DNA of 64,000 nucleotides, from positions 62,001-126,000 of IMG/VR virus record IMGVR_UViG_3300014839_000005. The stretch is one strand, 5' to 3'. Position numbers and translations under genes: made by a program. Source of the stretch: a virus. Shown piece by piece: positions 1 to 64,000 of the stretch; the first letter of the stretch is position 1; every line of letters begins with the position of its first letter. The notes beneath the pieces are model-generated. The model searched no databases and was not told the origin of the DNA. It worked only from the letters and a program-made list of their open reading frames with translations.

Positions 1-1
1 T

Positions 2-94
2 GCAAAAAAAATAAGACAATCATCTAATATGAGATTAGGTCTTGCTAAAAGACGCGATAATGTTGGATATAGTTTTCTTAAAAAAGGAAGGTAA
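2..94 (+). CDS. 3' end of an upstream gene (partial)
   Basis: An open frame enters from the window edge and stops with TAA at 92-94, three bases before the next ATG. The visible 30 residues are basic and end in FLKKGR. Too little is present to name a product. The tight spacing and shared strand suggest it belongs to the same operon as the small virion-type genes that follow. Confidence 0.6.
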   Translation, partial: AKKIRQSSNMRLGLAKRRDNVGYSFLKKGR

Positions 95-96
95 TT

Positions 97-543
97 ATGA
101 TTGATTTACAAAAAATTGCTGAAAGTGCATTTGTGAATGAACTTGAAAAAATATCAAAACTTTCACACACACTTGAACCTGACGCTTATACACCTACTAT
201 TAAACATTATGTTAAAAATATCCAAAATATTGAAAAGAAAGAAAAATCTGAATGGAATAAATTAAAAAACAAATATAAACCAGAAATAAGATCTAATAGA
301 TTGGCTGCATTAGGTGGAGCCCTTGGAGGTGGTGGAGCTGGTTTTGCTATAGGAAAATTATTTGGTCTTCCCGTTTCAGGAACCATTGGTGGTAGTTTAC
401 TTGGCGCTGGTGGGGCTGGTGGTATTATGAGTTATATTAACGAATTAAAAAGACCATCTTTTGGAAAAGAAATGTCTTCACATACAGAACGATATGGAGA
501 AGGCGCTCCTAATATCAAAGATTTGCTAATAAATAGAGAATAA
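97..543 (+). CDS. small virion-type protein with N-terminal targeting-like motif
   Basis: 148 aa, started by ATG after an AAGGAAGG Shine-Dalgarno. Residues 1-20 form an amphipathic segment (LQKIAESAFVNELEKIS) that recurs at or near the start of many proteins in this window. Residues 70-110 are Gly/Ala-rich and hydrophobic, resembling a glycine-zipper membrane segment. No family was recognised. I infer an internal capsid or ejected protein whose N-terminus acts as an assembly signal, by analogy with T4 capsid-targeting sequences. It is the first of five similar tandem genes. Confidence 0.75.
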   Translation: MIDLQKIAESAFVNELEKISKLSHTLEPDAYTPTIKHYVKNIQNIEKKEKSEWNKLKNKYKPEIRSNRLAALGGALGGGGAGFAIGKLFGLPVSGTIGGSLLGAGGAGGIMSYINELKRPSFGKEMSSHTERYGEGAPNIKDLLINRE

Positions 544-544
544 G

Positions 545-745
545 ATGAATTGGCTTCAAAAAATAGCTGAAACTGCTTTTGATGATGAAATGCAAAAAAT
601 TCTTCAAGCTGAAGGTATTGATAAAATAATGGATCATAGAGCTTTAACTAGAGTAACGAATATGAATCGCTCTGGTACTAATGTTGGAATTAATGATGAA
701 TACAACCCGACAGAATCAGAAAGTACATATGGACAATCGTTTTGA
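545..745 (+). CDS. small motif-bearing protein
   Basis: 66 aa. The ATG lies one base after the previous stop, so translation is probably coupled. Residues 1-19 carry the recurring motif (LQKIAETAFDDEMQKIL); the rest is polar without a recognisable domain. Its 3' end overlaps the start of the next gene by 17 bases in another frame. Probably a minor internal virion protein, judged only by the motif and its neighbours. Confidence 0.6.
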   Translation: MNWLQKIAETAFDDEMQKILQAEGIDKIMDHRALTRVTNMNRSGTNVGINDEYNPTESESTYGQSF

Positions 746-1145
746 AGAAATAACGAAATACGCTTTTGATGAAGAGTTAAAAAAAATAGCAGACTTTTAT
801 ACTGATATGTTAGCTACTTATCCTGATGAAGAAGAGGAACCTGAATACGAGGAAGAATATCCAGAACAAGCCGCTTCTTATGACTCCCAACGACCTAATC
901 CAATTCCTAGTCTATTTGCTGGTGCAGGAACTGGAACTGCTTTAGCATCTGGTCTTGGAATGTTGAGTAATAATATATTGGGCAATCCTATTTCTCAAAA
1001 TTTTGCCAGAAATGCTATTATTGGCGGTTTAATGGGTGGATTAGGTGCTGGTATTCCAATTTTGATAAATCATTTTTCGTCATCAAATAATAATGAGGAA
1101 AATGATGTTGCCGCTCAACCCATCAATTCAATAATGGAAAATTAA
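729..1145 (+). CDS. small virion-type protein with motif, acidic linker and Gly-rich segment
   Basis: 138 aa from the ATG at 729. The frame is open from 681, but starting at 729 puts the recurring motif (EITKYAFDEELKKIAD) at the N-terminus, as in its neighbours. An acidic Glu/Tyr/Pro stretch follows, then a Gly/Ala-rich hydrophobic region (about residues 60-115) able to span a membrane. No family recognised. Likely an internal or ejected virion protein. Confidence 0.65.
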   Translation: MDNRFEEITKYAFDEELKKIADFYTDMLATYPDEEEEPEYEEEYPEQAASYDSQRPNPIPSLFAGAGTGTALASGLGMLSNNILGNPISQNFARNAIIGGLMGGLGAGIPILINHFSSSNNNEENDVAAQPINSIMEN

Positions 1146-1571
1146 ATGCATTCTATTACACATAAAGCTTTTATTAATGAGTTGGAAAAAATATCTGCAG
1201 CCGGTATAGTGGGAGATATATTAGCAGCTTCGTTGTTAGGTCAATTAGCTATGACTGGTGCTCAACATACTAAAGGAATAAAAGAAGCACTTAAAGCGGG
1301 TGCTACACTAAAACATGCTTTTAGTGCTCCTCCTTTGCCTATTGGAAAAGAATGGAAATTTGTACCATTAAATAGAGTAAATAATCAATTAAAATTACAA
1401 GAAAATCAATTAGCATCTATGACTAAAGAGAAATCTTCTTATGAACATTTTTTAGATGAACAAAGAAAACGAATGCAGACAATTGCTATGCCTACTGGTG
1501 CCGTTGTTTCTATAGCAGCAGAACGAAAACATGATCGTGAACATATACATAAAACACCAATGAAAGGATAA
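1146..1571 (+). CDS. small motif-bearing protein
   Basis: 141 aa, ATG directly after the previous stop codon. Residues 1-18 carry the motif (HKAFINELEKISAAG), followed by a short hydrophobic stretch and a basic, helix-prone C-terminus. No recognised domain. It belongs to the tandem set of putative internal virion proteins at 97-2018. Confidence 0.65.
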   Translation: MHSITHKAFINELEKISAAGIVGDILAASLLGQLAMTGAQHTKGIKEALKAGATLKHAFSAPPLPIGKEWKFVPLNRVNNQLKLQENQLASMTKEKSSYEHFLDEQRKRMQTIAMPTGAVVSIAAERKHDREHIHKTPMKG

Positions 1572-1574
1572 ACA

Positions 1575-2018
1575 ATGAATAAAGATACTATGCAAAAAAT
1601 TGCAGAAGAAGCATTTATTGATGAGCTGGAAAAAATTTCTGGTAAGAAAAGCGAAGTTGCTGGAACAGCAATTGGTGTAGGTGGATCCATTGGAGGGTAT
1701 GCGCTGACTAAAGGTGCAATTAAACGAGGAATGACACCAGAATATGCTAAGGCAATTAATGAATCTCTTATAAAAAATAAAACTATTGGAAAAGTTATGG
1801 GATCTTTAGCGCATTCACAAATGAAACATCCAGGTAAATGGTTAGCCGGTGGATTAGCTCTCAGTGCTATTCCTATCGCAGGTGGGTTAATGCAGAAAGC
1901 TAAATCAAAAGAAGAAATGGATAAACAAAACAAACAAACAATATCTAATTTAGCGCTTGGTCCCTACAATCTTGGTAAACGTATTAAAGCCTCTCTTGCT
2001 AATAAAAAGAAAAACTAA
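1575..2018 (+). CDS. small virion-type protein with motif and two Gly-rich segments
   Basis: 147 aa. N-terminal motif MQKIAEEAFIDELEKISG, then a Gly-rich segment near residues 28-45 and a hydrophobic one near 88-105, with a Lys-rich C-terminus. It is the last of the five tandem genes and is followed by a bidirectional terminator. No family recognised. Confidence 0.7.
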   Translation: MNKDTMQKIAEEAFIDELEKISGKKSEVAGTAIGVGGSIGGYALTKGAIKRGMTPEYAKAINESLIKNKTIGKVMGSLAHSQMKHPGKWLAGGLALSAIPIAGGLMQKAKSKEEMDKQNKQTISNLALGPYNLGKRIKASLANKKKN

Positions 2019-2035
2019 TATTTTTTTTAATAGCT

Positions 2036-2074
2036 AAAAAAAAGACCCCTGTATGTGATCGAGACATACAGGGG
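2036..2074 (-). terminator. strong terminator between convergent units (probably bidirectional)
   Basis: Perfect 11-bp stem (2046-2056 with 2064-2074) and 7-nt loop. On the minus strand it is followed by U8 (2043-2036) and then AGC. On the + strand a looser T-rich tract follows. It closes the retron-like minus-strand operon and probably the + strand gene set ending at 2018. Confidence 0.85.
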
Positions 2075-2084
2075 TTTATTATTT

Positions 2085-2245
2085 GATATGGAACGTAGAC
2101 CGTCTGAGGTCGGGGGCGAAGGCGGGCTCACCTGCTCCAAGATTGAAATAATTGAAAGTCGTCCACTTTCAATTATTCCAATTCTTTCTACTGGCATCAA
2201 GATGTTACATCTCGAACTAAAGGGAAACCCCTTTACTTCCATATC
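2085..2245 (-). ncRNA. candidate retron msr-msd RNA
   Basis: A 161-nt region closed by the perfect inverted repeat GATATGGAA (2085-2093) and TTCCATATC (2237-2245), extendable by 3 bp across a bulge, like retron a1/a2 repeats. Read on the minus strand it holds, in order, a 7-bp stem with 4-nt loop (2235-2218), a 5-bp stem with 3-nt loop (2212-2200), then a long hairpin of about 18 bp (2183-2141). This matches the order of short msr hairpins then a long msd hairpin. One mismatch in the long stem becomes a G-U pair only on the minus strand, which supports that strand. It starts 9 nt after the stop of the 84-aa gene and ends just before the terminator. A TATAAT at 2252-2247 could be its own promoter. 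Its place downstream of the RT is unusual; msDNA production is inferred. Confidence 0.7.
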
Positions 2246-2254
2246 CATTATATA

Positions 2255-2509
2255 TTAGCTCTTTAATATCTTTAAATCTGGTTTTTGAGATTGCGCTGGT
2301 TGAACTTGTTCTCTTGGTTTTACTGATTGATCTAATATTTTCTGGTTTAACTGGTTTGCCTCGGTTCCTACTTTTGTCATTTCTTCATCAAATTGTTTTA
2401 ATCTGGGAAGCATATCCTGAATTAAATTCAGGATAGCTTTCCCAGTGTGTTTGATGTAATATAACACCGCTTCGGAAGTTGGTTTTTGTGGTTCACTGAT
2501 TTTTTCCAT
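2255..2509 (-). CDS. 84-aa helical protein of the retron-like operon
   Basis: 84 aa behind a strong AGGAGG site. Predicted to be mostly helical (residues 10-65), polar, with a Gln/Pro/Lys-rich tail and no recognised family. It lies between RNase H and the structured RNA in the same minus-strand operon. Small accessory proteins occur in some retrons, but any role here is speculative. Confidence 0.65.
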   Translation of the reverse strand: MEKISEPQKPTSEAVLYYIKHTGKAILNLIQDMLPRLKQFDEEMTKVGTEANQLNQKILDQSVKPREQVQPAQSQKPDLKILKS

Positions 2510-2536
2510 ATTAACCTCCTCGATAAAAATGGAAGA

Positions 2537-3025
2537 TTACTTTGAACCATTCCTTATCAGTTCTATATGGTTTTGGGCGATAATATCAGCCCGATTGTTG
2601 AACCGATTGCTTGAGTGGCCCTTGACCCATTGAAATATAACAGACTTGAACTCGGAGGTTTCTTTGTCTATTCTTTTCCATAAGTCAATATTTGCGACCT
2701 GTCCTCCACTGGACTTTCGCCATCCATTGGATTTCCAAGTTTCAAAGTAATCATTCCAATTATCACAGACATATTTTGAATCGGTTAGTATGGTACAACT
2801 GGTTTCACTGGTTAACTGGTTCTTTTTGGTTAGGTACTGATTCAACTTGTTCAATCCCGCTGCTACAGCGGTAAGTTCCATGCAGTTGTTTGTTGTCCCT
2901 CGTAAATGTCCCCCGCCCTCAATAGTATCTTGTTCTGGCGTTACAATAACATAACCGTAACCGCCAGGACAATTTTTTGAAGCATCATTACCGGAACAGC
3001 CACCGTCAGTATATATCAGATACAT
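2537..3025 (-). CDS. rnhA: ribonuclease HI
   Basis: 162 aa, the usual length for RNase HI, which cuts the RNA strand of RNA-DNA hybrids. The DEDD metal site looks complete: Asp in YTDGGCSGN, Glu in NNCMELTAV, Asp in LTDSKYV and Asp in NNRADIIAQ; the WVKGHSSN segment is also typical. It lies 40 bases after the reverse transcriptase in the same operon. In known retrons RNase H activity comes from the host and trims the msr template, so a dedicated copy beside a retron-type RT suggests the phage supplies this step. It could alternatively remove replication primers. Confidence 0.93.
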   Translation of the reverse strand: MYLIYTDGGCSGNDASKNCPGGYGYVIVTPEQDTIEGGGHLRGTTNNCMELTAVAAGLNKLNQYLTKKNQLTSETSCTILTDSKYVCDNWNDYFETWKSNGWRKSSGGQVANIDLWKRIDKETSEFKSVIFQWVKGHSSNRFNNRADIIAQNHIELIRNGSK

Positions 3026-3065
3026 GGTTTATCCCTTACTTAACAAAGATCAGGTAGGATTATTG

Positions 3066-4175
3066 TCAAGCAGCTGCTCTCCCGAACTTTCTTTCTTCGA
3101 ATTCTTTGAGCATCATCATATACTTTTCGCCCTTTTTCCTGTCTACGCTCATAAGATAGGAAGCGAATCCTTTCAGTTTTCTTATCTCTCCCTTTGTGGT
3201 CTTGGCTGCATTTTTGAATTTTGATGTCGCATTAAAAACTGCAGCCCTGAAATTATTTACTACTTTTTTCGGTAGAGATGTTTTTTCATTGACAACAATC
3301 CCGCATACTTTAAGTCTGCCGGCATGTGATTTCCAATTTGTTTTATCCTTATTAGGAATAAAACCATAAGCCCACAATAACCTATATACTTTTGTCTGTA
3401 TTAATTTCCTCAATTGCCACTTATCATGGGTTTTTGAAGAAAAACACAAATCATCAGCATATCGAGTATAAATGATGTCATTGGCTTGACAATATTCTAC
3501 CATTGACTCATCAAATCCTCTAAGAACTATGTTCGCTATAATGGGAGATGTTGGAAATCCCTGAGCGGTAAATCCATTATAAATACAGAGTTTGATCACT
3601 CTTGTAAGCAGAGATTGATATCCAGTTTTTTCGCAATAATCAGGAATGTGAACAGCTTTGATCTCTTCACATTTATGAGGAAAGTTCTTGTTCTTATTAT
3701 GATATAAAGACGGATGGCATTTTCCTTCCAGCATATATTCATAATACCTGCAATAACGGCAGATATTTTTATTGCCAAATAGGCAATTCTTTAAATGTTT
3801 TTCGGAAATACTGTCAAAAAAACTCTTTATATCAATTTTTCCAAGACTTTTTGCGCCTACATGTTTTTTAGCATTGGTTACAATGCCACGTTTGATGATA
3901 AAACCGTGAACAGCTTCGTTAGGTTTGTACCTTCTGAATATTCTCCAATACACAGCCTTCTGAAGATATTTAAGAGTACCGTCGGGAGCCAGTACCTTTC
4001 TCACGGAACCATCTTTTTTAGGTATTTCAATCTTCCTTACATGCATTGGCAGATCATTAATAATCGTATCAACTTTTTCAAGTGGTTGACCAAAAATATC
4101 TGACAATTTAAAGTTACTGTAAGGAGTTGGTGGTTTAACAGCTTTTTCAGCTGTGGCTTGGTTCTGCTGGTCCAC
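3066..4175 (-). CDS. retron-type reverse transcriptase
   Basis: 369 aa. Retron hallmarks in order: HGFIIKRGIVTNAKKHVG with the retron NAxxH motif (101-105), catalytic Asp115 in KIDIKSFF, QGFPTSP (205-211), the YADD box (239-242) in YTRYADDLCFSS, and a VCGIVVN segment where retrons often have VTG. Between the first catalytic Asp and QGFPTSP is an unusual Cys-rich insertion (Cys131, 139, 142, 153, 169, 181) that may bind zinc. The QGFPTSP form argues against a diversity-generating RT. The start overlaps the end of the DHH gene by 29 bases; RNase H, a small protein and a structured RNA follow on the same strand. Confidence 0.93.
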   Translation of the reverse strand: MDQQNQATAEKAVKPPTPYSNFKLSDIFGQPLEKVDTIINDLPMHVRKIEIPKKDGSVRKVLAPDGTLKYLQKAVYWRIFRRYKPNEAVHGFIIKRGIVTNAKKHVGAKSLGKIDIKSFFDSISEKHLKNCLFGNKNICRYCRYYEYMLEGKCHPSLYHNKNKNFPHKCEEIKAVHIPDYCEKTGYQSLLTRVIKLCIYNGFTAQGFPTSPIIANIVLRGFDESMVEYCQANDIIYTRYADDLCFSSKTHDKWQLRKLIQTKVYRLLWAYGFIPNKDKTNWKSHAGRLKVCGIVVNEKTSLPKKVVNNFRAAVFNATSKFKNAAKTTKGEIRKLKGFASYLMSVDRKKGEKYMMMLKEFEERKFGRAAA

Positions 4176-5253
4176 TGGTTTCCTCCTGTGTTTTTACTTT
4201 CTCCCTGGCTTCATCGATATTTTGAGCCGCACCTGTTTTTATAAGATCTTCGGCTTTTTTCTCAAATTTGTCATCTGCCTTATCAACACCGTATTTTTCC
4301 ATACCCTCCTCTTTATAGTTATTTGTGATTTTGGAAAAATCATCAATGAAGGATTCGATGCTATCTTCTTTAATAAATCCTCCACCGACATTATAATGGC
4401 CACCACCTTTAACATAATCAAGGTTGGCCAGGAACCTTCCAATATGGAGATCATTCTTTTCAGAATGCCAACGATTGAAGGCGACCTGCAGATGCCATCT
4501 TTTATTCCATACTGAAGATATTCTGATGTTATACTTAACATCAGGCCTTATGAAAGCTTCGGAATATCTGGGAAACTGACCTGTCCTTCTTTGACGAATA
4601 ACGGAAATCTTATTATAGACTTCCATATTCTGCTTTGCTTTCATAACATCGCCACGAAGATCATCAATGACGGATGCGTCGAGATTTAATATGGCGATTG
4701 TTTCATCAAGATCAAATTCTGTATTTACCAGGACTTCGACAATTCTGTTAAAAATCATGTCGTTGGGCTGTATTCTTTCAAGATACGCCCTTATAATCAT
4801 GATAGGACTTGCATTGGTAAAAACAAAATTAACATCCTGATAAAGTGCCGCATCAATCATATTGATGCTTTTAACCAATTCAGGAAGAAGGATGTTTGTA
4901 TTGCATTCTGCCCTATTTTTCTTTAAATAGTTAAAAAGAAGTTGGAATGCTGAATATGCCGCTGGATCATAAATAGTTTCATCATTGATTACCGGCTTAT
5001 GCCCAAGATCTTTATTGGGATGATGGTCTACCCAAAATGTGGATTGTCTGTGATCTTCAAAGTCGAAAATTGATAATGTATCATTCTCCCCAAGATTGAG
5101 TTTTGTGACAAGTTCGTTAAATTTTTCTCCTCTGGAATAAGACATCACAGGATAAAGGCGATAATTGATTTTGTTATTGATTATGTACTTTAAATACAAG
5201 GCGGCACAACAAATCCCGTCTACATCAGCGTGATACACGACATGATGGCTCAT
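4147..5253 (-). CDS. DHH/DHHA1 family phosphoesterase
   Basis: 368 aa. Motif I HADVDG (8-13), Asp64 in SIFDFED, the DHH triad VDHHP (75-79) and GGGH (283-286) in the DHHA1 part are all present, so a metal-dependent phosphodiesterase or exonuclease like RecJ/NrnA is likely. The last ~45 residues form a charged tail. It is the first gene of the retron-like operon, downstream of two promoter boxes, and its end overlaps the RT start by 29 bases, implying coupled translation. Possible roles are trimming msDNA or RNA, degrading nucleic acid as an effector, or recycling oligonucleotides; the sequence cannot decide. Confidence 0.88.
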   Translation of the reverse strand: MSHHVVYHADVDGICCAALYLKYIINNKINYRLYPVMSYSRGEKFNELVTKLNLGENDTLSIFDFEDHRQSTFWVDHHPNKDLGHKPVINDETIYDPAAYSAFQLLFNYLKKNRAECNTNILLPELVKSINMIDAALYQDVNFVFTNASPIMIIRAYLERIQPNDMIFNRIVEVLVNTEFDLDETIAILNLDASVIDDLRGDVMKAKQNMEVYNKISVIRQRRTGQFPRYSEAFIRPDVKYNIRISSVWNKRWHLQVAFNRWHSEKNDLHIGRFLANLDYVKGGGHYNVGGGFIKEDSIESFIDDFSKITNNYKEEGMEKYGVDKADDKFEKKAEDLIKTGAAQNIDEAREKVKTQEETSGPAEPSHS

Positions 5254-5320
5254 GGTTCCTCCGGTTTGTTTTAAGTAAAAAAAGGCAGGTAGGGGTAGGT
5301 AAAAAGATAATTAAATCTTT

Positions 5321-5355
5321 CAATATTGTTATTACAGGAATGATATTAAAATAAC
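5321..5355 (-). promoter_or_regulatory. 35-bp GTTATT/ATAAC box, proximal copy of a tandem pair
   Basis: On the minus strand: GTTATT, 17 nt, then ATAACAATATTG, matching the box found ten times in the window with the same 35-bp length. It lies 68 bp upstream of the DHH gene start and is the weaker copy in its -10-like part. Confidence 0.6.
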
Positions 5356-5378
5356 AATATCGAAATAACAAATAACTA

Positions 5379-5413
5379 CATTATAGTTATGTCATATAAT
5401 CATTAAAAATAAC
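5379..5413 (-). promoter_or_regulatory. 35-bp GTTATT/ATAAC box, distal copy of a tandem pair
   Basis: On the minus strand: GTTATT, 17 nt, ATAACTATAATG, an exact match to the consensus with a perfect TATAAT. Directed at the DHH-RT-RNase H operon. It begins a few bases after the helicase stop codon, so it probably also separates the retron-like operon from the helicase unit. Confidence 0.7.
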
Positions 5414-5419
5414 AGAGGA

Positions 5420-6814
5420 TTATTTAGATCCGACTTCTTGAAGAGCTTTAAGAAATTGATTATTTAAAGCAGATTTTTGATTGGATAACATCTGAAGATA
5501 TTCATCAGTACCTTTATCTCGATGTTTGAAGATAAAACCATGTTTTCGTGGTTGAGCGACAAAGTTCTGTACCTCAACCTTTCTCTCTTCTTCTGGCAAA
5601 TCAGTATGTGATTTATATCGAACAACCCTACCCTTTACCTGTTCAAGCTGAGGATTGTTCCAATGAGGTTCCATAACTTGCATTAATTTAGTGCCTCTTA
5701 AATCTAGCCCTTCTCCACCAGCTCCAGATATCAACAGTTGTTTTATTTTACCCGTATTATAATTTTTGATAATTTGATGTCTTTGTCCTATAGGAGTTTT
5801 TCCAGTAAATTCAGCATAAGGAACTTTATTTTTTTCTAATAATGATCCAAGAGGCTTAATACCATGCCCGAGATAATTAGAATATGTAACCCCTTTATAA
5901 TTTTTATCTGATTTAAGTTTATTTGCTATTTCACTATATGCCCTCGTGATCTTTGGAGCATCTTTTATATCAGCAGAAAGATTGTATTCTCCAGGATAGT
6001 TTGAAATTTGTCTTGTAGCAGTTAAAAAAGCATTCATTTCTTTTGATTCAGATTTTGATGGCGCAATACCATGTCCTATTTTATATGCAAAAGAAGGATG
6101 TCCCTTTAAGGCCATCTTATAAGCGGCTTCTTGTTTAGGAGACATCTCAACATCAATTTCTTTTTCTTCTACTTTTGGATAATCTTTTGTTGGAGGTTTA
6201 TAATAATCAACTTTTCCTTTAAAACCTTCTTTAATTTCGTTAATATTTTTTGCTACTTGAACTTCACCAGGTTTGATTCCTCTAAATACTCTTGCAAAAA
6301 TATTAGGATTAATTTTTTTAGTTGTTATATATCTTTGATTAAATAGTTTTTCATCTCTTGGAGCTTTCATATTTAAACCCCTCATAATTGGAATTAATTC
6401 ACTTGGCCTATTTCGAAGAGGGGTTCCAGTAAGAAATAATGTTTTATCACCTTTAAGTTGATCTGGAAGATGTGACCTTTGACTATCCATCCTGCCCATT
6501 CTATGAGCTTCATCAAATACCAACATTCTTCCTTTTGCGGATTCAGGGGGTTTATTGTATGAATATGCAGTGACTGGTTCATTAATTTTATGTTTAGCTT
6601 TTTCTTTTGCAAAATTAAATTTTAACGATGCGGGACCGACGACTGTAAGGGGTTTATTAAATGCTTTGCCGGCAGCTAATGCTGTAAGAGTTTTACCAGA
6701 ACCTAATCCGTGATAAACCAAAAGAGCATCTTGATTTTGTAATTTTTCACTTACTCTTTTTTGATGTTCTTGCAATTCGTAAGCAAATTTTATAAGAACA
6801 TTATGATTTATCAT
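5420..6814 (-). CDS. SF2/SNF2-like DNA helicase
   Basis: 464 aa. Q-motif-like ELQEHQ (13-18), Walker A GLGSGKT (36-42), DEAH (101-104), LTGTPLRN (128-135), a motif V segment GAGGEGLDLRG and motif VI GRVVRYKS give a full two-lobe ATPase. The N-terminus (LIKFAYELQEHQ) loosely resembles the recurring virion motif, but that overlaps the Q motif and may be chance. The ATG is three bases after the stop of the upstream motif-bearing gene, so they share an operon. Phage enzymes of this type act in replication or transcription; being carried in the virion is possible but unproven. Confidence 0.88.
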   Translation of the reverse strand: MINHNVLIKFAYELQEHQKRVSEKLQNQDALLVYHGLGSGKTLTALAAGKAFNKPLTVVGPASLKFNFAKEKAKHKINEPVTAYSYNKPPESAKGRMLVFDEAHRMGRMDSQRSHLPDQLKGDKTLFLTGTPLRNRPSELIPIMRGLNMKAPRDEKLFNQRYITTKKINPNIFARVFRGIKPGEVQVAKNINEIKEGFKGKVDYYKPPTKDYPKVEEKEIDVEMSPKQEAAYKMALKGHPSFAYKIGHGIAPSKSESKEMNAFLTATRQISNYPGEYNLSADIKDAPKITRAYSEIANKLKSDKNYKGVTYSNYLGHGIKPLGSLLEKNKVPYAEFTGKTPIGQRHQIIKNYNTGKIKQLLISGAGGEGLDLRGTKLMQVMEPHWNNPQLEQVKGRVVRYKSHTDLPEEERKVEVQNFVAQPRKHGFIFKHRDKGTDEYLQMLSNQKSALNNQFLKALQEVGSK

Positions 6815-6817
6815 AAT

Positions 6818-7576
6818 TTAATAAGAGTAATAAGGGCGTGAAGTATCTTTTTTCTTTGTTGATATCATTTTTTTTGCAAGAGAAAGTCCCACAGCTGTAG
6901 TACCTAATGCCATTTTTGATTTACTAAGATTTTCTCCAAAACTGCTTATTTCACGGTCTATAGACATATTGGGGGATTGTTTTTTAACATAAGCTGTTTT
7001 TAAATCTGACAAAGCGTTTCCAAGGTTTTTATAAGATCCAGCAATATAAGAAGGAGATAATTTTTCTTTAGCTTTATTAATGGCGGCCAATGATAAATCC
7101 CCACCAACTCTTAACCCAGCAACAATTTTTGTGCTGAGTGGTACTGTTGCTATTTTTGCAAGTTCATCTCGAAAGGCATATTCAGAAATTTTCATCATTC
7201 TATCTTGAGGTTGTGGAGTATTTCTTAATAAATTCATTATATACATTGAATCTGGGTCTTGATACGATGCCTCATGTAATTTTTTTAAAATTCCAAGTTG
7301 CCCTCTCTGATGTCCTGCTTTATATCCTAAATATCCTGACCCTCCACTAAGCCCAGCCAATCCTAAGCCAATAGCTAATCGTTTTAAAGTTTGAGCCTTG
7401 GGAAGTTTGAAATCTGAAATTTTTTCAAGATTTTCACTAATACCACCTATTAACTTTGTCTTACCTTTTTTCTGTCCTGCCTTATATCCTAAATGAGCTG
7501 AACCAGCAGCAATACCGGCAGCGCCAAGGCCCATAGCTGTTCTTTTAAGAAATGTTTTATTAATATCTACCTTCAT
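6818..7576 (-). CDS. motif-bearing protein with duplicated Gly-rich segment
   Basis: 252 aa after a GGAGG site. Two copies of a Gly/Ala hydrophobic unit of the form LKRxAxGLGxAGxxxGS, each followed by LGYKAG (near residues 10-35 and 64-90), suggest internal duplication of a membrane-active segment. The recurring motif appears internally near 127-142 (MKISEYAFRDELAKIA). No family recognised. Likely an internal or ejected virion protein although it is on the minus strand with the helicase. Confidence 0.65.
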   Translation of the reverse strand: MKVDINKTFLKRTAMGLGAAGIAAGSAHLGYKAGQKKGKTKLIGGISENLEKISDFKLPKAQTLKRLAIGLGLAGLSGGSGYLGYKAGHQRGQLGILKKLHEASYQDPDSMYIMNLLRNTPQPQDRMMKISEYAFRDELAKIATVPLSTKIVAGLRVGGDLSLAAINKAKEKLSPSYIAGSYKNLGNALSDLKTAYVKKQSPNMSIDREISSFGENLSKSKMALGTTAVGLSLAKKMISTKKKDTSRPYYSY

Positions 7577-7698
7577 TATTCCTCCTGGTGGTATTTGAAT
7601 AGTCCTATCTAATTATAATATAAATTATTAGAGTTGCCAACTCAAAGTTTTGGATGATATAATATTTTATAGTATATTTGGTGTAGAGGCACTCTTTG
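7577..7698. promoter_or_regulatory. divergent intergenic region
   Basis: This 122-bp AT-rich gap separates divergent genes. On the + strand GATATAATATT (about 7656-7666) could be a -10 element for the packaging genes. On the minus strand TATAATTAGATAG (around 7600-7612) could serve the 252-aa gene. Neither has the 35-bp box of the other minus-strand units. Confidence 0.35.
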
Positions 7699-8739
7699 AT
7701 GTCAAAAATACCATTTGAGCGTTTTATCATTACTTTTCTGATTTTGGGAAAAGATGTGGCATTTATTGTGTCTAAACTAAAAGAATTTCATTATCATATT
7801 GATCCAAATGAAGTTAGCGAACTTTTTGAGAATTTAAAACAAACAATATCGCCGAATTTAAAACTTAAACTTGATACGCAAACCCCATGGTCATTATCCG
7901 ATGAACAAGATCAACAATGGCTTAAGCAATTAGGCATATTTGAATATTATGATTATTTAATTAGAAGAACCGCAAACATTACTGGCGACCCGCCTCCTTA
8001 CTTTAAATGGTTTCGAGAAAGTCTTTGGATTCACGCCCATGAAGATGTGATGTCTATTATCAATATTTTTATATTTAATAAAGAACCGCTTGAATCAATA
8101 TCTGATATTATTTCATTCAGATATAAAAAGAAAATTGGTATTGAAGCATTAGAGTGCCATAAAAAAATATATTGGGATTGTGATATTATATCTGCCAAAG
8201 AAGCCTTATATCATTGTATACCATTTCGTAAAAACGCCCTTATTGTCAGAAATATAAAATTTGCCAATATTACAACAATTGTTAAATTAAATGAAGAAGA
8301 AGATGATGGTTCAGATACATCTTTTGTTTTCCATGATAGTAATTACATTAAGTGGAAAATAGGTTATAAAAAACTTACGGTTCCTGGAACTAAAGATTTT
8401 CTCGAACAAGTAAAACAAGATAGTTATTTCAAATACTATGAATCAATGATGATGTCTCAAAGTGTAGAAGTAGAAGAAGAAGCTGGTAATAATGATTTTG
8501 GACCATTTGATAAACGAGTAGTTAAAAGAAGGAATGTTGAAGAACAAAAGGCAAGAGCTGCCAAACACTGGTTAGAATTATATCTTAAGGCCAATGAATC
8601 AATGCCAGAAGGTGAGAAAAAAGGTGAAATAAATTTCTTTGAAAAAATGTCTCAGTTGTCATTGCAATTTGATGACGAAAAAATAATGACAATAGATGAG
8701 CTGCCTGATGTTCTTAAGGATATTAGTGGTGATAGGTAA
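7699..8739 (+). CDS. protein of unknown function upstream of terminase
   Basis: 346 aa from the ATG at 7699; an in-frame TTG at 7696 is less likely. No family recognised. Residues 1-50 are helix-rich, the middle contains Trp- and Tyr-rich stretches and the C-terminus is charged. Its stop lies two bases before terL. The position is where a small terminase subunit often sits, but the length is large for that and no helix-turn-helix is obvious, so the function is open. Confidence 0.75.
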   Translation: MSKIPFERFIITFLILGKDVAFIVSKLKEFHYHIDPNEVSELFENLKQTISPNLKLKLDTQTPWSLSDEQDQQWLKQLGIFEYYDYLIRRTANITGDPPPYFKWFRESLWIHAHEDVMSIINIFIFNKEPLESISDIISFRYKKKIGIEALECHKKIYWDCDIISAKEALYHCIPFRKNALIVRNIKFANITTIVKLNEEEDDGSDTSFVFHDSNYIKWKIGYKKLTVPGTKDFLEQVKQDSYFKYYESMMMSQSVEVEEEAGNNDFGPFDKRVVKRRNVEEQKARAAKHWLELYLKANESMPEGEKKGEINFFEKMSQLSLQFDDEKIMTIDELPDVLKDISGDR

Positions 8740-8741
8740 AT

Positions 8742-10403
8742 ATGGCATTAACCCCTGTCGATCTTGCTTGTGGTCTATTTTATATCGATGGTGCTCCATT
8801 ACAAATGCCCAAAGAGTCCATGAAGCATTTGTGGCCAATTTATAATAAACCATCCAGTTCTTTACTTCTTAAATTTGGAAGACAAACTCATAAAAGTACC
8901 ACCATCAGCAATCATATAGTTTTACCATGTGCCAAGTATGATAATTATCATGTGCTATATGTAGCTCCCACTGGTAATCAGGTTTCTGTTTTCTCTACTG
9001 ATAAATTAAACTCCAGTCTTCGTGGTTCCCCTGTTATTAAGGCAAATTATTTAAATCCTCAAACTAAAGATCAAGTTTATTATAAAGAATTATGTAATGA
9101 AAGTAAAATCTATTTACGTTCTGCATTCCACTCTGCGGATAGTTCTCGCGGTATATCAGCTGACGAGGTATGTATAGATGAATTACAAGATGTATTATCA
9201 GATCATGTTCCTATTTTACAACAAACAATGTCTCACTCTTTAGCTAAATGGAAAGAGATGTCTAAACGGGTTTCAAATTTACCAAGTCATTTATTTAATC
9301 ATAAAATTTATGCAGGAACTCCTAAGACTGTTGAAAATACTCTTGAGAGATACTGGGCTAATTCAACTCAAAATGAATGGATTATTAAATGTCTTCATTG
9401 TAATAAGTATAATTATATCAATGAATATAACGTAGGAGAAACTTGTTTAATATGCAATAAATGCGATAAACCGATATTTTATGAAGATGGCCAATGGATA
9501 GCGATGAATCCTAAGGGATTTATTGAAGGATATAGATTACCTCAAATAGTTCTTAATTGGATTAATGATAGGACCGATCCTAAAGCTTGGAGAATACAGG
9601 TAATTGAAACAAGGAAGTCATATTCATCCGAAAAATTCTTTAATGAAGTTTTAGCGCTTCCATATGCCAATGCTAAAAACCCATTGAACCCAGATGATAT
9701 TCATAGAGTCTGTAAAGATTATAATATGGTCGATACTCCCGAAAGTTCTAAATATATAGAAAATGCTTCAACAGTTTTTGCAGGTATTGATTGGGGTCAT
9801 GGGGATACAACTACAGGAACATCTTTTTCAATGTTAGCAATTGGTGCATATATACAAAATAGATTTAAACTTTTATTCATAAAAAAATATATTGGCAAAA
9901 TGTCTGACGCTTTATTACAAATAGATGATATGTATGCATTGATAAAAAGATACGGAGTTTCTTTTACAATGGCTGATTGGGGAGATGGTAGAACATCAAA
10001 TGCTGTATTAGTTAAAAAATTAAGTCCTAGAAATTTTGCCGAAGTATACGAACATGGTACTCAAGCTAAAAAAATTAAATGGGATCCAACAAAGGGTATT
10101 TATGTTATTAATAGAACTCAAGTAATGACCGATATGTTTATGGAGATTAAAGAAGATAAAGTTGATTTTTTTAACTATGAACAATTTGATCCTTTTAGAA
10201 TTGATTTTCTCAATATCTATTCTGAATATTCTGAGCAAACAAGAATGACAAGATATGATCATGTTGGAGCTGATGATGCTTTTCACGCTTATATGTTTTG
10301 TCGTTTAGCAGGTATGTTAATTAATGGAGAATTAAATAAGTATCTTGTTGGTGGTGAAAATACGTCTGATAATGACGAAGAAACTGCTATAGCATTACAA
10401 TAG
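8742..10403 (+). CDS. terL: terminase large subunit
   Basis: 553 aa, the DNA-packaging motor with ATPase and nuclease. Walker A-like GRQTHKST (46-53), Walker B VCIDEL (143-148), a Cys-rich insertion (Cys217, 220, 235, 238, 241) like a zinc ribbon, and nuclease acidic residues in GIDWGHGD (348-355), ADWGDGR and GADDAFHA. In the Walker A loop the usual Gly before Lys is His, which is uncommon. The gene is followed by a terminator serving the opposite strand. Family assignment is firm; phage subgroup is not. Confidence 0.92.
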   Translation: MALTPVDLACGLFYIDGAPLQMPKESMKHLWPIYNKPSSSLLLKFGRQTHKSTTISNHIVLPCAKYDNYHVLYVAPTGNQVSVFSTDKLNSSLRGSPVIKANYLNPQTKDQVYYKELCNESKIYLRSAFHSADSSRGISADEVCIDELQDVLSDHVPILQQTMSHSLAKWKEMSKRVSNLPSHLFNHKIYAGTPKTVENTLERYWANSTQNEWIIKCLHCNKYNYINEYNVGETCLICNKCDKPIFYEDGQWIAMNPKGFIEGYRLPQIVLNWINDRTDPKAWRIQVIETRKSYSSEKFFNEVLALPYANAKNPLNPDDIHRVCKDYNMVDTPESSKYIENASTVFAGIDWGHGDTTTGTSFSMLAIGAYIQNRFKLLFIKKYIGKMSDALLQIDDMYALIKRYGVSFTMADWGDGRTSNAVLVKKLSPRNFAEVYEHGTQAKKIKWDPTKGIYVINRTQVMTDMFMEIKEDKVDFFNYEQFDPFRIDFLNIYSEYSEQTRMTRYDHVGADDAFHAYMFCRLAGMLINGELNKYLVGGENTSDNDEETAIALQ

Positions 10404-10405
10404 CT

Positions 10406-10440
10406 AAAAAAAAGGACCACCCCTGGTGGAGAGGTGATCC
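10406..10440 (-). terminator. terminator of the 54-aa membrane protein gene
   Basis: On the minus strand GGATCACC (10440-10433) pairs with GGTGGTCC (10421-10414) with one wobble, followed by U8 (10413-10406) and AGCTA. The same U8-AGCTA end occurs at 2036 and 44442. Confidence 0.75.
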
Positions 10441-10482
10441 CATGAGCGCTTCACTCCCGATATTTTGGAAGCCGAGTGTCCT

Positions 10483-10647
10483 TTAGGCCCCTTTGTGCTC
10501 TTCCGCAGCGGGTTCCTGTTTCGCCTGGGCCGGTCTGGCCTGGGCGGTTTTGGGCATGTTTTTCTCGATGGCAATGCCAACGCCAACACCGGCACTGAAG
10601 CATATCGTGCAAAGCACGACGGTTGTAATAACGGGATGTCCGAACAT
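10483..10647 (-). CDS. small membrane protein (54 aa)
   Basis: 54 aa behind AAGGAG. Residues 5-27 are hydrophobic (VITTVVLCTICFSAGVGVGI), a likely single membrane segment. The C-terminal half is Ala/Pro/Gln-rich and charged. It has its own promoter box upstream and terminator downstream, so it is a real monocistronic gene despite its size. The region is GC-richer than its surroundings. Function unknown; a lysis or superinfection role is possible. Confidence 0.7.
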   Translation of the reverse strand: MFGHPVITTVVLCTICFSAGVGVGIAIEKNMPKTAQARPAQAKQEPAAEEHKGA

Positions 10648-10736
10648 AAATGTGACTCCTTATTTTTGACGTGAAAGTCTTATATGACTGTCCAGCCACC
10701 ACCAGACAGCCACATACTAAGCATTATTGCCCAGTA

Positions 10737-10771
10737 CATTATAGTTATACCACATAATGGGTAAAAATAAC
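10737..10771 (-). promoter_or_regulatory. 35-bp GTTATT/ATAAC box
   Basis: Minus strand: GTTATT, 17 nt, ATAACTATAATG, a perfect consensus copy. It lies 90 bp upstream of the 54-aa membrane protein gene. Confidence 0.7.
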
Positions 10772-10838
10772 AATTGAGCAGGAAAGGGTAAGGAAAGGGT
10801 AGACAACCAAGACCTACCCCTCCCTATTCTCACCCGCC

Positions 10839-10925
10839 TCAGTCTGATTCTGTCAATATATTGATGATTATTAACATAATCAGACTGGCACCGATGATAA
10901 AAAAGCCTCTTATAATCGTTTTCAT
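10839..10925 (-). CDS. 28-aa single-membrane-segment peptide
   Basis: ATG after GGAGG, then 28 codons and TGA. Residues 2-24 are basic then strongly hydrophobic (MKTIIRGFFIIGASLIMLII) and the tail is acidic, an N-in membrane peptide by the positive-inside rule. It has its own promoter box at 10958-10992. The small size keeps confidence moderate, but promoter, ribosome site and membrane profile agree. Confidence 0.6.
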   Translation of the reverse strand: MKTIIRGFFIIGASLIMLIIINILTESD

Positions 10926-10957
10926 AAAATCCTCCATAGACAAGTGATTAAAATGTC

Positions 10958-10992
10958 CTTAATTGTTATACCATATAACCGTTATAAATAAC
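10958..10992 (-). promoter_or_regulatory. 35-bp GTTATT/ATAAC box (variant)
   Basis: Minus strand: GTTATT, 17 nt, ATAACAATTAAG. Dyad and spacing match the consensus; the -10 part is degenerate. Directed at the 28-aa peptide gene. Confidence 0.55.
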
Positions 10993-11018
10993 TTATATTA
11001 TAAAAAAGGGAGGATTTT

Positions 11019-11396
11019 ATGCCATTTAAAAATAAAGCCCAGATGAGAGCTTGTTTTGCGAAGAAAAATGCCGGTACAGCTGGTAGTTGGAACTGTGAAG
11101 AGTGGGCTAAACATACTCCAAATCCAAAATCCCTACCCGAACATTCCAAAAAAGCATTTGATATCAATTTTATACAATCTCCAGAGTTCGTAAAAATAGC
11201 AAAAAAACTATTTAACCCTGATAAAGCTCCACCCGTACCAGAAGTAGAGTTGGAATCAAGACAGACTGCTCCATTAGTCCAGGATGTTATATCTAAAAGA
11301 GTGGCTAAAAGAGAAAAAGCATCAAAAATGCCTATGCAAAAACAGGCGTCAATGGGTTGGGAATTGGGTGTTACTATTGTTAATTGGGCAAAATAA
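11019..11396 (+). CDS. small conserved-type phage protein with Cys/Trp N-terminal region
   Basis: 125 aa behind GGGAGG. The N-terminal region (FKNKAQMRACFAKK then WNCEEWAKHTP) has the look of short phage proteins with K-x-Q-x-R-A and EEWAK patterns; a related pattern occurs at 15761-16255. A motif-like stretch (SPEFVKIAKKL) lies near residues 54-64. Its 3' end overlaps the convergent minus-strand gene by 17 bases. Function unknown. Confidence 0.65.
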   Translation: MPFKNKAQMRACFAKKNAGTAGSWNCEEWAKHTPNPKSLPEHSKKAFDINFIQSPEFVKIAKKLFNPDKAPPVPEVELESRQTAPLVQDVISKRVAKREKASKMPMQKQASMGWELGVTIVNWAK

Positions 11397-11793
11397 GACC
11401 TGATGGTGTAGTTTTGTGTGTTTGCTGATATGCAGGTCTATTTATATCAAGTTTTGATTGAATTATCATACTATCTTCACCTTTATGCGCTAATCCGGCA
11501 TCATTAACGATCTCTTGAACTGTTTTTTCAAACAGTTCTTCGTATTTTTCAACTGACATTTGTATCATTTCAAGAGAAGCTTTTCTGAACTCACTAATGA
11601 GATTGCGTTTTATCTCGACCAAGGCGTCATATGGAAGGCGATCAGGAGTTTTGCTTTTTTTAATAGCTATTTCGAACATTTTTGCAACATAAATTTTAAA
11701 AATATCTTCCAAAAGCTCTTTTTTGTTGAGTTTTGGATCAGCATTGTTGATAGAATTTTCAAGATCTGTTTGGAAATTGTATTCTGTTGACAT
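11380..11793 (-). CDS. helical protein of unknown function
   Basis: 137 aa, mostly charged amphipathic helices (residues 20-105), consistent with a coiled coil. No family recognised. It is alone on the minus strand among + strand head genes and overlaps its convergent neighbour by 17 bases. No consensus box was seen upstream at 11794-11830. Confidence 0.6.
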   Translation of the reverse strand: MSTEYNFQTDLENSINNADPKLNKKELLEDIFKIYVAKMFEIAIKKSKTPDRLPYDALVEIKRNLISEFRKASLEMIQMSVEKYEELFEKTVQEIVNDAGLAHKGEDSMIIQSKLDINRPAYQQTHKTTPSGLILPN

Positions 11794-11939
11794 TGAGCCA
11801 CCCCTGGTTAATGTGTATTAATAATATAGCATATAAGATTTTGTCTTTCAACTAATTATTTGATAAAAAACATCATTTTAATTATATTCTAAATAGGTCT
11901 TCCTTATTTAATTAAAACATATTATAATTTATATATATT

Positions 11940-12131
11940 ATGATACAAAAATTCCTACCTTACTTTAAGCAAGAAATCATAAAAATCGCAATGAGTCCTA
12001 GCGTTGTAAAGCCATCTCTTAATGCTATATTAAGAAAACCTGGTTTAAAAGGTGTTTCAATTGGTGGAAAAATAAGAAATTCTATAGTAAATCGAATTAG
12101 TAAAGTTGAAGCTCCTGTAGGCGTTGTGTAA
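11940..12131 (+). CDS. short motif-bearing protein
   Basis: 63 aa. N-terminus IQKFLPYFKQEIIKIAMSP is a divergent copy of the recurring motif; the rest is basic. There is no clear Shine-Dalgarno and the upstream region is very AT-rich with a TATTATAATTTATA stretch, so the transcript may begin close to the ATG. It starts the run of head genes reaching 24.5 kb. Confidence 0.55.
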   Translation: MIQKFLPYFKQEIIKIAMSPSVVKPSLNAILRKPGLKGVSIGGKIRNSIVNRISKVEAPVGVV

Positions 12132-12145
12132 ATAAAAGGAAAAAT

Positions 12146-12835
12146 ATGCATATTAAAATAGCTTCATTACAATCATTCAATACTGAGATGATTAAAATAG
12201 CGCTTCCAGTCCCCGCTCCTGCAGAACATGCAGTAGCTTCAATGATATCTCCTATAGCACATACCCTTGCTGGAAAAAGTAGTTATATGGGAGCACCATC
12301 AATTCAGGGTGGAGTGATGAGGGGGCTTTCAAAATTTCAAAAAGGCGCTGAAAATGTATTTTTTGGCAAAAATCCAGTAATGAGGCCTGGAACGCAAAAA
12401 CCCCTTATGAATCTTAAAACAGGACAACCACTTTTAGAACCAACTATTGAAAGAAAATCTATCGGGAAAACAGGTTGGGCTGCCGACTCTCAAAAAGTAC
12501 TTAATGCTGAGAAAGATACTCCACTAAAACCAGGAGTTAAAAGAATTGAGGCATCAAAACGTGCTGCTACTCCAATTACAGATCCAAATACTGGTCATCC
12601 TATAGCGACCCCACAAAAAGGACAAGTAGTGATGAGTCCCAATTCTGGAAAGCCACAATATCGTCAAGGATGGCGCACTGCCGGTAATGTAGCTAAAGGC
12701 GCGGCAGGTGGAGTGGCGTTAGGCGCAGGAATTCTTGGAGCTGGAACTGTTTGGGGAGGACTCACAATGGATCCTGCGATGAATGCATCATTTTCTGGAG
12801 AGGGCCCCTCTTCTCAAGGGCCTATGTTTGGATAA
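12146..12835 (+). CDS. motif-bearing virion-type protein with C-terminal Gly-rich segment
   Basis: 229 aa after AAAAGGAAA. Motif near residues 10-20 (SFNTEMIKIALP), a Pro/Lys-rich middle with repeated short phrases of the type PNTGHP and PNSGKP, and a Gly/Ala hydrophobic segment around 180-205. No family recognised; probably an internal virion protein. Confidence 0.65.
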   Translation: MHIKIASLQSFNTEMIKIALPVPAPAEHAVASMISPIAHTLAGKSSYMGAPSIQGGVMRGLSKFQKGAENVFFGKNPVMRPGTQKPLMNLKTGQPLLEPTIERKSIGKTGWAADSQKVLNAEKDTPLKPGVKRIEASKRAATPITDPNTGHPIATPQKGQVVMSPNSGKPQYRQGWRTAGNVAKGAAGGVALGAGILGAGTVWGGLTMDPAMNASFSGEGPSSQGPMFG

Positions 12836-12838
12836 TAA

Positions 12839-13828
12839 ATGTCTGATTTAGCAGATAAAATTAAAGAAGCTGCACATTTGGTATCCGAAGATTACCTGCT
12901 TAATCATATTAGTATGAATGATTCTATTTTTTTAAGATCAAGTAATGAAGGTTTTAATTCTGAAATAGTAAAAAGAATATGTGAATTAGCAAATCAAAAT
13001 GTTTATCTTTCATTGTTTAATGATCCTTCTATCAATAAAGCTAACATTCAATTTGAATTAGCAGATTATAGTCAAATATCAGATAAACTTCAAAAAAGTG
13101 AGAATGACATGAAAGAATATAAGCTTGTTCCGAAAGGATTCAAAACGCAGTTAGCTTTTGATAGAGCTAAAAAAGAAGCGCTGAGTCAAGTTGACTTTCA
13201 GCAAAAGAAATTAGCATCACTAGATGAGTTGCAATATGGAAAACATAAATTTGAGGCTTTATTAAATAGTCTTGAAACTATCAAAGTCGCCTCTGAAGAT
13301 GATGCTAAAGAGGCCTTTGGAAGATTATTTAATGATTCTAAACTTCTTGTTGCTCAAGGTGACTCAATTGCTGATATGGCTAAGATAGCTATGCGGCATG
13401 TAAAAGATTCTGGTTTTGAAATGATTAAAATCGCAAGAGCTTATGATCTTATTTCAACTGAATTAAAAAATAATGGATATACTGTAAATGAAGAATTAAC
13501 TAAAATGTCATCTCTTGCAATTAATAAAGAGTCTAAACTTTTAGAACCATCAATGGATTATATAGTTGGTATTGAAAAAGTTGCTGCATTACACGAGATG
13601 TGTAAAAATGTTAAAGCAACAATTGACATGTTTGATCAAGCAATTGAAAAAACTGCAGCAATTCCTAAAGTTGTTACAAAATTGCCTCAGCAAATTAAAG
13701 ATTATGGTAAATATATTGTAACTCATAAAAAAGATATTCTTACTAATCAGGGAATTGGACTTGGGCTTGATGTAGCAGCTGGTGGCCTTGCTGGTCATGC
13801 AGCCGCTCAGCATCACAATAAGAAATAG
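12839..13828 (+). CDS. helix-rich virion-type protein
   Basis: 329 aa, ATG three bases after the previous stop. Mostly helical and charged, with hints of the motif (FNSEIVKRICEL near 39; FEMIKIARAYDL near 195) and a Gly/Ala C-terminal segment (LGLDVAAGGLAGHAAA). No family recognised. Context suggests an internal head protein. Confidence 0.7.
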   Translation: MSDLADKIKEAAHLVSEDYLLNHISMNDSIFLRSSNEGFNSEIVKRICELANQNVYLSLFNDPSINKANIQFELADYSQISDKLQKSENDMKEYKLVPKGFKTQLAFDRAKKEALSQVDFQQKKLASLDELQYGKHKFEALLNSLETIKVASEDDAKEAFGRLFNDSKLLVAQGDSIADMAKIAMRHVKDSGFEMIKIARAYDLISTELKNNGYTVNEELTKMSSLAINKESKLLEPSMDYIVGIEKVAALHEMCKNVKATIDMFDQAIEKTAAIPKVVTKLPQQIKDYGKYIVTHKKDILTNQGIGLGLDVAAGGLAGHAAAQHHNKK

Positions 13829-13836
13829 CAATTCTA

Positions 13837-14532
13837 ATGAATATCGCTCATATATTAACAAAACCATTATTAGCAATTACTCCTGATAAAGAAATAGGAT
13901 ATGGTCCATGGCATCAATTAGGTCTTGGAGCGTTTTTGGGAGGTGCTCCTGTTGGAGCTGCTGCATTAATGAAAAGGCCTTTAAAATCAGCTATCCCTAC
14001 ATCTATAGCTGGGTTAGCACTTGGGATTAGTGCATTGCCACTGCACAATGCTCTTGTAAAATATAAACAGGAACAAAAATTAAAAGAATTTGAAAATGAA
14101 TTAACGCAGCATTTCTTCCCAGAATCAGATCCTGGAATTCATGTAAAAAATATTTTTCATACAATGTCTAATATTAAAGCTTCTATACCAAAAGGTTTTT
14201 CAAAAGAAGCAAAGTTAATAAATAAAGTTTTAGACAAAGCTACTGAATTTGCTGGAAAAAGTACTTGGAGCGGCGCTAAAGCAATAACAAGATCACTTTT
14301 TCCTTTAGAAAAAAACGCTCCTCTTGGAGAAAAGATATTAGGTGGAGCAGTAAAGGGAACAGCAATTGGTGCGGCAGGATATGGAACATATAAAGGTATA
14401 GATTATCTTAAGAAAAAACAACCATATAATTATACTACCATGTTAAGAAATAATATTTTACATGGAAAAATTCAACCATCTGAATTAAATAGCAATGAAT
14501 TACAAGAAGTAAAAAGATTAGGTATGAAATGA
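13837..14532 (+). CDS. virion-type protein with several Gly-rich membrane-like segments
   Basis: 231 aa. Hydrophobic Gly/Ala segments near residues 28-70 and 165-185 alternate with charged helices. The stop overlaps the ATG of the next gene (ATGA). No family recognised. The profile would fit a protein entering a membrane during DNA ejection, which is inference. Confidence 0.65.
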   Translation: MNIAHILTKPLLAITPDKEIGYGPWHQLGLGAFLGGAPVGAAALMKRPLKSAIPTSIAGLALGISALPLHNALVKYKQEQKLKEFENELTQHFFPESDPGIHVKNIFHTMSNIKASIPKGFSKEAKLINKVLDKATEFAGKSTWSGAKAITRSLFPLEKNAPLGEKILGGAVKGTAIGAAGYGTYKGIDYLKKKQPYNYTTMLRNNILHGKIQPSELNSNELQEVKRLGMK

Positions 14533-14783
14533 ATATTCAAGATATTAAATCATTTTCAAATGAATTAAGAAAAATAGCTGGTATTGGTAAAATTATTGGA
14601 GGAGTAATAGGAGGGGGTTTTGCCGGCTTATCTGTATTAGGCGCTCATAATGCCGGTAAACAAAGTGCTATGAAATTGGGAAGAGGAAATGCCCCATTAC
14701 CAATTCAACCTTCTCAAAATATTTTACGAAAAAATCCTTTAGATAAAGGTATAGGAACAAGTGAAAATATTGGCAGTTTTTAG
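14529..14783 (+). CDS. motif-bearing Gly-rich small protein
   Basis: 84 aa, start overlapping the previous stop. Motif IQDIKSFSNELRKIAG at residues 3-18, followed directly by a Gly-zipper-like segment (about 19-45). No family recognised. Confidence 0.65.
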   Translation: MNIQDIKSFSNELRKIAGIGKIIGGVIGGGFAGLSVLGAHNAGKQSAMKLGRGNAPLPIQPSQNILRKNPLDKGIGTSENIGSF

Positions 14784-14803
14784 ATATATTAAAAGGAGTA
14801 TTT

Positions 14804-15412
14804 ATGTTAATTAAAGAAGCTGTACAAAGTTTATATGATAAGAAACAAATTACAGAGCAGGAGTATAAACTTTTAAATGACAATCTTCCAGAATTAGAAA
14901 AAACAGCCGGTGTGACAATTCATATTCCTGATGCCGAAGCACTACTAGGTGGACTAATAGATGCGGATGGTAGTGCCCCACATCTTATGAAAAGTATTTG
15001 GGAAATTGCTAAACAAATTGCCGCTGGTGGCGCTGTAGCTACTGGTGGAGTTCTTGCTGGAGTAGAATTAGATAAGTATCTTAAATCAAAGCGTGATATT
15101 GAGAATTCTTATAATACTATGAATGAAAAAGTTCCAGCTCTTACTGAATATCCTCAGGATAAAATTAAAGATTATTTTGAAGTTATTAAAACATTTTCTC
15201 CACGATCAGCTTCTAATCCTTTAGTTGCCGGTGCTCTTGTTCACAAAATGCTGGAATTTGGTGGAGTAGATCATAAACTTGTTCAAGATCTTGCCAGGAT
15301 GGAAATGCCACAACAAAGTCTTGTATATGAATATGCAAAATCTGGTCTTGGCGGATTAGCACAACCTCCAAAGTTTGATAAATATGAACATGACCAGTCC
15401 TGGAATGATTAA
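14804..15412 (+). CDS. virion-type protein with Gly-rich segment
   Basis: 202 aa behind AAAAGGAG. A motif-like region LNDNLPELEKTAGV sits near 26-39, and a Gly/Ala hydrophobic stretch near 72-90. The remainder is helical. No family recognised; same inferred class as its neighbours. Confidence 0.65.
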   Translation: MLIKEAVQSLYDKKQITEQEYKLLNDNLPELEKTAGVTIHIPDAEALLGGLIDADGSAPHLMKSIWEIAKQIAAGGAVATGGVLAGVELDKYLKSKRDIENSYNTMNEKVPALTEYPQDKIKDYFEVIKTFSPRSASNPLVAGALVHKMLEFGGVDHKLVQDLARMEMPQQSLVYEYAKSGLGGLAQPPKFDKYEHDQSWND

Positions 15413-15743
15413 AACAACTTATAAAGCATTTAAAGAAGAACTTTTCCTTGAGAAAAATGCTGATGCATTTAATCTTATTGGGAAACTAGTGTCAAAGGGA
15501 GCAAAGGCTGCATGGGAACACCCTAAAACAACGCTAGGTATTATTGGTGGAACTGTTGCGGCTGATATGATTGGAAGATCTTTATTTCCAGCTTTAGTTG
15601 TCGCCAATCAAGCCGATCAAACAGTACATCTTGATAGCCAAAATTCTTTATTGAATGATATACTTATGCAGGAACGAATAAGAAATATAAAACCTAGACC
15701 TGTTACTCCAATGTACAGGCCAATACAACGTCCTTTAGTTTAA
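15405..15743 (+). CDS. motif-bearing small protein
   Basis: 112 aa from the ATG at 15405, which overlaps the previous gene and puts the motif (YKAFKEELFLEKNA) at residues 6-19; upstream in-frame ATGs lie within the preceding gene. A hydrophobic Gly/Ala segment spans about 43-62 and the C-terminus is Arg/Pro-rich. Confidence 0.6.
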   Translation: MIKTTYKAFKEELFLEKNADAFNLIGKLVSKGAKAAWEHPKTTLGIIGGTVAADMIGRSLFPALVVANQADQTVHLDSQNSLLNDILMQERIRNIKPRPVTPMYRPIQRPLV

Positions 15744-15760
15744 TTAATTAAGGAGCAAAT

Positions 15761-16255
15761 ATGCCATTACCATTATCTCAAATCGGCGGAGCTGTTAAAA
15801 GTTTTGTAAAACCAATTGGTCAAGCTTTTCAGGGATTGGGTGGAGGACAGAAAGCAGCTATTGGTTTAACTGGCGGACTTCTTGCTGGAAAAGCTTTAAG
15901 CGGGGGGCAAAGAAATACTACTATTAACAAATTATCATTTGATGAAATTTCTGAGAATGCATTTAAAGATGAACTTCAGAAAATAGCTAAGAAAACTCAT
16001 CCAGTTTCTAAGAGCCAAGAACGTTGGGCTTTTGCCGCTGAAGAACGCGGGGAACTTCCTAAAGGGAAAGCAGAAAAATGGGCAAAGAGAGCAAAGGGTA
16101 AACATCTGCCCGAAAAAACCGCGTCTGATGAAATTACTGATAAAGCTTTCATTGAAGAGTTAAATAAATTGGCATCTGAAAAAGGGTTGAAAAAGCTTAT
16201 TAAAAAAATTCATAAAACACATCCAGAAGCTTTTGCAGGAATTGGTGCAAAATGA
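15761..16255 (+). CDS. protein with two internal copies of the virion motif
   Basis: 164 aa after TAAGGAG. A Gly-rich N-terminal half is followed by the motif twice: FDEISENAFKDELQKIAKK near 61-80 and DEITDKAFIEELNKLASE near 126-143. Between them a basic SKSQERWAFAAEERG region resembles short conserved phage proteins. Two copies in one chain suggest fusion or that the motif can work internally. Confidence 0.65.
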   Translation: MPLPLSQIGGAVKSFVKPIGQAFQGLGGGQKAAIGLTGGLLAGKALSGGQRNTTINKLSFDEISENAFKDELQKIAKKTHPVSKSQERWAFAAEERGELPKGKAEKWAKRAKGKHLPEKTASDEITDKAFIEELNKLASEKGLKKLIKKIHKTHPEAFAGIGAK

Positions 16256-16524
16256 TTAACCTTGAAAAAATAGTTCAAGATGCTTTTATAGATGAACTTC
16301 AAAAACTTTCTAATGAAGAATCTCAACTTGAGCGAGGCATTGAGGTTGAAAAAGAACATTTGCCTACAGTGAAAAAAATACAGGCTAGTATTAAAGATGG
16401 TAAAATTACAATGCCTCATAAAAAGATATATGAATCTATTGCTGAAGATCATTTAAATGAGGAAGATAACCCAAAACGAAAACAGTATTATACATTACTT
16501 AAAAAATTTGTAGATCCAAGTTAA
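16252..16524 (+). CDS. motif-bearing small helical protein
   Basis: 90 aa, start overlapping the previous stop (ATGA). Motif INLEKIVQDAFIDELQKLSN at residues 2-21, then a charged helical body without a Gly-rich segment. No family recognised. Confidence 0.65.
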   Translation: MINLEKIVQDAFIDELQKLSNEESQLERGIEVEKEHLPTVKKIQASIKDGKITMPHKKIYESIAEDHLNEEDNPKRKQYYTLLKKFVDPS

Positions 16525-16545
16525 TAAATATTTTAGAAAATTAAA

Positions 16546-18417
16546 ATGATTAAATATTTTGAATTTGATTCTATTGATGAGTATGGTCAACATATCATAC
16601 CCATTAATCCCGAATCACCACTTACTAAATTAGCTTCTCCTGGCTATTCTCCAGAGCTTATGAAAGTAATCATAGCTATGAAGAGGGTTCCAGAATATTA
16701 TTATGTTGTAATCAATGCTCTTGGTTCATATGAGGTTTGGGGAAGCAACCGTAATGGAGATGCCTTTCCTGAAAAAGGATTAAGGCATCTTTCGTTACGG
16801 AGTGATATGGGAACGGATCAGGATTATGGATATAAAACTTTTGAATATTATGCAAAATTATTTAAGCATCATGTTAATAAAGATCCTAAAAATTCTTTTG
16901 GCGATATCATTTTTTCCCATTGGAATGATAAGCTTAAAAGAGTTGAACTTATAGTTGGTATTGATAGAGTTAAAGGCGGTGATATTATAGCGGCTCTTGA
17001 AAATGGTGATAATGTCAGTGTATCAATGGGAGCAAAAGTAAAATTTGATAGATGTAATATTTGTGACAATAAATCCTCTACAAGAGAAGCGTATTGTAAA
17101 CATTTAAAGAATTATTTAAGAGCCCTTGTCACTGACGATCTTGCGAGACAATGGTCAAGAGAGACTGGAAAACTCATTCTCCCTGGTACAGTTGTTTTTG
17201 CTATTAATGATTTTCCAAGATTTTTTGATATTAGCAAGGTATGGATTGGGGCGGATAGAACGTCTTATATATTAGGAAAAGCAGCTTCCAGATGTGCAGT
17301 AATATCAGGTATAGATATGGCAGATTCCTTTGGAATTACAGATATAATGATTGATAAATTATCAGCTTTTGGAAAGAAAAGTGAAATAGATAAAGAACTT
17401 GGTGGAGATGCTTTAAGTAATGATAAGTCCAAGGACGGTGAAATTGTCGCTATTCCCAAATCTGATGCATTAAAAAAAGCTATTGACGCTACAATGCAAA
17501 GAACTATAGCTGAAGAACCAAGAATACCAAATTCTATTCTTGATCCCATTGCTTCCACTTTTCCGCTAAACAATATATTCTCTACTTTATTCGGCCTTGG
17601 TATTCATCCTAAGCCAGTAGAAACTCAAAGAATTATTATTATAGCAATTAAACGCCCTGATATAGCAAATTATTTAGATCAAAATAATATGTGTTTTGAT
17701 AGTCAGGAGCCTGTAGAACAATCCGCAGATATTGATATTAATGATAAATTATTTAATGATGTTATTGCAAGAGCATTAATGCCGTATATTGAAAAAAGAA
17801 GTGCCTTTCCTACTTTCTTAGATGCAAGGATGCAAAAAACTCTTGAAAAATATGCTGAGTCAAATGGAATTGAAAGTGTTATTAATAATAATGATTATTG
17901 GTTGCAACAAGGTCCTGGAACTGGGTCTCTTATACAAACATCAAAATTACCTGTTGAATTAGCAGCTCTTGGTGGATTAGCGGCTATTTATGCTGGGTTA
18001 AAATTAAAAGCTGCCGGATATAGCCCTAAAAGAGTTGCAGAAATTTTCATTAATAAACCATGGCTTCGAAATATAATTGGAGGAGGAGTAATGGTTGAAT
18101 TAATGAATCGAATGATTGGTAATGCAGCAAGATTAGATCCATATATTACAAGACCAGCCAATGAATATGAAGATATTTTACAAGATACAAATTTTTCTGG
18201 TCATATACAAAAATACGCTTCAATGGCTAATGCTTTAGGGCTTGGCATTGGTGCTGGTGCAGTAATACTTCCAAGTGCCTATATGATAAATTCGTATAGT
18301 CAAAAATCACTTGTTCCTCCTAAAAGAACTGCCGCTGTTGGGGGAACACTTACTGCATTAGGAACATTAGGATATGATGAAATAAATAAAGCTATTACAA
18401 AAGCTAAAAGATATTAA
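16546..18417 (+). CDS. probable head-maturation protease with C-terminal extension
   Basis: 623 aa. Residues 55-160 resemble phage prohead serine proteases: a GSNRNGDAFPE region, His125 in FSHWND, then GGDIIAALENGDNVSVSMG with Ser158/Ser160 as candidate nucleophiles. A Cys4/His-like site follows (Cys170, Cys173, Cys184, His186). The long C-terminal half (about 440-623) has Gly/Ala hydrophobic segments and a KYASMANALGLGIG stretch like the small virion proteins, so it may be a fusion whose tail is packaged. It lies directly upstream of the scaffold-like and capsid genes, as expected. Confidence 0.65.
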   Translation: MIKYFEFDSIDEYGQHIIPINPESPLTKLASPGYSPELMKVIIAMKRVPEYYYVVINALGSYEVWGSNRNGDAFPEKGLRHLSLRSDMGTDQDYGYKTFEYYAKLFKHHVNKDPKNSFGDIIFSHWNDKLKRVELIVGIDRVKGGDIIAALENGDNVSVSMGAKVKFDRCNICDNKSSTREAYCKHLKNYLRALVTDDLARQWSRETGKLILPGTVVFAINDFPRFFDISKVWIGADRTSYILGKAASRCAVISGIDMADSFGITDIMIDKLSAFGKKSEIDKELGGDALSNDKSKDGEIVAIPKSDALKKAIDATMQRTIAEEPRIPNSILDPIASTFPLNNIFSTLFGLGIHPKPVETQRIIIIAIKRPDIANYLDQNNMCFDSQEPVEQSADIDINDKLFNDVIARALMPYIEKRSAFPTFLDARMQKTLEKYAESNGIESVINNNDYWLQQGPGTGSLIQTSKLPVELAALGGLAAIYAGLKLKAAGYSPKRVAEIFINKPWLRNIIGGGVMVELMNRMIGNAARLDPYITRPANEYEDILQDTNFSGHIQKYASMANALGLGIGAGAVILPSAYMINSYSQKSLVPPKRTAAVGGTLTALGTLGYDEINKAITKAKRY

Positions 18418-18583
18418 ATAATTTATTTTATTCTGTACAAATTATGAGATTAATGATAAAATTTAATAGTAAAAGAAGATAATTTGCTTTTTTTATCTTA
18501 TAGATATTATATTAATTATGTATATATTTGACAGATAGAACGTTAACCAGTCTGTTTCGTTTCACAATATATGGAGGTTTCAA
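18418..18583 (+). promoter_or_regulatory. intergenic region upstream of the scaffold and capsid genes
   Basis: A 166-bp gap holding a 7-bp AT-rich hairpin (AAGATAA with TTATCTT, about 18476-18502) and a TTGACA at about 18529 that could be a -35 element, although no good -10 follows at 17 bp. A strong GGAGG precedes the next gene. Probably promoter-bearing, but no element is certain. Confidence 0.3.
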
Positions 18584-19480
18584 ATGCCTAAGTCATCTTT
18601 TGAAGATCACATGAGGATTGTAGAAGGTTCGCACACCAAAACGGCGAGTGCAAAAACAGTTACGCCAAGTCTTCTGGACAAACTTGCAGCTGAGATGGCT
18701 GGTGGTGCGGTTGATTCCACCGCAAAAGCTGCAGTTCCAGATCAGTCAACAGTTGCCGAAGCTGCTCCAGCCGTTGTGGCAGCGACAGAAGCTATTGCTG
18801 TTCCGCAGACAACTATTGCGGGTGGAAATGAAGCTGAGAAGGAAAAAGGGATGATGCCGGCTCCTTCTAAACCTGCTGTTTTTGTTATCGGTGATGGTGA
18901 TAAGAAAGTTACTGATGCTCAGAATTTCAGCAAAGAACCAGCTGCCGTTGCTGAGGCGGCAAAAAATACTGGTGGGTCAGAAAAAACATCTTCTGACAAA
19001 GAGGCTGAAGAGATTGGCCGTACAATGGCTCATTCTTATGTTACTGAAATGCGCAAAATTGCTGTTGATGAACAGTATGATACGGCTGTTGGAATTCTTA
19101 AAGAGGCTGGACTTCTTGATAATTATAAAGTCGATGAATCGCTTGAAAAGAAAGCCTCCGATGAGCCATCCGCCCTTGATAAGATTGCAAACAAGCAGCC
19201 TTTGACAAGGGAAGATATGGTAAAAGCAGCTAATGAATATGTTGAATTATCAAAACAGGCTGAAGAGGCGGATGCTTTTGGCCGTCAGAAAGCCCATGAG
19301 TATTTTGATTCTCTTGTAAAACAAGCTGCTGAGGAAATGGAATCTGAAGAGGAAAAAGACGAGGAAGAGAAAAAGGGAAAGAAAAAAGCTGAAAAAGAAG
19401 AGGGTGAAAAAACAGCCTCTGACGAATCTATTGAAAAAGCAGTTGCAGTTCTTGTAAAAGCTGGAATCGTTCAGGCCTAA
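18584..19480 (+). CDS. acidic, Ala/Lys/Glu-rich scaffold-like head protein
   Basis: 298 aa. The composition (Ala, Glu, Lys, few aromatics), predicted coiled coil and position between protease and capsid genes suggest an assembly core or scaffold. It contains motif-like segments (AHSYVTEMRKIAVDE near 150; QKAHEYFDSLVKQAAEE near 234) and repeated Lys-x-[AS]-Ser-Asp phrases (KTSSD, KKASD, KTASD) that could be linkers or processing sites. Its bases are GC-richer than nearby genes, as in the capsid gene, consistent with high expression. Confidence 0.6.
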   Translation: MPKSSFEDHMRIVEGSHTKTASAKTVTPSLLDKLAAEMAGGAVDSTAKAAVPDQSTVAEAAPAVVAATEAIAVPQTTIAGGNEAEKEKGMMPAPSKPAVFVIGDGDKKVTDAQNFSKEPAAVAEAAKNTGGSEKTSSDKEAEEIGRTMAHSYVTEMRKIAVDEQYDTAVGILKEAGLLDNYKVDESLEKKASDEPSALDKIANKQPLTREDMVKAANEYVELSKQAEEADAFGRQKAHEYFDSLVKQAAEEMESEEEKDEEEKKGKKKAEKEEGEKTASDESIEKAVAVLVKAGIVQA

Positions 19481-19516
19481 TTTTTTTACCCATTATCAGG
19501 GAAAAGGTTTGGCTAA

Positions 19517-20017
19517 ATGACTCCAACTGTAGAACAGTTGATTAGAGAAGCGGCTGGATTAAATGCTCAAAACATTGAGAAGGCCGCTTCTTCTAAAATT
19601 GATAAAACTGAAGCGAAAAAAATTTCGCAAGGATTGATGAAGGTAGCTTCTTTACCATATAAGGAAGCATCTTACAATTCAATCCAAGAAATAATGAAAA
19701 TTGCGTCGACATCTCTTGATTCTTTACTTAATGAGTTAGAAGAAAGAGATAAAAGAATTAATCAATTAAGTAAAATCGCTGAAGTTAGAGAAGTTATTGA
19801 TTCAATGATTGATAGGAGGTTGATTGAGTATCCTGGCATTCAAGAAAAAACAGCAGAACTTCTCAAAAAAAGCGATCATGAATTAGAAATTATTAAAGAA
19901 GCAATAGCTCTTGGAAGCGTTACTTCAAAAAATATATTCTTCGAAGAGAGCGAAAAAATAGCATCAGAGACTCCTGCAAAACGCGGCATATTCGATGGAG
20001 TCGAAGGTTTAGCTTAA
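19517..20017 (+). CDS. helical head protein
   Basis: 166 aa, almost all charged helix with a central coiled coil (residues 60-95). A SEKIASETPAKRG phrase near the C-terminus resembles the Lys-x-Ala-Ser phrases of the previous protein. No family recognised. Its location suggests a second scaffold or core component. Confidence 0.6.
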   Translation: MTPTVEQLIREAAGLNAQNIEKAASSKIDKTEAKKISQGLMKVASLPYKEASYNSIQEIMKIASTSLDSLLNELEERDKRINQLSKIAEVREVIDSMIDRRLIEYPGIQEKTAELLKKSDHELEIIKEAIALGSVTSKNIFFEESEKIASETPAKRGIFDGVEGLA

Positions 20018-20035
20018 TTAAAAAGGAGAATTACT

Positions 20036-20479
20036 ATGTTAGATATTCGAACCCCCTTAAGCAGGGTTGTTAGGGTAACAAGAAAGATTGATATAGGCAA
20101 TTTAGTTGCGGTTCCTGGCGTTTGGGTTGGTATTGATAATGATGGAAAAGCCTATAATGTCGTAACCCCGACAGTTCCTGCCGTTTGCAAACTTGTTATT
20201 GGTTATGCTTCTGCTAATATGTATGAAAGTAATGATGTAAAGGTTGGAAGAATTACGACTCTTGAAAGTATCGGTTGTAGATTTGGTGTTGATTCCGATG
20301 GTTTCAGTGAAGTTGCTGCTGCTGGTAATTATCTTTCTGTTGATGCTTCGTCAACACCAAAAGCTGGAAAGCTTAAAGTTGCTGACTCTGGTGAAACAAT
20401 TGTTGCTGTCGCGGAAGGATATGATGGAGCAACAGGAATTTTGACTTTTACAATCTGTTGCCCAAGTATCATGCCTTAA
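20036..20479 (+). CDS. capsid decoration-like protein, paralog 1
   Basis: 147 aa after AAAGGAG. It is the shortest of three tandem paralogs sharing MLDI.TPL at the start, PG[VI]W...NDG, YES[NH]D, VG.ITT[LM]E[ST]IG and a closing VAV.E.[YW]D region. Predicted beta-rich. Three adjacent copies just before the capsid gene fit a head decoration or fibre protein family, but no named family is certain. Unlike the other two it has no low-complexity tail. Confidence 0.65.
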   Translation: MLDIRTPLSRVVRVTRKIDIGNLVAVPGVWVGIDNDGKAYNVVTPTVPAVCKLVIGYASANMYESNDVKVGRITTLESIGCRFGVDSDGFSEVAAAGNYLSVDASSTPKAGKLKVADSGETIVAVAEGYDGATGILTFTICCPSIMP

Positions 20480-20520
20480 TATTGAATTATTTAATGTTAA
20501 CATTAAAATAGGAGAGAACC

Positions 20521-21027
20521 ATGTTAGATATCAAAACCCCGCTTAGCAAATGCACTCGCGTTTCCAGGAAAATTTTTGATCTTTCTACGTTTACCGCTCT
20601 TCCTGGAATATGGCTCAAAGTAAATAATGATGGTTCCGTACAGAATGTCGGAACAAGTTCAAATCCTGCAGTAGCGAAACTCTGCATTGGAAGTTGCACT
20701 GACAATATCTATGAGAGTCATGATGTTGAAGTTGGTAGGATTACAACTCTTGAAACTATCGGCGTCAGATATGCTGTTGATGCTGATGGTTATAATGGTG
20801 CCACTTTCTATCCTGGTGAATATCTTGCTGTTGATTCTGCTTCTACTTTTGAGGGGAAGCTTTCAATGGCAGCGAATGGCGAGACAGTTGTTGCAGTTGT
20901 TGAGGGTTGGGATGGAATTAATGGTCTTCTGACCGTTATCACAGTTGATCCATCCATTATGCCGTCGGTAACGCAGACGACTACCACTACAACGACGACA
21001 ACGACAACTACAACGCCGGCTCCATAA
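20521..21027 (+). CDS. capsid decoration-like protein, paralog 2, with Thr-rich tail
   Basis: 168 aa. Residues 1-150 align with paralog 1. The last ~18 are almost all Thr ending in PAP, a mucin-like stretch that may be flexible or O-glycosylated. Strong AGGAGAG site upstream. Function inferred from the paralogs and capsid context. Confidence 0.65.
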   Translation: MLDIKTPLSKCTRVSRKIFDLSTFTALPGIWLKVNNDGSVQNVGTSSNPAVAKLCIGSCTDNIYESHDVEVGRITTLETIGVRYAVDADGYNGATFYPGEYLAVDSASTFEGKLSMAANGETVVAVVEGWDGINGLLTVITVDPSIMPSVTQTTTTTTTTTTTTTPAP

Positions 21028-21047
21028 TAAAAAAGAAGGAGTGATAA

Positions 21048-21749
21048 ATGTTAAATATTTTAACATTGCTAAATAAAACCGTTAGGGTCACAAGACAAGT
21101 GAATCTTAGTGGTTTTACAATTGAACCTGGAATGTGGGTTCAAGTTGACAATGACGGCGTTGTCTCCAATATTACGACTGGAACCGCTCCTGCAACTGCA
21201 AAATTATGTATTACTCCAGTTACTGGAAATACATATGAAAGTCATGATGTCAAAGTCGGTCATATTACGACGATGGAAACAATTGGTTGCAGATATGAAG
21301 TGAGTAATGTTGGTTTTACTGGCGGATATTTAAGCAAAGGTGCTTATCTTACAGTTGATACTACTGCTGGGAATAAAGGAAAATTGAGATATGCTCTTGG
21401 TGGAGAACGTGTAGTTGCTGTTGTGGAAAAATATGATTCTGGTGCTGGACTTTTAACTTGTATGATTGTTTCCCCTATTCTTAAGGGAGCGCAATCAAGT
21501 CCGTCAGCATCTGAAAGTCCATCAGCTTCTACCAGTCCTAGTAGTTCAACAAGCGCCTCTGTAAGTCCGTCAGCATCTACTAGCCCTAGCAGTTCAGCTA
21601 GTGCGTCTGTCAGTCCGTCGGCGTCTACAAGTCCAAGTAGTTCAACTAGTGCTTCTGTCAGTCCGTCGGCGTCTAAAAGTCCTAGCAGTTCAGCAAGTAG
21701 GTCTATAAGTCCGTCGGGTTCTGTAAGTCCTAGTGCAAGTGCATCGTAA
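21048..21749 (+). CDS. capsid decoration-like protein, paralog 3, with Ser/Pro tail
   Basis: 233 aa. Residues 1-145 are the shared beta-rich domain. From about residue 148 the chain is an imperfect repeat of SPSAS/SPSSS units to the end. A similar tail is on the Gly-rich adhesin at 37568. The tail may be a long flexible, possibly glycosylated, surface arm. Confidence 0.65.
   Translation: MLNILTLLNKTVRVTRQVNLSGFTIEPGMWVQVDNDGVVSNITTGTAPATAKLCITPVTGNTYESHDVKVGHITTMETIGCRYEVSNVGFTGGYLSKGAYLTVDTTAGNKGKLRYALGGERVVAVVEKYDSGAGLLTCMIVSPILKGAQSSPSASESPSASTSPSSSTSASVSPSASTSPSSSASASVSPSASTSPSSSTSASVSPSASKSPSSSASRSISPSGSVSPSASAS
21489..21746 (+). repeat. Ser/Pro-coding tandem repeat
   Basis: Imperfect direct repeats of roughly 48 bases built from AGTCCGTCAGCATCT-like units. 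They encode Ser-Pro-Ser-Ala-Ser phrases and are related to the repeat at 38420-38730. Such repeats can recombine and change length. Confidence 0.8.
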
Positions 21750-21830
21750 GGTTTATGGGGTTGAGCCTTAATCAACCCCAAGTATTATAACTGTTACTAA
21801 ACTTATTCAAATTATTCAAGGAGTCTTATT

Positions 21831-22850
21831 ATGATTAACGACATCAGTGTAACCCAGTTTAACGAGTCCTTCCTTGAAAAGGTTGCGACAGTTGCTGGTC
21901 AAGCTGAACTCCAAGAGTCTGGTCGTCAGTATGTGAAGACAGAACTCATGGAAGCAGCGTTTTCAAGGGCTATTATTCCACAGGAGCCGATCACAACGGC
22001 AGATTGTCAGCGTAACGTCAAAGACAATTCTCTGTATATCATCAGGGATATCGAACCTACAGCATATGCTGTTGGTGTAGATAATCTTGGTGAGCCGGAC
22101 GGCCAGTATGTAAAGGGCGAAAGGTATATCATACCTATCGTCAATTTCGTGACAAAGCGTTTCCAGATTACGGTTGAAGACCTCAGGGCTTATCAGTATA
22201 AGATCACGAAGAGGATCGAAGATAAGTCAGTTCCTGTTCTTGAGAAGTTGGAAGATAAGTTCTTCCTCCGCCTTATGGGTGCTGCTCTCAGCATTTCCAA
22301 AAAAGGCGTAAAGTATACTGGTTCGCCAACAGTTGATCTTTATATTGCGCACGGCGATATGGTCAAACTGAAGAATACATTGGCTTCTGGTATCAATGCC
22401 AATGATCCAAAGCGCAAAGAGGTTGCCTGTGTTCTGATGTGTCAGGAAGTATGGGAAACTGTTGTTGTTCTGCCAAACGTCGGTGATGACTTTGGTAAGG
22501 ACCGTGTGCTGAATGGCATCACGTCGGATACTCTCCATGGAACGAAAGTGGTTCGCACGATCAAGAGTGATATCCTTCCTATGGGTCATCTCTGGGCGTT
22601 TACGAATCCTGATTTCCTTGGTCACAACTTCGCATTAGGCGATCCTTCTTTTGAGATCAAGTCGACTTTCGGTCTCATTGAATGGCAGACAAAGGAATCT
22701 ATTGGTATGGGTATCGGTAATGCGATGTCTTCGACGCTTCTGACTCTTAAGGGCTCGAAGGCTCCTGGAACATCGACGAATCTTGAGATTTCTGCAGATG
22801 GTACAATTGATGCGGATATCTCGACATATTATGCTTCGTTGACGGTGTAA
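21831..22850 (+). CDS. major capsid protein (HK97-like)
   Basis: 339 aa. Position after protease, scaffold-like and decoration-like genes, length, and a mixed helix/sheet body with a charged spine-helix-like segment (AYQYKITKRIEDKSVPVLEK region, about 125-145) support a capsid protein. The N-terminus (VTQFNESFLEKVATV) resembles the recurring virion motif. Third positions are clearly GC-richer than in neighbouring genes, typical of the most expressed gene. A terminator follows. No homology search was possible. Confidence 0.75.
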   Translation: MINDISVTQFNESFLEKVATVAGQAELQESGRQYVKTELMEAAFSRAIIPQEPITTADCQRNVKDNSLYIIRDIEPTAYAVGVDNLGEPDGQYVKGERYIIPIVNFVTKRFQITVEDLRAYQYKITKRIEDKSVPVLEKLEDKFFLRLMGAALSISKKGVKYTGSPTVDLYIAHGDMVKLKNTLASGINANDPKRKEVACVLMCQEVWETVVVLPNVGDDFGKDRVLNGITSDTLHGTKVVRTIKSDILPMGHLWAFTNPDFLGHNFALGDPSFEIKSTFGLIEWQTKESIGMGIGNAMSSTLLTLKGSKAPGTSTNLEISADGTIDADISTYYASLTV

Positions 22851-22876
22851 GTCTCCTTTGGTGGATGGTGATGGGA

Positions 22877-22910
22877 AAGGCCTGGCCTGACAAACGGGCT
22901 GGGCCTTTTT
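22877..22910 (+). terminator. terminator after the capsid gene
   Basis: AAGGCCTGGCC (22877-22887) pairs with GGCTGGGCCTT (22897-22907) with two wobbles, 9-nt loop, then T5 and AGC. Confidence 0.8.
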
Positions 22911-22928
22911 AGCTTAAAGGTAAAATGA

Positions 22929-23228
22929 ATGTTATATAAAAATATTTCAGATACTCCAGTTTGGATACTGTGCAATAGCATGAAGACCTTGGTATGTCCT
23001 GGGGAAGTTATTAATTTAAGTATTCCTGATATTAATCATTCAGGATCAACAATGAGATTTTTTGAATCTCTTGCTAAACATCAGGTTGTAAAAACAAATG
23101 GATGGGATATGGCGGAGAAATTAAAAAAAGATCCCATTGCTCAAAAAATCAATGATGAAAATATGCCTGAATTAACGATAGAAAAAAATTTACTTTCTGA
23201 TAAAGCTTCAATAAATGAGGGTAAATAA
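22929..23228 (+). CDS. small protein of unknown function (head/neck region)
   Basis: 99 aa with AAAGG upstream. A beta-rich N-terminal half with a conserved-looking CPGEVINLSIPD stretch, then a charged helix. No family recognised; ends two bases before the next gene. Probably a capsid-associated or head-completion protein by position. Confidence 0.6.
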   Translation: MLYKNISDTPVWILCNSMKTLVCPGEVINLSIPDINHSGSTMRFFESLAKHQVVKTNGWDMAEKLKKDPIAQKINDENMPELTIEKNLLSDKASINEGK

Positions 23229-23230
23229 TT

Positions 23231-23716
23231 ATGGCTATATTAACTGAAGCTGATTATATTTCTGCTTTAAGAGATTTTATTAAAGATTATGCTGAACTAA
23301 ATAGACTATTAAAATTTCGTGAAGAAAATAAAGGAAATTTAATAAGTCTATATTTAAATATGGCTTTGGGGTTTTTAAATTCAATTCCTCCATTAATTGC
23401 ATCTTTTGATTTTTCAACATTTCCAATACCGAGTTTATTACTTCATCAAAGTGCAATAGAGGCCTTAATATCAAATGGAATATGCCAGGCGAGAAATGAC
23501 CTTACTTATAACAATGGCGGTATTACAGTTAAAATAAGTGATAAAGAACGTTATTTACAGTTTATACAATTATTAACTAGAATAGCTGACAGCGAAATTA
23601 ATAATTTTAAACAAATGAAAGTTAGCATTAATATTGATAATGCTTGGGGTGGAGTTTCAAGTCCTTACAACACAATACATGGTAATTTGCCTATTAAGCC
23701 GAATAGCATCTTATAG
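23231..23716 (+). CDS. possible head-completion or connector protein
   Basis: 161 aa. Two long helices at the N-terminus, a hydrophobic middle (SIPPLIASFDFSTFPIPSLL) and a C-terminal beta part. Position right after the capsid gene suggests a connector component, but no family was recognised. Confidence 0.55.
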   Translation: MAILTEADYISALRDFIKDYAELNRLLKFREENKGNLISLYLNMALGFLNSIPPLIASFDFSTFPIPSLLLHQSAIEALISNGICQARNDLTYNNGGITVKISDKERYLQFIQLLTRIADSEINNFKQMKVSINIDNAWGGVSSPYNTIHGNLPIKPNSIL

Positions 23717-23746
23717 TTCAATGACTTACAAAAGGAGTTATGTTTT

Positions 23747-24490
23747 ATGAAAAAAGATGAATTACTTAAAATGGCTAAAGAGAACAAGGAAGTTGCTGAC
23801 GCTATCATTTTTCTCACAAAATCAGCTCAAGCTGCAACAAATTTTGATGAATCAGTTCCAGCGGTTGGTGGTGCTGCTGAGCAACAGGGCACTGGCGCTG
23901 CCCCAATAGGACAGGCAGCCCCAGTACAGGCTCCTGCCGGCGCTGCAGCCGTCCCAGCTGACCAACAGGCACTTCAAATGGCTGGTGGTGGACAACCGGC
24001 TGTCGACCCCGCTGCAGAAGGTGCTAAGGCCGCTCAGGCTTTCCTAGCCCCTGCATTTCAGGCAGCTGCTCAAGGTGACGCTAACGCACAGCAAACTATT
24101 GCTTTGGCGGCTGGACAGATTGCCAGGGGTGTTGCGGAGGCTGCTAATGAAGCTTCTGGTGGAGGTGGAGGTCAAATACCGCCTGAAGCAGCTGCGGGTG
24201 CTCCAGGCGCTCCAGCAGCCCCAGCAGTACCAGCAACACCTGAATCTCAGGTTGCTGATCAAATAGTAGCTTCTCCTGTTCAGGCTAAAGCAAATGCTAC
24301 TCCAGAAGGTGAGCAGGGCGCAGAAGAGCAAAAAGCTGAAGGAGAAGGTGATGGAGCTGCTGAAGCAAAAGATAAAGATAAAAAAGAAAAAGACAAAAAG
24401 AAACCACCATTTGAAAAGAAATCAGAATTAATGTTCAGCGCTGACACTGTTCGTGGATTAATTCAACTGTCAAAGGCTGGAATTATTTAA
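23747..24490 (+). CDS. Ala/Pro/Gln-rich low-complexity head protein
   Basis: 247 aa after AAAGGAG. A short helical start is followed by about 150 residues rich in Ala, Pro, Gln and Gly, a Lys/Glu/Asp-rich stretch and a small helical end (FSADTVRGLIQLSKAGI). Largely disordered. The composition recalls scaffold or surface-linker proteins. No family recognised. Confidence 0.6.
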   Translation: MKKDELLKMAKENKEVADAIIFLTKSAQAATNFDESVPAVGGAAEQQGTGAAPIGQAAPVQAPAGAAAVPADQQALQMAGGGQPAVDPAAEGAKAAQAFLAPAFQAAAQGDANAQQTIALAAGQIARGVAEAANEASGGGGGQIPPEAAAGAPGAPAAPAVPATPESQVADQIVASPVQAKANATPEGEQGAEEQKAEGEGDGAAEAKDKDKKEKDKKKPPFEKKSELMFSADTVRGLIQLSKAGII

Positions 24491-24515
24491 TTCTGTTCTT
24501 TATTTTGTCTTAAAC

Positions 24516-24542
24516 AAAGGGCGGAAACAACCGCCCTTTTTT
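24516..24542 (+). terminator. terminator at the end of the head module
   Basis: AAAGGGCGG (24516-24524), 6-nt loop, CCGCCCTTT (24531-24539), continuing into a T run. Separates the head genes from the glycan island. Confidence 0.85.
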
Positions 24543-24585
24543 AATATAATGGTTGGGTAATTATGTAAATTTAGCTATATTTTAT

Positions 24586-25203
24586 ATGATGGAGATAAAT
24601 TTTATAATTACGTGTTTTAATAAAGAGCAATATTGGCCTTATCTGCGTACTATATTAAATTCATATATAAAGATCCAACCTCATATCGCATATTGTTACA
24701 ATGGAAAAAATGAAAAAGAAATATGTGATTTTAAATGTGAAAATAGAGGACAATCTCCAGGCGATGCTGACTTAATTATTGGAGGATATAGATTATTAAA
24801 GAATAATGGTATTAAAAAATGGATAAAATTAAGTGTTGATAGTTGGTTATTAAATGAAGATATAATATTAGATATATTTAATAATATGGAAAAAAAAAAT
24901 ATGTGGTATGGTGGGGCTACATGGGTTCATTCTAACCATATGGCAACAGATATAATTTTTGCAACTACTGAATTATTAGAAGAATTTTGCAATTCAATGA
25001 AAGAATTTAATAAGAATATCAACATGCCACTTGAACAACACATGTATAAAATAGTAACAAAAAGAAAATATTATTTAATTCCAGGAAGGCATCCCGTTCC
25101 CTATGGATCAGAAGGAACACGACATATTGCTAACTCTCTTGGATGGACAATGCAGCATAAATTAGAAGATAATATCGCCTTTATGAATAACTATCATCAA
25201 TGA
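24586..25203 (+). CDS. putative glycosyltransferase-like protein
   Basis: 205 aa from the ATG at 24586; an upstream TTG at 24553 is in frame but lacks support. It begins with a beta strand and NxE pattern (INFIITCFNKEQYWPYL), has GDADLIIGGYRLL and a KWIKLSVDSWLL region where a GT-A fold would bind nucleotide sugar, and a C-terminal HPVPYGSEGTRH. Assignment rests on fold-like features and on neighbouring glycosyltransferases. First gene of the island. Confidence 0.5.
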   Translation: MMEINFIITCFNKEQYWPYLRTILNSYIKIQPHIAYCYNGKNEKEICDFKCENRGQSPGDADLIIGGYRLLKNNGIKKWIKLSVDSWLLNEDIILDIFNNMEKKNMWYGGATWVHSNHMATDIIFATTELLEEFCNSMKEFNKNINMPLEQHMYKIVTKRKYYLIPGRHPVPYGSEGTRHIANSLGWTMQHKLEDNIAFMNNYHQ

Positions 25204-25225
25204 CCTTAACATTAAGGATACTTTC

Positions 25226-26803
25226 ATGAGACTTACTATTGGAATGCCGGCTTATAAAAATTTTACTGAAGTCTGGTTCACAGTTCAGTCTTTACGACTT
25301 TATCAAGATTTAACAGATTGTGAGATTTTAATCGTTGATAATTTTGGCGATAAAGATTTAGAAAACTTTGCAAAAAATGATGGAAATGGAATAGTACGTT
25401 ATGAGAAATTTACTAATATCGTAGGTACAAGTGAGGTAAGAAATAAAGTATTTGATTTTGCAAAAGGTGAAATGGTGTTATGTATGGATTCTCATGTCAT
25501 GCTTAAGCCTGGTGCATTAAAAAATATTCCAGTAACAGATAATTTAATTCATGGTCCCTTATTATATGATAACACCAAAGGTTATACCTGCGAATGGAAA
25601 CCAATATGGCGTGATCATATGTGGGGAATATGGGGTGATTATCTCAATAAACTTCCCGAACAGCCATTTGAAATATGGGGGGCTGGTCTTGGAATATTCT
25701 TAGCAAAGAAAAATTCATGGCTTCGTTTTAATGAAAATTTCAGAGGTTTCGGTGGTGAAGAAGGTTACATTCATGAGAAATATCGAAAAGCCGGCAGAAA
25801 GGTAATGTGCTATCCCAATCTTGTCTGGATGCATTTATTTAAAAAACCAATACCTTATCCATTAAATATGATTGATAGGGTTAGAAATTATATCATAGGC
25901 TTCGAAGAACTTGGTCTTGATACTAAACCAATACAAACTCAATTTGATGCTAAAATGGTAGCAGATGCATATCAATTAATTAAGAGTTCAAAGGTTGTAG
26001 TAGAAAAACCTCTCAGTAATAAAATATCCTGCGTAATGACTACCTATCGAAGATTTACCTGTGTAGAACGTTCAATTGCTATGTTCTTAAATCAGGATTA
26101 TAAGGGTGAATCAGAACTTATTATTTATAATACTGATATTGAACATGCTTTAATTTTGGGAGATAATTTAAAAAATAAGAATATAAAAATATTCAATTGC
26201 GCTATTGATTCCGTAACTCATCAACCATATACAAATATCGGCGCTATTCGAAGAGATGCTGTGGCAAAGGCAACTGGTGGATATTATATATGCTGGGATG
26301 ATGACGATATCTTTCTTCCATGGAATAATAGACAGGGAATGGATGGTATACAAAGGTATAAAACAAAAGCTTTTAAACCAGAACGTTCATTTTTTGCTAG
26401 AAAAACAGGAGTTGAACTTGCTAAAAATACAATGGAAGCCAGTGTTATTGTTTCATTGAAAGAAGTAAATTTTGCAATGAAGACTGGCTCAGAACACTTG
26501 CTATGGTATACAAGATTAAGAGATATGGGACAATTAAAAGAAAATTCTACTGATTCAGTACCAGGATATTCTTTTAATTGGAGCGATCCTCCACAAGTAG
26601 CTGGACATAAACAAAGTGGACAAATTGATAATCCTAATAATTTTGAGAATCATAAATTACAATCTACAGATTTCGCAAAACGACCATTAGAACTTATAAA
26701 TCTAAACGGTATCTATCAACCATATTATGATTATTTTAAAACACATAAAGATCAATTCAATCCCGAATATTATAATAAGTATGTAGTTCCATATCTTAAA
26801 TAA
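25226..26803 (+). CDS. two-domain family 2 glycosyltransferase
   Basis: 525 aa with two GT-A domains. Domain 1 (1-250): IGMPAYKNFTE start, ILIVDNFGD, acidic site CMDSHVM. Domain 2 (about 265-525): SCVMTTYRRF start and WDDDD in YYICWDDDDIFLPW. Both have the N-terminal nucleotide-sugar pattern and metal-binding acidic cluster of GT2 enzymes, so the protein may add two sugars in turn or polymerise a disaccharide. The acceptor is unknown; nearby mucin-like virion proteins are candidates. Confidence 0.85.
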   Translation: MRLTIGMPAYKNFTEVWFTVQSLRLYQDLTDCEILIVDNFGDKDLENFAKNDGNGIVRYEKFTNIVGTSEVRNKVFDFAKGEMVLCMDSHVMLKPGALKNIPVTDNLIHGPLLYDNTKGYTCEWKPIWRDHMWGIWGDYLNKLPEQPFEIWGAGLGIFLAKKNSWLRFNENFRGFGGEEGYIHEKYRKAGRKVMCYPNLVWMHLFKKPIPYPLNMIDRVRNYIIGFEELGLDTKPIQTQFDAKMVADAYQLIKSSKVVVEKPLSNKISCVMTTYRRFTCVERSIAMFLNQDYKGESELIIYNTDIEHALILGDNLKNKNIKIFNCAIDSVTHQPYTNIGAIRRDAVAKATGGYYICWDDDDIFLPWNNRQGMDGIQRYKTKAFKPERSFFARKTGVELAKNTMEASVIVSLKEVNFAMKTGSEHLLWYTRLRDMGQLKENSTDSVPGYSFNWSDPPQVAGHKQSGQIDNPNNFENHKLQSTDFAKRPLELINLNGIYQPYYDYFKTHKDQFNPEYYNKYVVPYLK

Positions 26804-26815
26804 TGGAGGTAGTTA

Positions 26816-27388
26816 ATGGGCGATTTGACTAATAATATAAGTTATAAAGAATTAAGACCATTCGGAACTCCTGATACATGGAAACCCGCCTTTCCATTAC
26901 AAGAATTAATGATTAGAAATCTTGCTAAAAATATTCAAATTGTAATAGATAGAGTTGGTGGTCACGTTACTTTTTCAAGTGGAGTAAGAGAAGCGTCTGA
27001 TTATAATAGATTGGTTAAAGAAGGATATAATCCTTCTCCTAAATCAGATCATTTTTGTGGAAATATTGTTCCAGTTGACCCAATTCAACAGCCAGATAAC
27101 TATAAACAATTTGGCCCCTTTTATATGTTTGCTGTTGGGGCTGCTGATACAATCCCAACAATAATTATTAATGATTTTTTTAATGCTGCTGTTAATCTTA
27201 ATAAGATTGGAATAACTAATTTTGGGCAGGTAATACATGAGAAAGACCCTATAAAAAAAACAGAATGGGTTCATCTTTCAAATAATAAAAGTACATTTTT
27301 TTCTAAAGATATATGCAATATTGATCCTAAATCGCCATACTTATATACTATAGATGGCGGAAAAAGTTATAATGTATATAATGGATAA
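26816..27388 (+). CDS. peptidase M15-type protein (possible cell-wall peptidase)
   Basis: 190 aa behind GGAGGT. Zinc-ligand pattern of M15 D-Ala-D-Ala peptidases: SSGVREASDYN, then SDHFCGNIVPVD (His79, Asp88) and EWVHLS (His153). This fold cuts peptidoglycan cross-links or stem peptides in many phage lysins and tail-associated lysins. No signal peptide or wall-binding domain. Placement among virion genes suggests a structural peptidase rather than a late endolysin, but either is possible. Confidence 0.75.
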   Translation: MGDLTNNISYKELRPFGTPDTWKPAFPLQELMIRNLAKNIQIVIDRVGGHVTFSSGVREASDYNRLVKEGYNPSPKSDHFCGNIVPVDPIQQPDNYKQFGPFYMFAVGAADTIPTIIINDFFNAAVNLNKIGITNFGQVIHEKDPIKKTEWVHLSNNKSTFFSKDICNIDPKSPYLYTIDGGKSYNVYNG

Positions 27389-27401
27389 CTAAAGGAATTT
27401 T

Positions 27402-29162
27402 ATGACTGTAAGCATTAGTTCAATACTTGTTAATGGTCAAATGGCGGCTACAGTATTAGTTGGAGAACAAGCAACTATTACTGTCGTAGTTCATAGTAAT
27501 ATAGGTGGAATGCGATATGATTGGTGGAAAGAAAATGAACTAGATGAAAACAGCCCATCTTATTTAGGCGAAGGAGATCATAATGGCAATTACATTATTC
27601 CTTCGTGTACATTAGAAAATAATGGAGAATATTGGTGTGAAATTTCAGATACAGATGGGCCAGATGTGTCGAGCAATGTTACACTTCATGTTTTAAGTAC
27701 TACGACAACAACCAGCACAACGCCGGTTCCTACTACAACTGGACCTACTACCACAACCACGCCGGCACCAACTACGACTACTACGATAGCGCCGTCAACC
27801 AGCACGACTCCAGAACCGACAACCACTACTACACCAGCGCCGACTACGACCACAACTACTACTCGCGCTCCCACTGATTATTTAACAGCATATATAGAAA
27901 TTAATGGGCTTCAATCTATACAGCTCCCATATCAAGCAACTGCTACAATAATAGTTTATACTACTGGTGTGGTTGGTACATTAACTTATGATTTTTATAA
28001 ATTAACTGATGATTATGATGACCCTATTCAATCAGGCCCAAATAATACATACGTTATAAATTCATGTGGAGAAAATGATGTTGGAGATTATTATTGCATT
28101 GTAACAGATGATATGAATTCTACTGATAGAACTGATTGGAAATCTGTATTAGCAGGTTATGTTTATTTATTGGTTTATGGATATCCTACAACTACTACGA
28201 CAACCACAACGACCTCAACAACTACAACTACTTCTACAAGTACAACAGCGGCTCCTCAACCAGCAGAAGCTACTACGACAAGATATCCGCCTGTTACAAC
28301 GACAACACTTCCGCCAAGTACATTAACTAGTAAGATTTGTTTTTCTGAATTAGAGGTAATTAAAACTATAGAGAATTCTCATTATCTTGAATGGAATATA
28401 ATTCCTGATCCAACAATTCCAACTGAAGTAGTTGATGATTACAATTTCAGAATATGGTATAGTAGAAATCCAGAATTTGGATTTGTTGATTTAGGTGTTT
28501 TAATCGATGGAGCCATAGGCCCATTATCGTATACACATACAGAAATTCAATATGATTTCAGTCAAGACCATTATTATAAAATTGAATTAATTGCTAAAGC
28601 CGATTCTAATGCTTATAAATTTTCTGAAATGCAATTTATAGGAGAAAATTTTAATGGATTACATGATACAATGCGATATGCCGAATCATTATTATATGAA
28701 TATTATGATGGGGAGCCATCATATATAGTAAAAAAGAAAGTTACAGGAGCACACTGTCCAGAATGTTGGAGTACTTTTAGACAGCAAAGAATTAAGACAG
28801 TTTGCAATACTTGTCATGGTAGTGGTTTTGCTGATGGATATTATAGCGCCATTCTTGTACAAATGGCTTATGATGCTGATCCTAAACAATCAAAACTTGA
28901 AGAAACATCTGAAGATTTAACAGTAACTCTTCAAGCAAGAATATCAAATTATCCATTAATAAGAAATAAAGATATAATTATAAATAAAGATACAAGAAAA
29001 CGTTATATAGTTTTAAAAGTAAACGTAACAAAACTACCTAAATTAAGCGAAAATCATCATATATATTCTAAACAAAATTATGTTATAAGTCAAATATTAT
29101 GGCTTAAAGAATTAAATTCTTCTGATATTCAGTATAATATTAATGTGCCAGGTTTAGAATGA
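27402..29162 (+). CDS. Ig-like virion protein with Thr-rich linkers and zinc-knuckle domain
   Basis: 586 aa. Order: Ig-like beta domain (1-95; YWCEISD), Thr/Pro-rich linker (about 97-160), second Ig-like domain (about 163-255; DYYCIVTDD), second Thr-rich linker (about 262-306), then a C-terminal domain with a CPEC...CNTCHGSG zinc-knuckle (about 451-472). The C-terminal part likely anchors to the virion, with the Ig domains and linkers exposed. Ig-like domains are common on phage capsids and tails and bind cell-surface glycans weakly. A homing endonuclease gene overlaps its stop. Confidence 0.7.
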   Translation: MTVSISSILVNGQMAATVLVGEQATITVVVHSNIGGMRYDWWKENELDENSPSYLGEGDHNGNYIIPSCTLENNGEYWCEISDTDGPDVSSNVTLHVLSTTTTTSTTPVPTTTGPTTTTTPAPTTTTTIAPSTSTTPEPTTTTTPAPTTTTTTTRAPTDYLTAYIEINGLQSIQLPYQATATIIVYTTGVVGTLTYDFYKLTDDYDDPIQSGPNNTYVINSCGENDVGDYYCIVTDDMNSTDRTDWKSVLAGYVYLLVYGYPTTTTTTTTTSTTTTTSTSTTAAPQPAEATTTRYPPVTTTTLPPSTLTSKICFSELEVIKTIENSHYLEWNIIPDPTIPTEVVDDYNFRIWYSRNPEFGFVDLGVLIDGAIGPLSYTHTEIQYDFSQDHYYKIELIAKADSNAYKFSEMQFIGENFNGLHDTMRYAESLLYEYYDGEPSYIVKKKVTGAHCPECWSTFRQQRIKTVCNTCHGSGFADGYYSAILVQMAYDADPKQSKLEETSEDLTVTLQARISNYPLIRNKDIIINKDTRKRYIVLKVNVTKLPKLSENHHIYSKQNYVISQILWLKELNSSDIQYNINVPGLE

Positions 29163-29773
29163 AAACTTTTATTTACGCATTAATAGATCCTAAAAAACAA
29201 CAAGAATTTCATATTTATATTGGTAAAAGTAATAATCCATATTTAAGATATTATCAACATTTAAAAGATAAAAATCATACATATAAAACTTGTTGGATTA
29301 AATCATTATTAATAAACAAATTAGTTCCTGATATTCAAATATTAGAACAGTGTAATGTAAAAGATTGGGAAAATAAAGAAAAATCTTGGATTACTTTTTA
29401 TAAAAATTGTGGATATATAGTTGTTAATTCTACCGATGGTGGAGAAAGTGGCCCCTTTACTGAAGAACATCGAAAAAAAATTAGTGATAGTAAAAAAGGA
29501 CAATTACCATGGATTTCTGGAAAACATCATTCAAAAAAATCAAAAATTAAAATGAGTTTATCACACAAAAATCAAACTCCTTATTGGAGGGGTAAACATC
29601 TTAGTGAAGTAACAAAAAAGAAATTAAGAGATTTTAATAATGGAAAACATCTCTCTAAAAAAACTAAAAATAAAATTAGAAAAGCTAGATTAGGAAAACA
29701 TCATAATATAAAATCTATTCAAAAAATGAAAAAAATTAAATTACAATATTGGAAAAATCGTAAATCTAATTAG
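29159..29773 (+). CDS. GIY-YIG homing endonuclease with NUMOD3-like repeats
   Basis: 204 aa. N-terminal GIY-YIG nuclease (FIYALIDP, then HIYIGKSNNPYLRYYQH) followed by basic repeats of the NUMOD3 type (SEVTKKKLRDFNNGKH, SKKTKNKIRKARLGKH). Very AT-rich and Lys-rich. Its ATG overlaps the stop of the Ig-like gene (ATGA), so it is a free-standing homing gene between virion and glycan genes. Target site unknown. Confidence 0.85.
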   Translation: MKTFIYALIDPKKQQEFHIYIGKSNNPYLRYYQHLKDKNHTYKTCWIKSLLINKLVPDIQILEQCNVKDWENKEKSWITFYKNCGYIVVNSTDGGESGPFTEEHRKKISDSKKGQLPWISGKHHSKKSKIKMSLSHKNQTPYWRGKHLSEVTKKKLRDFNNGKHLSKKTKNKIRKARLGKHHNIKSIQKMKKIKLQYWKNRKSN

Positions 29774-29784
29774 GAGTTAATAGT

Positions 29785-30648
29785 ATGGTACAGACCAGTG
29801 TTATTATTCCTTCAAGGAATGAAATTTTCTTACAAAAAACTATTGATGATATCTTTGAAAAAGCCACAAAAGATATTGAAGTAATAGCAGTCCTTGATGG
29901 TTATTGGCCGAATCCCCCATTAAAAGATGTTAAGAATTTAACTCTTATCCATGTTACAGACGCACAAGGAATGAGGCCGGCAATTAATTCTGCTGCTAGA
30001 ATTGCCAATGGAAAATACTTAATGAAACTTGATGCTCATTGTATGCTTGATAAGGGCTTTGATGAGAAGATGGCCTCCAATTGCGATGTGGATTGGGTTT
30101 CAATACCTCGTAGATACAGTTTGGACGGCGAGGCATGGAAGATAGCTGAAACTGGAAGGCCACCCGTTGATGCTCATTATTTAACATATCCTTATTTAAA
30201 ACCAGAAGAAATCGGTATGCATGGAGATGTATGGAAAGAACGTGCCGCTAAAAATATTGATACTCCGATACTTGATGAGATGTCGTCTCAAGGCTCTTGC
30301 TGGTTTATGCATAAAGAATATTTCTGGAAATTCGGAGGAATGACTTGCGAAGGATATGGAAATTTTGTACAGGAAGCTCAGGAAATATGTAATAGAACAT
30401 GGCTTTCTGGAGGTAGAGTTATATGCAATAAAAACACATGGTATGCCCATCTTCATAAAGGTAAAAAGTATGGCAGAGGATATTATATCTCGAAACAAAA
30501 AATGGTTGATGGTGCAATTTTTTCAGCTGATTATTGGATGAATAATAAATGGCCAGGAAGAACTAAAGATATAGAATGGTTAATTGATAAATTCTGGCCT
30601 GTTCCAACGTGGCCTGAGAATTGGAAGGAGCTGCGTAAGCCAAAATGA
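29785..30648 (+). CDS. family 2 glycosyltransferase
   Basis: 287 aa after GGAGTT. SVIIPSRNE start, VIAVLDGYWP and a KLDAHCM acidic site are GT2 features. Close to the N-terminal half of the protein at 35499 (same VIAVLDGYWP and DAHC phrases), so the two are paralogs. C-terminal WPVPTWPENW recurs in that paralog as well. Ends overlapping the next gene. Confidence 0.85.
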   Translation: MVQTSVIIPSRNEIFLQKTIDDIFEKATKDIEVIAVLDGYWPNPPLKDVKNLTLIHVTDAQGMRPAINSAARIANGKYLMKLDAHCMLDKGFDEKMASNCDVDWVSIPRRYSLDGEAWKIAETGRPPVDAHYLTYPYLKPEEIGMHGDVWKERAAKNIDTPILDEMSSQGSCWFMHKEYFWKFGGMTCEGYGNFVQEAQEICNRTWLSGGRVICNKNTWYAHLHKGKKYGRGYYISKQKMVDGAIFSADYWMNNKWPGRTKDIEWLIDKFWPVPTWPENWKELRKPK

Positions 30649-31370
30649 TTAATGGAAGTAAAATTGGTATAGTAACTGGTGTTATGAATCGTCTAATTTA
30701 TCTTTCGCAATCTCTTCCAACATGGGTTAAATTAAAGGAAATCGATAAAATAGTAATAGTTGATTGGAATTCTGAAGAAGATATTATTCCATTAATAAAC
30801 AGTATAAATGACAGTAGAGTATATGTTGCACGAATTCCTAATCAACAATACTGGGATCCAGGAAGAGTATTTAATATAGGGACAAGATTTTCAGATACAG
30901 ATTTTGTTTTTATCACTGGTTGTGATATTAAAATAAACTATCCATGTTTTGATTCTATCAAACCGCTTCCAAGTAAAGAATTTTATATAAGATCAGATAA
31001 ATGGAAGGGGGCCCCTCATAAACTCAGGGGATTATATGGTACATGCATATTTCAAAAGAAAATGTGGATGGAAACTGGTGGATATATAGAAGAAAAAAAA
31101 TCATATGGATTAGAGGATTCAAATTTTTTTACAAGAGCCCAAGAATTTGGTTATACTCAAATTAAATGTTTAACAGCAAATCAAATAACACACATATCTC
31201 ATGGATATGATATAAGGCAAAAATATTATAAAGAAAAATATGATAATATTCAAGATGCAGTTCGTTTATCAGAACAACAACTGAATGAAATTGGAAAACA
31301 TAGAGGAATGAAAATAATGCATGGACTTGTTTATCATAATGGAGCGTGGAGTAACATTCAACCAATTTAA
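30645..31370 (+). CDS. glycosyltransferase (GT-A, galactosyltransferase-like)
   Basis: 241 aa, ATGA overlap with the previous gene. GIVTGVMNRLIYLSQSL start, IVIVDWNSEED, FITGCDIKI as the metal site, and GGYIEEKKSYGLEDSNF, which resembles the GGxxxxGxEDxDF acceptor segment of galactosyltransferases. Sugar and acceptor unknown. Confidence 0.75.
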   Translation: MINGSKIGIVTGVMNRLIYLSQSLPTWVKLKEIDKIVIVDWNSEEDIIPLINSINDSRVYVARIPNQQYWDPGRVFNIGTRFSDTDFVFITGCDIKINYPCFDSIKPLPSKEFYIRSDKWKGAPHKLRGLYGTCIFQKKMWMETGGYIEEKKSYGLEDSNFFTRAQEFGYTQIKCLTANQITHISHGYDIRQKYYKEKYDNIQDAVRLSEQQLNEIGKHRGMKIMHGLVYHNGAWSNIQPI

Positions 31371-31381
31371 GGGATGCTATC

Positions 31382-31987
31382 ATGGATACTGTAGAAAAAA
31401 TTTTAGGAAAATATGATAAATTGAATTATTCTGGAGAAATGCCAATACAGCTTTCAATTGATCGTGAAAATTTTTCTGAATTGTTTTGTGAACTTAATCT
31501 TAAAATTGGAGCAGAGATAGGTGTTGAACAAGGTGCTTTTTCGGAATCTTTATGTCAAAACAATCCCCATGTTAAACATTTTGCTATTGATCCATGGAAA
31601 GCTTATCATGGATATCGTGACCATGTTAATCAGGAAAAACTTAACAGATTTTTTGAAGCAACAAAAGAAAGACTTTTATCTAAATATGACTGCATAATAA
31701 TGAGGGAATTCAGTCTTGATATAGTCAAAACATTTAAAGATGAATCACTTGATTATATTTATATCGATGCAAATCATACCTTTCAAAATTTTACAAATGA
31801 TTTATGTGAATGGTCTAAAAAAGTAAGAGTTGGCGGAATAATATCAGGACATGATTATCATAAAGAGGGAACTCAGGTTAATAACCATGTATTTCAAGTA
31901 ATTAATGCTTATACTGATGCATATTTTATTAAACCTTGGTTTGTGACATCAGAACGTTCCAAATCATTCTTTTGGGTAAAACAATGA
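31382..31987 (+). CDS. class I SAM-dependent methyltransferase
   Basis: 201 aa. Glycine motif I GAEIGVEQGAFSE, an acidic FAIDPW strand end, and YIYIDANHTF then GGIISGHDY, as in TylF/Methyltransf_24-like enzymes. Located between glycosyltransferases, so a sugar O-methylation role is plausible. The stop overlaps the next ATG. Confidence 0.75.
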   Translation: MDTVEKILGKYDKLNYSGEMPIQLSIDRENFSELFCELNLKIGAEIGVEQGAFSESLCQNNPHVKHFAIDPWKAYHGYRDHVNQEKLNRFFEATKERLLSKYDCIIMREFSLDIVKTFKDESLDYIYIDANHTFQNFTNDLCEWSKKVRVGGIISGHDYHKEGTQVNNHVFQVINAYTDAYFIKPWFVTSERSKSFFWVKQ

Positions 31988-32634
31988 TACAATCAACAGT
32001 GGTTTATTATACTTCTAATACTGAAAATGAACAATTTGAAAAAAAGATAAGAGATGAAATTTGGAAAAATAAGGGTGAGCTATCACTTATTTCAGTATCA
32101 AGAAAACCTATTGATTTTGGAACGAATATATGTGTAGGTGAAATACCTTATTGTGATATGTCAGCATTTAAACAATTACTTATTGGATTAAAAGAAGTTA
32201 AAACAGAATTTGCTCATGCAGCAGAATCCGATGTTTTATATCCTCCAGAATATTTTTCATTTATTCCTCCAACAAATGATAACGTATACAGATATAAGAA
32301 TGTATGGGTATTCTGGGGATGGGTTGGAAATTTTCACAAAAATTTGTTTTGGAAAAAACAATATACAGAAGGTGCCCAGTGTTGTGGAACAGCATTTTGG
32401 ATTAAATCTCTGGAAAAGTTATTAAAATTACTTGAAACAAATAAAATAAGGGCAGAAGCGTTTCATACTTTTGATTTATTTAATTGGGTTGCACAAAATC
32501 CAGTTATTACTATAAAAACAGGACATAGTTTAAGAAATAGAACCAGCACATATAATATATCGACAGATACGCTCCCATATTGGGGAACTGCTACTGACCT
32601 TAGAAATAGATTGTGGGGAAACAATGAGATTTAA
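31984..32634 (+). CDS. glycan-island protein, YYT/KPI family, paralog A
   Basis: 216 aa from the ATG at 31984 that overlaps the previous stop; an upstream in-frame start at 31936 is unlikely. It shares with 33127-33822 and the C-terminal half of 35499-37118 the pattern YYT...SVS.KPI.FG.NI, a LIGLK.VKTE.. helix, an acidic ESDVLY/CEDDCLY/CEHDMIY site, and LPYWGTA at the end. The acidic site and fold pattern suggest a glycosyltransferase-like enzyme. Confidence 0.6.
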   Translation: MIQSTVVYYTSNTENEQFEKKIRDEIWKNKGELSLISVSRKPIDFGTNICVGEIPYCDMSAFKQLLIGLKEVKTEFAHAAESDVLYPPEYFSFIPPTNDNVYRYKNVWVFWGWVGNFHKNLFWKKQYTEGAQCCGTAFWIKSLEKLLKLLETNKIRAEAFHTFDLFNWVAQNPVITIKTGHSLRNRTSTYNISTDTLPYWGTATDLRNRLWGNNEI

Positions 32635-33124
32635 TATGGCCTGGGGTACACATATGCCTGTTCTGATTAATTTAACAAACAAAACAAGCGGTCCAATACT
32701 TGAATTAGGAACTGGTTTGTATAGTACTCCATATCTGCATTGGGCATGTTTTGATAAAAAAAGGACACTTGTATCATATGATAGCGAAGAAAAATATTTT
32801 AATCTTAGTACACAATATCGTTCTGATTTTCATGAAGTAAATTTTGTCACTAATTGGGATGAAATACCAATATCAGATAAAAAATGGGATATAGCTTTTA
32901 TAGATAATCATCCTGCTGAAAAAAGAAAAGATTTAGCATTAAAAGTAAAAGATTGTGCTCGTTTTATTATTCTTCATGATGCGTGGTGGAAAGAAGATTA
33001 TGCCTATCATTATAAGGAAATTTATCCATTATTTAAATATATTTATATCCATCCCGTTACAAGAAAAGGCCCATCAGCAATTTTAAGTAATTTCGAAAAT
33101 ACTGAAGTTTTTTATAAGAGTTAA
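32624..33124 (+). CDS. SAM methyltransferase-like protein
   Basis: 166 aa. Motif I ILELGTGLYSTPYL, an acidic strand end VSYDSEEKYF, and DIAFIDNHPAEKR near the position of motif II. Shorter than most class I enzymes but all core strands seem present. Starts 11 bases inside the previous gene. Substrate unknown; likely part of glycan modification. Confidence 0.65.
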   Translation: MRFNMAWGTHMPVLINLTNKTSGPILELGTGLYSTPYLHWACFDKKRTLVSYDSEEKYFNLSTQYRSDFHEVNFVTNWDEIPISDKKWDIAFIDNHPAEKRKDLALKVKDCARFIILHDAWWKEDYAYHYKEIYPLFKYIYIHPVTRKGPSAILSNFENTEVFYKS

Positions 33125-33126
33125 AT

Positions 33127-33822
33127 ATGAATGATATTACCATTGTTTATTATACTGCAAATTTTATCAATAGTTTTTCAGCTGAAGCTATTAGAAATCA
33201 ATTATTAATCGCAAAAGGTGATATACCGCTTATAAGTGTTTCTCAAAAACCTATTAATTTTGGTGAAAATATTTGTGTTGGAAATATAGGAAGATCACAA
33301 ATTAATATTTATAGACAAGTTCTTATTGGCGCAAAAGCTGTTAAAACAAAATATGTAGCCCTATGTGAAGATGATTGTCTTTACTCACCAAGTCATTTTA
33401 CTTGCTTCAGACCTAAAGATAATGAGTTTGCATATAATTGGAATCGCTGGGGACTTTATACATGGTCGAGGCCTCCTGTATTTTCAAATAAACATAGAAT
33501 TGTTTTAAGTAATTGTATTGCTCCTAAAGATTTAATAATTGAAACATCTGAGGAGCGATTTGCCAGATATCCAGATGAAAGTCAAATACCATTACATCAT
33601 TTTGCTGAATTTGGAAAATATGAGAAATGGATGAATATTACAAGAAGACCTGTTGTAATATTTGAATCTCCAGAACCAACTGTTATGTTTTCTCATCCTG
33701 AAGCATTAGGTTTTGCGGGTCTTGGAACAAGAAAGGGACTTGGCGGTGATCGTTGTTTTGAACTTCCATATTGGGGAACAGCAAAAGATGTTTTAAAAAA
33801 GTATTTTGGTATTGAGGTATAA
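33127..33822 (+). CDS. glycan-island protein, YYT/KPI family, paralog B
   Basis: 231 aa. Same family as 31984-32634: TIVYYTANF start, LISVSQKPINFGENICVG, CEDDCLYSPSHF acidic site and ELPYWGTAKDV at the end. The double-Asp site supports a glycosyltransferase-like role. Two bases after the previous stop. Confidence 0.6.
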   Translation: MNDITIVYYTANFINSFSAEAIRNQLLIAKGDIPLISVSQKPINFGENICVGNIGRSQINIYRQVLIGAKAVKTKYVALCEDDCLYSPSHFTCFRPKDNEFAYNWNRWGLYTWSRPPVFSNKHRIVLSNCIAPKDLIIETSEERFARYPDESQIPLHHFAEFGKYEKWMNITRRPVVIFESPEPTVMFSHPEALGFAGLGTRKGLGGDRCFELPYWGTAKDVLKKYFGIEV

Positions 33823-33827
33823 ATAAT

Positions 33828-34505
33828 ATGAAAATTGCAATTATAACAGCAAATTTAGGACATTTTGATCCTCCTTCTTATATTGTTCCTCAGATACCAA
33901 TAGAAAATGTTGAAATAGATATACATAGATTTGATGATAATAATTTTCCTCCAAGAATTAAAGCAATGACTCCAAGACTTCAAGCAAGAATTCCTAAAAT
34001 GTTTGGATATGATATGGTTCCAGGATATGATTATTATATATGGTTAGATGGATCTTTTTCAATTTTAAATGAACAAACTATTCAATGGTATTTATCGATA
34101 ATAGCATCAAAAGATATTGTCTTTTTTAAACATCCCACTCGTAATAATATTAAAAGTGAAGCGGACTTTATTAGAAAAAAAATTGAAGATAAAAATGAAT
34201 ATTTAACATCAAGATATTGGGGTGAATTAATTGATGACCAATTAGCTGCATGTAATAAACCAGGATATGAAGACGATCTTCTTCTTGCAACATGCTCTTT
34301 TATTTATAAAAACTGCGATAGCGTGAAAACTCTTTTAAAAGAATGGTGGATTCACACATCACGTTATCATATAGTAGATCAACTTTCAATTCCATTTCTT
34401 TTAAAAACATCAAATTGTAAATTTATGGTTATTGATGAAGATATTTATCATATTCCATATGTGACATATACTAGAAATCAAACTGCTCCATATAAAACAA
34501 AATAG
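33828..34505 (+). CDS. putative glycosyltransferase (DUF616/TOD1-like)
   Basis: 225 aa. IAIITANLGHFD start, RIPKMFGYDMVPGYDYYIWLDGSFSI with the acidic site, and a WWIHTSRYHIVDQLSIPFLL helix match DUF616-type enzymes by memory of the family. It lies between other glycan genes. Donor and acceptor unknown. Confidence 0.65.
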   Translation: MKIAIITANLGHFDPPSYIVPQIPIENVEIDIHRFDDNNFPPRIKAMTPRLQARIPKMFGYDMVPGYDYYIWLDGSFSILNEQTIQWYLSIIASKDIVFFKHPTRNNIKSEADFIRKKIEDKNEYLTSRYWGELIDDQLAACNKPGYEDDLLLATCSFIYKNCDSVKTLLKEWWIHTSRYHIVDQLSIPFLLKTSNCKFMVIDEDIYHIPYVTYTRNQTAPYKTK

Positions 34506-34513
34506 AGATAACA

Positions 34514-35479
34514 ATGCATCAATCAGAAACGATTCTTGTTACCGGCGCAGCTGGATTTATCGGCTATCATGTATCAAAACAACTCTGCCAACTTGGCCGT
34601 GTAGTTATCGGTGTTGATAATATTAATTCATATTATGATCCGTCATTAAAAAAAGCGCGTATTAAACAATTAAAAATATATGAGCATTTTCATTTTTATA
34701 AAATGGATATTTGTAATTATAAAAAATTATCTCATTTAGTAAAAAAATATAAAATTACAAAAATTTGCCATCTTGCTGGACAACCTGGAGTACATTATTC
34801 AATAACAAATCCTTTTGAATTTCAAATATCCAATAATGAAGGCTTTCTTAGTGTTATTGAGGTAGCTAGGAATAATAGAATAGGAAATTTTGTTTATGCA
34901 TCATCCTCGTCAGTATATGGATCAATGCCTAAAGATCCATCTATAGAAACTGAAAGAGTTGATGAACCAGTTTCTTTATATGCTGCAACAAAACGCTCTA
35001 ATGAATTAGTAGCATATTGTTATAGTCATTTATATGGACTTAATTGTAGTGGATTAAGATTCTTTACTGTATATGGACCATGGGGCCGTCCAGATATGGC
35101 ATTATTTATTTTTACAAAAGCAATTCTTAAAGGGGAACCTATTGAAGTTTATAATCATGGAAAAATGAAAAGAAATTTTACTTATATAGATGATATAGTA
35201 GATGGAGTTATACTTGCACTATTAAATCCATTACCATGTGAGATATATAATATTGGTAATAGTAAAAGTGAAGAACTAATGAATTTCATTACAGAAATAG
35301 AAAAAAGTTGTAATAAAAAAGCAATTATTAACTATAAATCTATGCAACTTGGAGATGTATTTGAAACTGTTGCTAATATTGAAAAATTGTCTAAATTAGG
35401 TTATTATCCAAGAGTAAATATTGATGTTGGAATTAAACAATTTGTTGAATGGTATAAAAAATATTATAAGATTTTTTAA
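34514..35479 (+). CDS. NAD-dependent epimerase, UDP-glucuronate 4-epimerase-like
   Basis: 321 aa extended SDR. NAD site TGAAGFIG (10-17), GVDNINSYYDPSLKKAR typical of UDP-glucuronate/UDP-galacturonate 4-epimerases, ASSSSVYG, and the catalytic YAATK. It would make an activated sugar for the neighbouring transferases. Having a donor-synthesis gene inside the island suggests the phage builds a specific glycan. Confidence 0.85.
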   Translation: MHQSETILVTGAAGFIGYHVSKQLCQLGRVVIGVDNINSYYDPSLKKARIKQLKIYEHFHFYKMDICNYKKLSHLVKKYKITKICHLAGQPGVHYSITNPFEFQISNNEGFLSVIEVARNNRIGNFVYASSSSVYGSMPKDPSIETERVDEPVSLYAATKRSNELVAYCYSHLYGLNCSGLRFFTVYGPWGRPDMALFIFTKAILKGEPIEVYNHGKMKRNFTYIDDIVDGVILALLNPLPCEIYNIGNSKSEELMNFITEIEKSCNKKAIINYKSMQLGDVFETVANIEKLSKLGYYPRVNIDVGIKQFVEWYKKYYKIF

Positions 35480-35498
35480 TTGAAAGGATGGCTACTTC

Positions 35499-37118
35499 AT
35501 GGACCTCTCTGTGATAATACCGGCTAGAAACGAAGAGTTTCTGCAACAAACAATTGATTCTATAACAAAAGCTATCAAGGCTGATACTGAAGTTATAGCA
35601 GTGTTGGATGGTTATTGGCCTGAAGTAGGCCTTGCAGATCATCCTAAAGTTAGACTGATTCATCATACTGAATCAATAGGACAAAGAGCTGCAACAAATG
35701 AAGGGGTGAAATTAAGCGAAGCAAAATATATAATGAAAATAGATGCTCATTGCGCTATCGATGAGGGATTTGATGTTAAGATGATGCAGGAAATGCATCG
35801 TGATTGGACGATGATTCCAAGAATGTATAATCTTCACGTATTTGATTGGAAATGTAAAAAATGTAATAATCAAACTTATCAAGGCCCCAAACCAACAAAA
35901 TGTGAAAAATGTGATAATACAACTGAATTCGAAAGAATAATGATTTGGACTCCTCGTTGGAATAGAGTTTCAGATTTTGCAAGATTTGACAGCACTCTTC
36001 ATTTTCAATATTGGGGGGATTTTAAAAAACGTCCTGAAGCTCAGGGCGATATATGTGATACTATGAGTCAGATTGGTGCATGTTGGATGATGGAAAAAGA
36101 TCGCTATTGGGAACTTGGTGGCTTAGATGAAAATCACGGTTCGTGGGGACAAATGGGTACTGAAATATCCTGCAAAACATGGTTATCTGGCGGTAGGCAA
36201 GTTGTTAATAAAAAAACATGGTTCAGTCATTTATTTAGAACTCAGCCAGGATTTGGTTTTCCTTATCCCAATCCAGGAATTGGAAAAGCTAGGGAACATT
36301 CAAGAAAGTTATGGATTGAAAATACATGGCCTGGAGCAAAGTATCCTTTAAAATGGCTTATTAAAAAATTTGGTCCTGTTCCTGACTGGCCCGATGAAAC
36401 AAGTAAAAAAGTTTCAAAAGGAGTCATATATTATACTGACAATCTTCCCGATCCATTAATATTGGAAATATGTCAAAAAAATATTCTTCAAAGATGTAAT
36501 GGATTTGATATTGTATCAGTTTCTTTAAAACCAATACCACACTTTGGTCGTAACATTGTTCTTCCTCTTGAGCGTGGTATTATAACAATGTTTAAACAAA
36601 TATTAACAGGACTTGAAGCCTGTACAGCTGATGTCGTATATATGTGTGAACATGATATGATTTATCATGAAAGTCATTTTGATTTCGTTCCTCCGAAAGA
36701 AAATGTATACTATTATAATGAGAACACATGGAAGGTAGATTCTATAAGTGGCCAAGCATTGTTTTATTATTGCAAACAAACTTCAGGACTTGTTGCTTAT
36801 AGAAAACTTCTTGTAGAACATTATAGAAAACGTATTGCAAAAATGGAGGCCGAAGGCGGCATATATAACAGAAGCACGGGATTTGAGCCTGGAACTCATT
36901 CAATGCCGAGAGGAATAGATAATTATCCAGCAGAAAGATTTTTTTCTGAAGTTCCTAATATAGATATAAGACACACTGTAAATCTTACTCGTAATAGATG
37001 GCGTCAAGATCAATTCAGAAATCAGAAATCATGTCAAGGTTGGAAAATGGCTGATGATGTTCCAGGATGGGGAAAATCAAAGGGAAGATTCAAGGATTTT
37101 CTGTTGGAGGTATTATGA
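35499..37118 (+). CDS. fused glycosyltransferase: GT2 domain plus YYT/KPI domain
   Basis: 539 aa behind AAAGGATGG. Residues 1-300: GT2 domain (SVIIPARNE, VIAVLDGYWP, KIDAHCA) with an inserted zinc ribbon (CKKC...CEKC, about 125-147). Residues about 305-539: the YYT/KPI domain (VIYYTDN, SLKPIPHFGRNI, CEHDMIYHESHF) found alone at 31984 and 33127. The fusion links the two enzyme families in one pathway. The stop overlaps the next start. Confidence 0.8.
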   Translation: MDLSVIIPARNEEFLQQTIDSITKAIKADTEVIAVLDGYWPEVGLADHPKVRLIHHTESIGQRAATNEGVKLSEAKYIMKIDAHCAIDEGFDVKMMQEMHRDWTMIPRMYNLHVFDWKCKKCNNQTYQGPKPTKCEKCDNTTEFERIMIWTPRWNRVSDFARFDSTLHFQYWGDFKKRPEAQGDICDTMSQIGACWMMEKDRYWELGGLDENHGSWGQMGTEISCKTWLSGGRQVVNKKTWFSHLFRTQPGFGFPYPNPGIGKAREHSRKLWIENTWPGAKYPLKWLIKKFGPVPDWPDETSKKVSKGVIYYTDNLPDPLILEICQKNILQRCNGFDIVSVSLKPIPHFGRNIVLPLERGIITMFKQILTGLEACTADVVYMCEHDMIYHESHFDFVPPKENVYYYNENTWKVDSISGQALFYYCKQTSGLVAYRKLLVEHYRKRIAKMEAEGGIYNRSTGFEPGTHSMPRGIDNYPAERFFSEVPNIDIRHTVNLTRNRWRQDQFRNQKSCQGWKMADDVPGWGKSKGRFKDFLLEVL

Positions 37119-37564
37119 GTTTTGTAGTTGTGTTTAGTAAAGAAACGGGACGTATACGTTCAATTTTTGTTCCCGATAATGATGAACAAATAAAAGATCT
37201 TTTATATTTAGATGGGGAAGATTCTATAATATTTGATGATAAAGAAGTGCCACCATTAGAAGATTTACAAAAATTAGTCAGTGATAAAACAGGATTAATT
37301 CCTAAAGATGATAGATATGCAGTAGTTGATGATAAAGGAGAAGTTAAAGCAATTATAATTGCAGATCCAAAATGTGGAGACAGTATTAAAGATCATGAAT
37401 TAATAGCATCCATTGATGCCGAAATGCAAGATGTTTATGATAAAAGCGCCCAAGTGTTCATAAAATCAGTAAAAGAAACTACTACAACACCAAGACCAGA
37501 ACCATCTCCTTCTCCAGCTATTATAGATGTTACTGATGTTACTGATATTAAAAAAATCGGCTAA
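37115..37564 (+). CDS. small protein with Thr/Pro-rich C-terminal stretch
   Basis: 149 aa from the ATG at 37115, chosen for GGAGG seven bases upstream and ATGA overlap; the frame is open from 37067. Beta-rich N-terminal part, then a short Thr/Pro/Glu-rich stretch (TTTTPRPEPSPSP). No family recognised. Starts the adhesin/tail segment. Confidence 0.6.
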   Translation: MSFVVVFSKETGRIRSIFVPDNDEQIKDLLYLDGEDSIIFDDKEVPPLEDLQKLVSDKTGLIPKDDRYAVVDDKGEVKAIIIADPKCGDSIKDHELIASIDAEMQDVYDKSAQVFIKSVKETTTTPRPEPSPSPAIIDVTDVTDIKKIG

Positions 37565-37567
37565 TTT

Positions 37568-38800
37568 ATGGCGTATGTATACATATTATCTGGCACTTCT
37601 TGGGCTGGTGCCCATACTGATGGAAGTAACATCAAGGTTGAATGTATTGGTGGTGGCGGCGGAGGAATATCAAGTACAACTGTTATTGATGGTGGTGGAG
37701 GAGGAGAATATCGAACATCAACAGTAGCATATACATCAGATACAACCATAAATGGGATTCAAATTGGGCAAGGTGGAACAGGTGGAACTACTGGTGGAGA
37801 TGCAACAAACACAATATGGAATACTAATGTTGTAATAGCGGTAGGTGGAAAGGGAGCAGTTGCCGGCGGTGCAGGTGGCACTGGAGGAACAGGAACTACT
37901 GGATATGTTGGTGGTGGAGCACTTGGTCCTGGAGGATATGCTGGTGGATCAGGGGGAGGTGGAGCGGCTGGACCAGCTGGAAGAGGTCAACCAGCTGGAT
38001 CACGTACTGGTGGTGGAAACACAAAAGGTGGTGCTGGTGGCGGTGGAGCTGGTAATGGAAGCGCAGTAGCAACAACAAATTCTAGTACTACTTCAGGTAC
38101 TGACGGGGGAGATGGCCCAGGAGGAACAGGGCATGGAACTGGATCGACTTCAAATGTTGCTCCTGGCGCTGCATCAGCAGGTGGTGGTGGAGGTGGAAGT
38201 TTTAGTGATGGTTCGTATCCAGGCGGAGCTGGATCAACAGCAACCAGTTGGGATGCCGGATATGGCCCTGGTGGTGGCGGCGGAGGAGGCGGTAGGGCAA
38301 ATAGTGGTGGAAATGGTGCATTATATGGGGGTGGTGGAGGAAATTCTGGATATCGTTTAGCTGCAGAAACTGGTGGTAATGGCGCTAATGGTATTATCGT
38401 TATCACTTATACTCCACATGCTCCATCGGCATCAGTCAGCCCTTCAGCTTCACGTAGTCCATCGGCATCGCAAAGTCCTTCAGCTTCAATTAGCCCATCA
38501 TCCAGTGCATCAGCTTCTTTAAGTCCTTCTGCATCTATAAGTCCCTCGTCTAGTGCATCAGCATCTAGAAGTCCTTCAGCATCAATTTCTCCATCATCAA
38601 GCGCTAGTAAGTCACGATCTCCTTCAGCCAGTAGAAGCCCTTCGGCTTCGAGAAGTCCATCAGCAAGTATTTCAAGATCAGTAAGTCCGTCAGCTTCTAT
38701 AAGTCCGTCGGAATCCGCAAGTCCAAGTGAACCAATATCAAATTGGTTTTTATTACATATGAAGAATTATATTTATAATACAACAAATCAAATGAGGTAA
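37568..38800 (+). CDS. Gly-rich adhesin or tail-fibre tip protein with Ser/Pro tail
   Basis: 410 aa. Residues about 28-275 are dominated by Gly runs, like the polyglycine-rich receptor-binding tips of some phages (T4-type gp38 and similar), ending in the beta strand GIIVITY. Residues about 285-385 are SPSAS-type repeats related to the decoration-like protein at 21048. A short aromatic end follows. Receptor binding is a reasonable inference; the function of the Ser/Pro tail is not known. Confidence 0.65.
   Translation: MAYVYILSGTSWAGAHTDGSNIKVECIGGGGGGISSTTVIDGGGGGEYRTSTVAYTSDTTINGIQIGQGGTGGTTGGDATNTIWNTNVVIAVGGKGAVAGGAGGTGGTGTTGYVGGGALGPGGYAGGSGGGGAAGPAGRGQPAGSRTGGGNTKGGAGGGGAGNGSAVATTNSSTTSGTDGGDGPGGTGHGTGSTSNVAPGAASAGGGGGGSFSDGSYPGGAGSTATSWDAGYGPGGGGGGGGRANSGGNGALYGGGGGNSGYRLAAETGGNGANGIIVITYTPHAPSASVSPSASRSPSASQSPSASISPSSSASASLSPSASISPSSSASASRSPSASISPSSSASKSRSPSASRSPSASRSPSASISRSVSPSASISPSESASPSEPISNWFLLHMKNYIYNTTNQMR
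38420..38730 (+). repeat. Ser/Pro-coding tandem repeat
   Basis: Imperfect repeats of 15-45 bases encoding SPSAS/SPSSSAS units, related in sequence to 21489-21746. A plausible site of length variation or of recombination between the two genes. Confidence 0.8.
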
Positions 38801-38803
38801 TAT

Positions 38804-39946
38804 ATGGCATTTGTACATTACGGTGTATCTCCAACAAATGTAGTACTTAGAATAAAATTGATGAATAGAAAATCAATGGAAGGTGATGGGTTGACGGGAG
38901 TATCTAATACATCAACGGGATTAATTATAAGTACTATTAAAATTAATGAATCTACTCCAGTTACTTATCAAAGTTCAGATTCTACTATAGATAGTATTAC
39001 AACTCTTGGAGTGTATCAAGTGCCAACTGCGGGACATTGCAGATTTAGAGAATTAGATCCCACAAATAATCCTGGCATTTATGAAGTTCAATTTGAAAAT
39101 TCAAGATTTCAAAATACTGATTCTTTTCTTTTATCTCTTTCTGGAGCTTACCATCTTGCTGAATTTGACGGAGTGGTTCAATGTAAAAACTTGGCAGCAG
39201 ATATGGAACAAATTCAAGGAGCAGATGTTAATACTGATGAAGCTCAGGTTGGAGTAAATGTTGTAAGCCAGAATAATATCGATTTTGGTACATTACAAAA
39301 AGAATCTATTGATGAAATTATCACAAATAATGAACAGATACAAGAAATACATACGGCTGTCATGGCTGGAGAAGGAATATATTCAGTAACATTACATCTG
39401 CAGACATCTCCTGGCGCTCCAATTAATGATGCGAGTATTCAAATATTCGATCAAAGCGAATTAACTTTACAAGCTGTCGGAGAAAGCGATGTTGATGGTA
39501 ATAAAGTTTTTGCCCTTGATGCTGGAACGTATCATATCCTTATTTCCAAACAAGGGACATATAGTTTTACAGTTCCAGAAGTAATAACAGTAACTGGGAA
39601 TGCGACATTTACATTCGTCGGAACCCCCGTTCCTATAGTTCCTCCAACAGCAAATTGCCAACTTGTTTATTTGTATCCCATTGATATTTCTAGTGTAATA
39701 AGTACTTGCGATGAAATTACAATAACTCCATCCAGCGATATTCAAAATCCATATATCTTGGTTCGAAATAAAGTTAAAATGCAATATATTGCCGCACGTG
39801 GACGCTATGAAGCTAATATTATTAAACAATCAGAAGTCACTGTAGATGGTTGGAGCAAGGGAAGACAGTTCATATATGGAACTGGAATAATTGATACTGA
39901 CGCAACAAAGAATTTAGTTGATTATGAATGGATTACATCGCAGTAA
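38804..39946 (+). CDS. probable tail or baseplate-associated beta protein
   Basis: 380 aa after TGAGGT. Beta-rich N-terminal domain, a helix with QEIHTAVM near the middle, then a domain (about 195-270) like carboxypeptidase-regulatory/CNA-B Ig-like folds (DGNKVFALDAGTYHILIS), and a C-terminal beta domain. It lies between the adhesin and neck genes, so a fibre or appendage protein is likely. No firm family. Confidence 0.55.
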   Translation: MAFVHYGVSPTNVVLRIKLMNRKSMEGDGLTGVSNTSTGLIISTIKINESTPVTYQSSDSTIDSITTLGVYQVPTAGHCRFRELDPTNNPGIYEVQFENSRFQNTDSFLLSLSGAYHLAEFDGVVQCKNLAADMEQIQGADVNTDEAQVGVNVVSQNNIDFGTLQKESIDEIITNNEQIQEIHTAVMAGEGIYSVTLHLQTSPGAPINDASIQIFDQSELTLQAVGESDVDGNKVFALDAGTYHILISKQGTYSFTVPEVITVTGNATFTFVGTPVPIVPPTANCQLVYLYPIDISSVISTCDEITITPSSDIQNPYILVRNKVKMQYIAARGRYEANIIKQSEVTVDGWSKGRQFIYGTGIIDTDATKNLVDYEWITSQ

Positions 39947-40026
39947 GAATTTTGAAATAGTTGTAAATATCGCTTTAGAATACTATATTATATTAGGAGG
40001 CTCTCAAATACGGAGAAATTATATAA

Positions 40027-40944
40027 ATGCCATCTGATTTGCTGAATTTACCTTTTGGTCTTGTAGTAGATGGCTTTTTATCATTTATTCAAAGCAGATT
40101 TTCAAACCCAGAAATAACGCCTCCTGCATATAGATGGAATCCAGATGAAACTCAGAGTAGAATAAGAATTTCAAGTACTTATGTTATTGATAATGCAAAA
40201 TCGGGAAGTATACCATCTATAACAGTAAGAAGAAGCGGTCTTCAATTTGCATCAAGGGTAATGGATAATCTAGCATCAGCTGATGCAAATGTTTTAACAA
40301 ACGCACAATATGAAGACTGGGCAGACGGTACGATTGATATACTTTGTGAAGCGGGAAGCGCTTCCGAAGCTTCAAGTCTTGCAAATTTTTTAGCTATTGA
40401 AATACAGGCCAATAGAAAAGGAATCAAATATACATTACCGTTCATGAGATACATTTCGTGGGCGGATGTGGGTCCTGAAACGCCTGTTGAACAAAATGTA
40501 GAAGTAAGACGTTGGCAAGTATTTTTAAGAATAAAAATTTCAGTATATCTTGGATGGATTAAAAAAGAAATAGACTTAGATCCATTTAATAAAATTTCGA
40601 TTACTAATATTTCATCTGAAAATACTTGGAATTCTGATTCTGGAACTATAACTCCTGGGCAACCTTATATAGTAGATAATACAGCTGATTTTGGGATTTT
40701 AAAAACAAATAATCCTCAATTATTATCAGCTGAATTAAATAAAAAATGGTATTATGTATTGATAGGCGAGGATACGAGATTGTATACTATAGAAGAAATT
40801 ATTAATAATCATCAAATACGTTTATCTGACAGAGACTTGAATAATAGTGTAATTCCATTTAATCCGCCAGAAGGACTTACTACTCATTATAGGATTGTTT
40901 GGAATACAATACACTTAAAAGTTGAATTACCGAAGGCGTCTTAA
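40027..40944 (+). CDS. probable neck or tail-completion protein
   Basis: 305 aa. The gene directly precedes the sheath, where tail terminator or neck proteins usually lie. Mixed alpha/beta with a helical segment (ASEASSLANFLAIEIQANR) and an extended beta C-terminus. No family recognised from sequence alone. An AGGAGG lies far upstream at about 39997; a second GGAG nearer the ATG is more likely used. Confidence 0.5.
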   Translation: MPSDLLNLPFGLVVDGFLSFIQSRFSNPEITPPAYRWNPDETQSRIRISSTYVIDNAKSGSIPSITVRRSGLQFASRVMDNLASADANVLTNAQYEDWADGTIDILCEAGSASEASSLANFLAIEIQANRKGIKYTLPFMRYISWADVGPETPVEQNVEVRRWQVFLRIKISVYLGWIKKEIDLDPFNKISITNISSENTWNSDSGTITPGQPYIVDNTADFGILKTNNPQLLSAELNKKWYYVLIGEDTRLYTIEEIINNHQIRLSDRDLNNSVIPFNPPEGLTTHYRIVWNTIHLKVELPKAS

Positions 40945-40964
40945 TTTAATTAAAGGAGAATGAT

Positions 40965-43574
40965 ATGTCATACCAGGGCCCAAATGTATCAGTACAACAA
41001 AATTTTTTAGCGACTCCTCCGGCTACTGCAGTTGAAAATCTGCCCCCTGCCGGAATAGGAACAGCATATGATGTATATAGTAAAGAAGCTCTCGGAACAT
41101 CATATGGTATACATTCAAATACCTTTCTTTGGGGAGCTGACGATGTCATATGGGGTGAAAGTGTTATTGGAGATCGTCTTTATAATTTTTATCCCGTGAC
41201 AGCTTATGCAAATCCAACATTAAGGTATAGAAATACCGCTTCTCTTGGTAATATTGCCATCAACCCGACAAAAAGTTCTACAGGAATCACACTTGGCAAA
41301 GATGACAGATATACAGTTCCGAATACGGAACAACTTGAAGGCCTTTGCGAAGCTTTTATTCCCTACTATCACAAAACTCTTGGAACTGATAAGGTTCAAA
41401 TTCTTGCTGGAAAACTTGATACTGTAATTGCCACTGGAGCTTCTTTTGCAACATCAAAACTTCAACCAGGACAGGCAGTAATTGCTGGTAATGCTGCTAG
41501 TTTAGCTTCATTTGTTTTACTTGGAACTATTCAATCTGTTGGTATCGATGAAATTACTATTAAATTGACAAAAGCTTATTCAGGCGCTGTCAGTTTTGAT
41601 ACTATCATCATCGGTACTTCAACAGTTGGTGGTGATCATGATTTTGATGATCTTGATAATGCTAATTGTCTGTATGACCCTAATGCCGATTTTATTACTA
41701 ATCAAGTTAATGTCGGAGATCTTGTTAGATTTTCAAGTCTTGCTCTTGGATCAACTAATGTATTTACCGCATCAATTACTTCAGTAGTAAATAAAAACAT
41801 GATTCAGTTTAATACTATTGAGTCTACTGCCGGTGAGGAAGATTTTAATTTTTATACTTATTTTCCGAAGAATAGAGACTCACAGGCAACTCCTGCTTCA
41901 ACAGTTGCAATTTCTACATATCGCATTGAACGATTTGTTGGATTTTCACAGAATTATGGTTTTTCCAGTATGGATTGTGTAAGACTTTCTGATACTTCAT
42001 TTGCAATTGCCGTGAGTAAGGGAGCGGCACTTCTGAGTAAAGGTGATTATATTGCGGCCACAGTACTTGATATTACAACTCCTACACATTATTACATAAT
42101 CGATACAGTTACTATAGGAACAATCACTATTTCTGGGACAACTACTACAACAACTACCTCGACTACGGCAGCTCCTGAACTTTATCAGATTTATACAACT
42201 CTTGAGGTTATTCTTAATGATGCTGACAGCGCTATTGCAACAGGTAATTTCATTCATGCCTGGCACCCTATGATTACCAGCAATATTCTTGCTGATTTCA
42301 GGGCTGTTCGTCCTGAAGAGTATATGATTGCCAAACGCATTACCAGTCAGCAGGATATAGTGACTGCATGGTGCAAAGACAATGTTATCAGCCCATATAA
42401 TGAACTGGCATATGCAATGTCAATTGCTCTTTCTTCTGCAGGTGGTAATGTTTGTTATGGAATTAATGTTAATTCAACTGCTATTAATCTTTCCGCAGAA
42501 TATGCAGAAGCAATGGAAGAACTTAAAATGCTTGATATATACAGTCATTTCTTCTGTACGACTGATAGCGGTGTAAACGCTCTTATGTCTCCATATTGTT
42601 TGGAACAATCCGAACCTTATGAAGCTCATGAGCGCATCGGACTTCTTTGCTATGATTCTCAGGATGTTTATTTACAGGGCGTAGGAACAGGAACAACAAA
42701 TTCAGGTGGAGTTATTACTATAGCATCTGGAACAATCAATCTTCCTGTTATTGGAGTTAGTAAGGGTGATGCGGTTGAAATTTATAATAGTAATGGTGTT
42801 TATAAAGCAACCGTTAATGTTATATCAACACCATCATCTGCAATTCCTAATGTGTGTGATACAGATGGTGATAATGCTTATAGTAGTGCTACTATGACAT
42901 TTAAATTCATGTCCAATAGGAAAGATGATCAAGCCATCAGGATAGGCGCTCTTGCTGCAGGTGATCGTCGTGTATCAATCGTGTGGCCTGGATGGTTTGA
43001 TGCTAATATTGGAACTACCGCACTTACTTTGCCTCCGTATTATATTGCAGCGGTAATTGCTGGTATGGATAGTGTTAATAATCCAGCTCAGTCTTTCACG
43101 AATAAGAATTTTTCAATTCCTGGTGTTTCTAATATTCAATTGAACACAAATTCTTATTTCAGGAAAGCGCAGTTGGATACTATTGGCGGTGGCGGTATCG
43201 ATATCATGATTCAAGACGGAAGTATCTCGCAGGTTATTCGTTCACGTCATGATTTGACAACGAATATGGATGCCGTCGAATATAGGGAACGCTCTATCAC
43301 AAAACAGGCTGATGTATCAGCCAAAACACTCCGTAATTCGATTAACCCATATGTCGGTAAATATAATATTACCGGATCTTTACTTACTTTTATAGGTCAA
43401 GTTTGCGCTATTGTTGCTACGACTCTCGTTAAAAATGGTATTATTGCTAATATGTCAATTGGATCAATCGTAAGAGATAAAAATATCGCCGACAAGATTA
43501 ATATTAATGTAACAACAACGGTCTTTGTCGCCGGTAATTACTATGATATTCAGATGCTTATCGTTTCGAGGTAA
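40965..43574 (+). CDS. tail sheath protein with internal Thr-rich insertion
   Basis: 869 aa behind AAAGGAG. Large size, paired with a tube gene, and a C-terminal domain of sheath type (ITKQADVSAKTLRNSINPY, then a final beta arm) support a contractile sheath. Near residues 390-405 a TTTTTTSTTAAPE insertion is present, the same mucin-like composition as in decoration-like and Ig proteins, probably in a surface loop. The gene is less AT-rich than its neighbours, in line with high expression. Confidence 0.85.
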   Translation: MSYQGPNVSVQQNFLATPPATAVENLPPAGIGTAYDVYSKEALGTSYGIHSNTFLWGADDVIWGESVIGDRLYNFYPVTAYANPTLRYRNTASLGNIAINPTKSSTGITLGKDDRYTVPNTEQLEGLCEAFIPYYHKTLGTDKVQILAGKLDTVIATGASFATSKLQPGQAVIAGNAASLASFVLLGTIQSVGIDEITIKLTKAYSGAVSFDTIIIGTSTVGGDHDFDDLDNANCLYDPNADFITNQVNVGDLVRFSSLALGSTNVFTASITSVVNKNMIQFNTIESTAGEEDFNFYTYFPKNRDSQATPASTVAISTYRIERFVGFSQNYGFSSMDCVRLSDTSFAIAVSKGAALLSKGDYIAATVLDITTPTHYYIIDTVTIGTITISGTTTTTTTSTTAAPELYQIYTTLEVILNDADSAIATGNFIHAWHPMITSNILADFRAVRPEEYMIAKRITSQQDIVTAWCKDNVISPYNELAYAMSIALSSAGGNVCYGINVNSTAINLSAEYAEAMEELKMLDIYSHFFCTTDSGVNALMSPYCLEQSEPYEAHERIGLLCYDSQDVYLQGVGTGTTNSGGVITIASGTINLPVIGVSKGDAVEIYNSNGVYKATVNVISTPSSAIPNVCDTDGDNAYSSATMTFKFMSNRKDDQAIRIGALAAGDRRVSIVWPGWFDANIGTTALTLPPYYIAAVIAGMDSVNNPAQSFTNKNFSIPGVSNIQLNTNSYFRKAQLDTIGGGGIDIMIQDGSISQVIRSRHDLTTNMDAVEYRERSITKQADVSAKTLRNSINPYVGKYNITGSLLTFIGQVCAIVATTLVKNGIIANMSIGSIVRDKNIADKININVTTTVFVAGNYYDIQMLIVSR

Positions 43575-43611
43575 ACTGTAATTTTTAGTAACGACTAACA
43601 AGGAGTATTAT

Positions 43612-44433
43612 ATGGCTGATAATGGAGTAACAGGACCCAGCACAATAAGTAATGTTGTAAACCATGCGAGTGGTTGGGATTGGGAAAATAAACACGTTAC
43701 CGGCTCATTTGAGGATGTGAGCGGAAAACCAAAAAATATTTCTATTTATGATATCATTGAATCAGGAACTGTATTAATTGCAGCTGGACCAGCGGATATT
43801 AGCGCTGCGGCGACACCTCCTACTGGGTCTGGAACAAATACTGTTGGTGGTGTTCGAATAGTTCCTATAGGCCTTGTTGAGACAGTTCAAATTAATATGA
43901 ATAAGCCCCTAAGTCGTATTTTTGAAATTGGATCAAAACTTAGTTACATTATTCCAGGCAGAACAGTAGGTGCTATTTCAATTAATAGAGTTTTCTTTGA
44001 TGGACCAAGTCTTCTTAAAATTTTGTATGCTGGTGAAGTTGATGAAACTACTGAGGCATCAGATTTGATTAACAGATATGGAAATTTTAAGAGTGACGCA
44101 CGGGCCCTTGGCAGGTATGCTCATATTAGTTCTGGTAATATAGCAATGAATCTGGCATCTACATTTTTTGATCAACCTGTTGGTCTCGCATTTTTCTTTG
44201 CTGATAGAGCAAACCAGACTGTTGGTCAAATTTATTTTGAAGGATGCAGTGTTAGTGCTTATAATATGGGAATTTCTGCAAATATGAATGTTCTTACTGA
44301 AGCTATTAATATGGAATTTATTCGCTGTCGCCCCATTGTTACAACATCGTCTGACGCATGGGTTGATGGCACCAATATGTTGGCGGATCTTAACATTGTT
44401 GGCCCAAAAGATAATACACCAACGCCTCCTTAA
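43612..44433 (+). CDS. tail tube protein
   Basis: 273 aa immediately after the sheath, behind AAGGAG. Beta-rich with the PIGLVETVQINMNKPLSRIFEIGS stretch (split here as PIGLVETVQINMN and KPLSRIFEIGS) and SYIIPGRTVGAISI, as expected for a tube of contractile tails. A terminator follows, so no chaperone or tape-measure gene is seen downstream. Confidence 0.75.
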   Translation: MADNGVTGPSTISNVVNHASGWDWENKHVTGSFEDVSGKPKNISIYDIIESGTVLIAAGPADISAAATPPTGSGTNTVGGVRIVPIGLVETVQINMNKPLSRIFEIGSKLSYIIPGRTVGAISINRVFFDGPSLLKILYAGEVDETTEASDLINRYGNFKSDARALGRYAHISSGNIAMNLASTFFDQPVGLAFFFADRANQTVGQIYFEGCSVSAYNMGISANMNVLTEAINMEFIRCRPIVTTSSDAWVDGTNMLADLNIVGPKDNTPTPP

Positions 44434-44441
44434 TAATAGCT

Positions 44442-44494
44442 AAAAAAAAGAACGTTTAAGTTCTTTAAAACCCCTCTAAAAAGAGGGGTTTTTT
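44442..44494. terminator. back-to-back terminators at the convergence point
   Basis: For the + strand: CCCCTCT (44471-44477), 4-nt loop, AGAGGGG (44482-44488), T6. For the minus strand: a 6-bp stem (44465-44460 with 44453-44448) followed by U8 to 44442 and AGC. Separates the tail genes from the minus-strand block. Confidence 0.85.
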
Positions 44495-44509
44495 ATTTCT
44501 ATTTCATAC

Positions 44510-45049
44510 CTAAAAACGGCGTCCCCCTGTTCGGGGGCGTCTATCAAACTGTGTCTTAGAAATGACAGGTCGTTTGCCATTAGAGCAACCAAGACCTCTA
44601 GCAGCAAGGTTTCCCACCACTCCCTTGACTGTACCTTTGGGTGACTTGTCGGAGACCCTTGGGATCTTTTTATCCAGCTTTACTGGAGCAATTTTTATTG
44701 ATGAAATCTGCTTCAATTTAGCAGCAGCTTTCAATATACTAATAGGAATATTAACTGTTTTTTGTAAATCATCAAACCACATGAGAAATAATAGACAGCA
44801 TATTGCATGAGCAAGATGTGCTATACCGCTATCTGAATCTTTAATTTTATTTTTTCTCCAATCAACGATATGACGCATAGCCGCAGCATAATATCGAGGT
44901 CCTGGATTACTGACCATTTCCCAGTTATAATCGCCATACTTAATAGCGCCGTGCGTAAGTACAGCAACAACTTGTTCAATTTGTTCCATAGGAAGCAGAT
45001 CCCATCTAAGTTTCCCAAGGTCATCTTTTCTGCCAATCTTTTCCGGCAC
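44510..45049 (-). CDS. dATP/dGTP diphosphohydrolase-like protein (MazG-type fold)
   Basis: 179 aa from a GTG at 45049, preceded by GGAGGTGAA; an ATG at 45136 is in frame but lacks a ribosome site. The core KDDLGKLRWDLLP, HGAIKYGDYNW, RYYAAAMRHIVDWR and DSGIAHLAHAICC matches phage all-alpha nucleotide hydrolases that adjust dNTP pools. The C-terminal third is basic and Lys/Arg/Gly-rich, an addition to the usual domain that may bind nucleic acid. Confidence 0.75.
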   Translation of the reverse strand: MPEKIGRKDDLGKLRWDLLPMEQIEQVVAVLTHGAIKYGDYNWEMVSNPGPRYYAAAMRHIVDWRKNKIKDSDSGIAHLAHAICCLLFLMWFDDLQKTVNIPISILKAAAKLKQISSIKIAPVKLDKKIPRVSDKSPKGTVKGVVGNLAARGLGCSNGKRPVISKTQFDRRPRTGGRRF

Positions 45050-45231
45050 TTTCACCTCCGATAAATTGTTAAAATGTTTTTTCCAACCTTGATTGAACAA
45101 TGAGTAGACTGTGACCCACGGCAGCAGCGGCTGCATAGGGTCCCCGAGATCTTATAATATAAGAAGGGATTCGCCGTCATTTATGTCGCAATCGAAGGTC
45201 GACACCCGATGTCGGCATCCATCTCATTGTA

Positions 45232-45304
45232 TTTACCTTTTCACGAGCGCAACATATCTGATCAAAGAATTATGATATCGATAAGAGCGAAGTGAAAAGG
45301 TAAA
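45232..45304. repeat. 13-bp perfect inverted repeat
   Basis: TTTACCTTTTCAC (45232-45244) and GTGAAAAGGTAAA (45292-45304) enclose 47 nt. It lies in a 740-bp stretch without a convincing gene. A second 7-bp hairpin (TGGAACG, TTA, CGTTCCA, near 45317-45333) is adjacent. Could be an RNA fold, a protein-binding dyad or the relic of a small mobile element. Confidence 0.7.
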
Positions 45305-45373
45305 TAATAAGAAACTGGAACGTTACGTTCCAAAAAGGTCGTTGGAAAAATGAATTTTTAAGACATGCTTTAA

Positions 45374-45577
45374 CTAGTAGAACAATGTGAAACTATGGAA
45401 ATTATAGCACTGCAGCATGTGAGATCCCAATCCAGGATACTTCCCATTCTTGCAGGTCGATTCTTCATTCCTCAAGGCGTAGCACTTGAGGAATGTATTT
45501 GCAGAAAAGCGTTTCGCTTCCCTAATACAAAGCCTTAAAGCAGAAGAGGAAGTAACGATTTTAATCATTACTTCCTC
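45374..45577 (-). ncRNA. candidate structured RNA driven by a consensus box
   Basis: Downstream of the box at 45578-45612 the minus strand folds into strong local hairpins: a 10-bp stem (45577-45568 with 45555-45546) and an 11-bp perfect stem with an 8-nt loop (45495-45485 with 45476-45466). A 64-codon frame (ATG near 45568) covers the same stretch, but the perfect palindromes argue for RNA function. The 3' end is uncertain. The rest of 45050-45796 holds the inverted repeat at 45232 and the hairpin-rich region at 45620-45767. Confidence 0.45.
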
Positions 45578-45612
45578 CATTATAGTTATTCCAAAAAACG
45601 ACTTAAAATAAC
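45578..45612 (-). promoter_or_regulatory. 35-bp GTTATT/ATAAC box
   Basis: Minus strand: GTTATT, 17 nt, ATAACTATAATG, a perfect copy. Upstream of it a TCGATCT-AGTTTAA stretch is shared with the box at 47755. It faces the structured region at 45374-45577. Confidence 0.7.
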
Positions 45613-45744
45613 ATTCACAATTTAAACTAAAGATCGAAACGGTTGCACGTAGTAATCAACGCCTGACTCAGGATCCTAGGTCCGCGCCGGCGCTGGGCCC
45701 CGAAGGCCATCTGAAGATTTCCCTGCGTCATCGCAGGGAAAATA

Positions 45745-45767
45745 TCGAAAGAGTCTGGTGCAGACTC
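45745..45767 (-). terminator. terminator-like hairpin after the thioredoxin gene
   Basis: Minus strand GAGTCT (45767-45762), loop GCACC, AGACTC (45756-45751), then a short T-rich run. The GCACC loop is shared with the terminator at 47925. Just beyond is a 10-bp stem (about 45718-45741, TTTCCCTGCG with CGCAGGGAAA) and GC-rich hairpins, so a structured RNA may extend to about 45620. Confidence 0.55.
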
Positions 45768-45796
45768 CTATAGATATTGCTTTAAATTTGTGAATA

Positions 45797-46105
45797 TTAT
45801 CTTACCATTTCAATATAATCTTTGCACTTACGACTTCCAACTAAACAAGATTTAATTCGGCCTTTTTTGAATGAGATGACTGTGGGGACTGACATAACTG
45901 AAAAACGGGTAGCGGTTTCTGGAGCATGGAAGACATTTATTTTTACTATTTTTACTGAGTCTCCTAGCTCTTTTTCCGCATCTGTCAAGGCTTTTTCTAC
46001 TTGGGAACAAGGGACACAGGAGGGGCTATAAAAATCTACGATTACATCTTTGTCTTCACACATCACTTCCGACTCAAATGAATTATCATGGATTTCTCTT
46101 GGCAT
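45797..46105 (-). CDS. thioredoxin
   Basis: 102 aa with the active site SCVPCSQ (Cys-Val-Pro-Cys) and the cis-Pro loop VPTVISF. A small disulfide reductase, probably the electron donor for the ribonucleotide reductase encoded at 47973-51020. The CVPC site differs from the common CGPC, as in many phage thioredoxins and glutaredoxins. Confidence 0.9.
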   Translation of the reverse strand: MPREIHDNSFESEVMCEDKDVIVDFYSPSCVPCSQVEKALTDAEKELGDSVKIVKINVFHAPETATRFSVMSVPTVISFKKGRIKSCLVGSRKCKDYIEMVR

Positions 46106-46242
46106 AGCTTTTTCTCCTGTGATTTTATAATGGAAGGTGTCCTTGAGGTTAGTATAATTAATATATCATATCGTGATTTCTTCATCAAGATTTTTCGAGA
46201 TAAATAATCACTTTATTCAGAGCAAAGCCCGTGCCCCTTAAC

Positions 46243-46503
46243 TTAAATATTTAAACCCCAGATCAAGGCCGTCTTTCCAGTTACTGAACACCTTCTTTTA
46301 CCTTTTTCAACCACTATCCCCATTTTTCGCATCTCACTTAAGCGCTTCCATAATCCCTCAATTCCGGCATTCATACATATTTCTCTGCCAGTAAGAGGAT
46401 ATTTGCTTATTTCAAGAGTTTCGATAACAGTTCTTATTAATTTGGCATGTGATTCAGAACTCTTAAACTCATCCCATGACTTTTTGCTCGTCTCCTGTTC
46501 CAT
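46243..46503 (-). CDS. winged-helix-like small protein
   Basis: 86 aa. Residues 20-80 look like a winged helix (LIRTVIETLEISKYPLTGRE, LWKRLSEMRKMGIVVEKG), so a DNA-binding regulator is plausible. Its start overlaps the end of the phosphoesterase gene by 35 bases. No further family identity. Confidence 0.6.
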   Translation of the reverse strand: MEQETSKKSWDEFKSSESHAKLIRTVIETLEISKYPLTGREICMNAGIEGLWKRLSEMRKMGIVVEKGKRRCSVTGKTALIWGLNI

Positions 46504-47080
46504 ACGTTAGCTCCAATTCCATTTGTTCATACCATTTTTTATCTTTATCTTCAGATTTAACAAGATTAAAATTATCAGGCTTATATTTCATAATCTTCGT
46601 TATTTCTATTAAAGATAAAGGATAAAAATTATTATTATCTACTCCAACATCGTGGCTTTTACCTTCGGAGGGAAGTTTACCATGACTATGGCCATATAAA
46701 TGCCATGAATTATAATGTGATTTGGGCCACACTCGCATACACCAATGACAAAGAGTAATTGGTGTAGGAGAATGATTTAACATCATTAATGATGTATTAT
46801 CACTTATCTGTGCTAAACCAGTATACCAAGGGCCATCATGATCTCCTCTAATTAAAATGATTTGACCATTTAATTTTGAAATAATATTTTTTCGTTCTAT
46901 TTTAGAATGAGTATAAATAAAATCTCCAACGACGTATACAACATCAATAGCATTTTTAACCTTACTATTCCATCTTTCAATCAGAGTTTTATTCATATGT
47001 TCAATATTATTAAATGGTCGATGACAATATTTGATAATATTGGTATGACAAAAATGTTGATCTGCAGTAAAAAAAATCAT
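46469..47080 (-). CDS. calcineurin-like metallophosphoesterase
   Basis: 203 aa. Metal-binding motifs DQHF with HTN (about 7-14), GDF (52-54), RGDHD (near 78) and GHSHG (near 129) give the two-metal phosphoesterase site. Phage members cleave phosphomonoesters or cyclic nucleotides. Substrate unknown. It is followed by the winged-helix gene and preceded by an unknown gene in one operon. Confidence 0.85.
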   Translation of the reverse strand: MIFFTADQHFCHTNIIKYCHRPFNNIEHMNKTLIERWNSKVKNAIDVVYVVGDFIYTHSKIERKNIISKLNGQIILIRGDHDGPWYTGLAQISDNTSLMMLNHSPTPITLCHWCMRVWPKSHYNSWHLYGHSHGKLPSEGKSHDVGVDNNNFYPLSLIEITKIMKYKPDNFNLVKSEDKDKKWYEQMELELTYGTGDEQKVMG

Positions 47081-47089
47081 TCTTACTCC

Positions 47090-47728
47090 TTAGAATGGAA
47101 CTTCAGTTTTAATTTCCAGTTCAAGTCCTTCCAATTTAAATACTTCCTGAATAGTCCATTCATGATATTTTTGTTTGATAAAAATCATAGCGATATCTTC
47201 ATCGCCATTTTTATGAATCCATTCCGCCAGTTTTTCGGGTTCATAAAATCTGAGAACAGTTCTTGGACAATCCCTAAGCGTCATAATATAATCACAACCA
47301 TTAATCTGGTCTGAACCGACAGCGTCATCAAATTTTATTTGAGTTTCAGCTTCAAAGAATTCAATTTTATCCACTATTTCAAATTTTGCAAGTTTGCCTT
47401 TCCAAATGATAAAATGAATTTCATCGTAGGTTTCACTCATTTTGGTATTAAATGAGTCACATTCTCCTTCTAAAGCTGAAACTAAATCTTTGGGATACTC
47501 AAAGGGATCAACAATTCCGTCATTATAAATGATGCAATTGTCACCGATTAATTCTACGAAATCAAGAATATCATCAGATTCCAATAATGCCTTTTTATCA
47601 ATTCCATATTTTTCAACAACTTCCTGAAGTTTAAGTTGTTGAAGAGGATTTGCCAATGGATTAACTCGCGTACATAACGAGCAATGCGTGTCGATTTCAT
47701 TTAGAAAAGCGCCACAAACACATTTCAT
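47090..47728 (-). CDS. unknown protein with N-terminal Cys ribbon
   Basis: 212 aa. N-terminal zinc-ribbon-like CVCG...HCSLC (3-19), then an acidic, mostly alpha/beta body without a recognised domain. First gene after the promoter box at 47755, heading the phosphoesterase and winged-helix operon. Confidence 0.65.
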   Translation of the reverse strand: MKCVCGAFLNEIDTHCSLCTRVNPLANPLQQLKLQEVVEKYGIDKKALLESDDILDFVELIGDNCIIYNDGIVDPFEYPKDLVSALEGECDSFNTKMSETYDEIHFIIWKGKLAKFEIVDKIEFFEAETQIKFDDAVGSDQINGCDYIMTLRDCPRTVLRFYEPEKLAEWIHKNGDEDIAMIFIKQKYHEWTIQEVFKLEGLELEIKTEVPF

Positions 47729-47754
47729 AATTTACCTCACTGGTTAATTTGTTT

Positions 47755-47789
47755 CATTATTGTTATTACAAAAATTCAATTTTAATAAC
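47755..47789 (-). promoter_or_regulatory. 35-bp GTTATT/ATAAC box
   Basis: Minus strand: GTTATT, 17 nt, ATAACAATAATG. Lies 27 bp before the gene ending at 47090, which follows a short leader with GAGG. The gap up to 47925 also holds an 8-bp hairpin (TTCATCGT with ACGATGAA, near 47905-47923). Confidence 0.7.
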
Positions 47790-47924
47790 GTAAGTTTGAT
47801 TAAACTAGATCGACGCGATTTTGTATGTCACGGCAGCCTGAAGACCTTATAATAATACTAATAAGCGGAGCTGCAGTCGACTACGTTCCAGCCGGCGTTA
47901 CTCTTCATCGTTCTACGATGAAAT

Positions 47925-47948
47925 AAAAAGGAGGCTGGTGCAGCCTCC
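47925..47948 (-). terminator. terminator of the ribonucleotide reductase operon
   Basis: Minus strand GGAGGCT (47948-47942), loop GCACC, AGCCTCC (47936-47930), U5. Same loop as the hairpin at 45745. Confidence 0.85.
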
Positions 47949-47972
47949 ATATTTCAAATCTTTAATCAAAAC

Positions 47973-50900
47973 TTAATGATCGCAACCATTACTATGTCCA
48001 CAAGGACATGTTCGACAGCCTTCTTTATATTCTATCTTGCCTTTACATTTATCACAAATACCGGCAGTCTGATCAAGATATTTGCTTAAAATATTGGCAA
48101 TCTGAACATGAAGAGACATCATCCATGAAAATGGAATTTTCTTCAACTGTTTAATAATAACAGTTAAAGGAACTCCATAGCGCATCTGATATGATATTGA
48201 CATACCAAGAGACTCAATCATTTGAGCTTTAAGTTGATTAGCCTCAGTCGCATTGTCGGACTGTCTTTTATAATCAATAAATAATTGTACAGGCCTTCTT
48301 TTGATAAGACCTATATGAATATAAAAAGACTGATCTGGCTCCTCTTTACCTAAAGAAGCTTTAATACGATATGTTTTGGCATCCATTTCTTGAGGAAGGG
48401 TTATCTCTCCATGAACTATCTGACTATCAGGATCGTCAGTTTTCTTTCCGACAGACCCGACATTATTTAAAACCTGCTTTTCCCTGCTTCCATCTCTATA
48501 TACAGTCAATCCTTTGCATTTTAATTCCCAAGCCATAAATATTGCATCAGCTACATCTTTTTCTGTAGCTGAGTTAGGAAGGCCGACTGTTTTTGAAATT
48601 GAAGAGTCAACATATTGCTGAAATGCAGCTTGAACTTTTATATGATCTTGCCAGGGTATTTCTAATGATCTTACAAAATATTCAGGTAGACTGATCTTTG
48701 AATAATCAACTGGAATATTATTCTTAGAACAATCTATGATATATTGTTTCTGATCTTCAGAAATTTTATCATTAACAATGCCTTCAAATACAAGAACTCG
48801 CTTATCATTAATAACTCTCTCGTGATAGTAATTAAAATAAGGCTCAATTCCTGAACTGGCGTTACAAAACATTGACGTAGTTCCAGTTGGAGCTATCGTT
48901 AATAAAGCTTTGTGTTTTCTTTTTCCTCCACCCATCGCTATTGATACGGCATTTGCTTTTTCTTTATAAAATGACATAATATTATGAACTAGCTCAATAC
49001 ATTCAGGAGAGCCATATTTAATATGTAATTTTATAAGAAGATCGGCAAAACCCATTATGCCAGCGCCAATACGACGAGACTCTAACGATTTCTTTTCTAT
49101 TTGAGGAAGAGGAAACTTGTTAACATCAAGAATCATATCGAGCATTTGAATGATAAGTTCAATATTCTTTTCAAATTTCTCATAGTCAAATTCATATTGA
49201 TCCTTATCATTTTTCTTGACCATTAAGCCAAGATTGATGGCTGCTAAATTGCACGACCCCCAATCAGCGAGTGGTTGTTCACCACAATTATGAACAACAA
49301 AATCATTAACAAAACCCCAATTTACTCCAGGAGCTGAAAAGTCATACACTTCTTCTGGAAAAGTATTTTCTTCAATTTTATAAACCTTAGGACACCTTTC
49401 AATTAAAAGATTTAAAAGACTTTCAGTTTTATAAGAATGAACAAAACCGATTTCCTCATAAAATTTTACTATATTAGCAAATTGACCAATATTTAAATCA
49501 TAACTTTCTTTCATCATATATTCACCATTTTTAAACTTATTTAATCTAGTTTTATTTGTAGTAATGTATGAATCAATATCGAATAACAATAAAAGAGATT
49601 GAACTTTTTCAATCATTTTTTTACAAGTAGATTTAAGTGCAATTCTAGATGTAGTTATAACACTACCATTAGCACTATAAAGACCTCTTAAAAATGATTT
49701 GAGTTGTAACAAGGTTACCCTGTCAATAATAGTTGGCAAAGTTCTATATGGAAGAGATTCTTCAGAAAATTCATACTTTTTTAATATATCAGTAAATTCA
49801 TCAGTATAATATTTTCTTCCATCTCTTTCATAATTAAATAATTTCAATATATCATCATCATTTTCACCTATATTAATTTCTAATCCCTTATGACGATATT
49901 TACTTTTTAATCTTCCTAAATTGCCGTCACCTTGTATATAACCCAATTTAACCCATAAAAGATTATGATCAGAAGATGGTTCTGAAAATGCTCTTAACCT
50001 TTCTCCTGTCGTATCCTTGGCTTGAATTTCTCTACCATCAGAAGTCATTATAATATGATTTGGAGTAACTTTTAAGTCATTACTTCCAAAACATTTTAAA
50101 GTTATAGTTTTTTTAACTCCAGTCTTCCAAACCTTACCCTTAACATTTCCAACAGGAGTTTTTATAATAACTTCTTTTCCATCAAGATATTTCAATTGTT
50201 CGTATCCATTTTTAGTGCTTAAAAAACAATCCCCAGAAAAACAGGGGTTCGTACAGTTTATTATATCCTTAGTAAACCCTTCAGGAACTTGTTCCCTATT
50301 AATCGTATCAATAAACAATATTCCTGGCTCTCCATTCTTCCAGGATTGCCTTACTATAGTATCAAACAAATCTCTTGCTTGAACAGTTTGATAAACCTTA
50401 TCCTGCCATTTCAGTTCCCAGGATTGATTATTTTTTACAGATTCCATAAATTTATCTGTAAGCATAACTGATAAATTAAAATTAGATATCTCGCCCTCTT
50501 TATCTTTGATGGTAATAAAATCAAATACATTAGGGTGACCCACATCGAAAGTAGCCATATTTGCACCGCGACGCTTACCACCTTGTTTAATAACATTGGT
50601 AGCGGCATCAAATACTTTTAAAAACGATAATGGTCCAGAAGCCTTACCATTAGTAGATTTAACTAAAGAATCAGTTGGCCTTAAAGATGAAAAACATAGT
50701 CCGGTCCCCCCACCCATTTTATGCACCATAGCTACATTATGAAGCGATTCAAAGATCCCGTGCATAGAGTCCTCCAAAGGCAGTACGAAGCACGCAGACG
50801 CCATAGGAAGATCTCCACCGAGATTCATAAGGGCAGGACTGTTGGGCATCACAGTGCCTTCCTCAAGGGCATTTAAGAAGGATTCAGCCAATTCTTTCTT

Positions 50901-51020
50901 TTTTGATTTAAGCGGTTTAATAATAGCATTTACTACTCTTCTAAACATATCGTGTTCATTTTTTTCCCCAGGATGTAGATATCGTTCTTTTAACACATCT
51001 CTTACTGCCTCATTAATCAT
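47973..51020 (-). CDS. nrdJ: adenosylcobalamin-dependent ribonucleotide reductase (class II), intein-containing
   Basis: 1015 aa including a 319-aa intein; the mature enzyme would be about 696 aa. It reduces ribonucleotides to deoxyribonucleotides using coenzyme B12. Support: PNSPALMNLGG, GGGTGLCFSSLRP, the split catalytic site TNP-CGEQPL, GSCNL, PTGTTSMF, and a C-terminal CDKC...CRTCPCGH redox/zinc tail. Class II enzymes need no oxygen, so the phage can make dNTPs under anoxia if cobalamin is available. It follows two small genes with overlapping ends. The thioredoxin nearby is a likely electron donor. Confidence 0.93.
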   Translation of the reverse strand: MINEAVRDVLKERYLHPGEKNEHDMFRRVVNAIIKPLKSKKKELAESFLNALEEGTVMPNSPALMNLGGDLPMASACFVLPLEDSMHGIFESLHNVAMVHKMGGGTGLCFSSLRPTDSLVKSTNGKASGPLSFLKVFDAATNVIKQGGKRRGANMATFDVGHPNVFDFITIKDKEGEISNFNLSVMLTDKFMESVKNNQSWELKWQDKVYQTVQARDLFDTIVRQSWKNGEPGILFIDTINREQVPEGFTKDIINCTNPCFSGDCFLSTKNGYEQLKYLDGKEVIIKTPVGNVKGKVWKTGVKKTITLKCFGSNDLKVTPNHIIMTSDGREIQAKDTTGERLRAFSEPSSDHNLLWVKLGYIQGDGNLGRLKSKYRHKGLEINIGENDDDILKLFNYERDGRKYYTDEFTDILKKYEFSEESLPYRTLPTIIDRVTLLQLKSFLRGLYSANGSVITTSRIALKSTCKKMIEKVQSLLLLFDIDSYITTNKTRLNKFKNGEYMMKESYDLNIGQFANIVKFYEEIGFVHSYKTESLLNLLIERCPKVYKIEENTFPEEVYDFSAPGVNWGFVNDFVVHNCGEQPLADWGSCNLAAINLGLMVKKNDKDQYEFDYEKFEKNIELIIQMLDMILDVNKFPLPQIEKKSLESRRIGAGIMGFADLLIKLHIKYGSPECIELVHNIMSFYKEKANAVSIAMGGGKRKHKALLTIAPTGTTSMFCNASSGIEPYFNYYHERVINDKRVLVFEGIVNDKISEDQKQYIIDCSKNNIPVDYSKISLPEYFVRSLEIPWQDHIKVQAAFQQYVDSSISKTVGLPNSATEKDVADAIFMAWELKCKGLTVYRDGSREKQVLNNVGSVGKKTDDPDSQIVHGEITLPQEMDAKTYRIKASLGKEEPDQSFYIHIGLIKRRPVQLFIDYKRQSDNATEANQLKAQMIESLGMSISYQMRYGVPLTVIIKQLKKIPFSWMMSLHVQIANILSKYLDQTAGICDKCKGKIEYKEGCRTCPCGHSNGCDH
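49287..50243 (-). other. intein with LAGLIDADG endonuclease inside NrdJ
   Basis: Residues 260-578 of NrdJ. Block A CFSGDCFLSTKNG with Cys1, block B VTPNH (318-322), two LAGLIDADG motifs (LGYIQGDGNL and FLRGLYSANG), and a C-terminal block ending VVHN with Cys as the +1 residue (CGEQPL). All splice residues are present, so it should splice. Insertion is exactly at the catalytic Cys, a common ribonucleotide reductase intein site. More AT-rich than the flanking exteins, consistent with separate acquisition. Confidence 0.93.
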
Positions 51021-51352
51021 AAGTATCTTCCTCCTGTTATTCCCAAATTAGTATTATAAATATTATTTTCTGTATATATCCATTCAGTTTGATTAACATT
51101 AATTGTATTAAATATTGTATCTTGAATGCCAGGTGTATTTACAATATTTGTTTCATCCCACTGATAATGCCAATTAGTATCAGTACCAGTGTCAGTATCT
51201 ATTCGCCATTCAGTCATATTAGCATTTACTGCACCAAATATAGCATTATATTGAAAATGCCAAGCATCTCTTTTTCCAGATAATAATTTTTTCCAATCTA
51301 ATAATGCATAATGTTCTTGAGTGTCTGTAAAACTAAATAACAATTCTTTCAT
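51017..51352 (-). CDS. unknown 111-aa protein upstream of nrdJ
   Basis: 111 aa, Trp/Asn/Thr-rich with repeated phrases of the type [TQ]EWx[IY] and DTNWHYQW-like; these look like several short beta repeats. Start overlaps the previous stop (TAATG) and the end overlaps nrdJ by 4 bases, so it is co-translated with it. No family recognised. Confidence 0.65.
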   Translation of the reverse strand: MKELLFSFTDTQEHYALLDWKKLLSGKRDAWHFQYNAIFGAVNANMTEWRIDTDTGTDTNWHYQWDETNIVNTPGIQDTIFNTINVNQTEWIYTENNIYNTNLGITGGRYL

Positions 51353-51519
51353 TAGCTATCCTCCTTTGGGATAGCCACATACTCAGGCTTTTCTCCATAT
51401 TCACCTTCAATTTTAATTCCTTCAGACTCTATATTGAGCCTATTCATATTTGTTATCATATTATCTAATTTTGGTTTTAGTTTTTCAGGAACCGAAATTA
51501 AGATGAATACTCTAGCCAT
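51352..51519 (-). CDS. unknown 55-aa protein, first gene of the nrdJ operon
   Basis: 55 codons from ATG 51519 (AAAGGAC upstream) to a TAA that overlaps the next ATG. N-terminal hydrophobic strand (MARVFILISVPEKLKP) then an acidic, amphipathic body. No family recognised. The overlap with a longer gene and the promoter upstream support reality. Confidence 0.65.
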   Translation of the reverse strand: MARVFILISVPEKLKPKLDNMITNMNRLNIESEGIKIEGEYGEKPEYVAIPKEDS

Positions 51520-51539
51520 ATAATGTCCTTTCAGTAATT

Positions 51540-51565
51540 AAAAAAAAGGGCGCAATGTAGCGCCC
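51540..51565 (-). terminator. hairpin plus U8 directly after the promoter box
   Basis: Minus strand GGGCGC (51565-51560), loop TACATT, GCGCCC (51553-51548), U8 (51547-51540). It starts four bases after the box at 51569. It may end the upstream unit, or form a 5' hairpin or attenuator on the nrdJ transcript. Confidence 0.75.
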
Positions 51566-51568
51566 ATA

Positions 51569-51603
51569 CATTATTGTTATTACAGAAAAAACATTATTCT
51601 AAC
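51569..51603 (-). promoter_or_regulatory. 35-bp box (variant, GTTAGA)
   Basis: Minus strand GTTAGA, 17 nt, ATAACAATAATG; spacing identical to the other copies. Drives the 55-aa, 111-aa and nrdJ genes, if active. Confidence 0.55.
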
Positions 51604-51607
51604 CCCG

Positions 51608-51817
51608 TTAGATTTGTTCTGATATTTTATCGACACCTTCCTGAATTGATGTCAATCCAGTCTCGATGTCATCTACTGCTGTATCCCATGTATCAAGAAG
51701 AGTTTCGAGTTCATCAGAGATTTCTCTTAACTCATCTCTTTTCTTAGCCATTTCATCCTTTTTTGCCGTTATCTTGGCAACTAAGGTTTTTATTTCTTCA
51801 ATTTTCATATCTTTCAT
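51608..51817 (-). CDS. small coiled-coil protein
   Basis: 69 aa from the ATG at 51817, which overlaps the previous stop (TAATG) and has AGGAG upstream. Nearly all helix with heptad-like charge spacing (KKDEMAKKRDELREISDEL). Similar in style to the protein upstream. Function unknown. Confidence 0.65.
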   Translation of the reverse strand: MKDMKIEEIKTLVAKITAKKDEMAKKRDELREISDELETLLDTWDTAVDDIETGLTSIQEGVDKISEQI

Positions 51818-52161
51818 TACCATCTCCTGTCTGGATTTTGTTCCAGTTCTGCCATGGTTCTTGATACTTCGTCGCAATTGTATGAAATATCGGATTCACC
51901 ATCTAAGGCGTCGACCATATCGGATAAATTCGTATTGGAACCTTCAAGATCTGATACTACCAAATCCAGGTCACTGTCTGCGTCGGGGCCAATCAGACAG
52001 CGAAGTGTATCACATAACCCACTGATTGTTACTATTTTTGGATTTAAATCCGCCTTAGCTATTTTAATGGATGCTAAAACCTCATCTTCTTTTGTTTTGA
52101 TTTCACTCAGAATTTTCTCTATCTCATTTTTGTGGGTTTTCCACTGATCTTCACTTGACAT
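51817..52161 (-). CDS. acidic helical protein
   Basis: 114 aa from the ATG at 52161, preceded by AGGAGAG; the frame is open further upstream but that part overlaps tRNA-Pro. Two acidic helices separated by a CDTLRCLIGPDADSD stretch. No family recognised. Paired with the coiled-coil gene that follows. Confidence 0.65.
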   Translation of the reverse strand: MSSEDQWKTHKNEIEKILSEIKTKEDEVLASIKIAKADLNPKIVTISGLCDTLRCLIGPDADSDLDLVVSDLEGSNTNLSDMVDALDGESDISYNCDEVSRTMAELEQNPDRRW

Positions 52162-52202
52162 AATAATCTCTCCTAAAAAAGGGTTAATTAATATAAAATA
52201 AA

Positions 52203-52276
52203 TCGGAGTGACTGGACTCGAACCAGCAACCGCGTGGTCCCAAACCACGAACTCTAACCTATTGAGCTACACTCCG
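52203..52276 (-). tRNA. tRNA-Pro (anticodon TGG)
   Basis: 74 nt with a 7-bp acceptor stem (CGGAGTG with CACTCCG), D-loop region, 5-bp anticodon stem CGTGG/CCACG around loop TTTGGGA, and T arm GCTGG-TTCGAGT-CCAGT. Discriminator base A. The CCA end is not encoded. The HNH gene overlaps its 5' end by 18 bases. Confidence 0.93.
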
Positions 52277-52768
52277 TTTTTTGCGCATCCAAAGTCTATC
52301 ATATTCTCTTTTACCCTTAATGCATAGTAAACATCTACATTTATGATAATGATAACCATTTTTGGTTCCATGCGGAATTGATTTTTTAAATCTTAACGGA
52401 ATATAATAACTATTAGCACAAGAAATACTACAAAAATGTTTATCTTTCTTTGTAATGCGCCGTTTCCATATTTTAAATGGTTTTTTACAATAAAAACAAA
52501 TAAGTTTTACAATATTCTTTTTTCGTAAATGATATTTATTATGTTCTATTATAGTTGTTATTTTTAAATTACGATAATTGTTATGTTTTGTATTTTTATC
52601 ATTGTGATGGATAATTTCCTCTGGAAGTAAATATCTTTTAATATGTCTTTCAGCGATATATCTATGTAATAATATTCTTCCCCTTTTATCACAATAAGGA
52701 TGACAAAAATTAGTAATACATAAATATTTTCCCCTACTAGTAATTGGAAAACCATCAATAGATCTCAT
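52259..52768 (-). CDS. HNH homing endonuclease
   Basis: 169 aa. HNH core with IIHHNDKNTKHNNYRNLKI (near 52-70), plus a Cys4-type zinc site (CFYCKKPF...CSISC) and a final Cys/Arg-rich end. Very AT-rich and Lys-rich compared with the neighbours, typical of mobile homing genes. Its 3' end runs into tRNA-Pro, a frequent type of homing target. Confidence 0.82.
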   Translation of the reverse strand: MRSIDGFPITSRGKYLCITNFCHPYCDKRGRILLHRYIAERHIKRYLLPEEIIHHNDKNTKHNNYRNLKITTIIEHNKYHLRKKNIVKLICFYCKKPFKIWKRRITKKDKHFCSISCANSYYIPLRFKKSIPHGTKNGYHYHKCRCLLCIKGKREYDRLWMRKKRSVAQ

Positions 52769-52782
52769 AATATTTTCCTAAA

Positions 52783-53232
52783 CTACTTTAGAGTATTTAA
52801 TTTGACAAACTCTTCAAATTCTTTAATCGTTTTAATGACAATGTCAGGAAGTTTTTCATTATGTTTGAAATAAAGATGGAAAAACTTATGGTGCTTAGAA
52901 ACGCCTTTTGTAGCATTGGCATCAAAAAACATACAATCATTGCCATTTTCAATTATATCGCCAACCTCGATATTTATATCCCAAACATAACGTTCCTGTT
53001 CTTCTATGCTTTTTGTCCAATCTCCTTTATGCCAATGCCATTCTAATGTTATCTCACCTTCCCCGTTGGCAGATAATTCATCAGGACACATTAAATGTGC
53101 AGCACTGAGTTTAGATAATACATCTACAACATTTGCATAACCAGAAAATGGAACAGCATCTCCTTCTTTATATTTATAAGCATCCATTAATAATTTTGGT
53201 AAATCAACAATCATTAACGTTTTGTATGACAT
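52783..53232 (-). CDS. unknown phage protein
   Basis: 149 aa, mixed alpha/beta, with a Trp/His-rich centre (LEWHWHKGDW). No family recognised. Start overlaps the end of the next gene upstream by 19 bases, in a compact chain of small genes at 52.8-54.2 kb. Confidence 0.6.
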   Translation of the reverse strand: MSYKTLMIVDLPKLLMDAYKYKEGDAVPFSGYANVVDVLSKLSAAHLMCPDELSANGEGEITLEWHWHKGDWTKSIEEQERYVWDINIEVGDIIENGNDCMFFDANATKGVSKHHKFFHLYFKHNEKLPDIVIKTIKEFEEFVKLNTLK

Positions 53233-53402
53233 AAATGTTTTCCTGTTTTATAAGATTCGTCATATGATTTTTGTTCCTCTTCTGACGATCTTGGATAATC
53301 CATTTTTTGACATATTTTGGCAATTGCCGTACTTTGAATTTGAAATGGTCGACCAGCTCCTATTCTAGCCCAATCTCCTTTTCTAAAAATCTCTTTCTTC
53401 AT
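53214..53402 (-). CDS. small basic protein
   Basis: 62 aa if started at ATG 53402 (AAGGAG upstream); a GTG at 53414 is possible. Basic, no known domain. Overlaps both neighbours. Confidence 0.5.
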   Translation of the reverse strand: MKKEIFRKGDWARIGAGRPFQIQSTAIAKICQKMDYPRSSEEEQKSYDESYKTGKHLCHTKR

Positions 53403-53583
53403 CGAGCTTCCCACTCCTTACTAGTTCGTCATGGATGGACTTTTTATGTTCAGTAATATATTGAACAACATCTGGAAACTTTCCTATCCAATCCTGGCCA
53501 ATAAGCCAATCTAGATAATCAGCAGGAATATTATCCATATCCCTGCCTTTATATTTACCAAACGGCATTAAGTTGTTTGGCAT
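53383..53583 (-). CDS. DUF3820-like small protein
   Basis: 66 aa. The phrase MPFGKYKGRDMDNIPADYLDWL is the core of DUF3820-type proteins (here given in two parts: MPFGKYKGRDM and IPADYLDWL), often found near exonuclease or recombination functions in phages. Its own activity is unknown. Confidence 0.7.
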   Translation of the reverse strand: MPNNLMPFGKYKGRDMDNIPADYLDWLIGQDWIGKFPDVVQYITEHKKSIHDELVRSGKLDEERDF

Positions 53584-53789
53584 TCAACCTCCTGCTTTGT
53601 ATGTTCACATCTTAAACATTTTCCTTCAAAATGCCATGTGACAGCTTCGCAGACTTTACATTCCAATGTATGAACATGACCAGTCCTGGCAAGTCTATTG
53701 ACACAAATAGAAGGAGGGTCGCAAAAACATTTACATATTCCATCAGGGCAGTTGCAACCTTCAGCATGAATATCAATTTCAGAACTCAT
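53568..53789 (-). CDS. Cys-rich zinc-binding small protein
   Basis: 73 aa from ATG 53789 (ATGA overlap with the kinase gene). Ten Cys residues in CNCPDGICKCFC, CKVC and CLRC patterns suggest two or more zinc sites. No family recognised. Confidence 0.6.
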   Translation of the reverse strand: MSSEIDIHAEGCNCPDGICKCFCDPPSICVNRLARTGHVHTLECKVCEAVTWHFEGKCLRCEHTKQEVECQTT

Positions 53790-54175
53790 TCTTCCCACCG
53801 ATCTTCCATTAATTTAATTACTTCAGGAGGAACGGGATGAATTGTTCCAAAATTTCCCCTACATATATAAATTGACAATTTTGCCTTAGCTCTATTGGCA
53901 ATATCTATATAAGGTGCTATTTCCTGATACTGAGTAAAAGTATTGGAAACAACACAACTTTCTCCATGCATAAGATTATAAAATGTTTGAGCAAGGCAGG
54001 ATGCGTGATAATAACCGGCATTTTCTTTTACATATAGATATTGATCATCGGGGCATTCAGGAACCCACATATCGGCTTCTAAATGGGCGGCATCATGTTC
54101 TTCAGCATACTTCTTGGCAAAAGTAGATTTACCTGACCCAGGCAATCCTCTTACCAATAAAAGAAAAGTAGCCAT
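53786..54175 (-). CDS. P-loop kinase-like protein
   Basis: 129 aa. Walker A RGLPGSGKST (9-18), LEADMW as the next acidic strand, and SNTFTQYQEIAPYI. The pattern fits small polynucleotide/ metabolite kinases of the AAA_33 kind. Shorter than T4 Pnk and without a phosphatase domain. Substrate unknown. Confidence 0.78.
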   Translation of the reverse strand: MATFLLLVRGLPGSGKSTFAKKYAEEHDAAHLEADMWVPECPDDQYLYVKENAGYYHASCLAQTFYNLMHGESCVVSNTFTQYQEIAPYIDIANRAKAKLSIYICRGNFGTIHPVPPEVIKLMEDRWEE

Positions 54176-54209
54176 ATAGTAACCTTTCTAGTAACCGTGT
54201 TAAGATCAA

Positions 54210-54446
54210 TTATTTAATCGTATCTTTTTTTACTTTATGAACAGTATCAACAACTGTCTTTACAACAGGAACTAAAGTATCATATTTATACCACTTACTT
54301 GAATCGCACTTCCAGACCTTACCTGAATCAATAACGACTCGATATTTGCCAATACTCTGTGCGGTTGATTTAACTGGAGTGGCAGAAAATATTCTAACAG
54401 AAACTATAGCAATAAGTAACAGAATAATAGCAAAATTTTGTTTCAT
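54210..54446 (-). CDS. small secreted or membrane-anchored protein
   Basis: 78 aa from ATG 54446 (GGGAG upstream). A signal-like N-terminus (MKQNFAIILLLIAIVSVRIF) ends near SATPV; the rest is polar with Lys/Val repeats at the end. Probably exported or held in the membrane. No family recognised. Confidence 0.65.
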   Translation of the reverse strand: MKQNFAIILLLIAIVSVRIFSATPVKSTAQSIGKYRVVIDSGKVWKCDSSKWYKYDTLVPVVKTVVDTVHKVKKDTIK

Positions 54447-54465
54447 TATAATCTCCCTTGTTTGA

Positions 54466-54768
54466 TTATTCAAAAAGTTCTAAAGATGTTATTATCTTTT
54501 TTTCACATTCATCAATTACTTTGTTTAACTCTGAAATTTTATCGAAATAACTCTGAATTTGTTGTCTGATAATTGATAATTCATTTAATGCTTCTTTCAA
54601 ATCAGACAGAATAAATTCTTTTCTAAATTTTTTAGCATATTTTTCGATCCATTCCTGAATAGCTTCTTGACCTGGATCGCAACCTCGTCTTTCACCTTCT
54701 TGCCATTTATATAACTCAATAGCCTTTTTTTGAGCTTCCATGAAGGATGCAAATATTGCTTCATTCAT
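54466..54768 (-). CDS. helical protein of unknown function
   Basis: 100 aa, helical throughout, with a coiled-coil C-terminal half. Preceded by a structured leader and a promoter box at 54903. No family recognised. Confidence 0.6.
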   Translation of the reverse strand: MNEAIFASFMEAQKKAIELYKWQEGERRGCDPGQEAIQEWIEKYAKKFRKEFILSDLKEALNELSIIRQQIQSYFDKISELNKVIDECEKKIITSLELFE

Positions 54769-54784
54769 ATGAATACTCCTAGGT

Positions 54785-54902
54785 AAAATAAGGGAGCCCT
54801 CGTCTTTATGGGGGAGATACGCTTAACTCGATACTCCCCGTTAGACAGCACTGCATTCCAGTTAAGTGGACGCAGGTGGAGGACTCCCAATAATTAAAGC
54901 TC
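54785..54902 (-). promoter_or_regulatory. structured 5' leader of the 54768 operon
   Basis: Between the box at 54903 and the gene starting at 54768 the minus strand can form a GGGGAG/CTCCCC hairpin (about 54810-54839). A GGGAGC/GCTCCC pairing (54899-54904 with 54792-54797) could close the whole region, though its 5' arm lies at or before the likely transcription start. A T-rich run follows. Could be a regulatory leader; no known riboswitch recognised. Confidence 0.4.
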
Positions 54903-54937
54903 CCTAATTGTTATTTCATATTAATGAAATTAATAAC
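54903..54937 (-). promoter_or_regulatory. 35-bp GTTATT/ATAAC box (variant)
   Basis: Minus strand GTTATT, 17 nt, ATAACAATTAGG. The spacer is itself partly palindromic (TTTCATTAATATGAAA). The -10 part is degenerate. Confidence 0.55.
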
Positions 54938-54942
54938 TGGGA

Positions 54943-55185
54943 TTATTTTGGCTTGGCCTCATTAACAACTAGAGGACGGGAATCTACTATTTTTCCATTT
55001 AGCTTTATAATAGCCTGATCATGGTTAGTCATTTCAATAAAACCAAAGCCTTTTGATCTGCCTGTTTCTCTATCCTTGATAATCTTTACACTATACACTT
55101 CTCCAACAGTAGCAAACAGGTCTCTTAATTCGTCTTCGGTAACTTTCCATGGAAGATTACCTACAAACAGTTTACCAGTACCCAC
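54943..55185 (-). CDS. RRM-type RNA-binding protein
   Basis: 80 aa, a single RNA-recognition motif with RNP2 LFVGNLPW (6-13) and RNP1 KGFGFIEM (45-52). Bacterial counterparts are small cold- or stress-linked RNA-binding proteins; phage copies are uncommon. The many structured RNAs around it make an RNA-chaperone or regulatory role plausible. Strong AGGAGGG site. Confidence 0.88.
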   Translation of the reverse strand: MGTGKLFVGNLPWKVTEDELRDLFATVGEVYSVKIIKDRETGRSKGFGFIEMTNHDQAIIKLNGKIVDSRPLVVNEAKPK

Positions 55186-55264
55186 AAAGACCCTCCTTTA
55201 AAATAAGACTACAAACATTAATATCTAATATTATAAATATAATAAATTTCAGTATTAATAGCTA

Positions 55265-55609
55265 TCAGCACCCAAACGATAAATCAGTTCCAAACATATT
55301 TGTCTTTCCTTCACATGATAATACTCCATAACAACTGCCATCATATGATGCTGATTCTCTTCTATCCATTATTCTTTTATTTTTGATTTTTCTTTTATTA
55401 CATTTAAATTTATGCCGTAAGAAACTAAGATCAAGTTTGTGATGATATTGGCGTCGTTCAATTTTTCTTCGTTGGCGTTTTCTTCGTTCTTTTCTTTTAG
55501 GTCGTATTCTAGGCCTTCCCACACGTCTGGGCCTCCCTACTTTTCTATTTTTCTTAATTCTAGGCCTTCCAACTCTTCTCGATCTACCGCGACGCCTTTT
55601 TTTAGCCAT
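55265..55609 (-). CDS. very basic protein with AT-hook-like repeats
   Basis: 114 aa. Residues 1-55 are Arg/Lys-rich with three RxGRPR units (SRRVGRPRIKK, RKVGRPRRVGRPRIRP), close to the AT-hook core that binds AT-rich minor groove. The C-terminal third is ordinary with several Cys. Probably a DNA-condensing or DNA-binding protein; the AT-rich genome would offer many sites. TnpB was inserted just beyond its start region. Confidence 0.65.
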   Translation of the reverse strand: MAKKRRRGRSRRVGRPRIKKNRKVGRPRRVGRPRIRPKRKERRKRQRRKIERRQYHHKLDLSFLRHKFKCNKRKIKNKRIMDRRESASYDGSCYGVLSCEGKTNMFGTDLSFGC

Positions 55610-55667
55610 AGTACCTCATAGCTGAAAAAAAACAAACTTATAACTTTATGAGTCTTGTGAGAGAAAA

Positions 55668-56914
55668 CCACGGGCCTCGTGCCCGTGGATGAATCGAGTC
55701 ATTAAATAGTTTAAAATAAACCTTATATTTTGTGCAAAACAGAGTATATTACTACCAAATGCGCAAAACCTTTAAATATCGTCTATACCCTACAAGACTT
55801 CAGATAACCAAGATGAATAACATCTTAGAACTGACTCGATGGGTCTATAATGAAACCCTTGCGCTTCGAAAAAACGCCTGGGAGTCTGAAAAGAAATCCA
55901 TCTCTTTGTATGATACTGCTAACCATCTTCCCATTTGGAAATCTCAGAGACCAGAACTTCATAATGTACACTCTCAAATTTTGCAGAATGCTCAAATCAG
56001 AGTAGACCTTGCTTTTAAAGCTTTCTGGAGACGCTGTAAGGCTGGTGAAAAACCGGGCTTTCCTCGTTTCAAAGGAAAAGGCTGGTACGATTCTGTCACT
56101 TATCCTCAGTCCGGGTTTAGACTTCATCCTGACGGGGTGTATCTTTCTAAGATCGACCGTGTCAAGATTATCCTTCATAGACCTATCGAAGGTAAAATTA
56201 AAACCTGTACTGTTAAAAGGACTCCTACAAATAAGTGGTACGTATATTTTTCTTGCATTATTGAGCAACCAGAACCTCTTCCAAAAACTGATAAAATTGT
56301 TGGGATCGATCTCGGACTTATTACTTATGTCCAATGCTCGGATGGATCTAAAATAGACAAACCTCGATTTTTTAATGAGGAAAAGAAAGCTCTTGCTCAG
56401 GCTAAAAGGCGAGAGAATATAACTTTTAAAGCCAAACATAAAAGAGTTTTGGCTATGATCCACGAGAGGATAAAAAACAAGAGAGAGGATTTTTGTCACA
56501 AAACTTCTAAGAAACTTGTAGATAAGTATGATTTTATCGCTCATGAAGACCTTAACGTTAAAAATCTTATTGAGAAAAAAGAAAATAGTAAAAACATTTC
56601 TGATGCTTCTTGGTCTACTTTGATCCAATACACGACCGCCAAGGCTGAAAGCGCCGGGCGAGTCGTGGTAGCAGTAGACCCAAGGGGTACAAGTCAGAGA
56701 TGCTCCCAATGTGGGACTGATGTTCCTAAGACTATCGAGATTCGAGTACATCATTGTCCTCATTGTGGTTTTAAGACTGGCAGAGATTTAAACTCTGCCT
56801 TAGAGATACTCAGACTCGGGATGGAGTCTGTTGAGCGACCGTCGCGTTGCCGCAAGGCAGTTGCGCTGGTTTGACTCATGGAAGCCACGCCCCTTGTGGG
56901 CGTGGAGCATTCAC
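55668..56914 (+). mobile_element. IS200/IS605-type element carrying only tnpB
   Basis: Bounded by similar 8-bp hairpins: left CCACGGGC-CTCGT-GCCCGTGG (55668-55688), right CCACGCCC-CTTGT-GGGCGTGG (56885-56905) followed by ATTCAC. No tnpA is present, so movement would need a Y1 transposase in trans. The right end overlapping the tnpB 3' region would carry the omega RNA, with its guide read from sequence past about 56914. Exact left and right cleavage sites are not determined. Confidence 0.8.
55759..56874 (+). CDS. tnpB: TnpB RNA-guided nuclease
   Basis: 371 aa from the ATG giving MRKTFKYRLYPT, the usual TnpB start; the frame is open from 55732. RuvC acidic residues in IVGIDLGL, IAHEDLNV and GRDLNSALE, with a CSQCG...CPHCG zinc finger between the last two. 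All three catalytic positions are intact, so it may be active. It is the only + strand gene in this part of the minus-strand block, as expected for an insertion. Confidence 0.92.
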   Translation: MRKTFKYRLYPTRLQITKMNNILELTRWVYNETLALRKNAWESEKKSISLYDTANHLPIWKSQRPELHNVHSQILQNAQIRVDLAFKAFWRRCKAGEKPGFPRFKGKGWYDSVTYPQSGFRLHPDGVYLSKIDRVKIILHRPIEGKIKTCTVKRTPTNKWYVYFSCIIEQPEPLPKTDKIVGIDLGLITYVQCSDGSKIDKPRFFNEEKKALAQAKRRENITFKAKHKRVLAMIHERIKNKREDFCHKTSKKLVDKYDFIAHEDLNVKNLIEKKENSKNISDASWSTLIQYTTAKAESAGRVVVAVDPRGTSQRCSQCGTDVPKTIEIRVHHCPHCGFKTGRDLNSALEILRLGMESVERPSRCRKAVALV

Positions 56915-57120
56915 TATACTATTAACTTCTTTGCATCTTCCATAAGTTCTTCCAATTGTTTTTGAGCTTCTTTACATAATTGTCTAAGTTTATCTATTTC
57001 AATTATCAATGAAGATTTTTCACTGAATCCCGCATTAAATCCTTTTTGAAAACAATCTTCTCCTGGACAAAATGGTCCTTTTTCACAATGACTTTTACAC
57101 TGTTCAAGTTCATGACTCAT
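56914..57120 (-). CDS. small Cys-rich helical protein, paralog 1
   Basis: 68 aa after AAAGGAG. N-terminal pattern C-x3-C-x5-C-x4-CF-x2-G (CKSHCEKGPFCPGEDCF), then a coiled-coil helix. The same Cys pattern is in the protein at 57415-57636. Likely zinc-binding; function unknown. Its 3' end abuts the TnpB element. Confidence 0.6.
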   Translation of the reverse strand: MSHELEQCKSHCEKGPFCPGEDCFQKGFNAGFSEKSSLIIEIDKLRQLCKEAQKQLEELMEDAKKLIV

Positions 57121-57148
57121 TCAATACTCCTTTGCGTTATTGTAAGCA

Positions 57149-57290
57149 GAGTTGCCGCCCCAGATTCTGGCCGGTCATTTATTGTCATTTATCACTGGAG
57201 CCAACCTCTTCTTATATCGAGGAAGGAATCCTCTTTTACTCCATTAATAAAAGAGTAAAGGACTCGATATAATAAATCTGGGCGCAACTC
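57149..57290 (-). ncRNA. structured RNA with nested long-range stems
   Basis: Outer stem: 57149-57166 with 57275-57290, 16 bp with two single-base bulges. Second stem: 57212-57221 with 57263-57272, 10 bp perfect. Inner hairpin: 57233-57241 with 57253-57260. Such nesting is unlikely by chance. It lies just upstream of the gene starting at 57120, so it is either a 5' leader regulator or an independent RNA. The strand is taken from the neighbouring genes. The remainder of 57291-57414 also has a GGGACGG/CCGTCCC pairing (near 57335-57390). Confidence 0.55.
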
Positions 57291-57414
57291 CTCGGAGCCG
57301 AATTGCACTAGGCAAGGACTCCGTAAAAAATGTAAGGAGGGGACGGTATATGCTATGTTCCATTTTTGTCCGTCCCACGTGCATAGCTTCGACGCCGGCA
57401 TTTCTACCGCTCCA

Positions 57415-57636
57415 TTAAAATACTTTATGTGGCAATTTTATAATTGCTGCACCATATCCAGCTTTATCAGATAAGTGTATGATATCAGTATATTTCTCTT
57501 CAATCGCTTTCATACAAGCTATCCATCCGGCAGTAAAACATTCTTCACTATTACATTCAGAACCACATTCACAGGAATTTAAGCATTCTCCATAACTATT
57601 ATTTATTTTATCTTTAATTTTCATATTTTTCTCCAT
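57415..57636 (-). CDS. small Cys-rich protein, paralog 2
   Basis: 73 aa. Central CLNSCECGSECNSEECF region repeats the C-x3-C-x5-C-x4-CF pattern of the protein at 56914, with a different C-terminal half (AGYGAAIIKLPH). Probably the second copy of a zinc-binding family. Confidence 0.6.
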   Translation of the reverse strand: MEKNMKIKDKINNSYGECLNSCECGSECNSEECFTAGWIACMKAIEEKYTDIIHLSDKAGYGAAIIKLPHKVF

Positions 57637-57810
57637 ATATTATGTCTCTACTTATTATAGATAACTCCTCGCAAGATATGGATTCTCCCAAGGAATATTA
57701 TCCTGATATTTTTTTGGGCGGGTCCTCTTTTTCCTTCTGGTAGAAGGTAGCTGTCACCAGCGAGAACGGCCTCAGACAGTTTTGAGACGGCGACTGAGAA
57801 GGCTTATTCA

Positions 57811-58152
57811 TTAACTTAATGTTACCTGTGCTATCGTTTTTAGTTCTATATGCAAATCATGCTTACAATAGGGACATTGAATGGGAGTTTTTTGAGGAAT
57901 AGGAATATGCTTCATCGGTAATTCAGGCGTAGAAAAAATTTCAGGATCAGGTTTATATTTACATTTGTCGCCTTTTTTAAATTCTTTTTTAGCACAAACA
58001 AATGACCATCCCCCATTAATTAATTCCTGAACCATTTGTCCCTTATATCCAGCATCATTTTTTCCCATTAACATCATATCATTAATAATGCCGCCATGTA
58101 TATGATAAGCAACTGAACCAACAGGAATTATATCTGTAACCTTCAATTTCAT
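57811..58152 (-). CDS. unknown protein with C-terminal zinc-ribbon-like site
   Basis: 113 aa after GGAGAT. Beta-rich N-terminus, a CAKKEFKKGDKCKY stretch and CPYCKHDLH near the C-terminus. No family recognised. The gap 57637-57810 upstream of the next gene holds a 6-bp hairpin (CCTTCT-ACC-AGAAGG) but nothing identified. Confidence 0.6.
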   Translation of the reverse strand: MKLKVTDIIPVGSVAYHIHGGIINDMMLMGKNDAGYKGQMVQELINGGWSFVCAKKEFKKGDKCKYKPDPEIFSTPELPMKHIPIPQKTPIQCPYCKHDLHIELKTIAQVTLS

Positions 58153-58199
58153 ATTATCTCCTTTTAAAAAAAGAGGGGAGTTGTTATCCTCCCCTTAAT

Positions 58200-59048
58200 T
58201 TAATCAAAAAATGCCACGCCAGTCTTATGTTCAGTACTTAATACAACTTTATGCCATACGTTACCAAGATCTAAAGTAGCGTGTTCAGGATGAGTAATTT
58301 TTCCTTTAACATAAGTTGTAGGGTCTTTTACCTGTTGTACCCAAAACGCTTTTTTAGCAGAAGCCTTTTTCATTGCAGCTTTACGTTGGCTATCAGTAAA
58401 TCCTTGAGCCAAAGAAGCGAGATATTGATCAGAAACCCAAACAGTTGTTCCACCAGTATGATATTCAAATTCTGCCGTATGAATATGCAAACCACCCCTT
58501 CTTAATGGCGCATTTTTGTGAATTGCAACTAATGCACCTTCAGGAAGTGTAAAGTCTTTTACAGGAATGAACATGAATTCACCCTGCCTGTGAACCTTCA
58601 ATCCTGATTTAAGTAAACGGTGACGTTTATGGGCTTTTGAAGCTTTAAGCCCATGTTTGGTTTCAAAATCCCTTAATACTGGAGGTTTTAAAACTTGTTT
58701 TGCTTGAGTTACCGAAGTGACTGAAGTAGGAATACCGCAGACAAACCAATTACGTTCATCGTGGCCGCATAAGAAATAAGTAACCGATGGTTTACCTGAT
58801 TTATTCTTATTACCAAAATCCCTTACCATTAACAGTAGGTGACGATCTTTCTTTTGAACATCAGTAACTACTACTTCTACCAACTTTTTAACTCTGATAT
58901 CAAAATATTCACCCTTCAAATCTCTTTGAATGGTGATGGAATTTGCAAAAGATAAATAGTTAGAAATTTCGGGAACATTATAAACTTTTACCCTTGATCC
59001 GATCTTTTCAAACTTATCAACTATTGCCTGTAACAGTGCTAATAACAT
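58200..59048 (-). CDS. unknown 282-aa phage protein
   Basis: 282 aa. Alpha/beta body with FLCGHDERNWFVCGIP and GGLHIHTAEFEYHTGG, His-rich spots that could bind metal, and a Lys-rich segment (KASKAHKRHRLLKSG). Less AT-rich than neighbours. No family recognised with confidence. Confidence 0.65.
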   Translation of the reverse strand: MLLALLQAIVDKFEKIGSRVKVYNVPEISNYLSFANSITIQRDLKGEYFDIRVKKLVEVVVTDVQKKDRHLLLMVRDFGNKNKSGKPSVTYFLCGHDERNWFVCGIPTSVTSVTQAKQVLKPPVLRDFETKHGLKASKAHKRHRLLKSGLKVHRQGEFMFIPVKDFTLPEGALVAIHKNAPLRRGGLHIHTAEFEYHTGGTTVWVSDQYLASLAQGFTDSQRKAAMKKASAKKAFWVQQVKDPTTYVKGKITHPEHATLDLGNVWHKVVLSTEHKTGVAFFD

Positions 59049-59059
59049 AATCAGATCCT

Positions 59060-59266
59060 TTATTTATGTTTAGTGGTATCCACCTTTGTTTCCGACTGTT
59101 TTGTCGGTCCTTCCCAAATTTGCGTTACTGCACCCTTTAAACCGTGCTTCTGAACTTCTCCACATCCTTTAATGCAAAGGGCGAGTGCAATAATGCCAAC
59201 TGCTAGAATCATAAGAAAAAATATTACGACCAGCAGTTCAATAAGCGTGTAGCCTTTATTTTTCAT
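59060..59266 (-). CDS. type IV pilin-like (prepilin signal) small protein
   Basis: 68 aa after AAAGGAA. Starts MKNKGYTLIELLVVIFFLMI: a class III prepilin signal with Gly5 before Tyr6 and Glu at mature position +5, followed by a ~23-residue hydrophobic helix. The remaining 35 residues are polar. Pseudopilins of type II secretion and type IV pili have this N-terminus but longer globular parts. A phage-coded decoy for pilus assembly or prepilin peptidase is one possible role; chance resemblance of a membrane helix is less likely given the exact signal. Confidence 0.7.
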   Translation of the reverse strand: MKNKGYTLIELLVVIFFLMILAVGIIALALCIKGCGEVQKHGLKGAVTQIWEGPTKQSETKVDTTKHK

Positions 59267-59295
59267 ATTATTCCTTTATTTAAAGTGATAATTTT

Positions 59296-59366
59296 CTGGG
59301 GCTGATGGACTCGAACCACCGATGCTAGGACCAAAACCTAGTGACTTACCACTTGTCGAAGCCCCA
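59296..59366 (-). tRNA. tRNA-Gln (anticodon TTG)
   Basis: 71 nt. Acceptor TGGGGCT/AGCCCCA, D arm GAC-AAGTGGTAA-GTC, anticodon stem CTAGG/CCTAG with loop TTTTGGT, T arm GGTGG-TTCGAGT-CCATC, discriminator G. CCA not encoded. Suits the AT-rich codon use (CAA). Confidence 0.92.
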
Positions 59367-59436
59367 GTTAATAATGTAATAATAATTGATAGCTACGTCA
59401 TGACTAGCCTTATCTTTTAAAATTACATTATATTTT

Positions 59437-59679
59437 TTAATCAAGATTCATTTCACGCGGTTTGTGTTTTTTGAAAAAATGACAATTCTTACAAAGAATA
59501 ATTGATGAAGGCTGACGCCTTAGAAACTTTAAAGCAAAACGATAAAACAAAGAACTTTTAAAATAAAGACATTTATTGTCTTTATTTAATTTTTCACATT
59601 CACCATAAACATAATTTTCCTTAAGACCCGTAATCTTATTCATAGCCAATTGTATTATAAATGTACATCTATGTTCCAC
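59437..59679 (-). CDS. small Cys-containing basic protein
   Basis: 80 aa from a GTG (59679) spaced 5 bases from GGAGG. Four or more Cys (CTF, GECEKL, CLYF, CKNCHFF) suggest zinc binding. No family recognised. A terminator/antiterminator region lies directly upstream. Confidence 0.6.
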   Translation of the reverse strand: MEHRCTFIIQLAMNKITGLKENYVYGECEKLNKDNKCLYFKSSLFYRFALKFLRRQPSSIILCKNCHFFKKHKPREMNLD

Positions 59680-59698
59680 TTAAACCTCCATGTTTAAG

Positions 59699-59821
59699 AA
59701 AAAAAAGTTGCGAGGCGGCGCAACGCAGCCGGCCATCACATCTACGCTCTCCGGTCTCCGGTGCGTGACCATAAAAATGTGATCGGCTTGGCCATGGTAT
59801 GACTCCATACCGCCCAACAAC
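59699..59821 (-). promoter_or_regulatory. attenuator-like structured leader
   Basis: Terminator: GTTGCG (59724-59719), loop CCGCCT, CGCAAC (59712-59707), U8 (59706-59699). Competing pairing: GTTGTTGGGCGG (59821-59810) can pair with CCGCCTCGCAAC (59718-59707), 11 of 12 positions counting wobbles, which would break the terminator. A 7-bp ATCACAT/ATGTGAT stem and smaller hairpins fill the middle. It sits 20 nt before the gene starting at 59679. Alternatively a compact RNA with its own terminator. Confidence 0.55.
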
Positions 59822-59827
59822 CCTTTT

Positions 59828-60460
59828 TTAAAATAAATGATATATTAAATTAGGATCAATTATTTGTCCAGCATTACAAGATATTCTTATCACATTCCAG
59901 CCAAAATTTTTAGCTTCCATAGTTTTCTTTTCATCAATTTCTTGTTGAATTTTAGAACAATGATATATTCCATCAAATTCAACAAAAAGCTTTAAATCAA
60001 GTAATGCTAAATCAAATATTCCAGATCCACAAGGAAATTCAAATTGATACCTAATATTACTTTTATCAAGAAAATTTTTAATTAAAGAATATTTCCAAGA
60101 TTCTCTTGATCTTAACCCCTTAGATAAAACTTTATTATTACATACATATTTATTATTTTTTTTTCCCATTTCAGACGCTTTAACTCTACGATATTTAGTA
60201 ATACTTCCGCTTGAAGCACAAGACCTTGAACAAAAAGTTGCTCCCTTTTTCTTAGTAGAGGCAAAAAATTTATTTTTACAAACAGGACAAATTTTTTCTA
60301 TAATAGGAAGTTTTTTACTTAAATTTCTTTTTTTTGCAACACAACTTAGACTACAAAAAAAATATTGTCTTCCATTTTTAATTTGTCTATGATATTCCCC
60401 ATTTGATAGTATAAATTTATTATTACACCACGCACAATGTAATTCCACGCCTTGTTGCAT
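59828..60460 (-). CDS. Vsr/DUF559-like endonuclease with zinc fingers
   Basis: 210 aa from ATG 60460 (AGGAGG upstream); the frame extends to 60562 but that part overlaps the tmRNA. Two Cys4 fingers (CAWCNNKF...CSLSC; CPVCKNKF...CSRSC) precede a PD-(D/E)xK/Vsr-like nuclease core (FDLALLDLKLFVEFDG, then IYHC). Very AT-rich. Such proteins act as homing nucleases; its place directly 3' of the tmRNA gene suggests that locus as target. Confidence 0.75.
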   Translation of the reverse strand: MQQGVELHCAWCNNKFILSNGEYHRQIKNGRQYFFCSLSCVAKKRNLSKKLPIIEKICPVCKNKFFASTKKKGATFCSRSCASSGSITKYRRVKASEMGKKNNKYVCNNKVLSKGLRSRESWKYSLIKNFLDKSNIRYQFEFPCGSGIFDLALLDLKLFVEFDGIYHCSKIQQEIDEKKTMEAKNFGWNVIRISCNAGQIIDPNLIYHLF

Positions 60461-60524
60461 ATTACCTCCTAATATAAATAGCATATTATGGAGATAATAT
60501 GCAACGAAAATAGTGGAGATTAAT

Positions 60525-60929
60525 TGGATCCGCTGGGAATCGAACCCAGGTCCTAAAGGCAATCATAATGTAATACTACATGTTTATCTTCTGTTTTATT
60601 TAATATCAAGATCGTTCAGAAGCAAACTACCTTGATACGAACTTCAGATATTCTTCAGATACATACTTCACGAAGTCACCCTTATGTATCCTACACCTAT
60701 ATTTCGCTTAAACAGTTCGGTCTTCTGTAAAAGCTAGTCGCCTTTTGTTAGGCAACACATGCCGGTGCCATCGAAAAGCTGCACATGGTCGCAAAACCAA
60801 GTGCAAACTTAGCACCGATCTGACTACCCAGATTGGCAGTTAGATTGTAATGGATATTTTAGGAGGCCAACCATTATCCTCCACATGCATTACAAAACTC
60901 TTGACCTTAGTCGAAACCAATTCGGACCC
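60525..60929 (-). ncRNA. ssrA: tmRNA (ssrA)
   Basis: 405 nt. The 5' end GGGTCCG pairs with 3' CGGATCC (one wobble); T arm CTGGG-TTCGATT-CCCAG; conserved 5' GGTTTCGAC; a PK1-like GGAGG...GGTTGGCCTCC region; then the tag frame after TAACT starting GCC AAT. The frame runs 29 codons (ANLGSQIGAK ... MAPACVA) to TAA, and the stop sits in the loop of a GTTGCC/GGCGAC stem as in E. coli helix 5. CCA is not encoded. A TATAAT-like hexamer (60937-60932) and an 8-bp palindrome (60943-60961) lie just upstream. Rescues stalled ribosomes and tags the products. Confidence 0.93.
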
Positions 60930-61024
60930 ATATTATATTTTAATCCACCCATAGGGTGGATATAATTTTAAGTGACTGGTTGCATATTACTATGCCCTCT
61001 TATCTATTTGTTATATTGTGTATC

Positions 61025-61218
61025 AAAAAAAGCCAGTTACTTGTGCCCTAATCCTTGAGAGGTTGACGAGTACAACCAGCAAAAGTCACGTCATTGGTGG
61101 TAGCAACACCCCTCCATAATATAAACTACAAAAGATGTCTGCGGCAATGCCCAGTTTCAAAAAACATCACCGCAGACCGCAGGAGTTTCCTGCAAAGCTC
61201 AATCAATTTCGACGGGTA
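61025..61218 (-). ncRNA. candidate small RNA with own promoter and terminator
   Basis: Starts downstream of the box at 61227-61261. Contains a 6-bp hairpin (GCAGGA-AAC-TCCTGC, 61193-61179), an 8-bp GTCTGCGG/CCGCAGAC stem extendable by wobble pairs (61177-61165 with 61149-61137), and a terminator-like 9-pair stem (61080-61072 with 61040-61032) followed by U7. No open frame of note. About 190 nt. It lies just upstream of the tmRNA gene. No known RNA family recognised. Confidence 0.6.
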
Positions 61219-61226
61219 GAACTATC

Positions 61227-61261
61227 CATTATAGTTATTCCTAATTATTCAAACAAATAAC
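61227..61261 (-). promoter_or_regulatory. 35-bp GTTATT/ATAAC box
   Basis: Minus strand GTTATT, 17 nt, ATAACTATAATG, a perfect copy. Its GTTATT overlaps the stop region of the gene ending at 61263 and it faces the candidate small RNA. Confidence 0.7.
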
Positions 61262-61262
61262 A

Positions 61263-61520
61263 TTAGGATATTTTGAATTTCTTGAACATATCGATATGGG
61301 TTTGTACCATATCAATATCCTTAGCAACATCCCACCAGCAAACCATATCCAACGTTGCCGGCAAATTTCGAACATTCTTATTCTCTTCTTCACTTGGATT
61401 AACCAAAGTGAATTCTGCCTCAGTGGCAGGATTAAATCTTGATGAAATGTGTCCAATGCCATCCTCTTCTTCATAACGCTCTACTATAAAATACCTCTTT
61501 CGATTAATTGTGAATAACAA
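61263..61520 (-). CDS. small acidic protein of unknown function
   Basis: 85 aa. The best start is a TTG at 61520 with AAAGG seven bases upstream; no early ATG exists. Beta-rich N-terminus (FTINRKRYFIVERYEEEDG), then acidic with two Trp. Promoter box at 61532-61566 leaves a very short leader. No family recognised. Confidence 0.55.
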   Translation of the reverse strand: MLFTINRKRYFIVERYEEEDGIGHISSRFNPATEAEFTLVNPSEEENKNVRNLPATLDMVCWWDVAKDIDMVQTHIDMFKKFKIS

Positions 61521-61531
61521 TTATATCCCTT

Positions 61532-61566
61532 TATTATTGTTATTCCCAATTATCGAATCAAATAAC
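61532..61566 (-). promoter_or_regulatory. 35-bp GTTATT/ATAAC box
   Basis: Minus strand GTTATT, 17 nt, ATAACAATAATA. The -10-like end is about 12 bp from the TTG start of the gene at 61520, so the leader would be only a few bases long. Confidence 0.6.
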
Positions 61567-61645
61567 AACTACCAATTTATTACTATTCGGGTGTTTTCAA
61601 ATATACTTATTAGCGAAAGATCTATACAAATAATTGAAAATATTA

Positions 61646-61879
61646 TTATAACCTCAAACCAGGTTCAGCCGCCTTTGTTGCGTTATCTTGTGAATTATTC
61701 TCTGCATTTCTTATATATCGTAATGCTGTTTGAAATCTTGTTTCGTCTGGAAATTTTCGTTGAACAGCAAATAATAATGTATCATATTCAATTTCATCTT
61801 CTGTTCTTGCACGAGTAAATTGCGAAAGTTCTAAAAAAAGCTTGTCTATTAATTCTGTTTCAAATTTATCTAATTCCAT
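61646..61879 (-). CDS. small helical protein
   Basis: 77 aa after AAAGGAT. Acidic, predicted three helices (LDKFETELIDKLFLELSQF at the start), polar tail. No family recognised. Confidence 0.6.
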   Translation of the reverse strand: MELDKFETELIDKLFLELSQFTRARTEDEIEYDTLLFAVQRKFPDETRFQTALRYIRNAENNSQDNATKAAEPGLRL

Positions 61880-61901
61880 AACACTATCCTTTCTGATGGC
61901 T

Positions 61902-61935
61902 AAAAAAAGAGAGAGTTAATCTTCTCTCTTTTTTT
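61902..61935 (-). terminator. symmetrical terminator
   Basis: 13-bp perfect stem (61902-61914 with 61923-61935) made of A7 plus GAGAGA and its complement, 8-nt loop. The U run lies in the stem on both strands, so it may work in both directions. AGCC follows on the minus strand. Confidence 0.8.
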
Positions 61936-61940
61936 GTGAT

Positions 61941-62118
61941 TATGGGCGACCATACGCAACCTGATATCTCTTTCGTGGTGCAACTGCATCATACACGTGT
62001 TATAGAGGCAACCTCATATGCAGGACACCCACTAATAGAGGCTTTTTCAATCAAACAGGAAACAGCTGTTGCGGTTGGCACATACTGGTAACATTTCCTG
62101 AGCTGCGTCACGCCCATA
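61941..62118 (-). ncRNA. structured RNA closed by an 8-bp stem before the terminator
   Basis: TATGGGCG (61941-61948) and CGCCCATA (62111-62118) close 162 nt. Inside are ACGC/GCGT pairing, a 7-bp CAGGAAA/TTTCCTG stem (62056-62062 with 62094-62100) and a GAGG-CAA-CCTC hairpin. It lies between the gene ending at 62174 and the terminator at 61902. The same order (gene, closed RNA, terminator) is seen at 2085-2245. Function unknown. Confidence 0.5.
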
Positions 62119-62173
62119 TGATTTATTATGGCAAACCAATCAATGATATTAATTGTCTTTCGTTCTTATCATA

Positions 62174-62341
62174 TTAATTAGCCCCTGTTTCAATAACTTT
62201 AACATCAATTTTTTCTGTTTGATCTTCACCAACTTTATGACCAGTTAAAATAACTCCTTCTTTCAAAGCTTTTATAATGTTTTCTCTATCTTCTTTTGTC
62301 ATATTAGAAGTGCCATCAGCTCTTATAATAATATTTTTCAT
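62174..62341 (-). CDS. small protein of unknown function
   Basis: 55 aa from ATG 62341, directly after the previous gene and behind GGAGTG. The frame extends upstream but overlaps that gene. Beta-alpha-beta-like (NIIIRADGTS, DRENIIKALKEG, KIDVKVIETG). No family recognised. Confidence 0.6.
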   Translation of the reverse strand: MKNIIIRADGTSNMTKEDRENIIKALKEGVILTGHKVGEDQTEKIDVKVIETGAN

Positions 62342-62342
62342 A

Positions 62343-63341
62343 TTACACTCCTGCCAATTGTAATGCCGAATCCCAAGCATATTGCTTCAACATAGCTGAT
62401 CCGCCAAACCAGATGCTCTGTAAACGAGATTCTCCGTCTTTTTCATTTCTTACAGTTTTAAAATGATCAGCATATTCCGTAACGGCATTATAAGCAGTCC
62501 ACATTGTGTGCTTGATCTCAGGAATATCGTTACCCTTGCCAGCATCGAATAAATATGTAACTTTACCCCTGATTTCTTCAATATGTTCTTTAGTGACTTT
62601 TGTTGAGTCAGCAGAAAGTGGAAAAACCTTATTTAAATAATTTGCAAACTTCTGAGCATCAACTGATACTGTTGCAAGATAATTTGAGGCTTCTTCAAAT
62701 TTTCTATAATGATTAATAGCAATACCAAGAGCGTCTCTCGCCATCACAACTTTTGATTTTGCATTCTTTGTATGCCTGATTGATACCTTGTCTGTAGCGT
62801 CGCCCATGGCAGCTCTTAATGTATTCCAGCACACAACTCTAGTTGGTGTACACATCATTTGTAAAGCCCCGGTGGCGTCATGAGACGTAGTTAATAAAAT
62901 AAATTTTTCTATCTCATCTTTTCCTTTGATAATTATATTATTAGGCAACTTTGCCAGAATCCATATTTTTTTTCCAAAACTTAAAGCGCCAGCTGTATGG
63001 TATATTGCCTGCCCTGCGCCAACAACTGAATCAAAAAAATCAAAACTTTCTAAATTATCTATAGTAACATAGTCATTTCCTACACAAGCTAAAACGCTAT
63101 GTATTGAATCATCACTATTCATTCTTGCTACAGCCATTTTTTCAGGAACTTCAATATCGGTTCCAGTTATCATCATTTTAAATTTTTTAACCTTCCAGTT
63201 TAATCTTGCTGATTCAATAGCTTCTGCAGCTGTTGCGGGAGCATCAAGTGGCGTTCCAAGACCATGCCATGGAGGATTATCTCTTCCAACATACATCATT
63301 TCAGCTTTACCATCTTCATCTACAGTTAAATTATGCGACAT
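62343..63341 (-). CDS. DUF932 phage/plasmid-like protein
   Basis: 332 aa. Matches the DUF932/TIGR03299-type family in PPWHGLGTPLDAPATAAEAI, a central GKKIWILAKLP, LLTTSHDATGALQMMCTPTRVVC with the conserved CWNTL, and the C-terminal RLQSIWFGGSAMLKQYAWD (each phrase shorter than the domain). These proteins are common in large phages and plasmids; function unknown. Starts 11 bases inside the upstream endonuclease gene. Confidence 0.85.
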   Translation of the reverse strand: MSHNLTVDEDGKAEMMYVGRDNPPWHGLGTPLDAPATAAEAIESARLNWKVKKFKMMITGTDIEVPEKMAVARMNSDDSIHSVLACVGNDYVTIDNLESFDFFDSVVGAGQAIYHTAGALSFGKKIWILAKLPNNIIIKGKDEIEKFILLTTSHDATGALQMMCTPTRVVCWNTLRAAMGDATDKVSIRHTKNAKSKVVMARDALGIAINHYRKFEEASNYLATVSVDAQKFANYLNKVFPLSADSTKVTKEHIEEIRGKVTYLFDAGKGNDIPEIKHTMWTAYNAVTEYADHFKTVRNEKDGESRLQSIWFGGSAMLKQYAWDSALQLAGV

Positions 63342-63999
63342 TTTTATTCTCCTTTAAATGAGCCATAAGTTCATAATGACCTATATCATTTATATCTATT
63401 TTACCCCATTTTCTTTCAAGATATGGAATATTTAAATCAAGTATATATTGTTTCAATTTTCTAATAAATTCTTTACTATTTATAGAAACATCTATATAAT
63501 ATTTTTTTTGAACTTTATTCCAACAAGGTCTATCGTGTATTGTACATTCAACATTTAAAATTTTTGTCATCCTATTAAATGTTATAACTAACCACTCTTT
63601 CCATGACATATGACAATGAACATGCATTGAACAATGATATCCCTTACTACCCTGCATCCATTCTATATAGCCATCTCCGTCAAGATATCCTATCATATAA
63701 GACATAAATAATTGATCATTATCAGATATTTTTGAAAATGGAGGTTCATATGTTTTTCTATTAGTAAAACCAAATTTTTCTTTAATTTTTATTACAACAG
63801 CAGCATGATCACATTTAACAAAGTGTTGAGGATGTTTAGATATTATACGTAAATGTCTAACCTCTCCATTTACAAATTTAGAATATTTTTTTAATTGATC
63901 TAAATCTTTATCAGCTAACGATATATTAATCCATCTCTTATCAAAATGAGCATCAGCTGATAAATAACCAATCCAATAATATGCTAAATTACTTTCATT
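63331..63999 (-). CDS. LAGLIDADG homing endonuclease (5' end cut by the window edge)
   Basis: 223 codons are visible without a start. Two LAGLIDADG helices are recognisable: YWIGYLSADAHF close to the edge and YMIGYLDGDGYI about 100 residues later, so a two-motif monomeric enzyme is likely. Very AT-rich, Lys-rich and next to a conserved gene, as for other homing genes here. An internal ATG at 63705 would remove the first motif and is not a convincing start. Confidence 0.82.
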   Translation of the reverse strand, partial: NESNLAYYWIGYLSADAHFDKRWINISLADKDLDQLKKYSKFVNGEVRHLRIISKHPQHFVKCDHAAVVIKIKEKFGFTNRKTYEPPFSKISDNDQLFMSYMIGYLDGDGYIEWMQGSKGYHCSMHVHCHMSWKEWLVITFNRMTKILNVECTIHDRPCWNKVQKKYYIDVSINSKEFIRKLKQYILDLNIPYLERKWGKIDINDIGHYELMAHLKENKNVA

Positions 64000-64000
64000 T

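Follow-up and report, generated by a model that had tools for sequence, protein, structure and literature searches.

The window, by which we mean the whole stretch of 64,000 nucleotides of phage DNA that was analyzed, carries on its minus strand at positions 2085-5413 a unit that encodes, in order, a DHH phosphodiesterase, a retron-clade reverse transcriptase (RT), RNase HI, and a small protein, followed by a structured RNA and a terminator. This layout had been proposed from the nucleotide letters alone, and all of the parts were found at the coordinates claimed. The features are as follows.

5382..5413, minus strand: phage-type promoter, copy 1 (GTTATTT-N16-ATAACTATA), from a pattern count, with similar boxes in relatives
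5324..5355, minus strand: phage-type promoter, copy 2 (same pattern, GTTATTT-N16-ATAACWATA)
4147..5253, minus strand: DHH-DHHA1 phosphodiesterase, 368 aa (Pfam DHH 1.4e-5; fold search)
4147..4302, minus strand: probable gene nested in frame within the DHH gene, with AGGAGGG ahead of its start; 51 aa (MEKYGVD...)
3066..4175, minus strand: retron-clade RT, 369 aa, YADD intact (profile, sequence, fold, tree)
3627..3776, minus strand: four-cysteine insert of the RT (C139, C142, C153, C169), located between motifs A and B and about 45 aa long (alignment)
2537..3025, minus strand: RNase HI, 162 aa (Pfam RNase_H 5.6e-29; NCBIfam ribonuclease HI 6.6e-34)
2255..2509, minus strand: small protein, 84 aa (ORF at a conserved position; its counterparts in relatives have about 48-84 aa)
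2085..2247, minus strand: retron-like ncRNA (candidate msr-msd), 163 nt (fold energy; architecture common to relatives)
2237..2246, minus strand: a1 arm of the long-range stem, pairing with a2
2236, minus strand: candidate priming G, directly after a1
2197..2215, minus strand: msr hairpin, 8 bp and a 3-nt loop (UCGAGAUG UAA CAUCUUGA) (covariation)
2139..2186, minus strand: long hairpin in the presumed msd (fold; sequence and size vary among relatives)
2108..2116, minus strand: CCCCCGACC, the best-conserved ncRNA stretch, in the presumed msd beside a2 (invariant alignment columns)
2085..2093, minus strand: a2 arm, pairing with a1
2045..2075, minus strand: intrinsic terminator hairpin followed by a T tract, at the 3' end of the unit

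The two promoter boxes noticed by the sequence-only reading proved to be copies of a motif with six matches in the window, where 0 are expected, and ten across the 128.5-kb record, exclusively on the minus strand. Boxes resembling it lie upstream of DHH in several relatives, and a scan for sigma-70 promoters gave a result no better than shuffles. The promoter class is common to other minus-strand loci of the phage, such as the tmRNA region, and is not shared with the plus-strand virion genes. The unit had also been described as lying inside a phage virion module. It does adjoin the terminase and is flanked by plus-strand virion-type genes, but because it occupies the opposite strand and uses its own promoter class, it stands next to the virion transcription module and is not part of it.

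The RT belongs to the retron clade, as judged from HMM searches, comparison with the sequences of solved structures, fold, and position in the tree; the placement of the RT had been named beforehand as one of the tests that could refute the retron proposal. Its gene starts with GTG, preceded by AGGAGG, and overlaps the DHH gene by 29 nt, in agreement with the overlap reported earlier. The enzyme matches Pfam RVT_1 (5.7e-18), the PADLOC profiles RT_XIII (5.8e-60) and RT_III-A (3.3e-59) as the best of that collection, and the NCBIfam retron St85 family (3.4e-55), while phmmer against the sequences of solved structures finds Ec86 (1.3e-22). The top 18 Foldseek matches are all retron RTs, and the phage RTs form their own clade within the retron RTs with a support of 100/99. 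Group II intron (6.7e-15) and DRT (Drt2, 4.3e-11) origins were rejected against the 3.4e-55 of retron St85, with which fold and tree agree, and a DGR origin was rejected because the RT of BPP-1 forms a very long, distant branch and retron structures outrank those of DGR in Foldseek. What sets the phage RT apart is the insert, whose four cysteines are invariant in 18 sequences and which is absent from every other retron RT sampled; the gap between motifs A and B is 90 aa, compared with mostly 42-56 aa (maximum 79) in those enzymes.

The sequence-only reading had noted a structured RNA downstream and merely hinted at its likeness to a retron RNA; folding, covariation, and a1/a2 pairing now give it a retron-like msr-msd anatomy, in which paired a1/a2 arms, a G ahead of the first hairpin, a hairpin of 8 bp with a 3-nt loop, and variable hairpins can be discerned. 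The minimum free energy is -62.8 versus -39.5 for shuffles (z -6.3), none of 200 shuffles being equally good. The a1/a2 stem was assessed by duplex energy, which averages -18.7 kcal/mol for cognate and -10.3 for non-cognate arms, the cognate arm being best in 11 of 14 cases. Covariation was counted on the msr hairpin only: all eight pairs form in 15 of 15 sequences, compensatory changes occur at six of the eight, and 33 cells contain double changes (covariation 0.962 versus 0.303 when shuffled). In the ncRNA sequences folded, a G directly precedes the first hairpin of the RNA. The 8-bp hairpin matches GGATGTTGTTTCGGCATCC of Ec86, and its loop, which is UAA in the window itself, is NUU in 11 of 15 sequences, fitting the rule measured for Eco1 (PMC11754653). 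G-UUU-C hairpins of the msr kind also flank other retron RTs (13 versus about 0.3 expected). The ncRNA is compact in relatives, as short as 92 nt in phage L030. At the gathering threshold no Rfam msr model matched it, and a lenient Rfam search returned only sub-threshold, unrelated families driven by the terminator and the long hairpin. CCCCGACC occurs once in the window, and the idea that a G-rich cDNA mimics another site of the genome was rejected, as the extended 13-mer has no second exact copy in the record.

RNase HI is the sole RNase H match in the record. Retron RTs require RNase H1 for template removal and termination (PMC8989520), and an RNase H encoded within the unit had been a central element of the earlier proposal. 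The gene is indeed present and lies directly 3' of the RT gene in 17 of 18 distinct phages, but the tie is not strict: in L030 it is located outside the operon, and the copy in L028 has degenerate motifs while the RT is retained. The DHH gene lies directly 5' of the RT gene in all 18. Its product gives a Pfam match of 25.8 bits, slightly below the curated cut-off of 28.1, and the call is supported by fold: a Foldseek search with the AlphaFold model (pLDDT 88.6) finds the pGpG phosphodiesterase PggH first (8e-15) and then pAp phosphatase, which places the protein with the single-domain DHH-DHHA1 phosphodiesterase type. The label "nuclease" given previously is therefore only one option. No clear relative was found among the sequences of solved structures, and tblastn against isolate phages gave no match. 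The enzyme is conserved in 17 aligned sequences, and its motifs are degenerate solely in L031, where the RT is kept. The C-terminal part of the model forms a separate helical hairpin past a low-confidence linker, and the internal Met is preserved in 15 of 16 listed sequences (L034 has it shifted upstream by one codon), most of them with a GGAGG-like, purine-rich stretch ahead of it, so that a 51-aa gene with its own start probably exists inside DHH. The 84-aa protein had no match in family searches; in most loci of the family, RNase H is followed by a small ORF whose FxK-I/L-FP helix shows weak similarity.

Conservation of the gene order in relatives had been proposed as a check, and it was found. 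Single-protein scans with the RT or DHH reached no further than a near-identical contig of the same phage, and the more distant relatives were recovered with an alignment of RTs as the query. In 18 distinct IMG/VR phages the unit lies beside the terminase with its order kept, apart from the one RNase HI that does not adjoin the RT. When the count was limited to contigs with a TerL relative and at least 7 kb of upstream sequence, the unit was present in 18 of 18 (about 15 distinct phages). The distances of RT, DHH, and RNase H correlate with those of TerL (r 0.78-0.88), and those of RT and RNase H with each other (r = 0.92); because the three track TerL, the unit is an inherited core module of the phage. 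In GTDB genomes, no RT relative above 33% identity was found, and no bacterial or prophage relatives turned up.

We consider it probable that the unit is a retron domesticated by the virus, which supplies an RNase H of its own for making msDNA during infection. The sequences show which genes are present and in what order, that the unit is universal in checkable relatives and vertically inherited, that the RT is of the retron clade, and how the ncRNA is built; the synthesis of msDNA, the part played by RNase H, the substrate of DHH, and the biological role are inferred. The phage-specific promoter would drive one transcript containing DHH, RT, RNase HI, two small proteins, and the 3' retron ncRNA. 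The RT would bind the ncRNA at the 8-bp NUU-type hairpin, the four-cysteine insert probably contributing, then prime from the 2'-OH of the G right after a1, and copy msd from a2 inwards. The phage RNase HI would then remove the template and set the end of the msDNA, and production would thus be independent of host rnhA. The most likely substrates of DHH are short oligonucleotides produced in the reaction or host signal nucleotides, and the msDNA-protein complex would be needed in every infection, most likely for host takeover or counter-defense. Several observations count against this reading: the UAA loop of the window's own hairpin, the position of the ncRNA 3' of the operon, the absence of an Rfam match at threshold, and the degenerate RNase H of L028 and DHH of L031. 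The self-contained retron type proposed earlier, with RNase H and DHH encoded together, is partly supported: it withstood two of the three tests set to refute it, those of RT grouping and gene order, and the RNA proved retron-like, but RNase H is not always part of the unit.

One possibility, which we regard as unlikely, is that RT and ncRNA form the real retron, with DHH and RNase HI serving ordinary replication or nucleotide salvage and merely sharing the promoter. RNase H may be just the replication RNase H of the phage, given that exactly one copy exists in each of ten relatives' records and that it was relocated in L030, and the fold of DHH matches the PggH/NrnA type, enzymes that degrade short oligonucleotides. 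Against this stand the adjacency of RNase HI and DHH to the RT and the correlation between the RT and RNase H distances. Another possibility is a phage-borne retron for defense or superinfection exclusion, in which the msDNA complex restrains an effector, DHH or the small protein, until a competing phage sets it free. The retrons characterized so far are RT-ncRNA-effector defense systems (PMC12548924, PMC12887533), DHH and RT are coupled by their overlap, and P2-like prophages carry retrons (L288, L011). Exclusion of rivals, one of the roles first suggested, nevertheless seems doubtful to us: phage exclusion and defense genes are usually patchy, whereas this unit is universal in checkable relatives and tracks TerL, with no bacterial or prophage relatives found; motifs of DHH or RNase H have been lost where the RT was kept; and no known retron effector domain was found in the unit with Pfam or PADLOC. 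A housekeeping or counter-defense role is more likely than an accessory exclusion system. We consider it very improbable that copying of the ncRNA serves something other than a retron, such as a regulatory or structural cDNA for packaging or virions. The fixed position beside the terminase and a best-conserved RNA part that would yield G-rich cDNA might suggest it, but the msr hairpin and a1/a2 are retained as in retrons, the promoter class is that of the minus-strand loci, and no further exact copy of CCCCCGACC occurs in the record.

The closest known systems share some of these features and differ in others. Ec86/Eco1 (St85 family) resembles the phage unit in RT fold and motifs and in the succession of a1/a2, first msr hairpin, an 8-bp UUU-loop hairpin, and then msd, but it is a prophage-borne accessory element with another effector, lacks RNase H, DHH, and the four-cysteine insert, and has its ncRNA 5' of the RT; the layout given in PMC8867640 is likewise msr-msd-RT, in contrast to the 3' ncRNA found here. 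The PADLOC types RT_XIII and RT_III-A share the top-scoring RT profiles, but membership in them is not supported because no PADLOC retron-type partner gene is present: neither RNase H nor the 84-aa protein gave a PADLOC match, and that of DHH was weak and unrelated (0.018). PggH, NrnA, and pAp phosphatase share with the phage DHH the two-domain fold and the DHH and GGGH motifs, whereas the latter is only about 14% identical to them, is linked to a retron, and includes at its C-terminus a mini-protein that likely has a start of its own. Staphylococcal jumbo phages have a conserved RT of unknown role (PMC10638138), which is alike in being conserved across a large-phage group, but a DHH-RT-RNase H unit is not reported there, and the RT of a large Staphylococcus phage record (OR844994) is just 28.5% identical. 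No description of such a unit was found in the literature searched, the coverage of which was incomplete.

One would not expect a complete retron-like machine in phages, since retrons are known to defend bacteria against them and are seen as abortive-infection systems dependent on host RNase H1 (PMC8989520, PMC12548924). Here, a retron-like unit belongs to the fixed core of a lineage of large uncultivated phages and is inherited vertically with it; it combines an RNase H of its own with a DHH phosphodiesterase, an RT bearing a four-cysteine insert, and a compact ncRNA. This raises the question of what msDNA does for a virus. The RT-RNase H pair might make DNA without host help, which is of interest for retron-based DNA production in cells. 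We put at a little short of an even chance the stronger proposal that in every infection the phage lineage depends on msDNA for which it supplies the RT, the ncRNA, and the RNase H itself, as the first retron with a viral role. If true, a virus would have adopted retrons for housekeeping, in a role that is viral instead of anti-viral.

The window covers positions 62001-126000 of a virus record 128.5 kb long. The gene cluster at 2085-5413 is bounded by two phage-type promoters on one side and a terminator on the other, and the coordinates assigned to it in the sequence-only reading, which had proposed a self-contained retron with RNase H and DHH, were exact to the base. The unit is composed of the following elements:

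4147-5253, minus strand, DHH phosphoesterase gene
3066-4175, minus strand, reverse transcriptase (RT) gene with a GTG start, overlapping the DHH gene by 29 nt
2537-3025, minus strand, RNase HI gene
2255-2509, minus strand, 84-aa ORF
2247-2085, minus strand, structured RNA

The promoter motif GTTATTT-N16-ATAACWATA occurs 10 times in the record, with 0 expected from shuffles of the window. The copies found by motif search in the window lie, all on the minus strand, at:

5324-5355
5382-5413
10740-10771
45581-45612
61230-61261
61535-61566

Because all 10 copies in the record are on the minus strand and two of them precede the unit, the unit is under this phage promoter class and is not read with the plus-strand virion genes. 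Two more copies are upstream of the phage-encoded tmRNA (60525-60929, minus strand), whose predicted tag is unusually long (29 residues) and may be misread. Just after the terminase gene TerL, one copy precedes an ORF (10483-10647, minus strand) whose 54-aa product is hydrophobic at its N-terminus. Directly upstream of the unit, a 464-aa SNF2-type helicase (5420-6814, minus strand) begins with a stretch like AFxDELxKIA, and this motif or close variants exist in ten ORFs (window 97-2018, 6818-7576 and 12146-19480), in most cases close to the N-terminus of a small protein encoded on the plus strand, with 0 in reversed sequences. The motif resembles a shared targeting or capsid-loading tag.

The best PADLOC profiles for the RT are all retron RTs, with RT_XIII (5.8e-60) first and RT_III-A (3.3e-59) next. 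Against NCBIfam, the St85 retron family (3.4e-55) ranked ahead of group II (6.7e-15) and Drt2 (4.3e-11), but the score is below the cut-off of the St85 model, and the RT is therefore a relative rather than a member. Ec86 was the first match in a phmmer search of solved structures, and the top 18 Foldseek matches of the AlphaFold model (pLDDT 85) are retron RTs. In a 90-row tree, the RT family forms one group (support 100/99) among retron RTs, set apart from all other sampled retron lines, Ec86 included; the retron affinity read from the sequence alone was thus borne out, with HMM, structure-sequence and fold matches in agreement. The family is marked by ~45 additional residues inserted between motif A and motif B, among which C139, C142, C153 and C169 are invariant; the insert may bind zinc. 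YADD is likewise invariant in the family. Motifs A and B are 90 residues apart, compared with mostly 42-56 and at most 79 among the sampled relatives with readable motifs.

A search with the RT alignment retrieved 80 IMG/VR loci. Those down to L034 (RT identity 38-64%) share the order DHH, RT, RNase H, with one exception for RNase H, and hold the unit 2-3 kb from the TerL pair on the opposite strand. Removal of near-identical contigs left 18 distinct phages with the unit, among which the gene order described from the sequence alone was upheld: RT is intact in 18/18, RNase H is absent from the operon in one (L030/L032, the same phage) and degenerate in one (L028), and the DHH motifs are lost in one (L031). 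The unit was present in 18/18 TerL-relative contigs having at least 7 kb upstream (~15 distinct phages), and protein distances followed those of TerL (Mantel r: RT 0.78, DHH 0.88, RNase H 0.84; p 1e-4). Among the matches listed, GTDB species genomes had no RT relatives with >33% identity, and isolate phages had only distant retron RTs (<30% identity). Because of the conserved order, the congruence with TerL and the lack of close RT relatives in these two sets, the sequence comparisons indicate that the unit belongs to the core of these phages and is passed on vertically, and that it is not a roaming defence island. It is improbable that the unit is an exclusion system directed at rivals, as had been suggested from the sequence alone, because both its universality in checkable relatives and its congruence with TerL speak against such a role.

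A second virus-only retron RT clade (support 99/87) comprises loci L035, L037-L042, L044, L045, L048, L052 and L055, on contigs of 26-210 kb. Its conserved neighbors, judged by eye, are AAA ATPase, VWA protein, and portal-like and polymerase-like genes, and several members have G-UUU-C hairpins upstream of the RT.

The downstream RNAs of the relatives fold alike: the arms a1 and a2 form a long-range outer stem that encloses a first hairpin, then one of 8 bp with a loop of 3 nt, then variable long hairpins, and a CCCCCGACCCC stretch near a2 is conserved. Even the RNA of L030, whose RT is 46% identical, has the same plan within only 92 nt. The duplex energy of a1/a2 is -18.7 kcal/mol for cognate arms versus -10.3 kcal/mol for non-cognate arms, and the G immediately 5' of the first hairpin is likely the priming base. 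In the 8-bp hairpin, 8/8 pairs form in 15/15 sequences, a percentage biased upwards because segments were chosen for this hairpin by eye from the folds. The count leaves out L018, L019 and L031, which have a looser version. Independent of the choice of segments, both-side changes occur at 6/8 pairs (33 such cells versus 7.5 expected by shuffling). The covariation score is 0.962 versus 0.303 when shuffled, with all slid registers <0.24. This hairpin is the counterpart of hairpin P3 of Eco1, and the Ec86 RNA, read from an E. coli genome, has the same 8-bp hairpin as GGATGTTG-TTT-CGGCATCC. The P3 loop of Eco1 requires U at positions 2 and 3 and leaves position 1 free (PMC11754653); the loop here is NUU in 11/15 sequences, the exceptions being the window and L028 (UAA), L021 (UUC) and L023 (AAU). 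Within the family of the unit, every copy of the hairpin that was detected lies 3' of the operon; a similar one accompanies other retron RTs in 13 cases, nine upstream and four downstream, versus ~0.3 expected.

By modeled fold, the DHH protein is a two-domain DHH-DHHA1 phosphodiesterase nearest to pGpG and pAp enzymes. Its C-terminal 51 residues (4147-4302, minus strand), which the model shows as a helical hairpin of their own, start from a conserved internal Met, and most of the 16 sequences compared have a GGAGG-like site ahead of this Met; on these grounds, the 3' end of the gene likely hosts an internal in-frame small gene of 51 aa. The internal start is kept even in L031, whose DHH is degenerate. 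A second small protein of 48-84 aa is encoded 3' of RNase H.

The RT clade, a1/a2 arms, msr hairpin and neighborhood of the unit are those of a retron; tests for the partner genes of the known retron types of PADLOC found none in the unit. No earlier description of such a unit was found in a literature search of incomplete coverage. The unit is very probably a working retron-type RT-ncRNA system. Retron RTs have no RNase H of their own and depend on host RNase H1 to remove the template and to terminate correctly (PMC8989520). The RNase HI of the unit retains the catalytic residues D7, E50, D82 and D147, and the record contains no other RNase H. In ten relatives' records, too, there is a single RNase H, which in the L030 phage is located elsewhere; mainly for these reasons, a retron-only role for RNase H should be viewed with caution. 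We lean towards the full explanation, in which RNase H takes part in maturation and the unit has a housekeeping or counter-defence role. RNase HI carried with the retron would make template removal and termination independent of the host.
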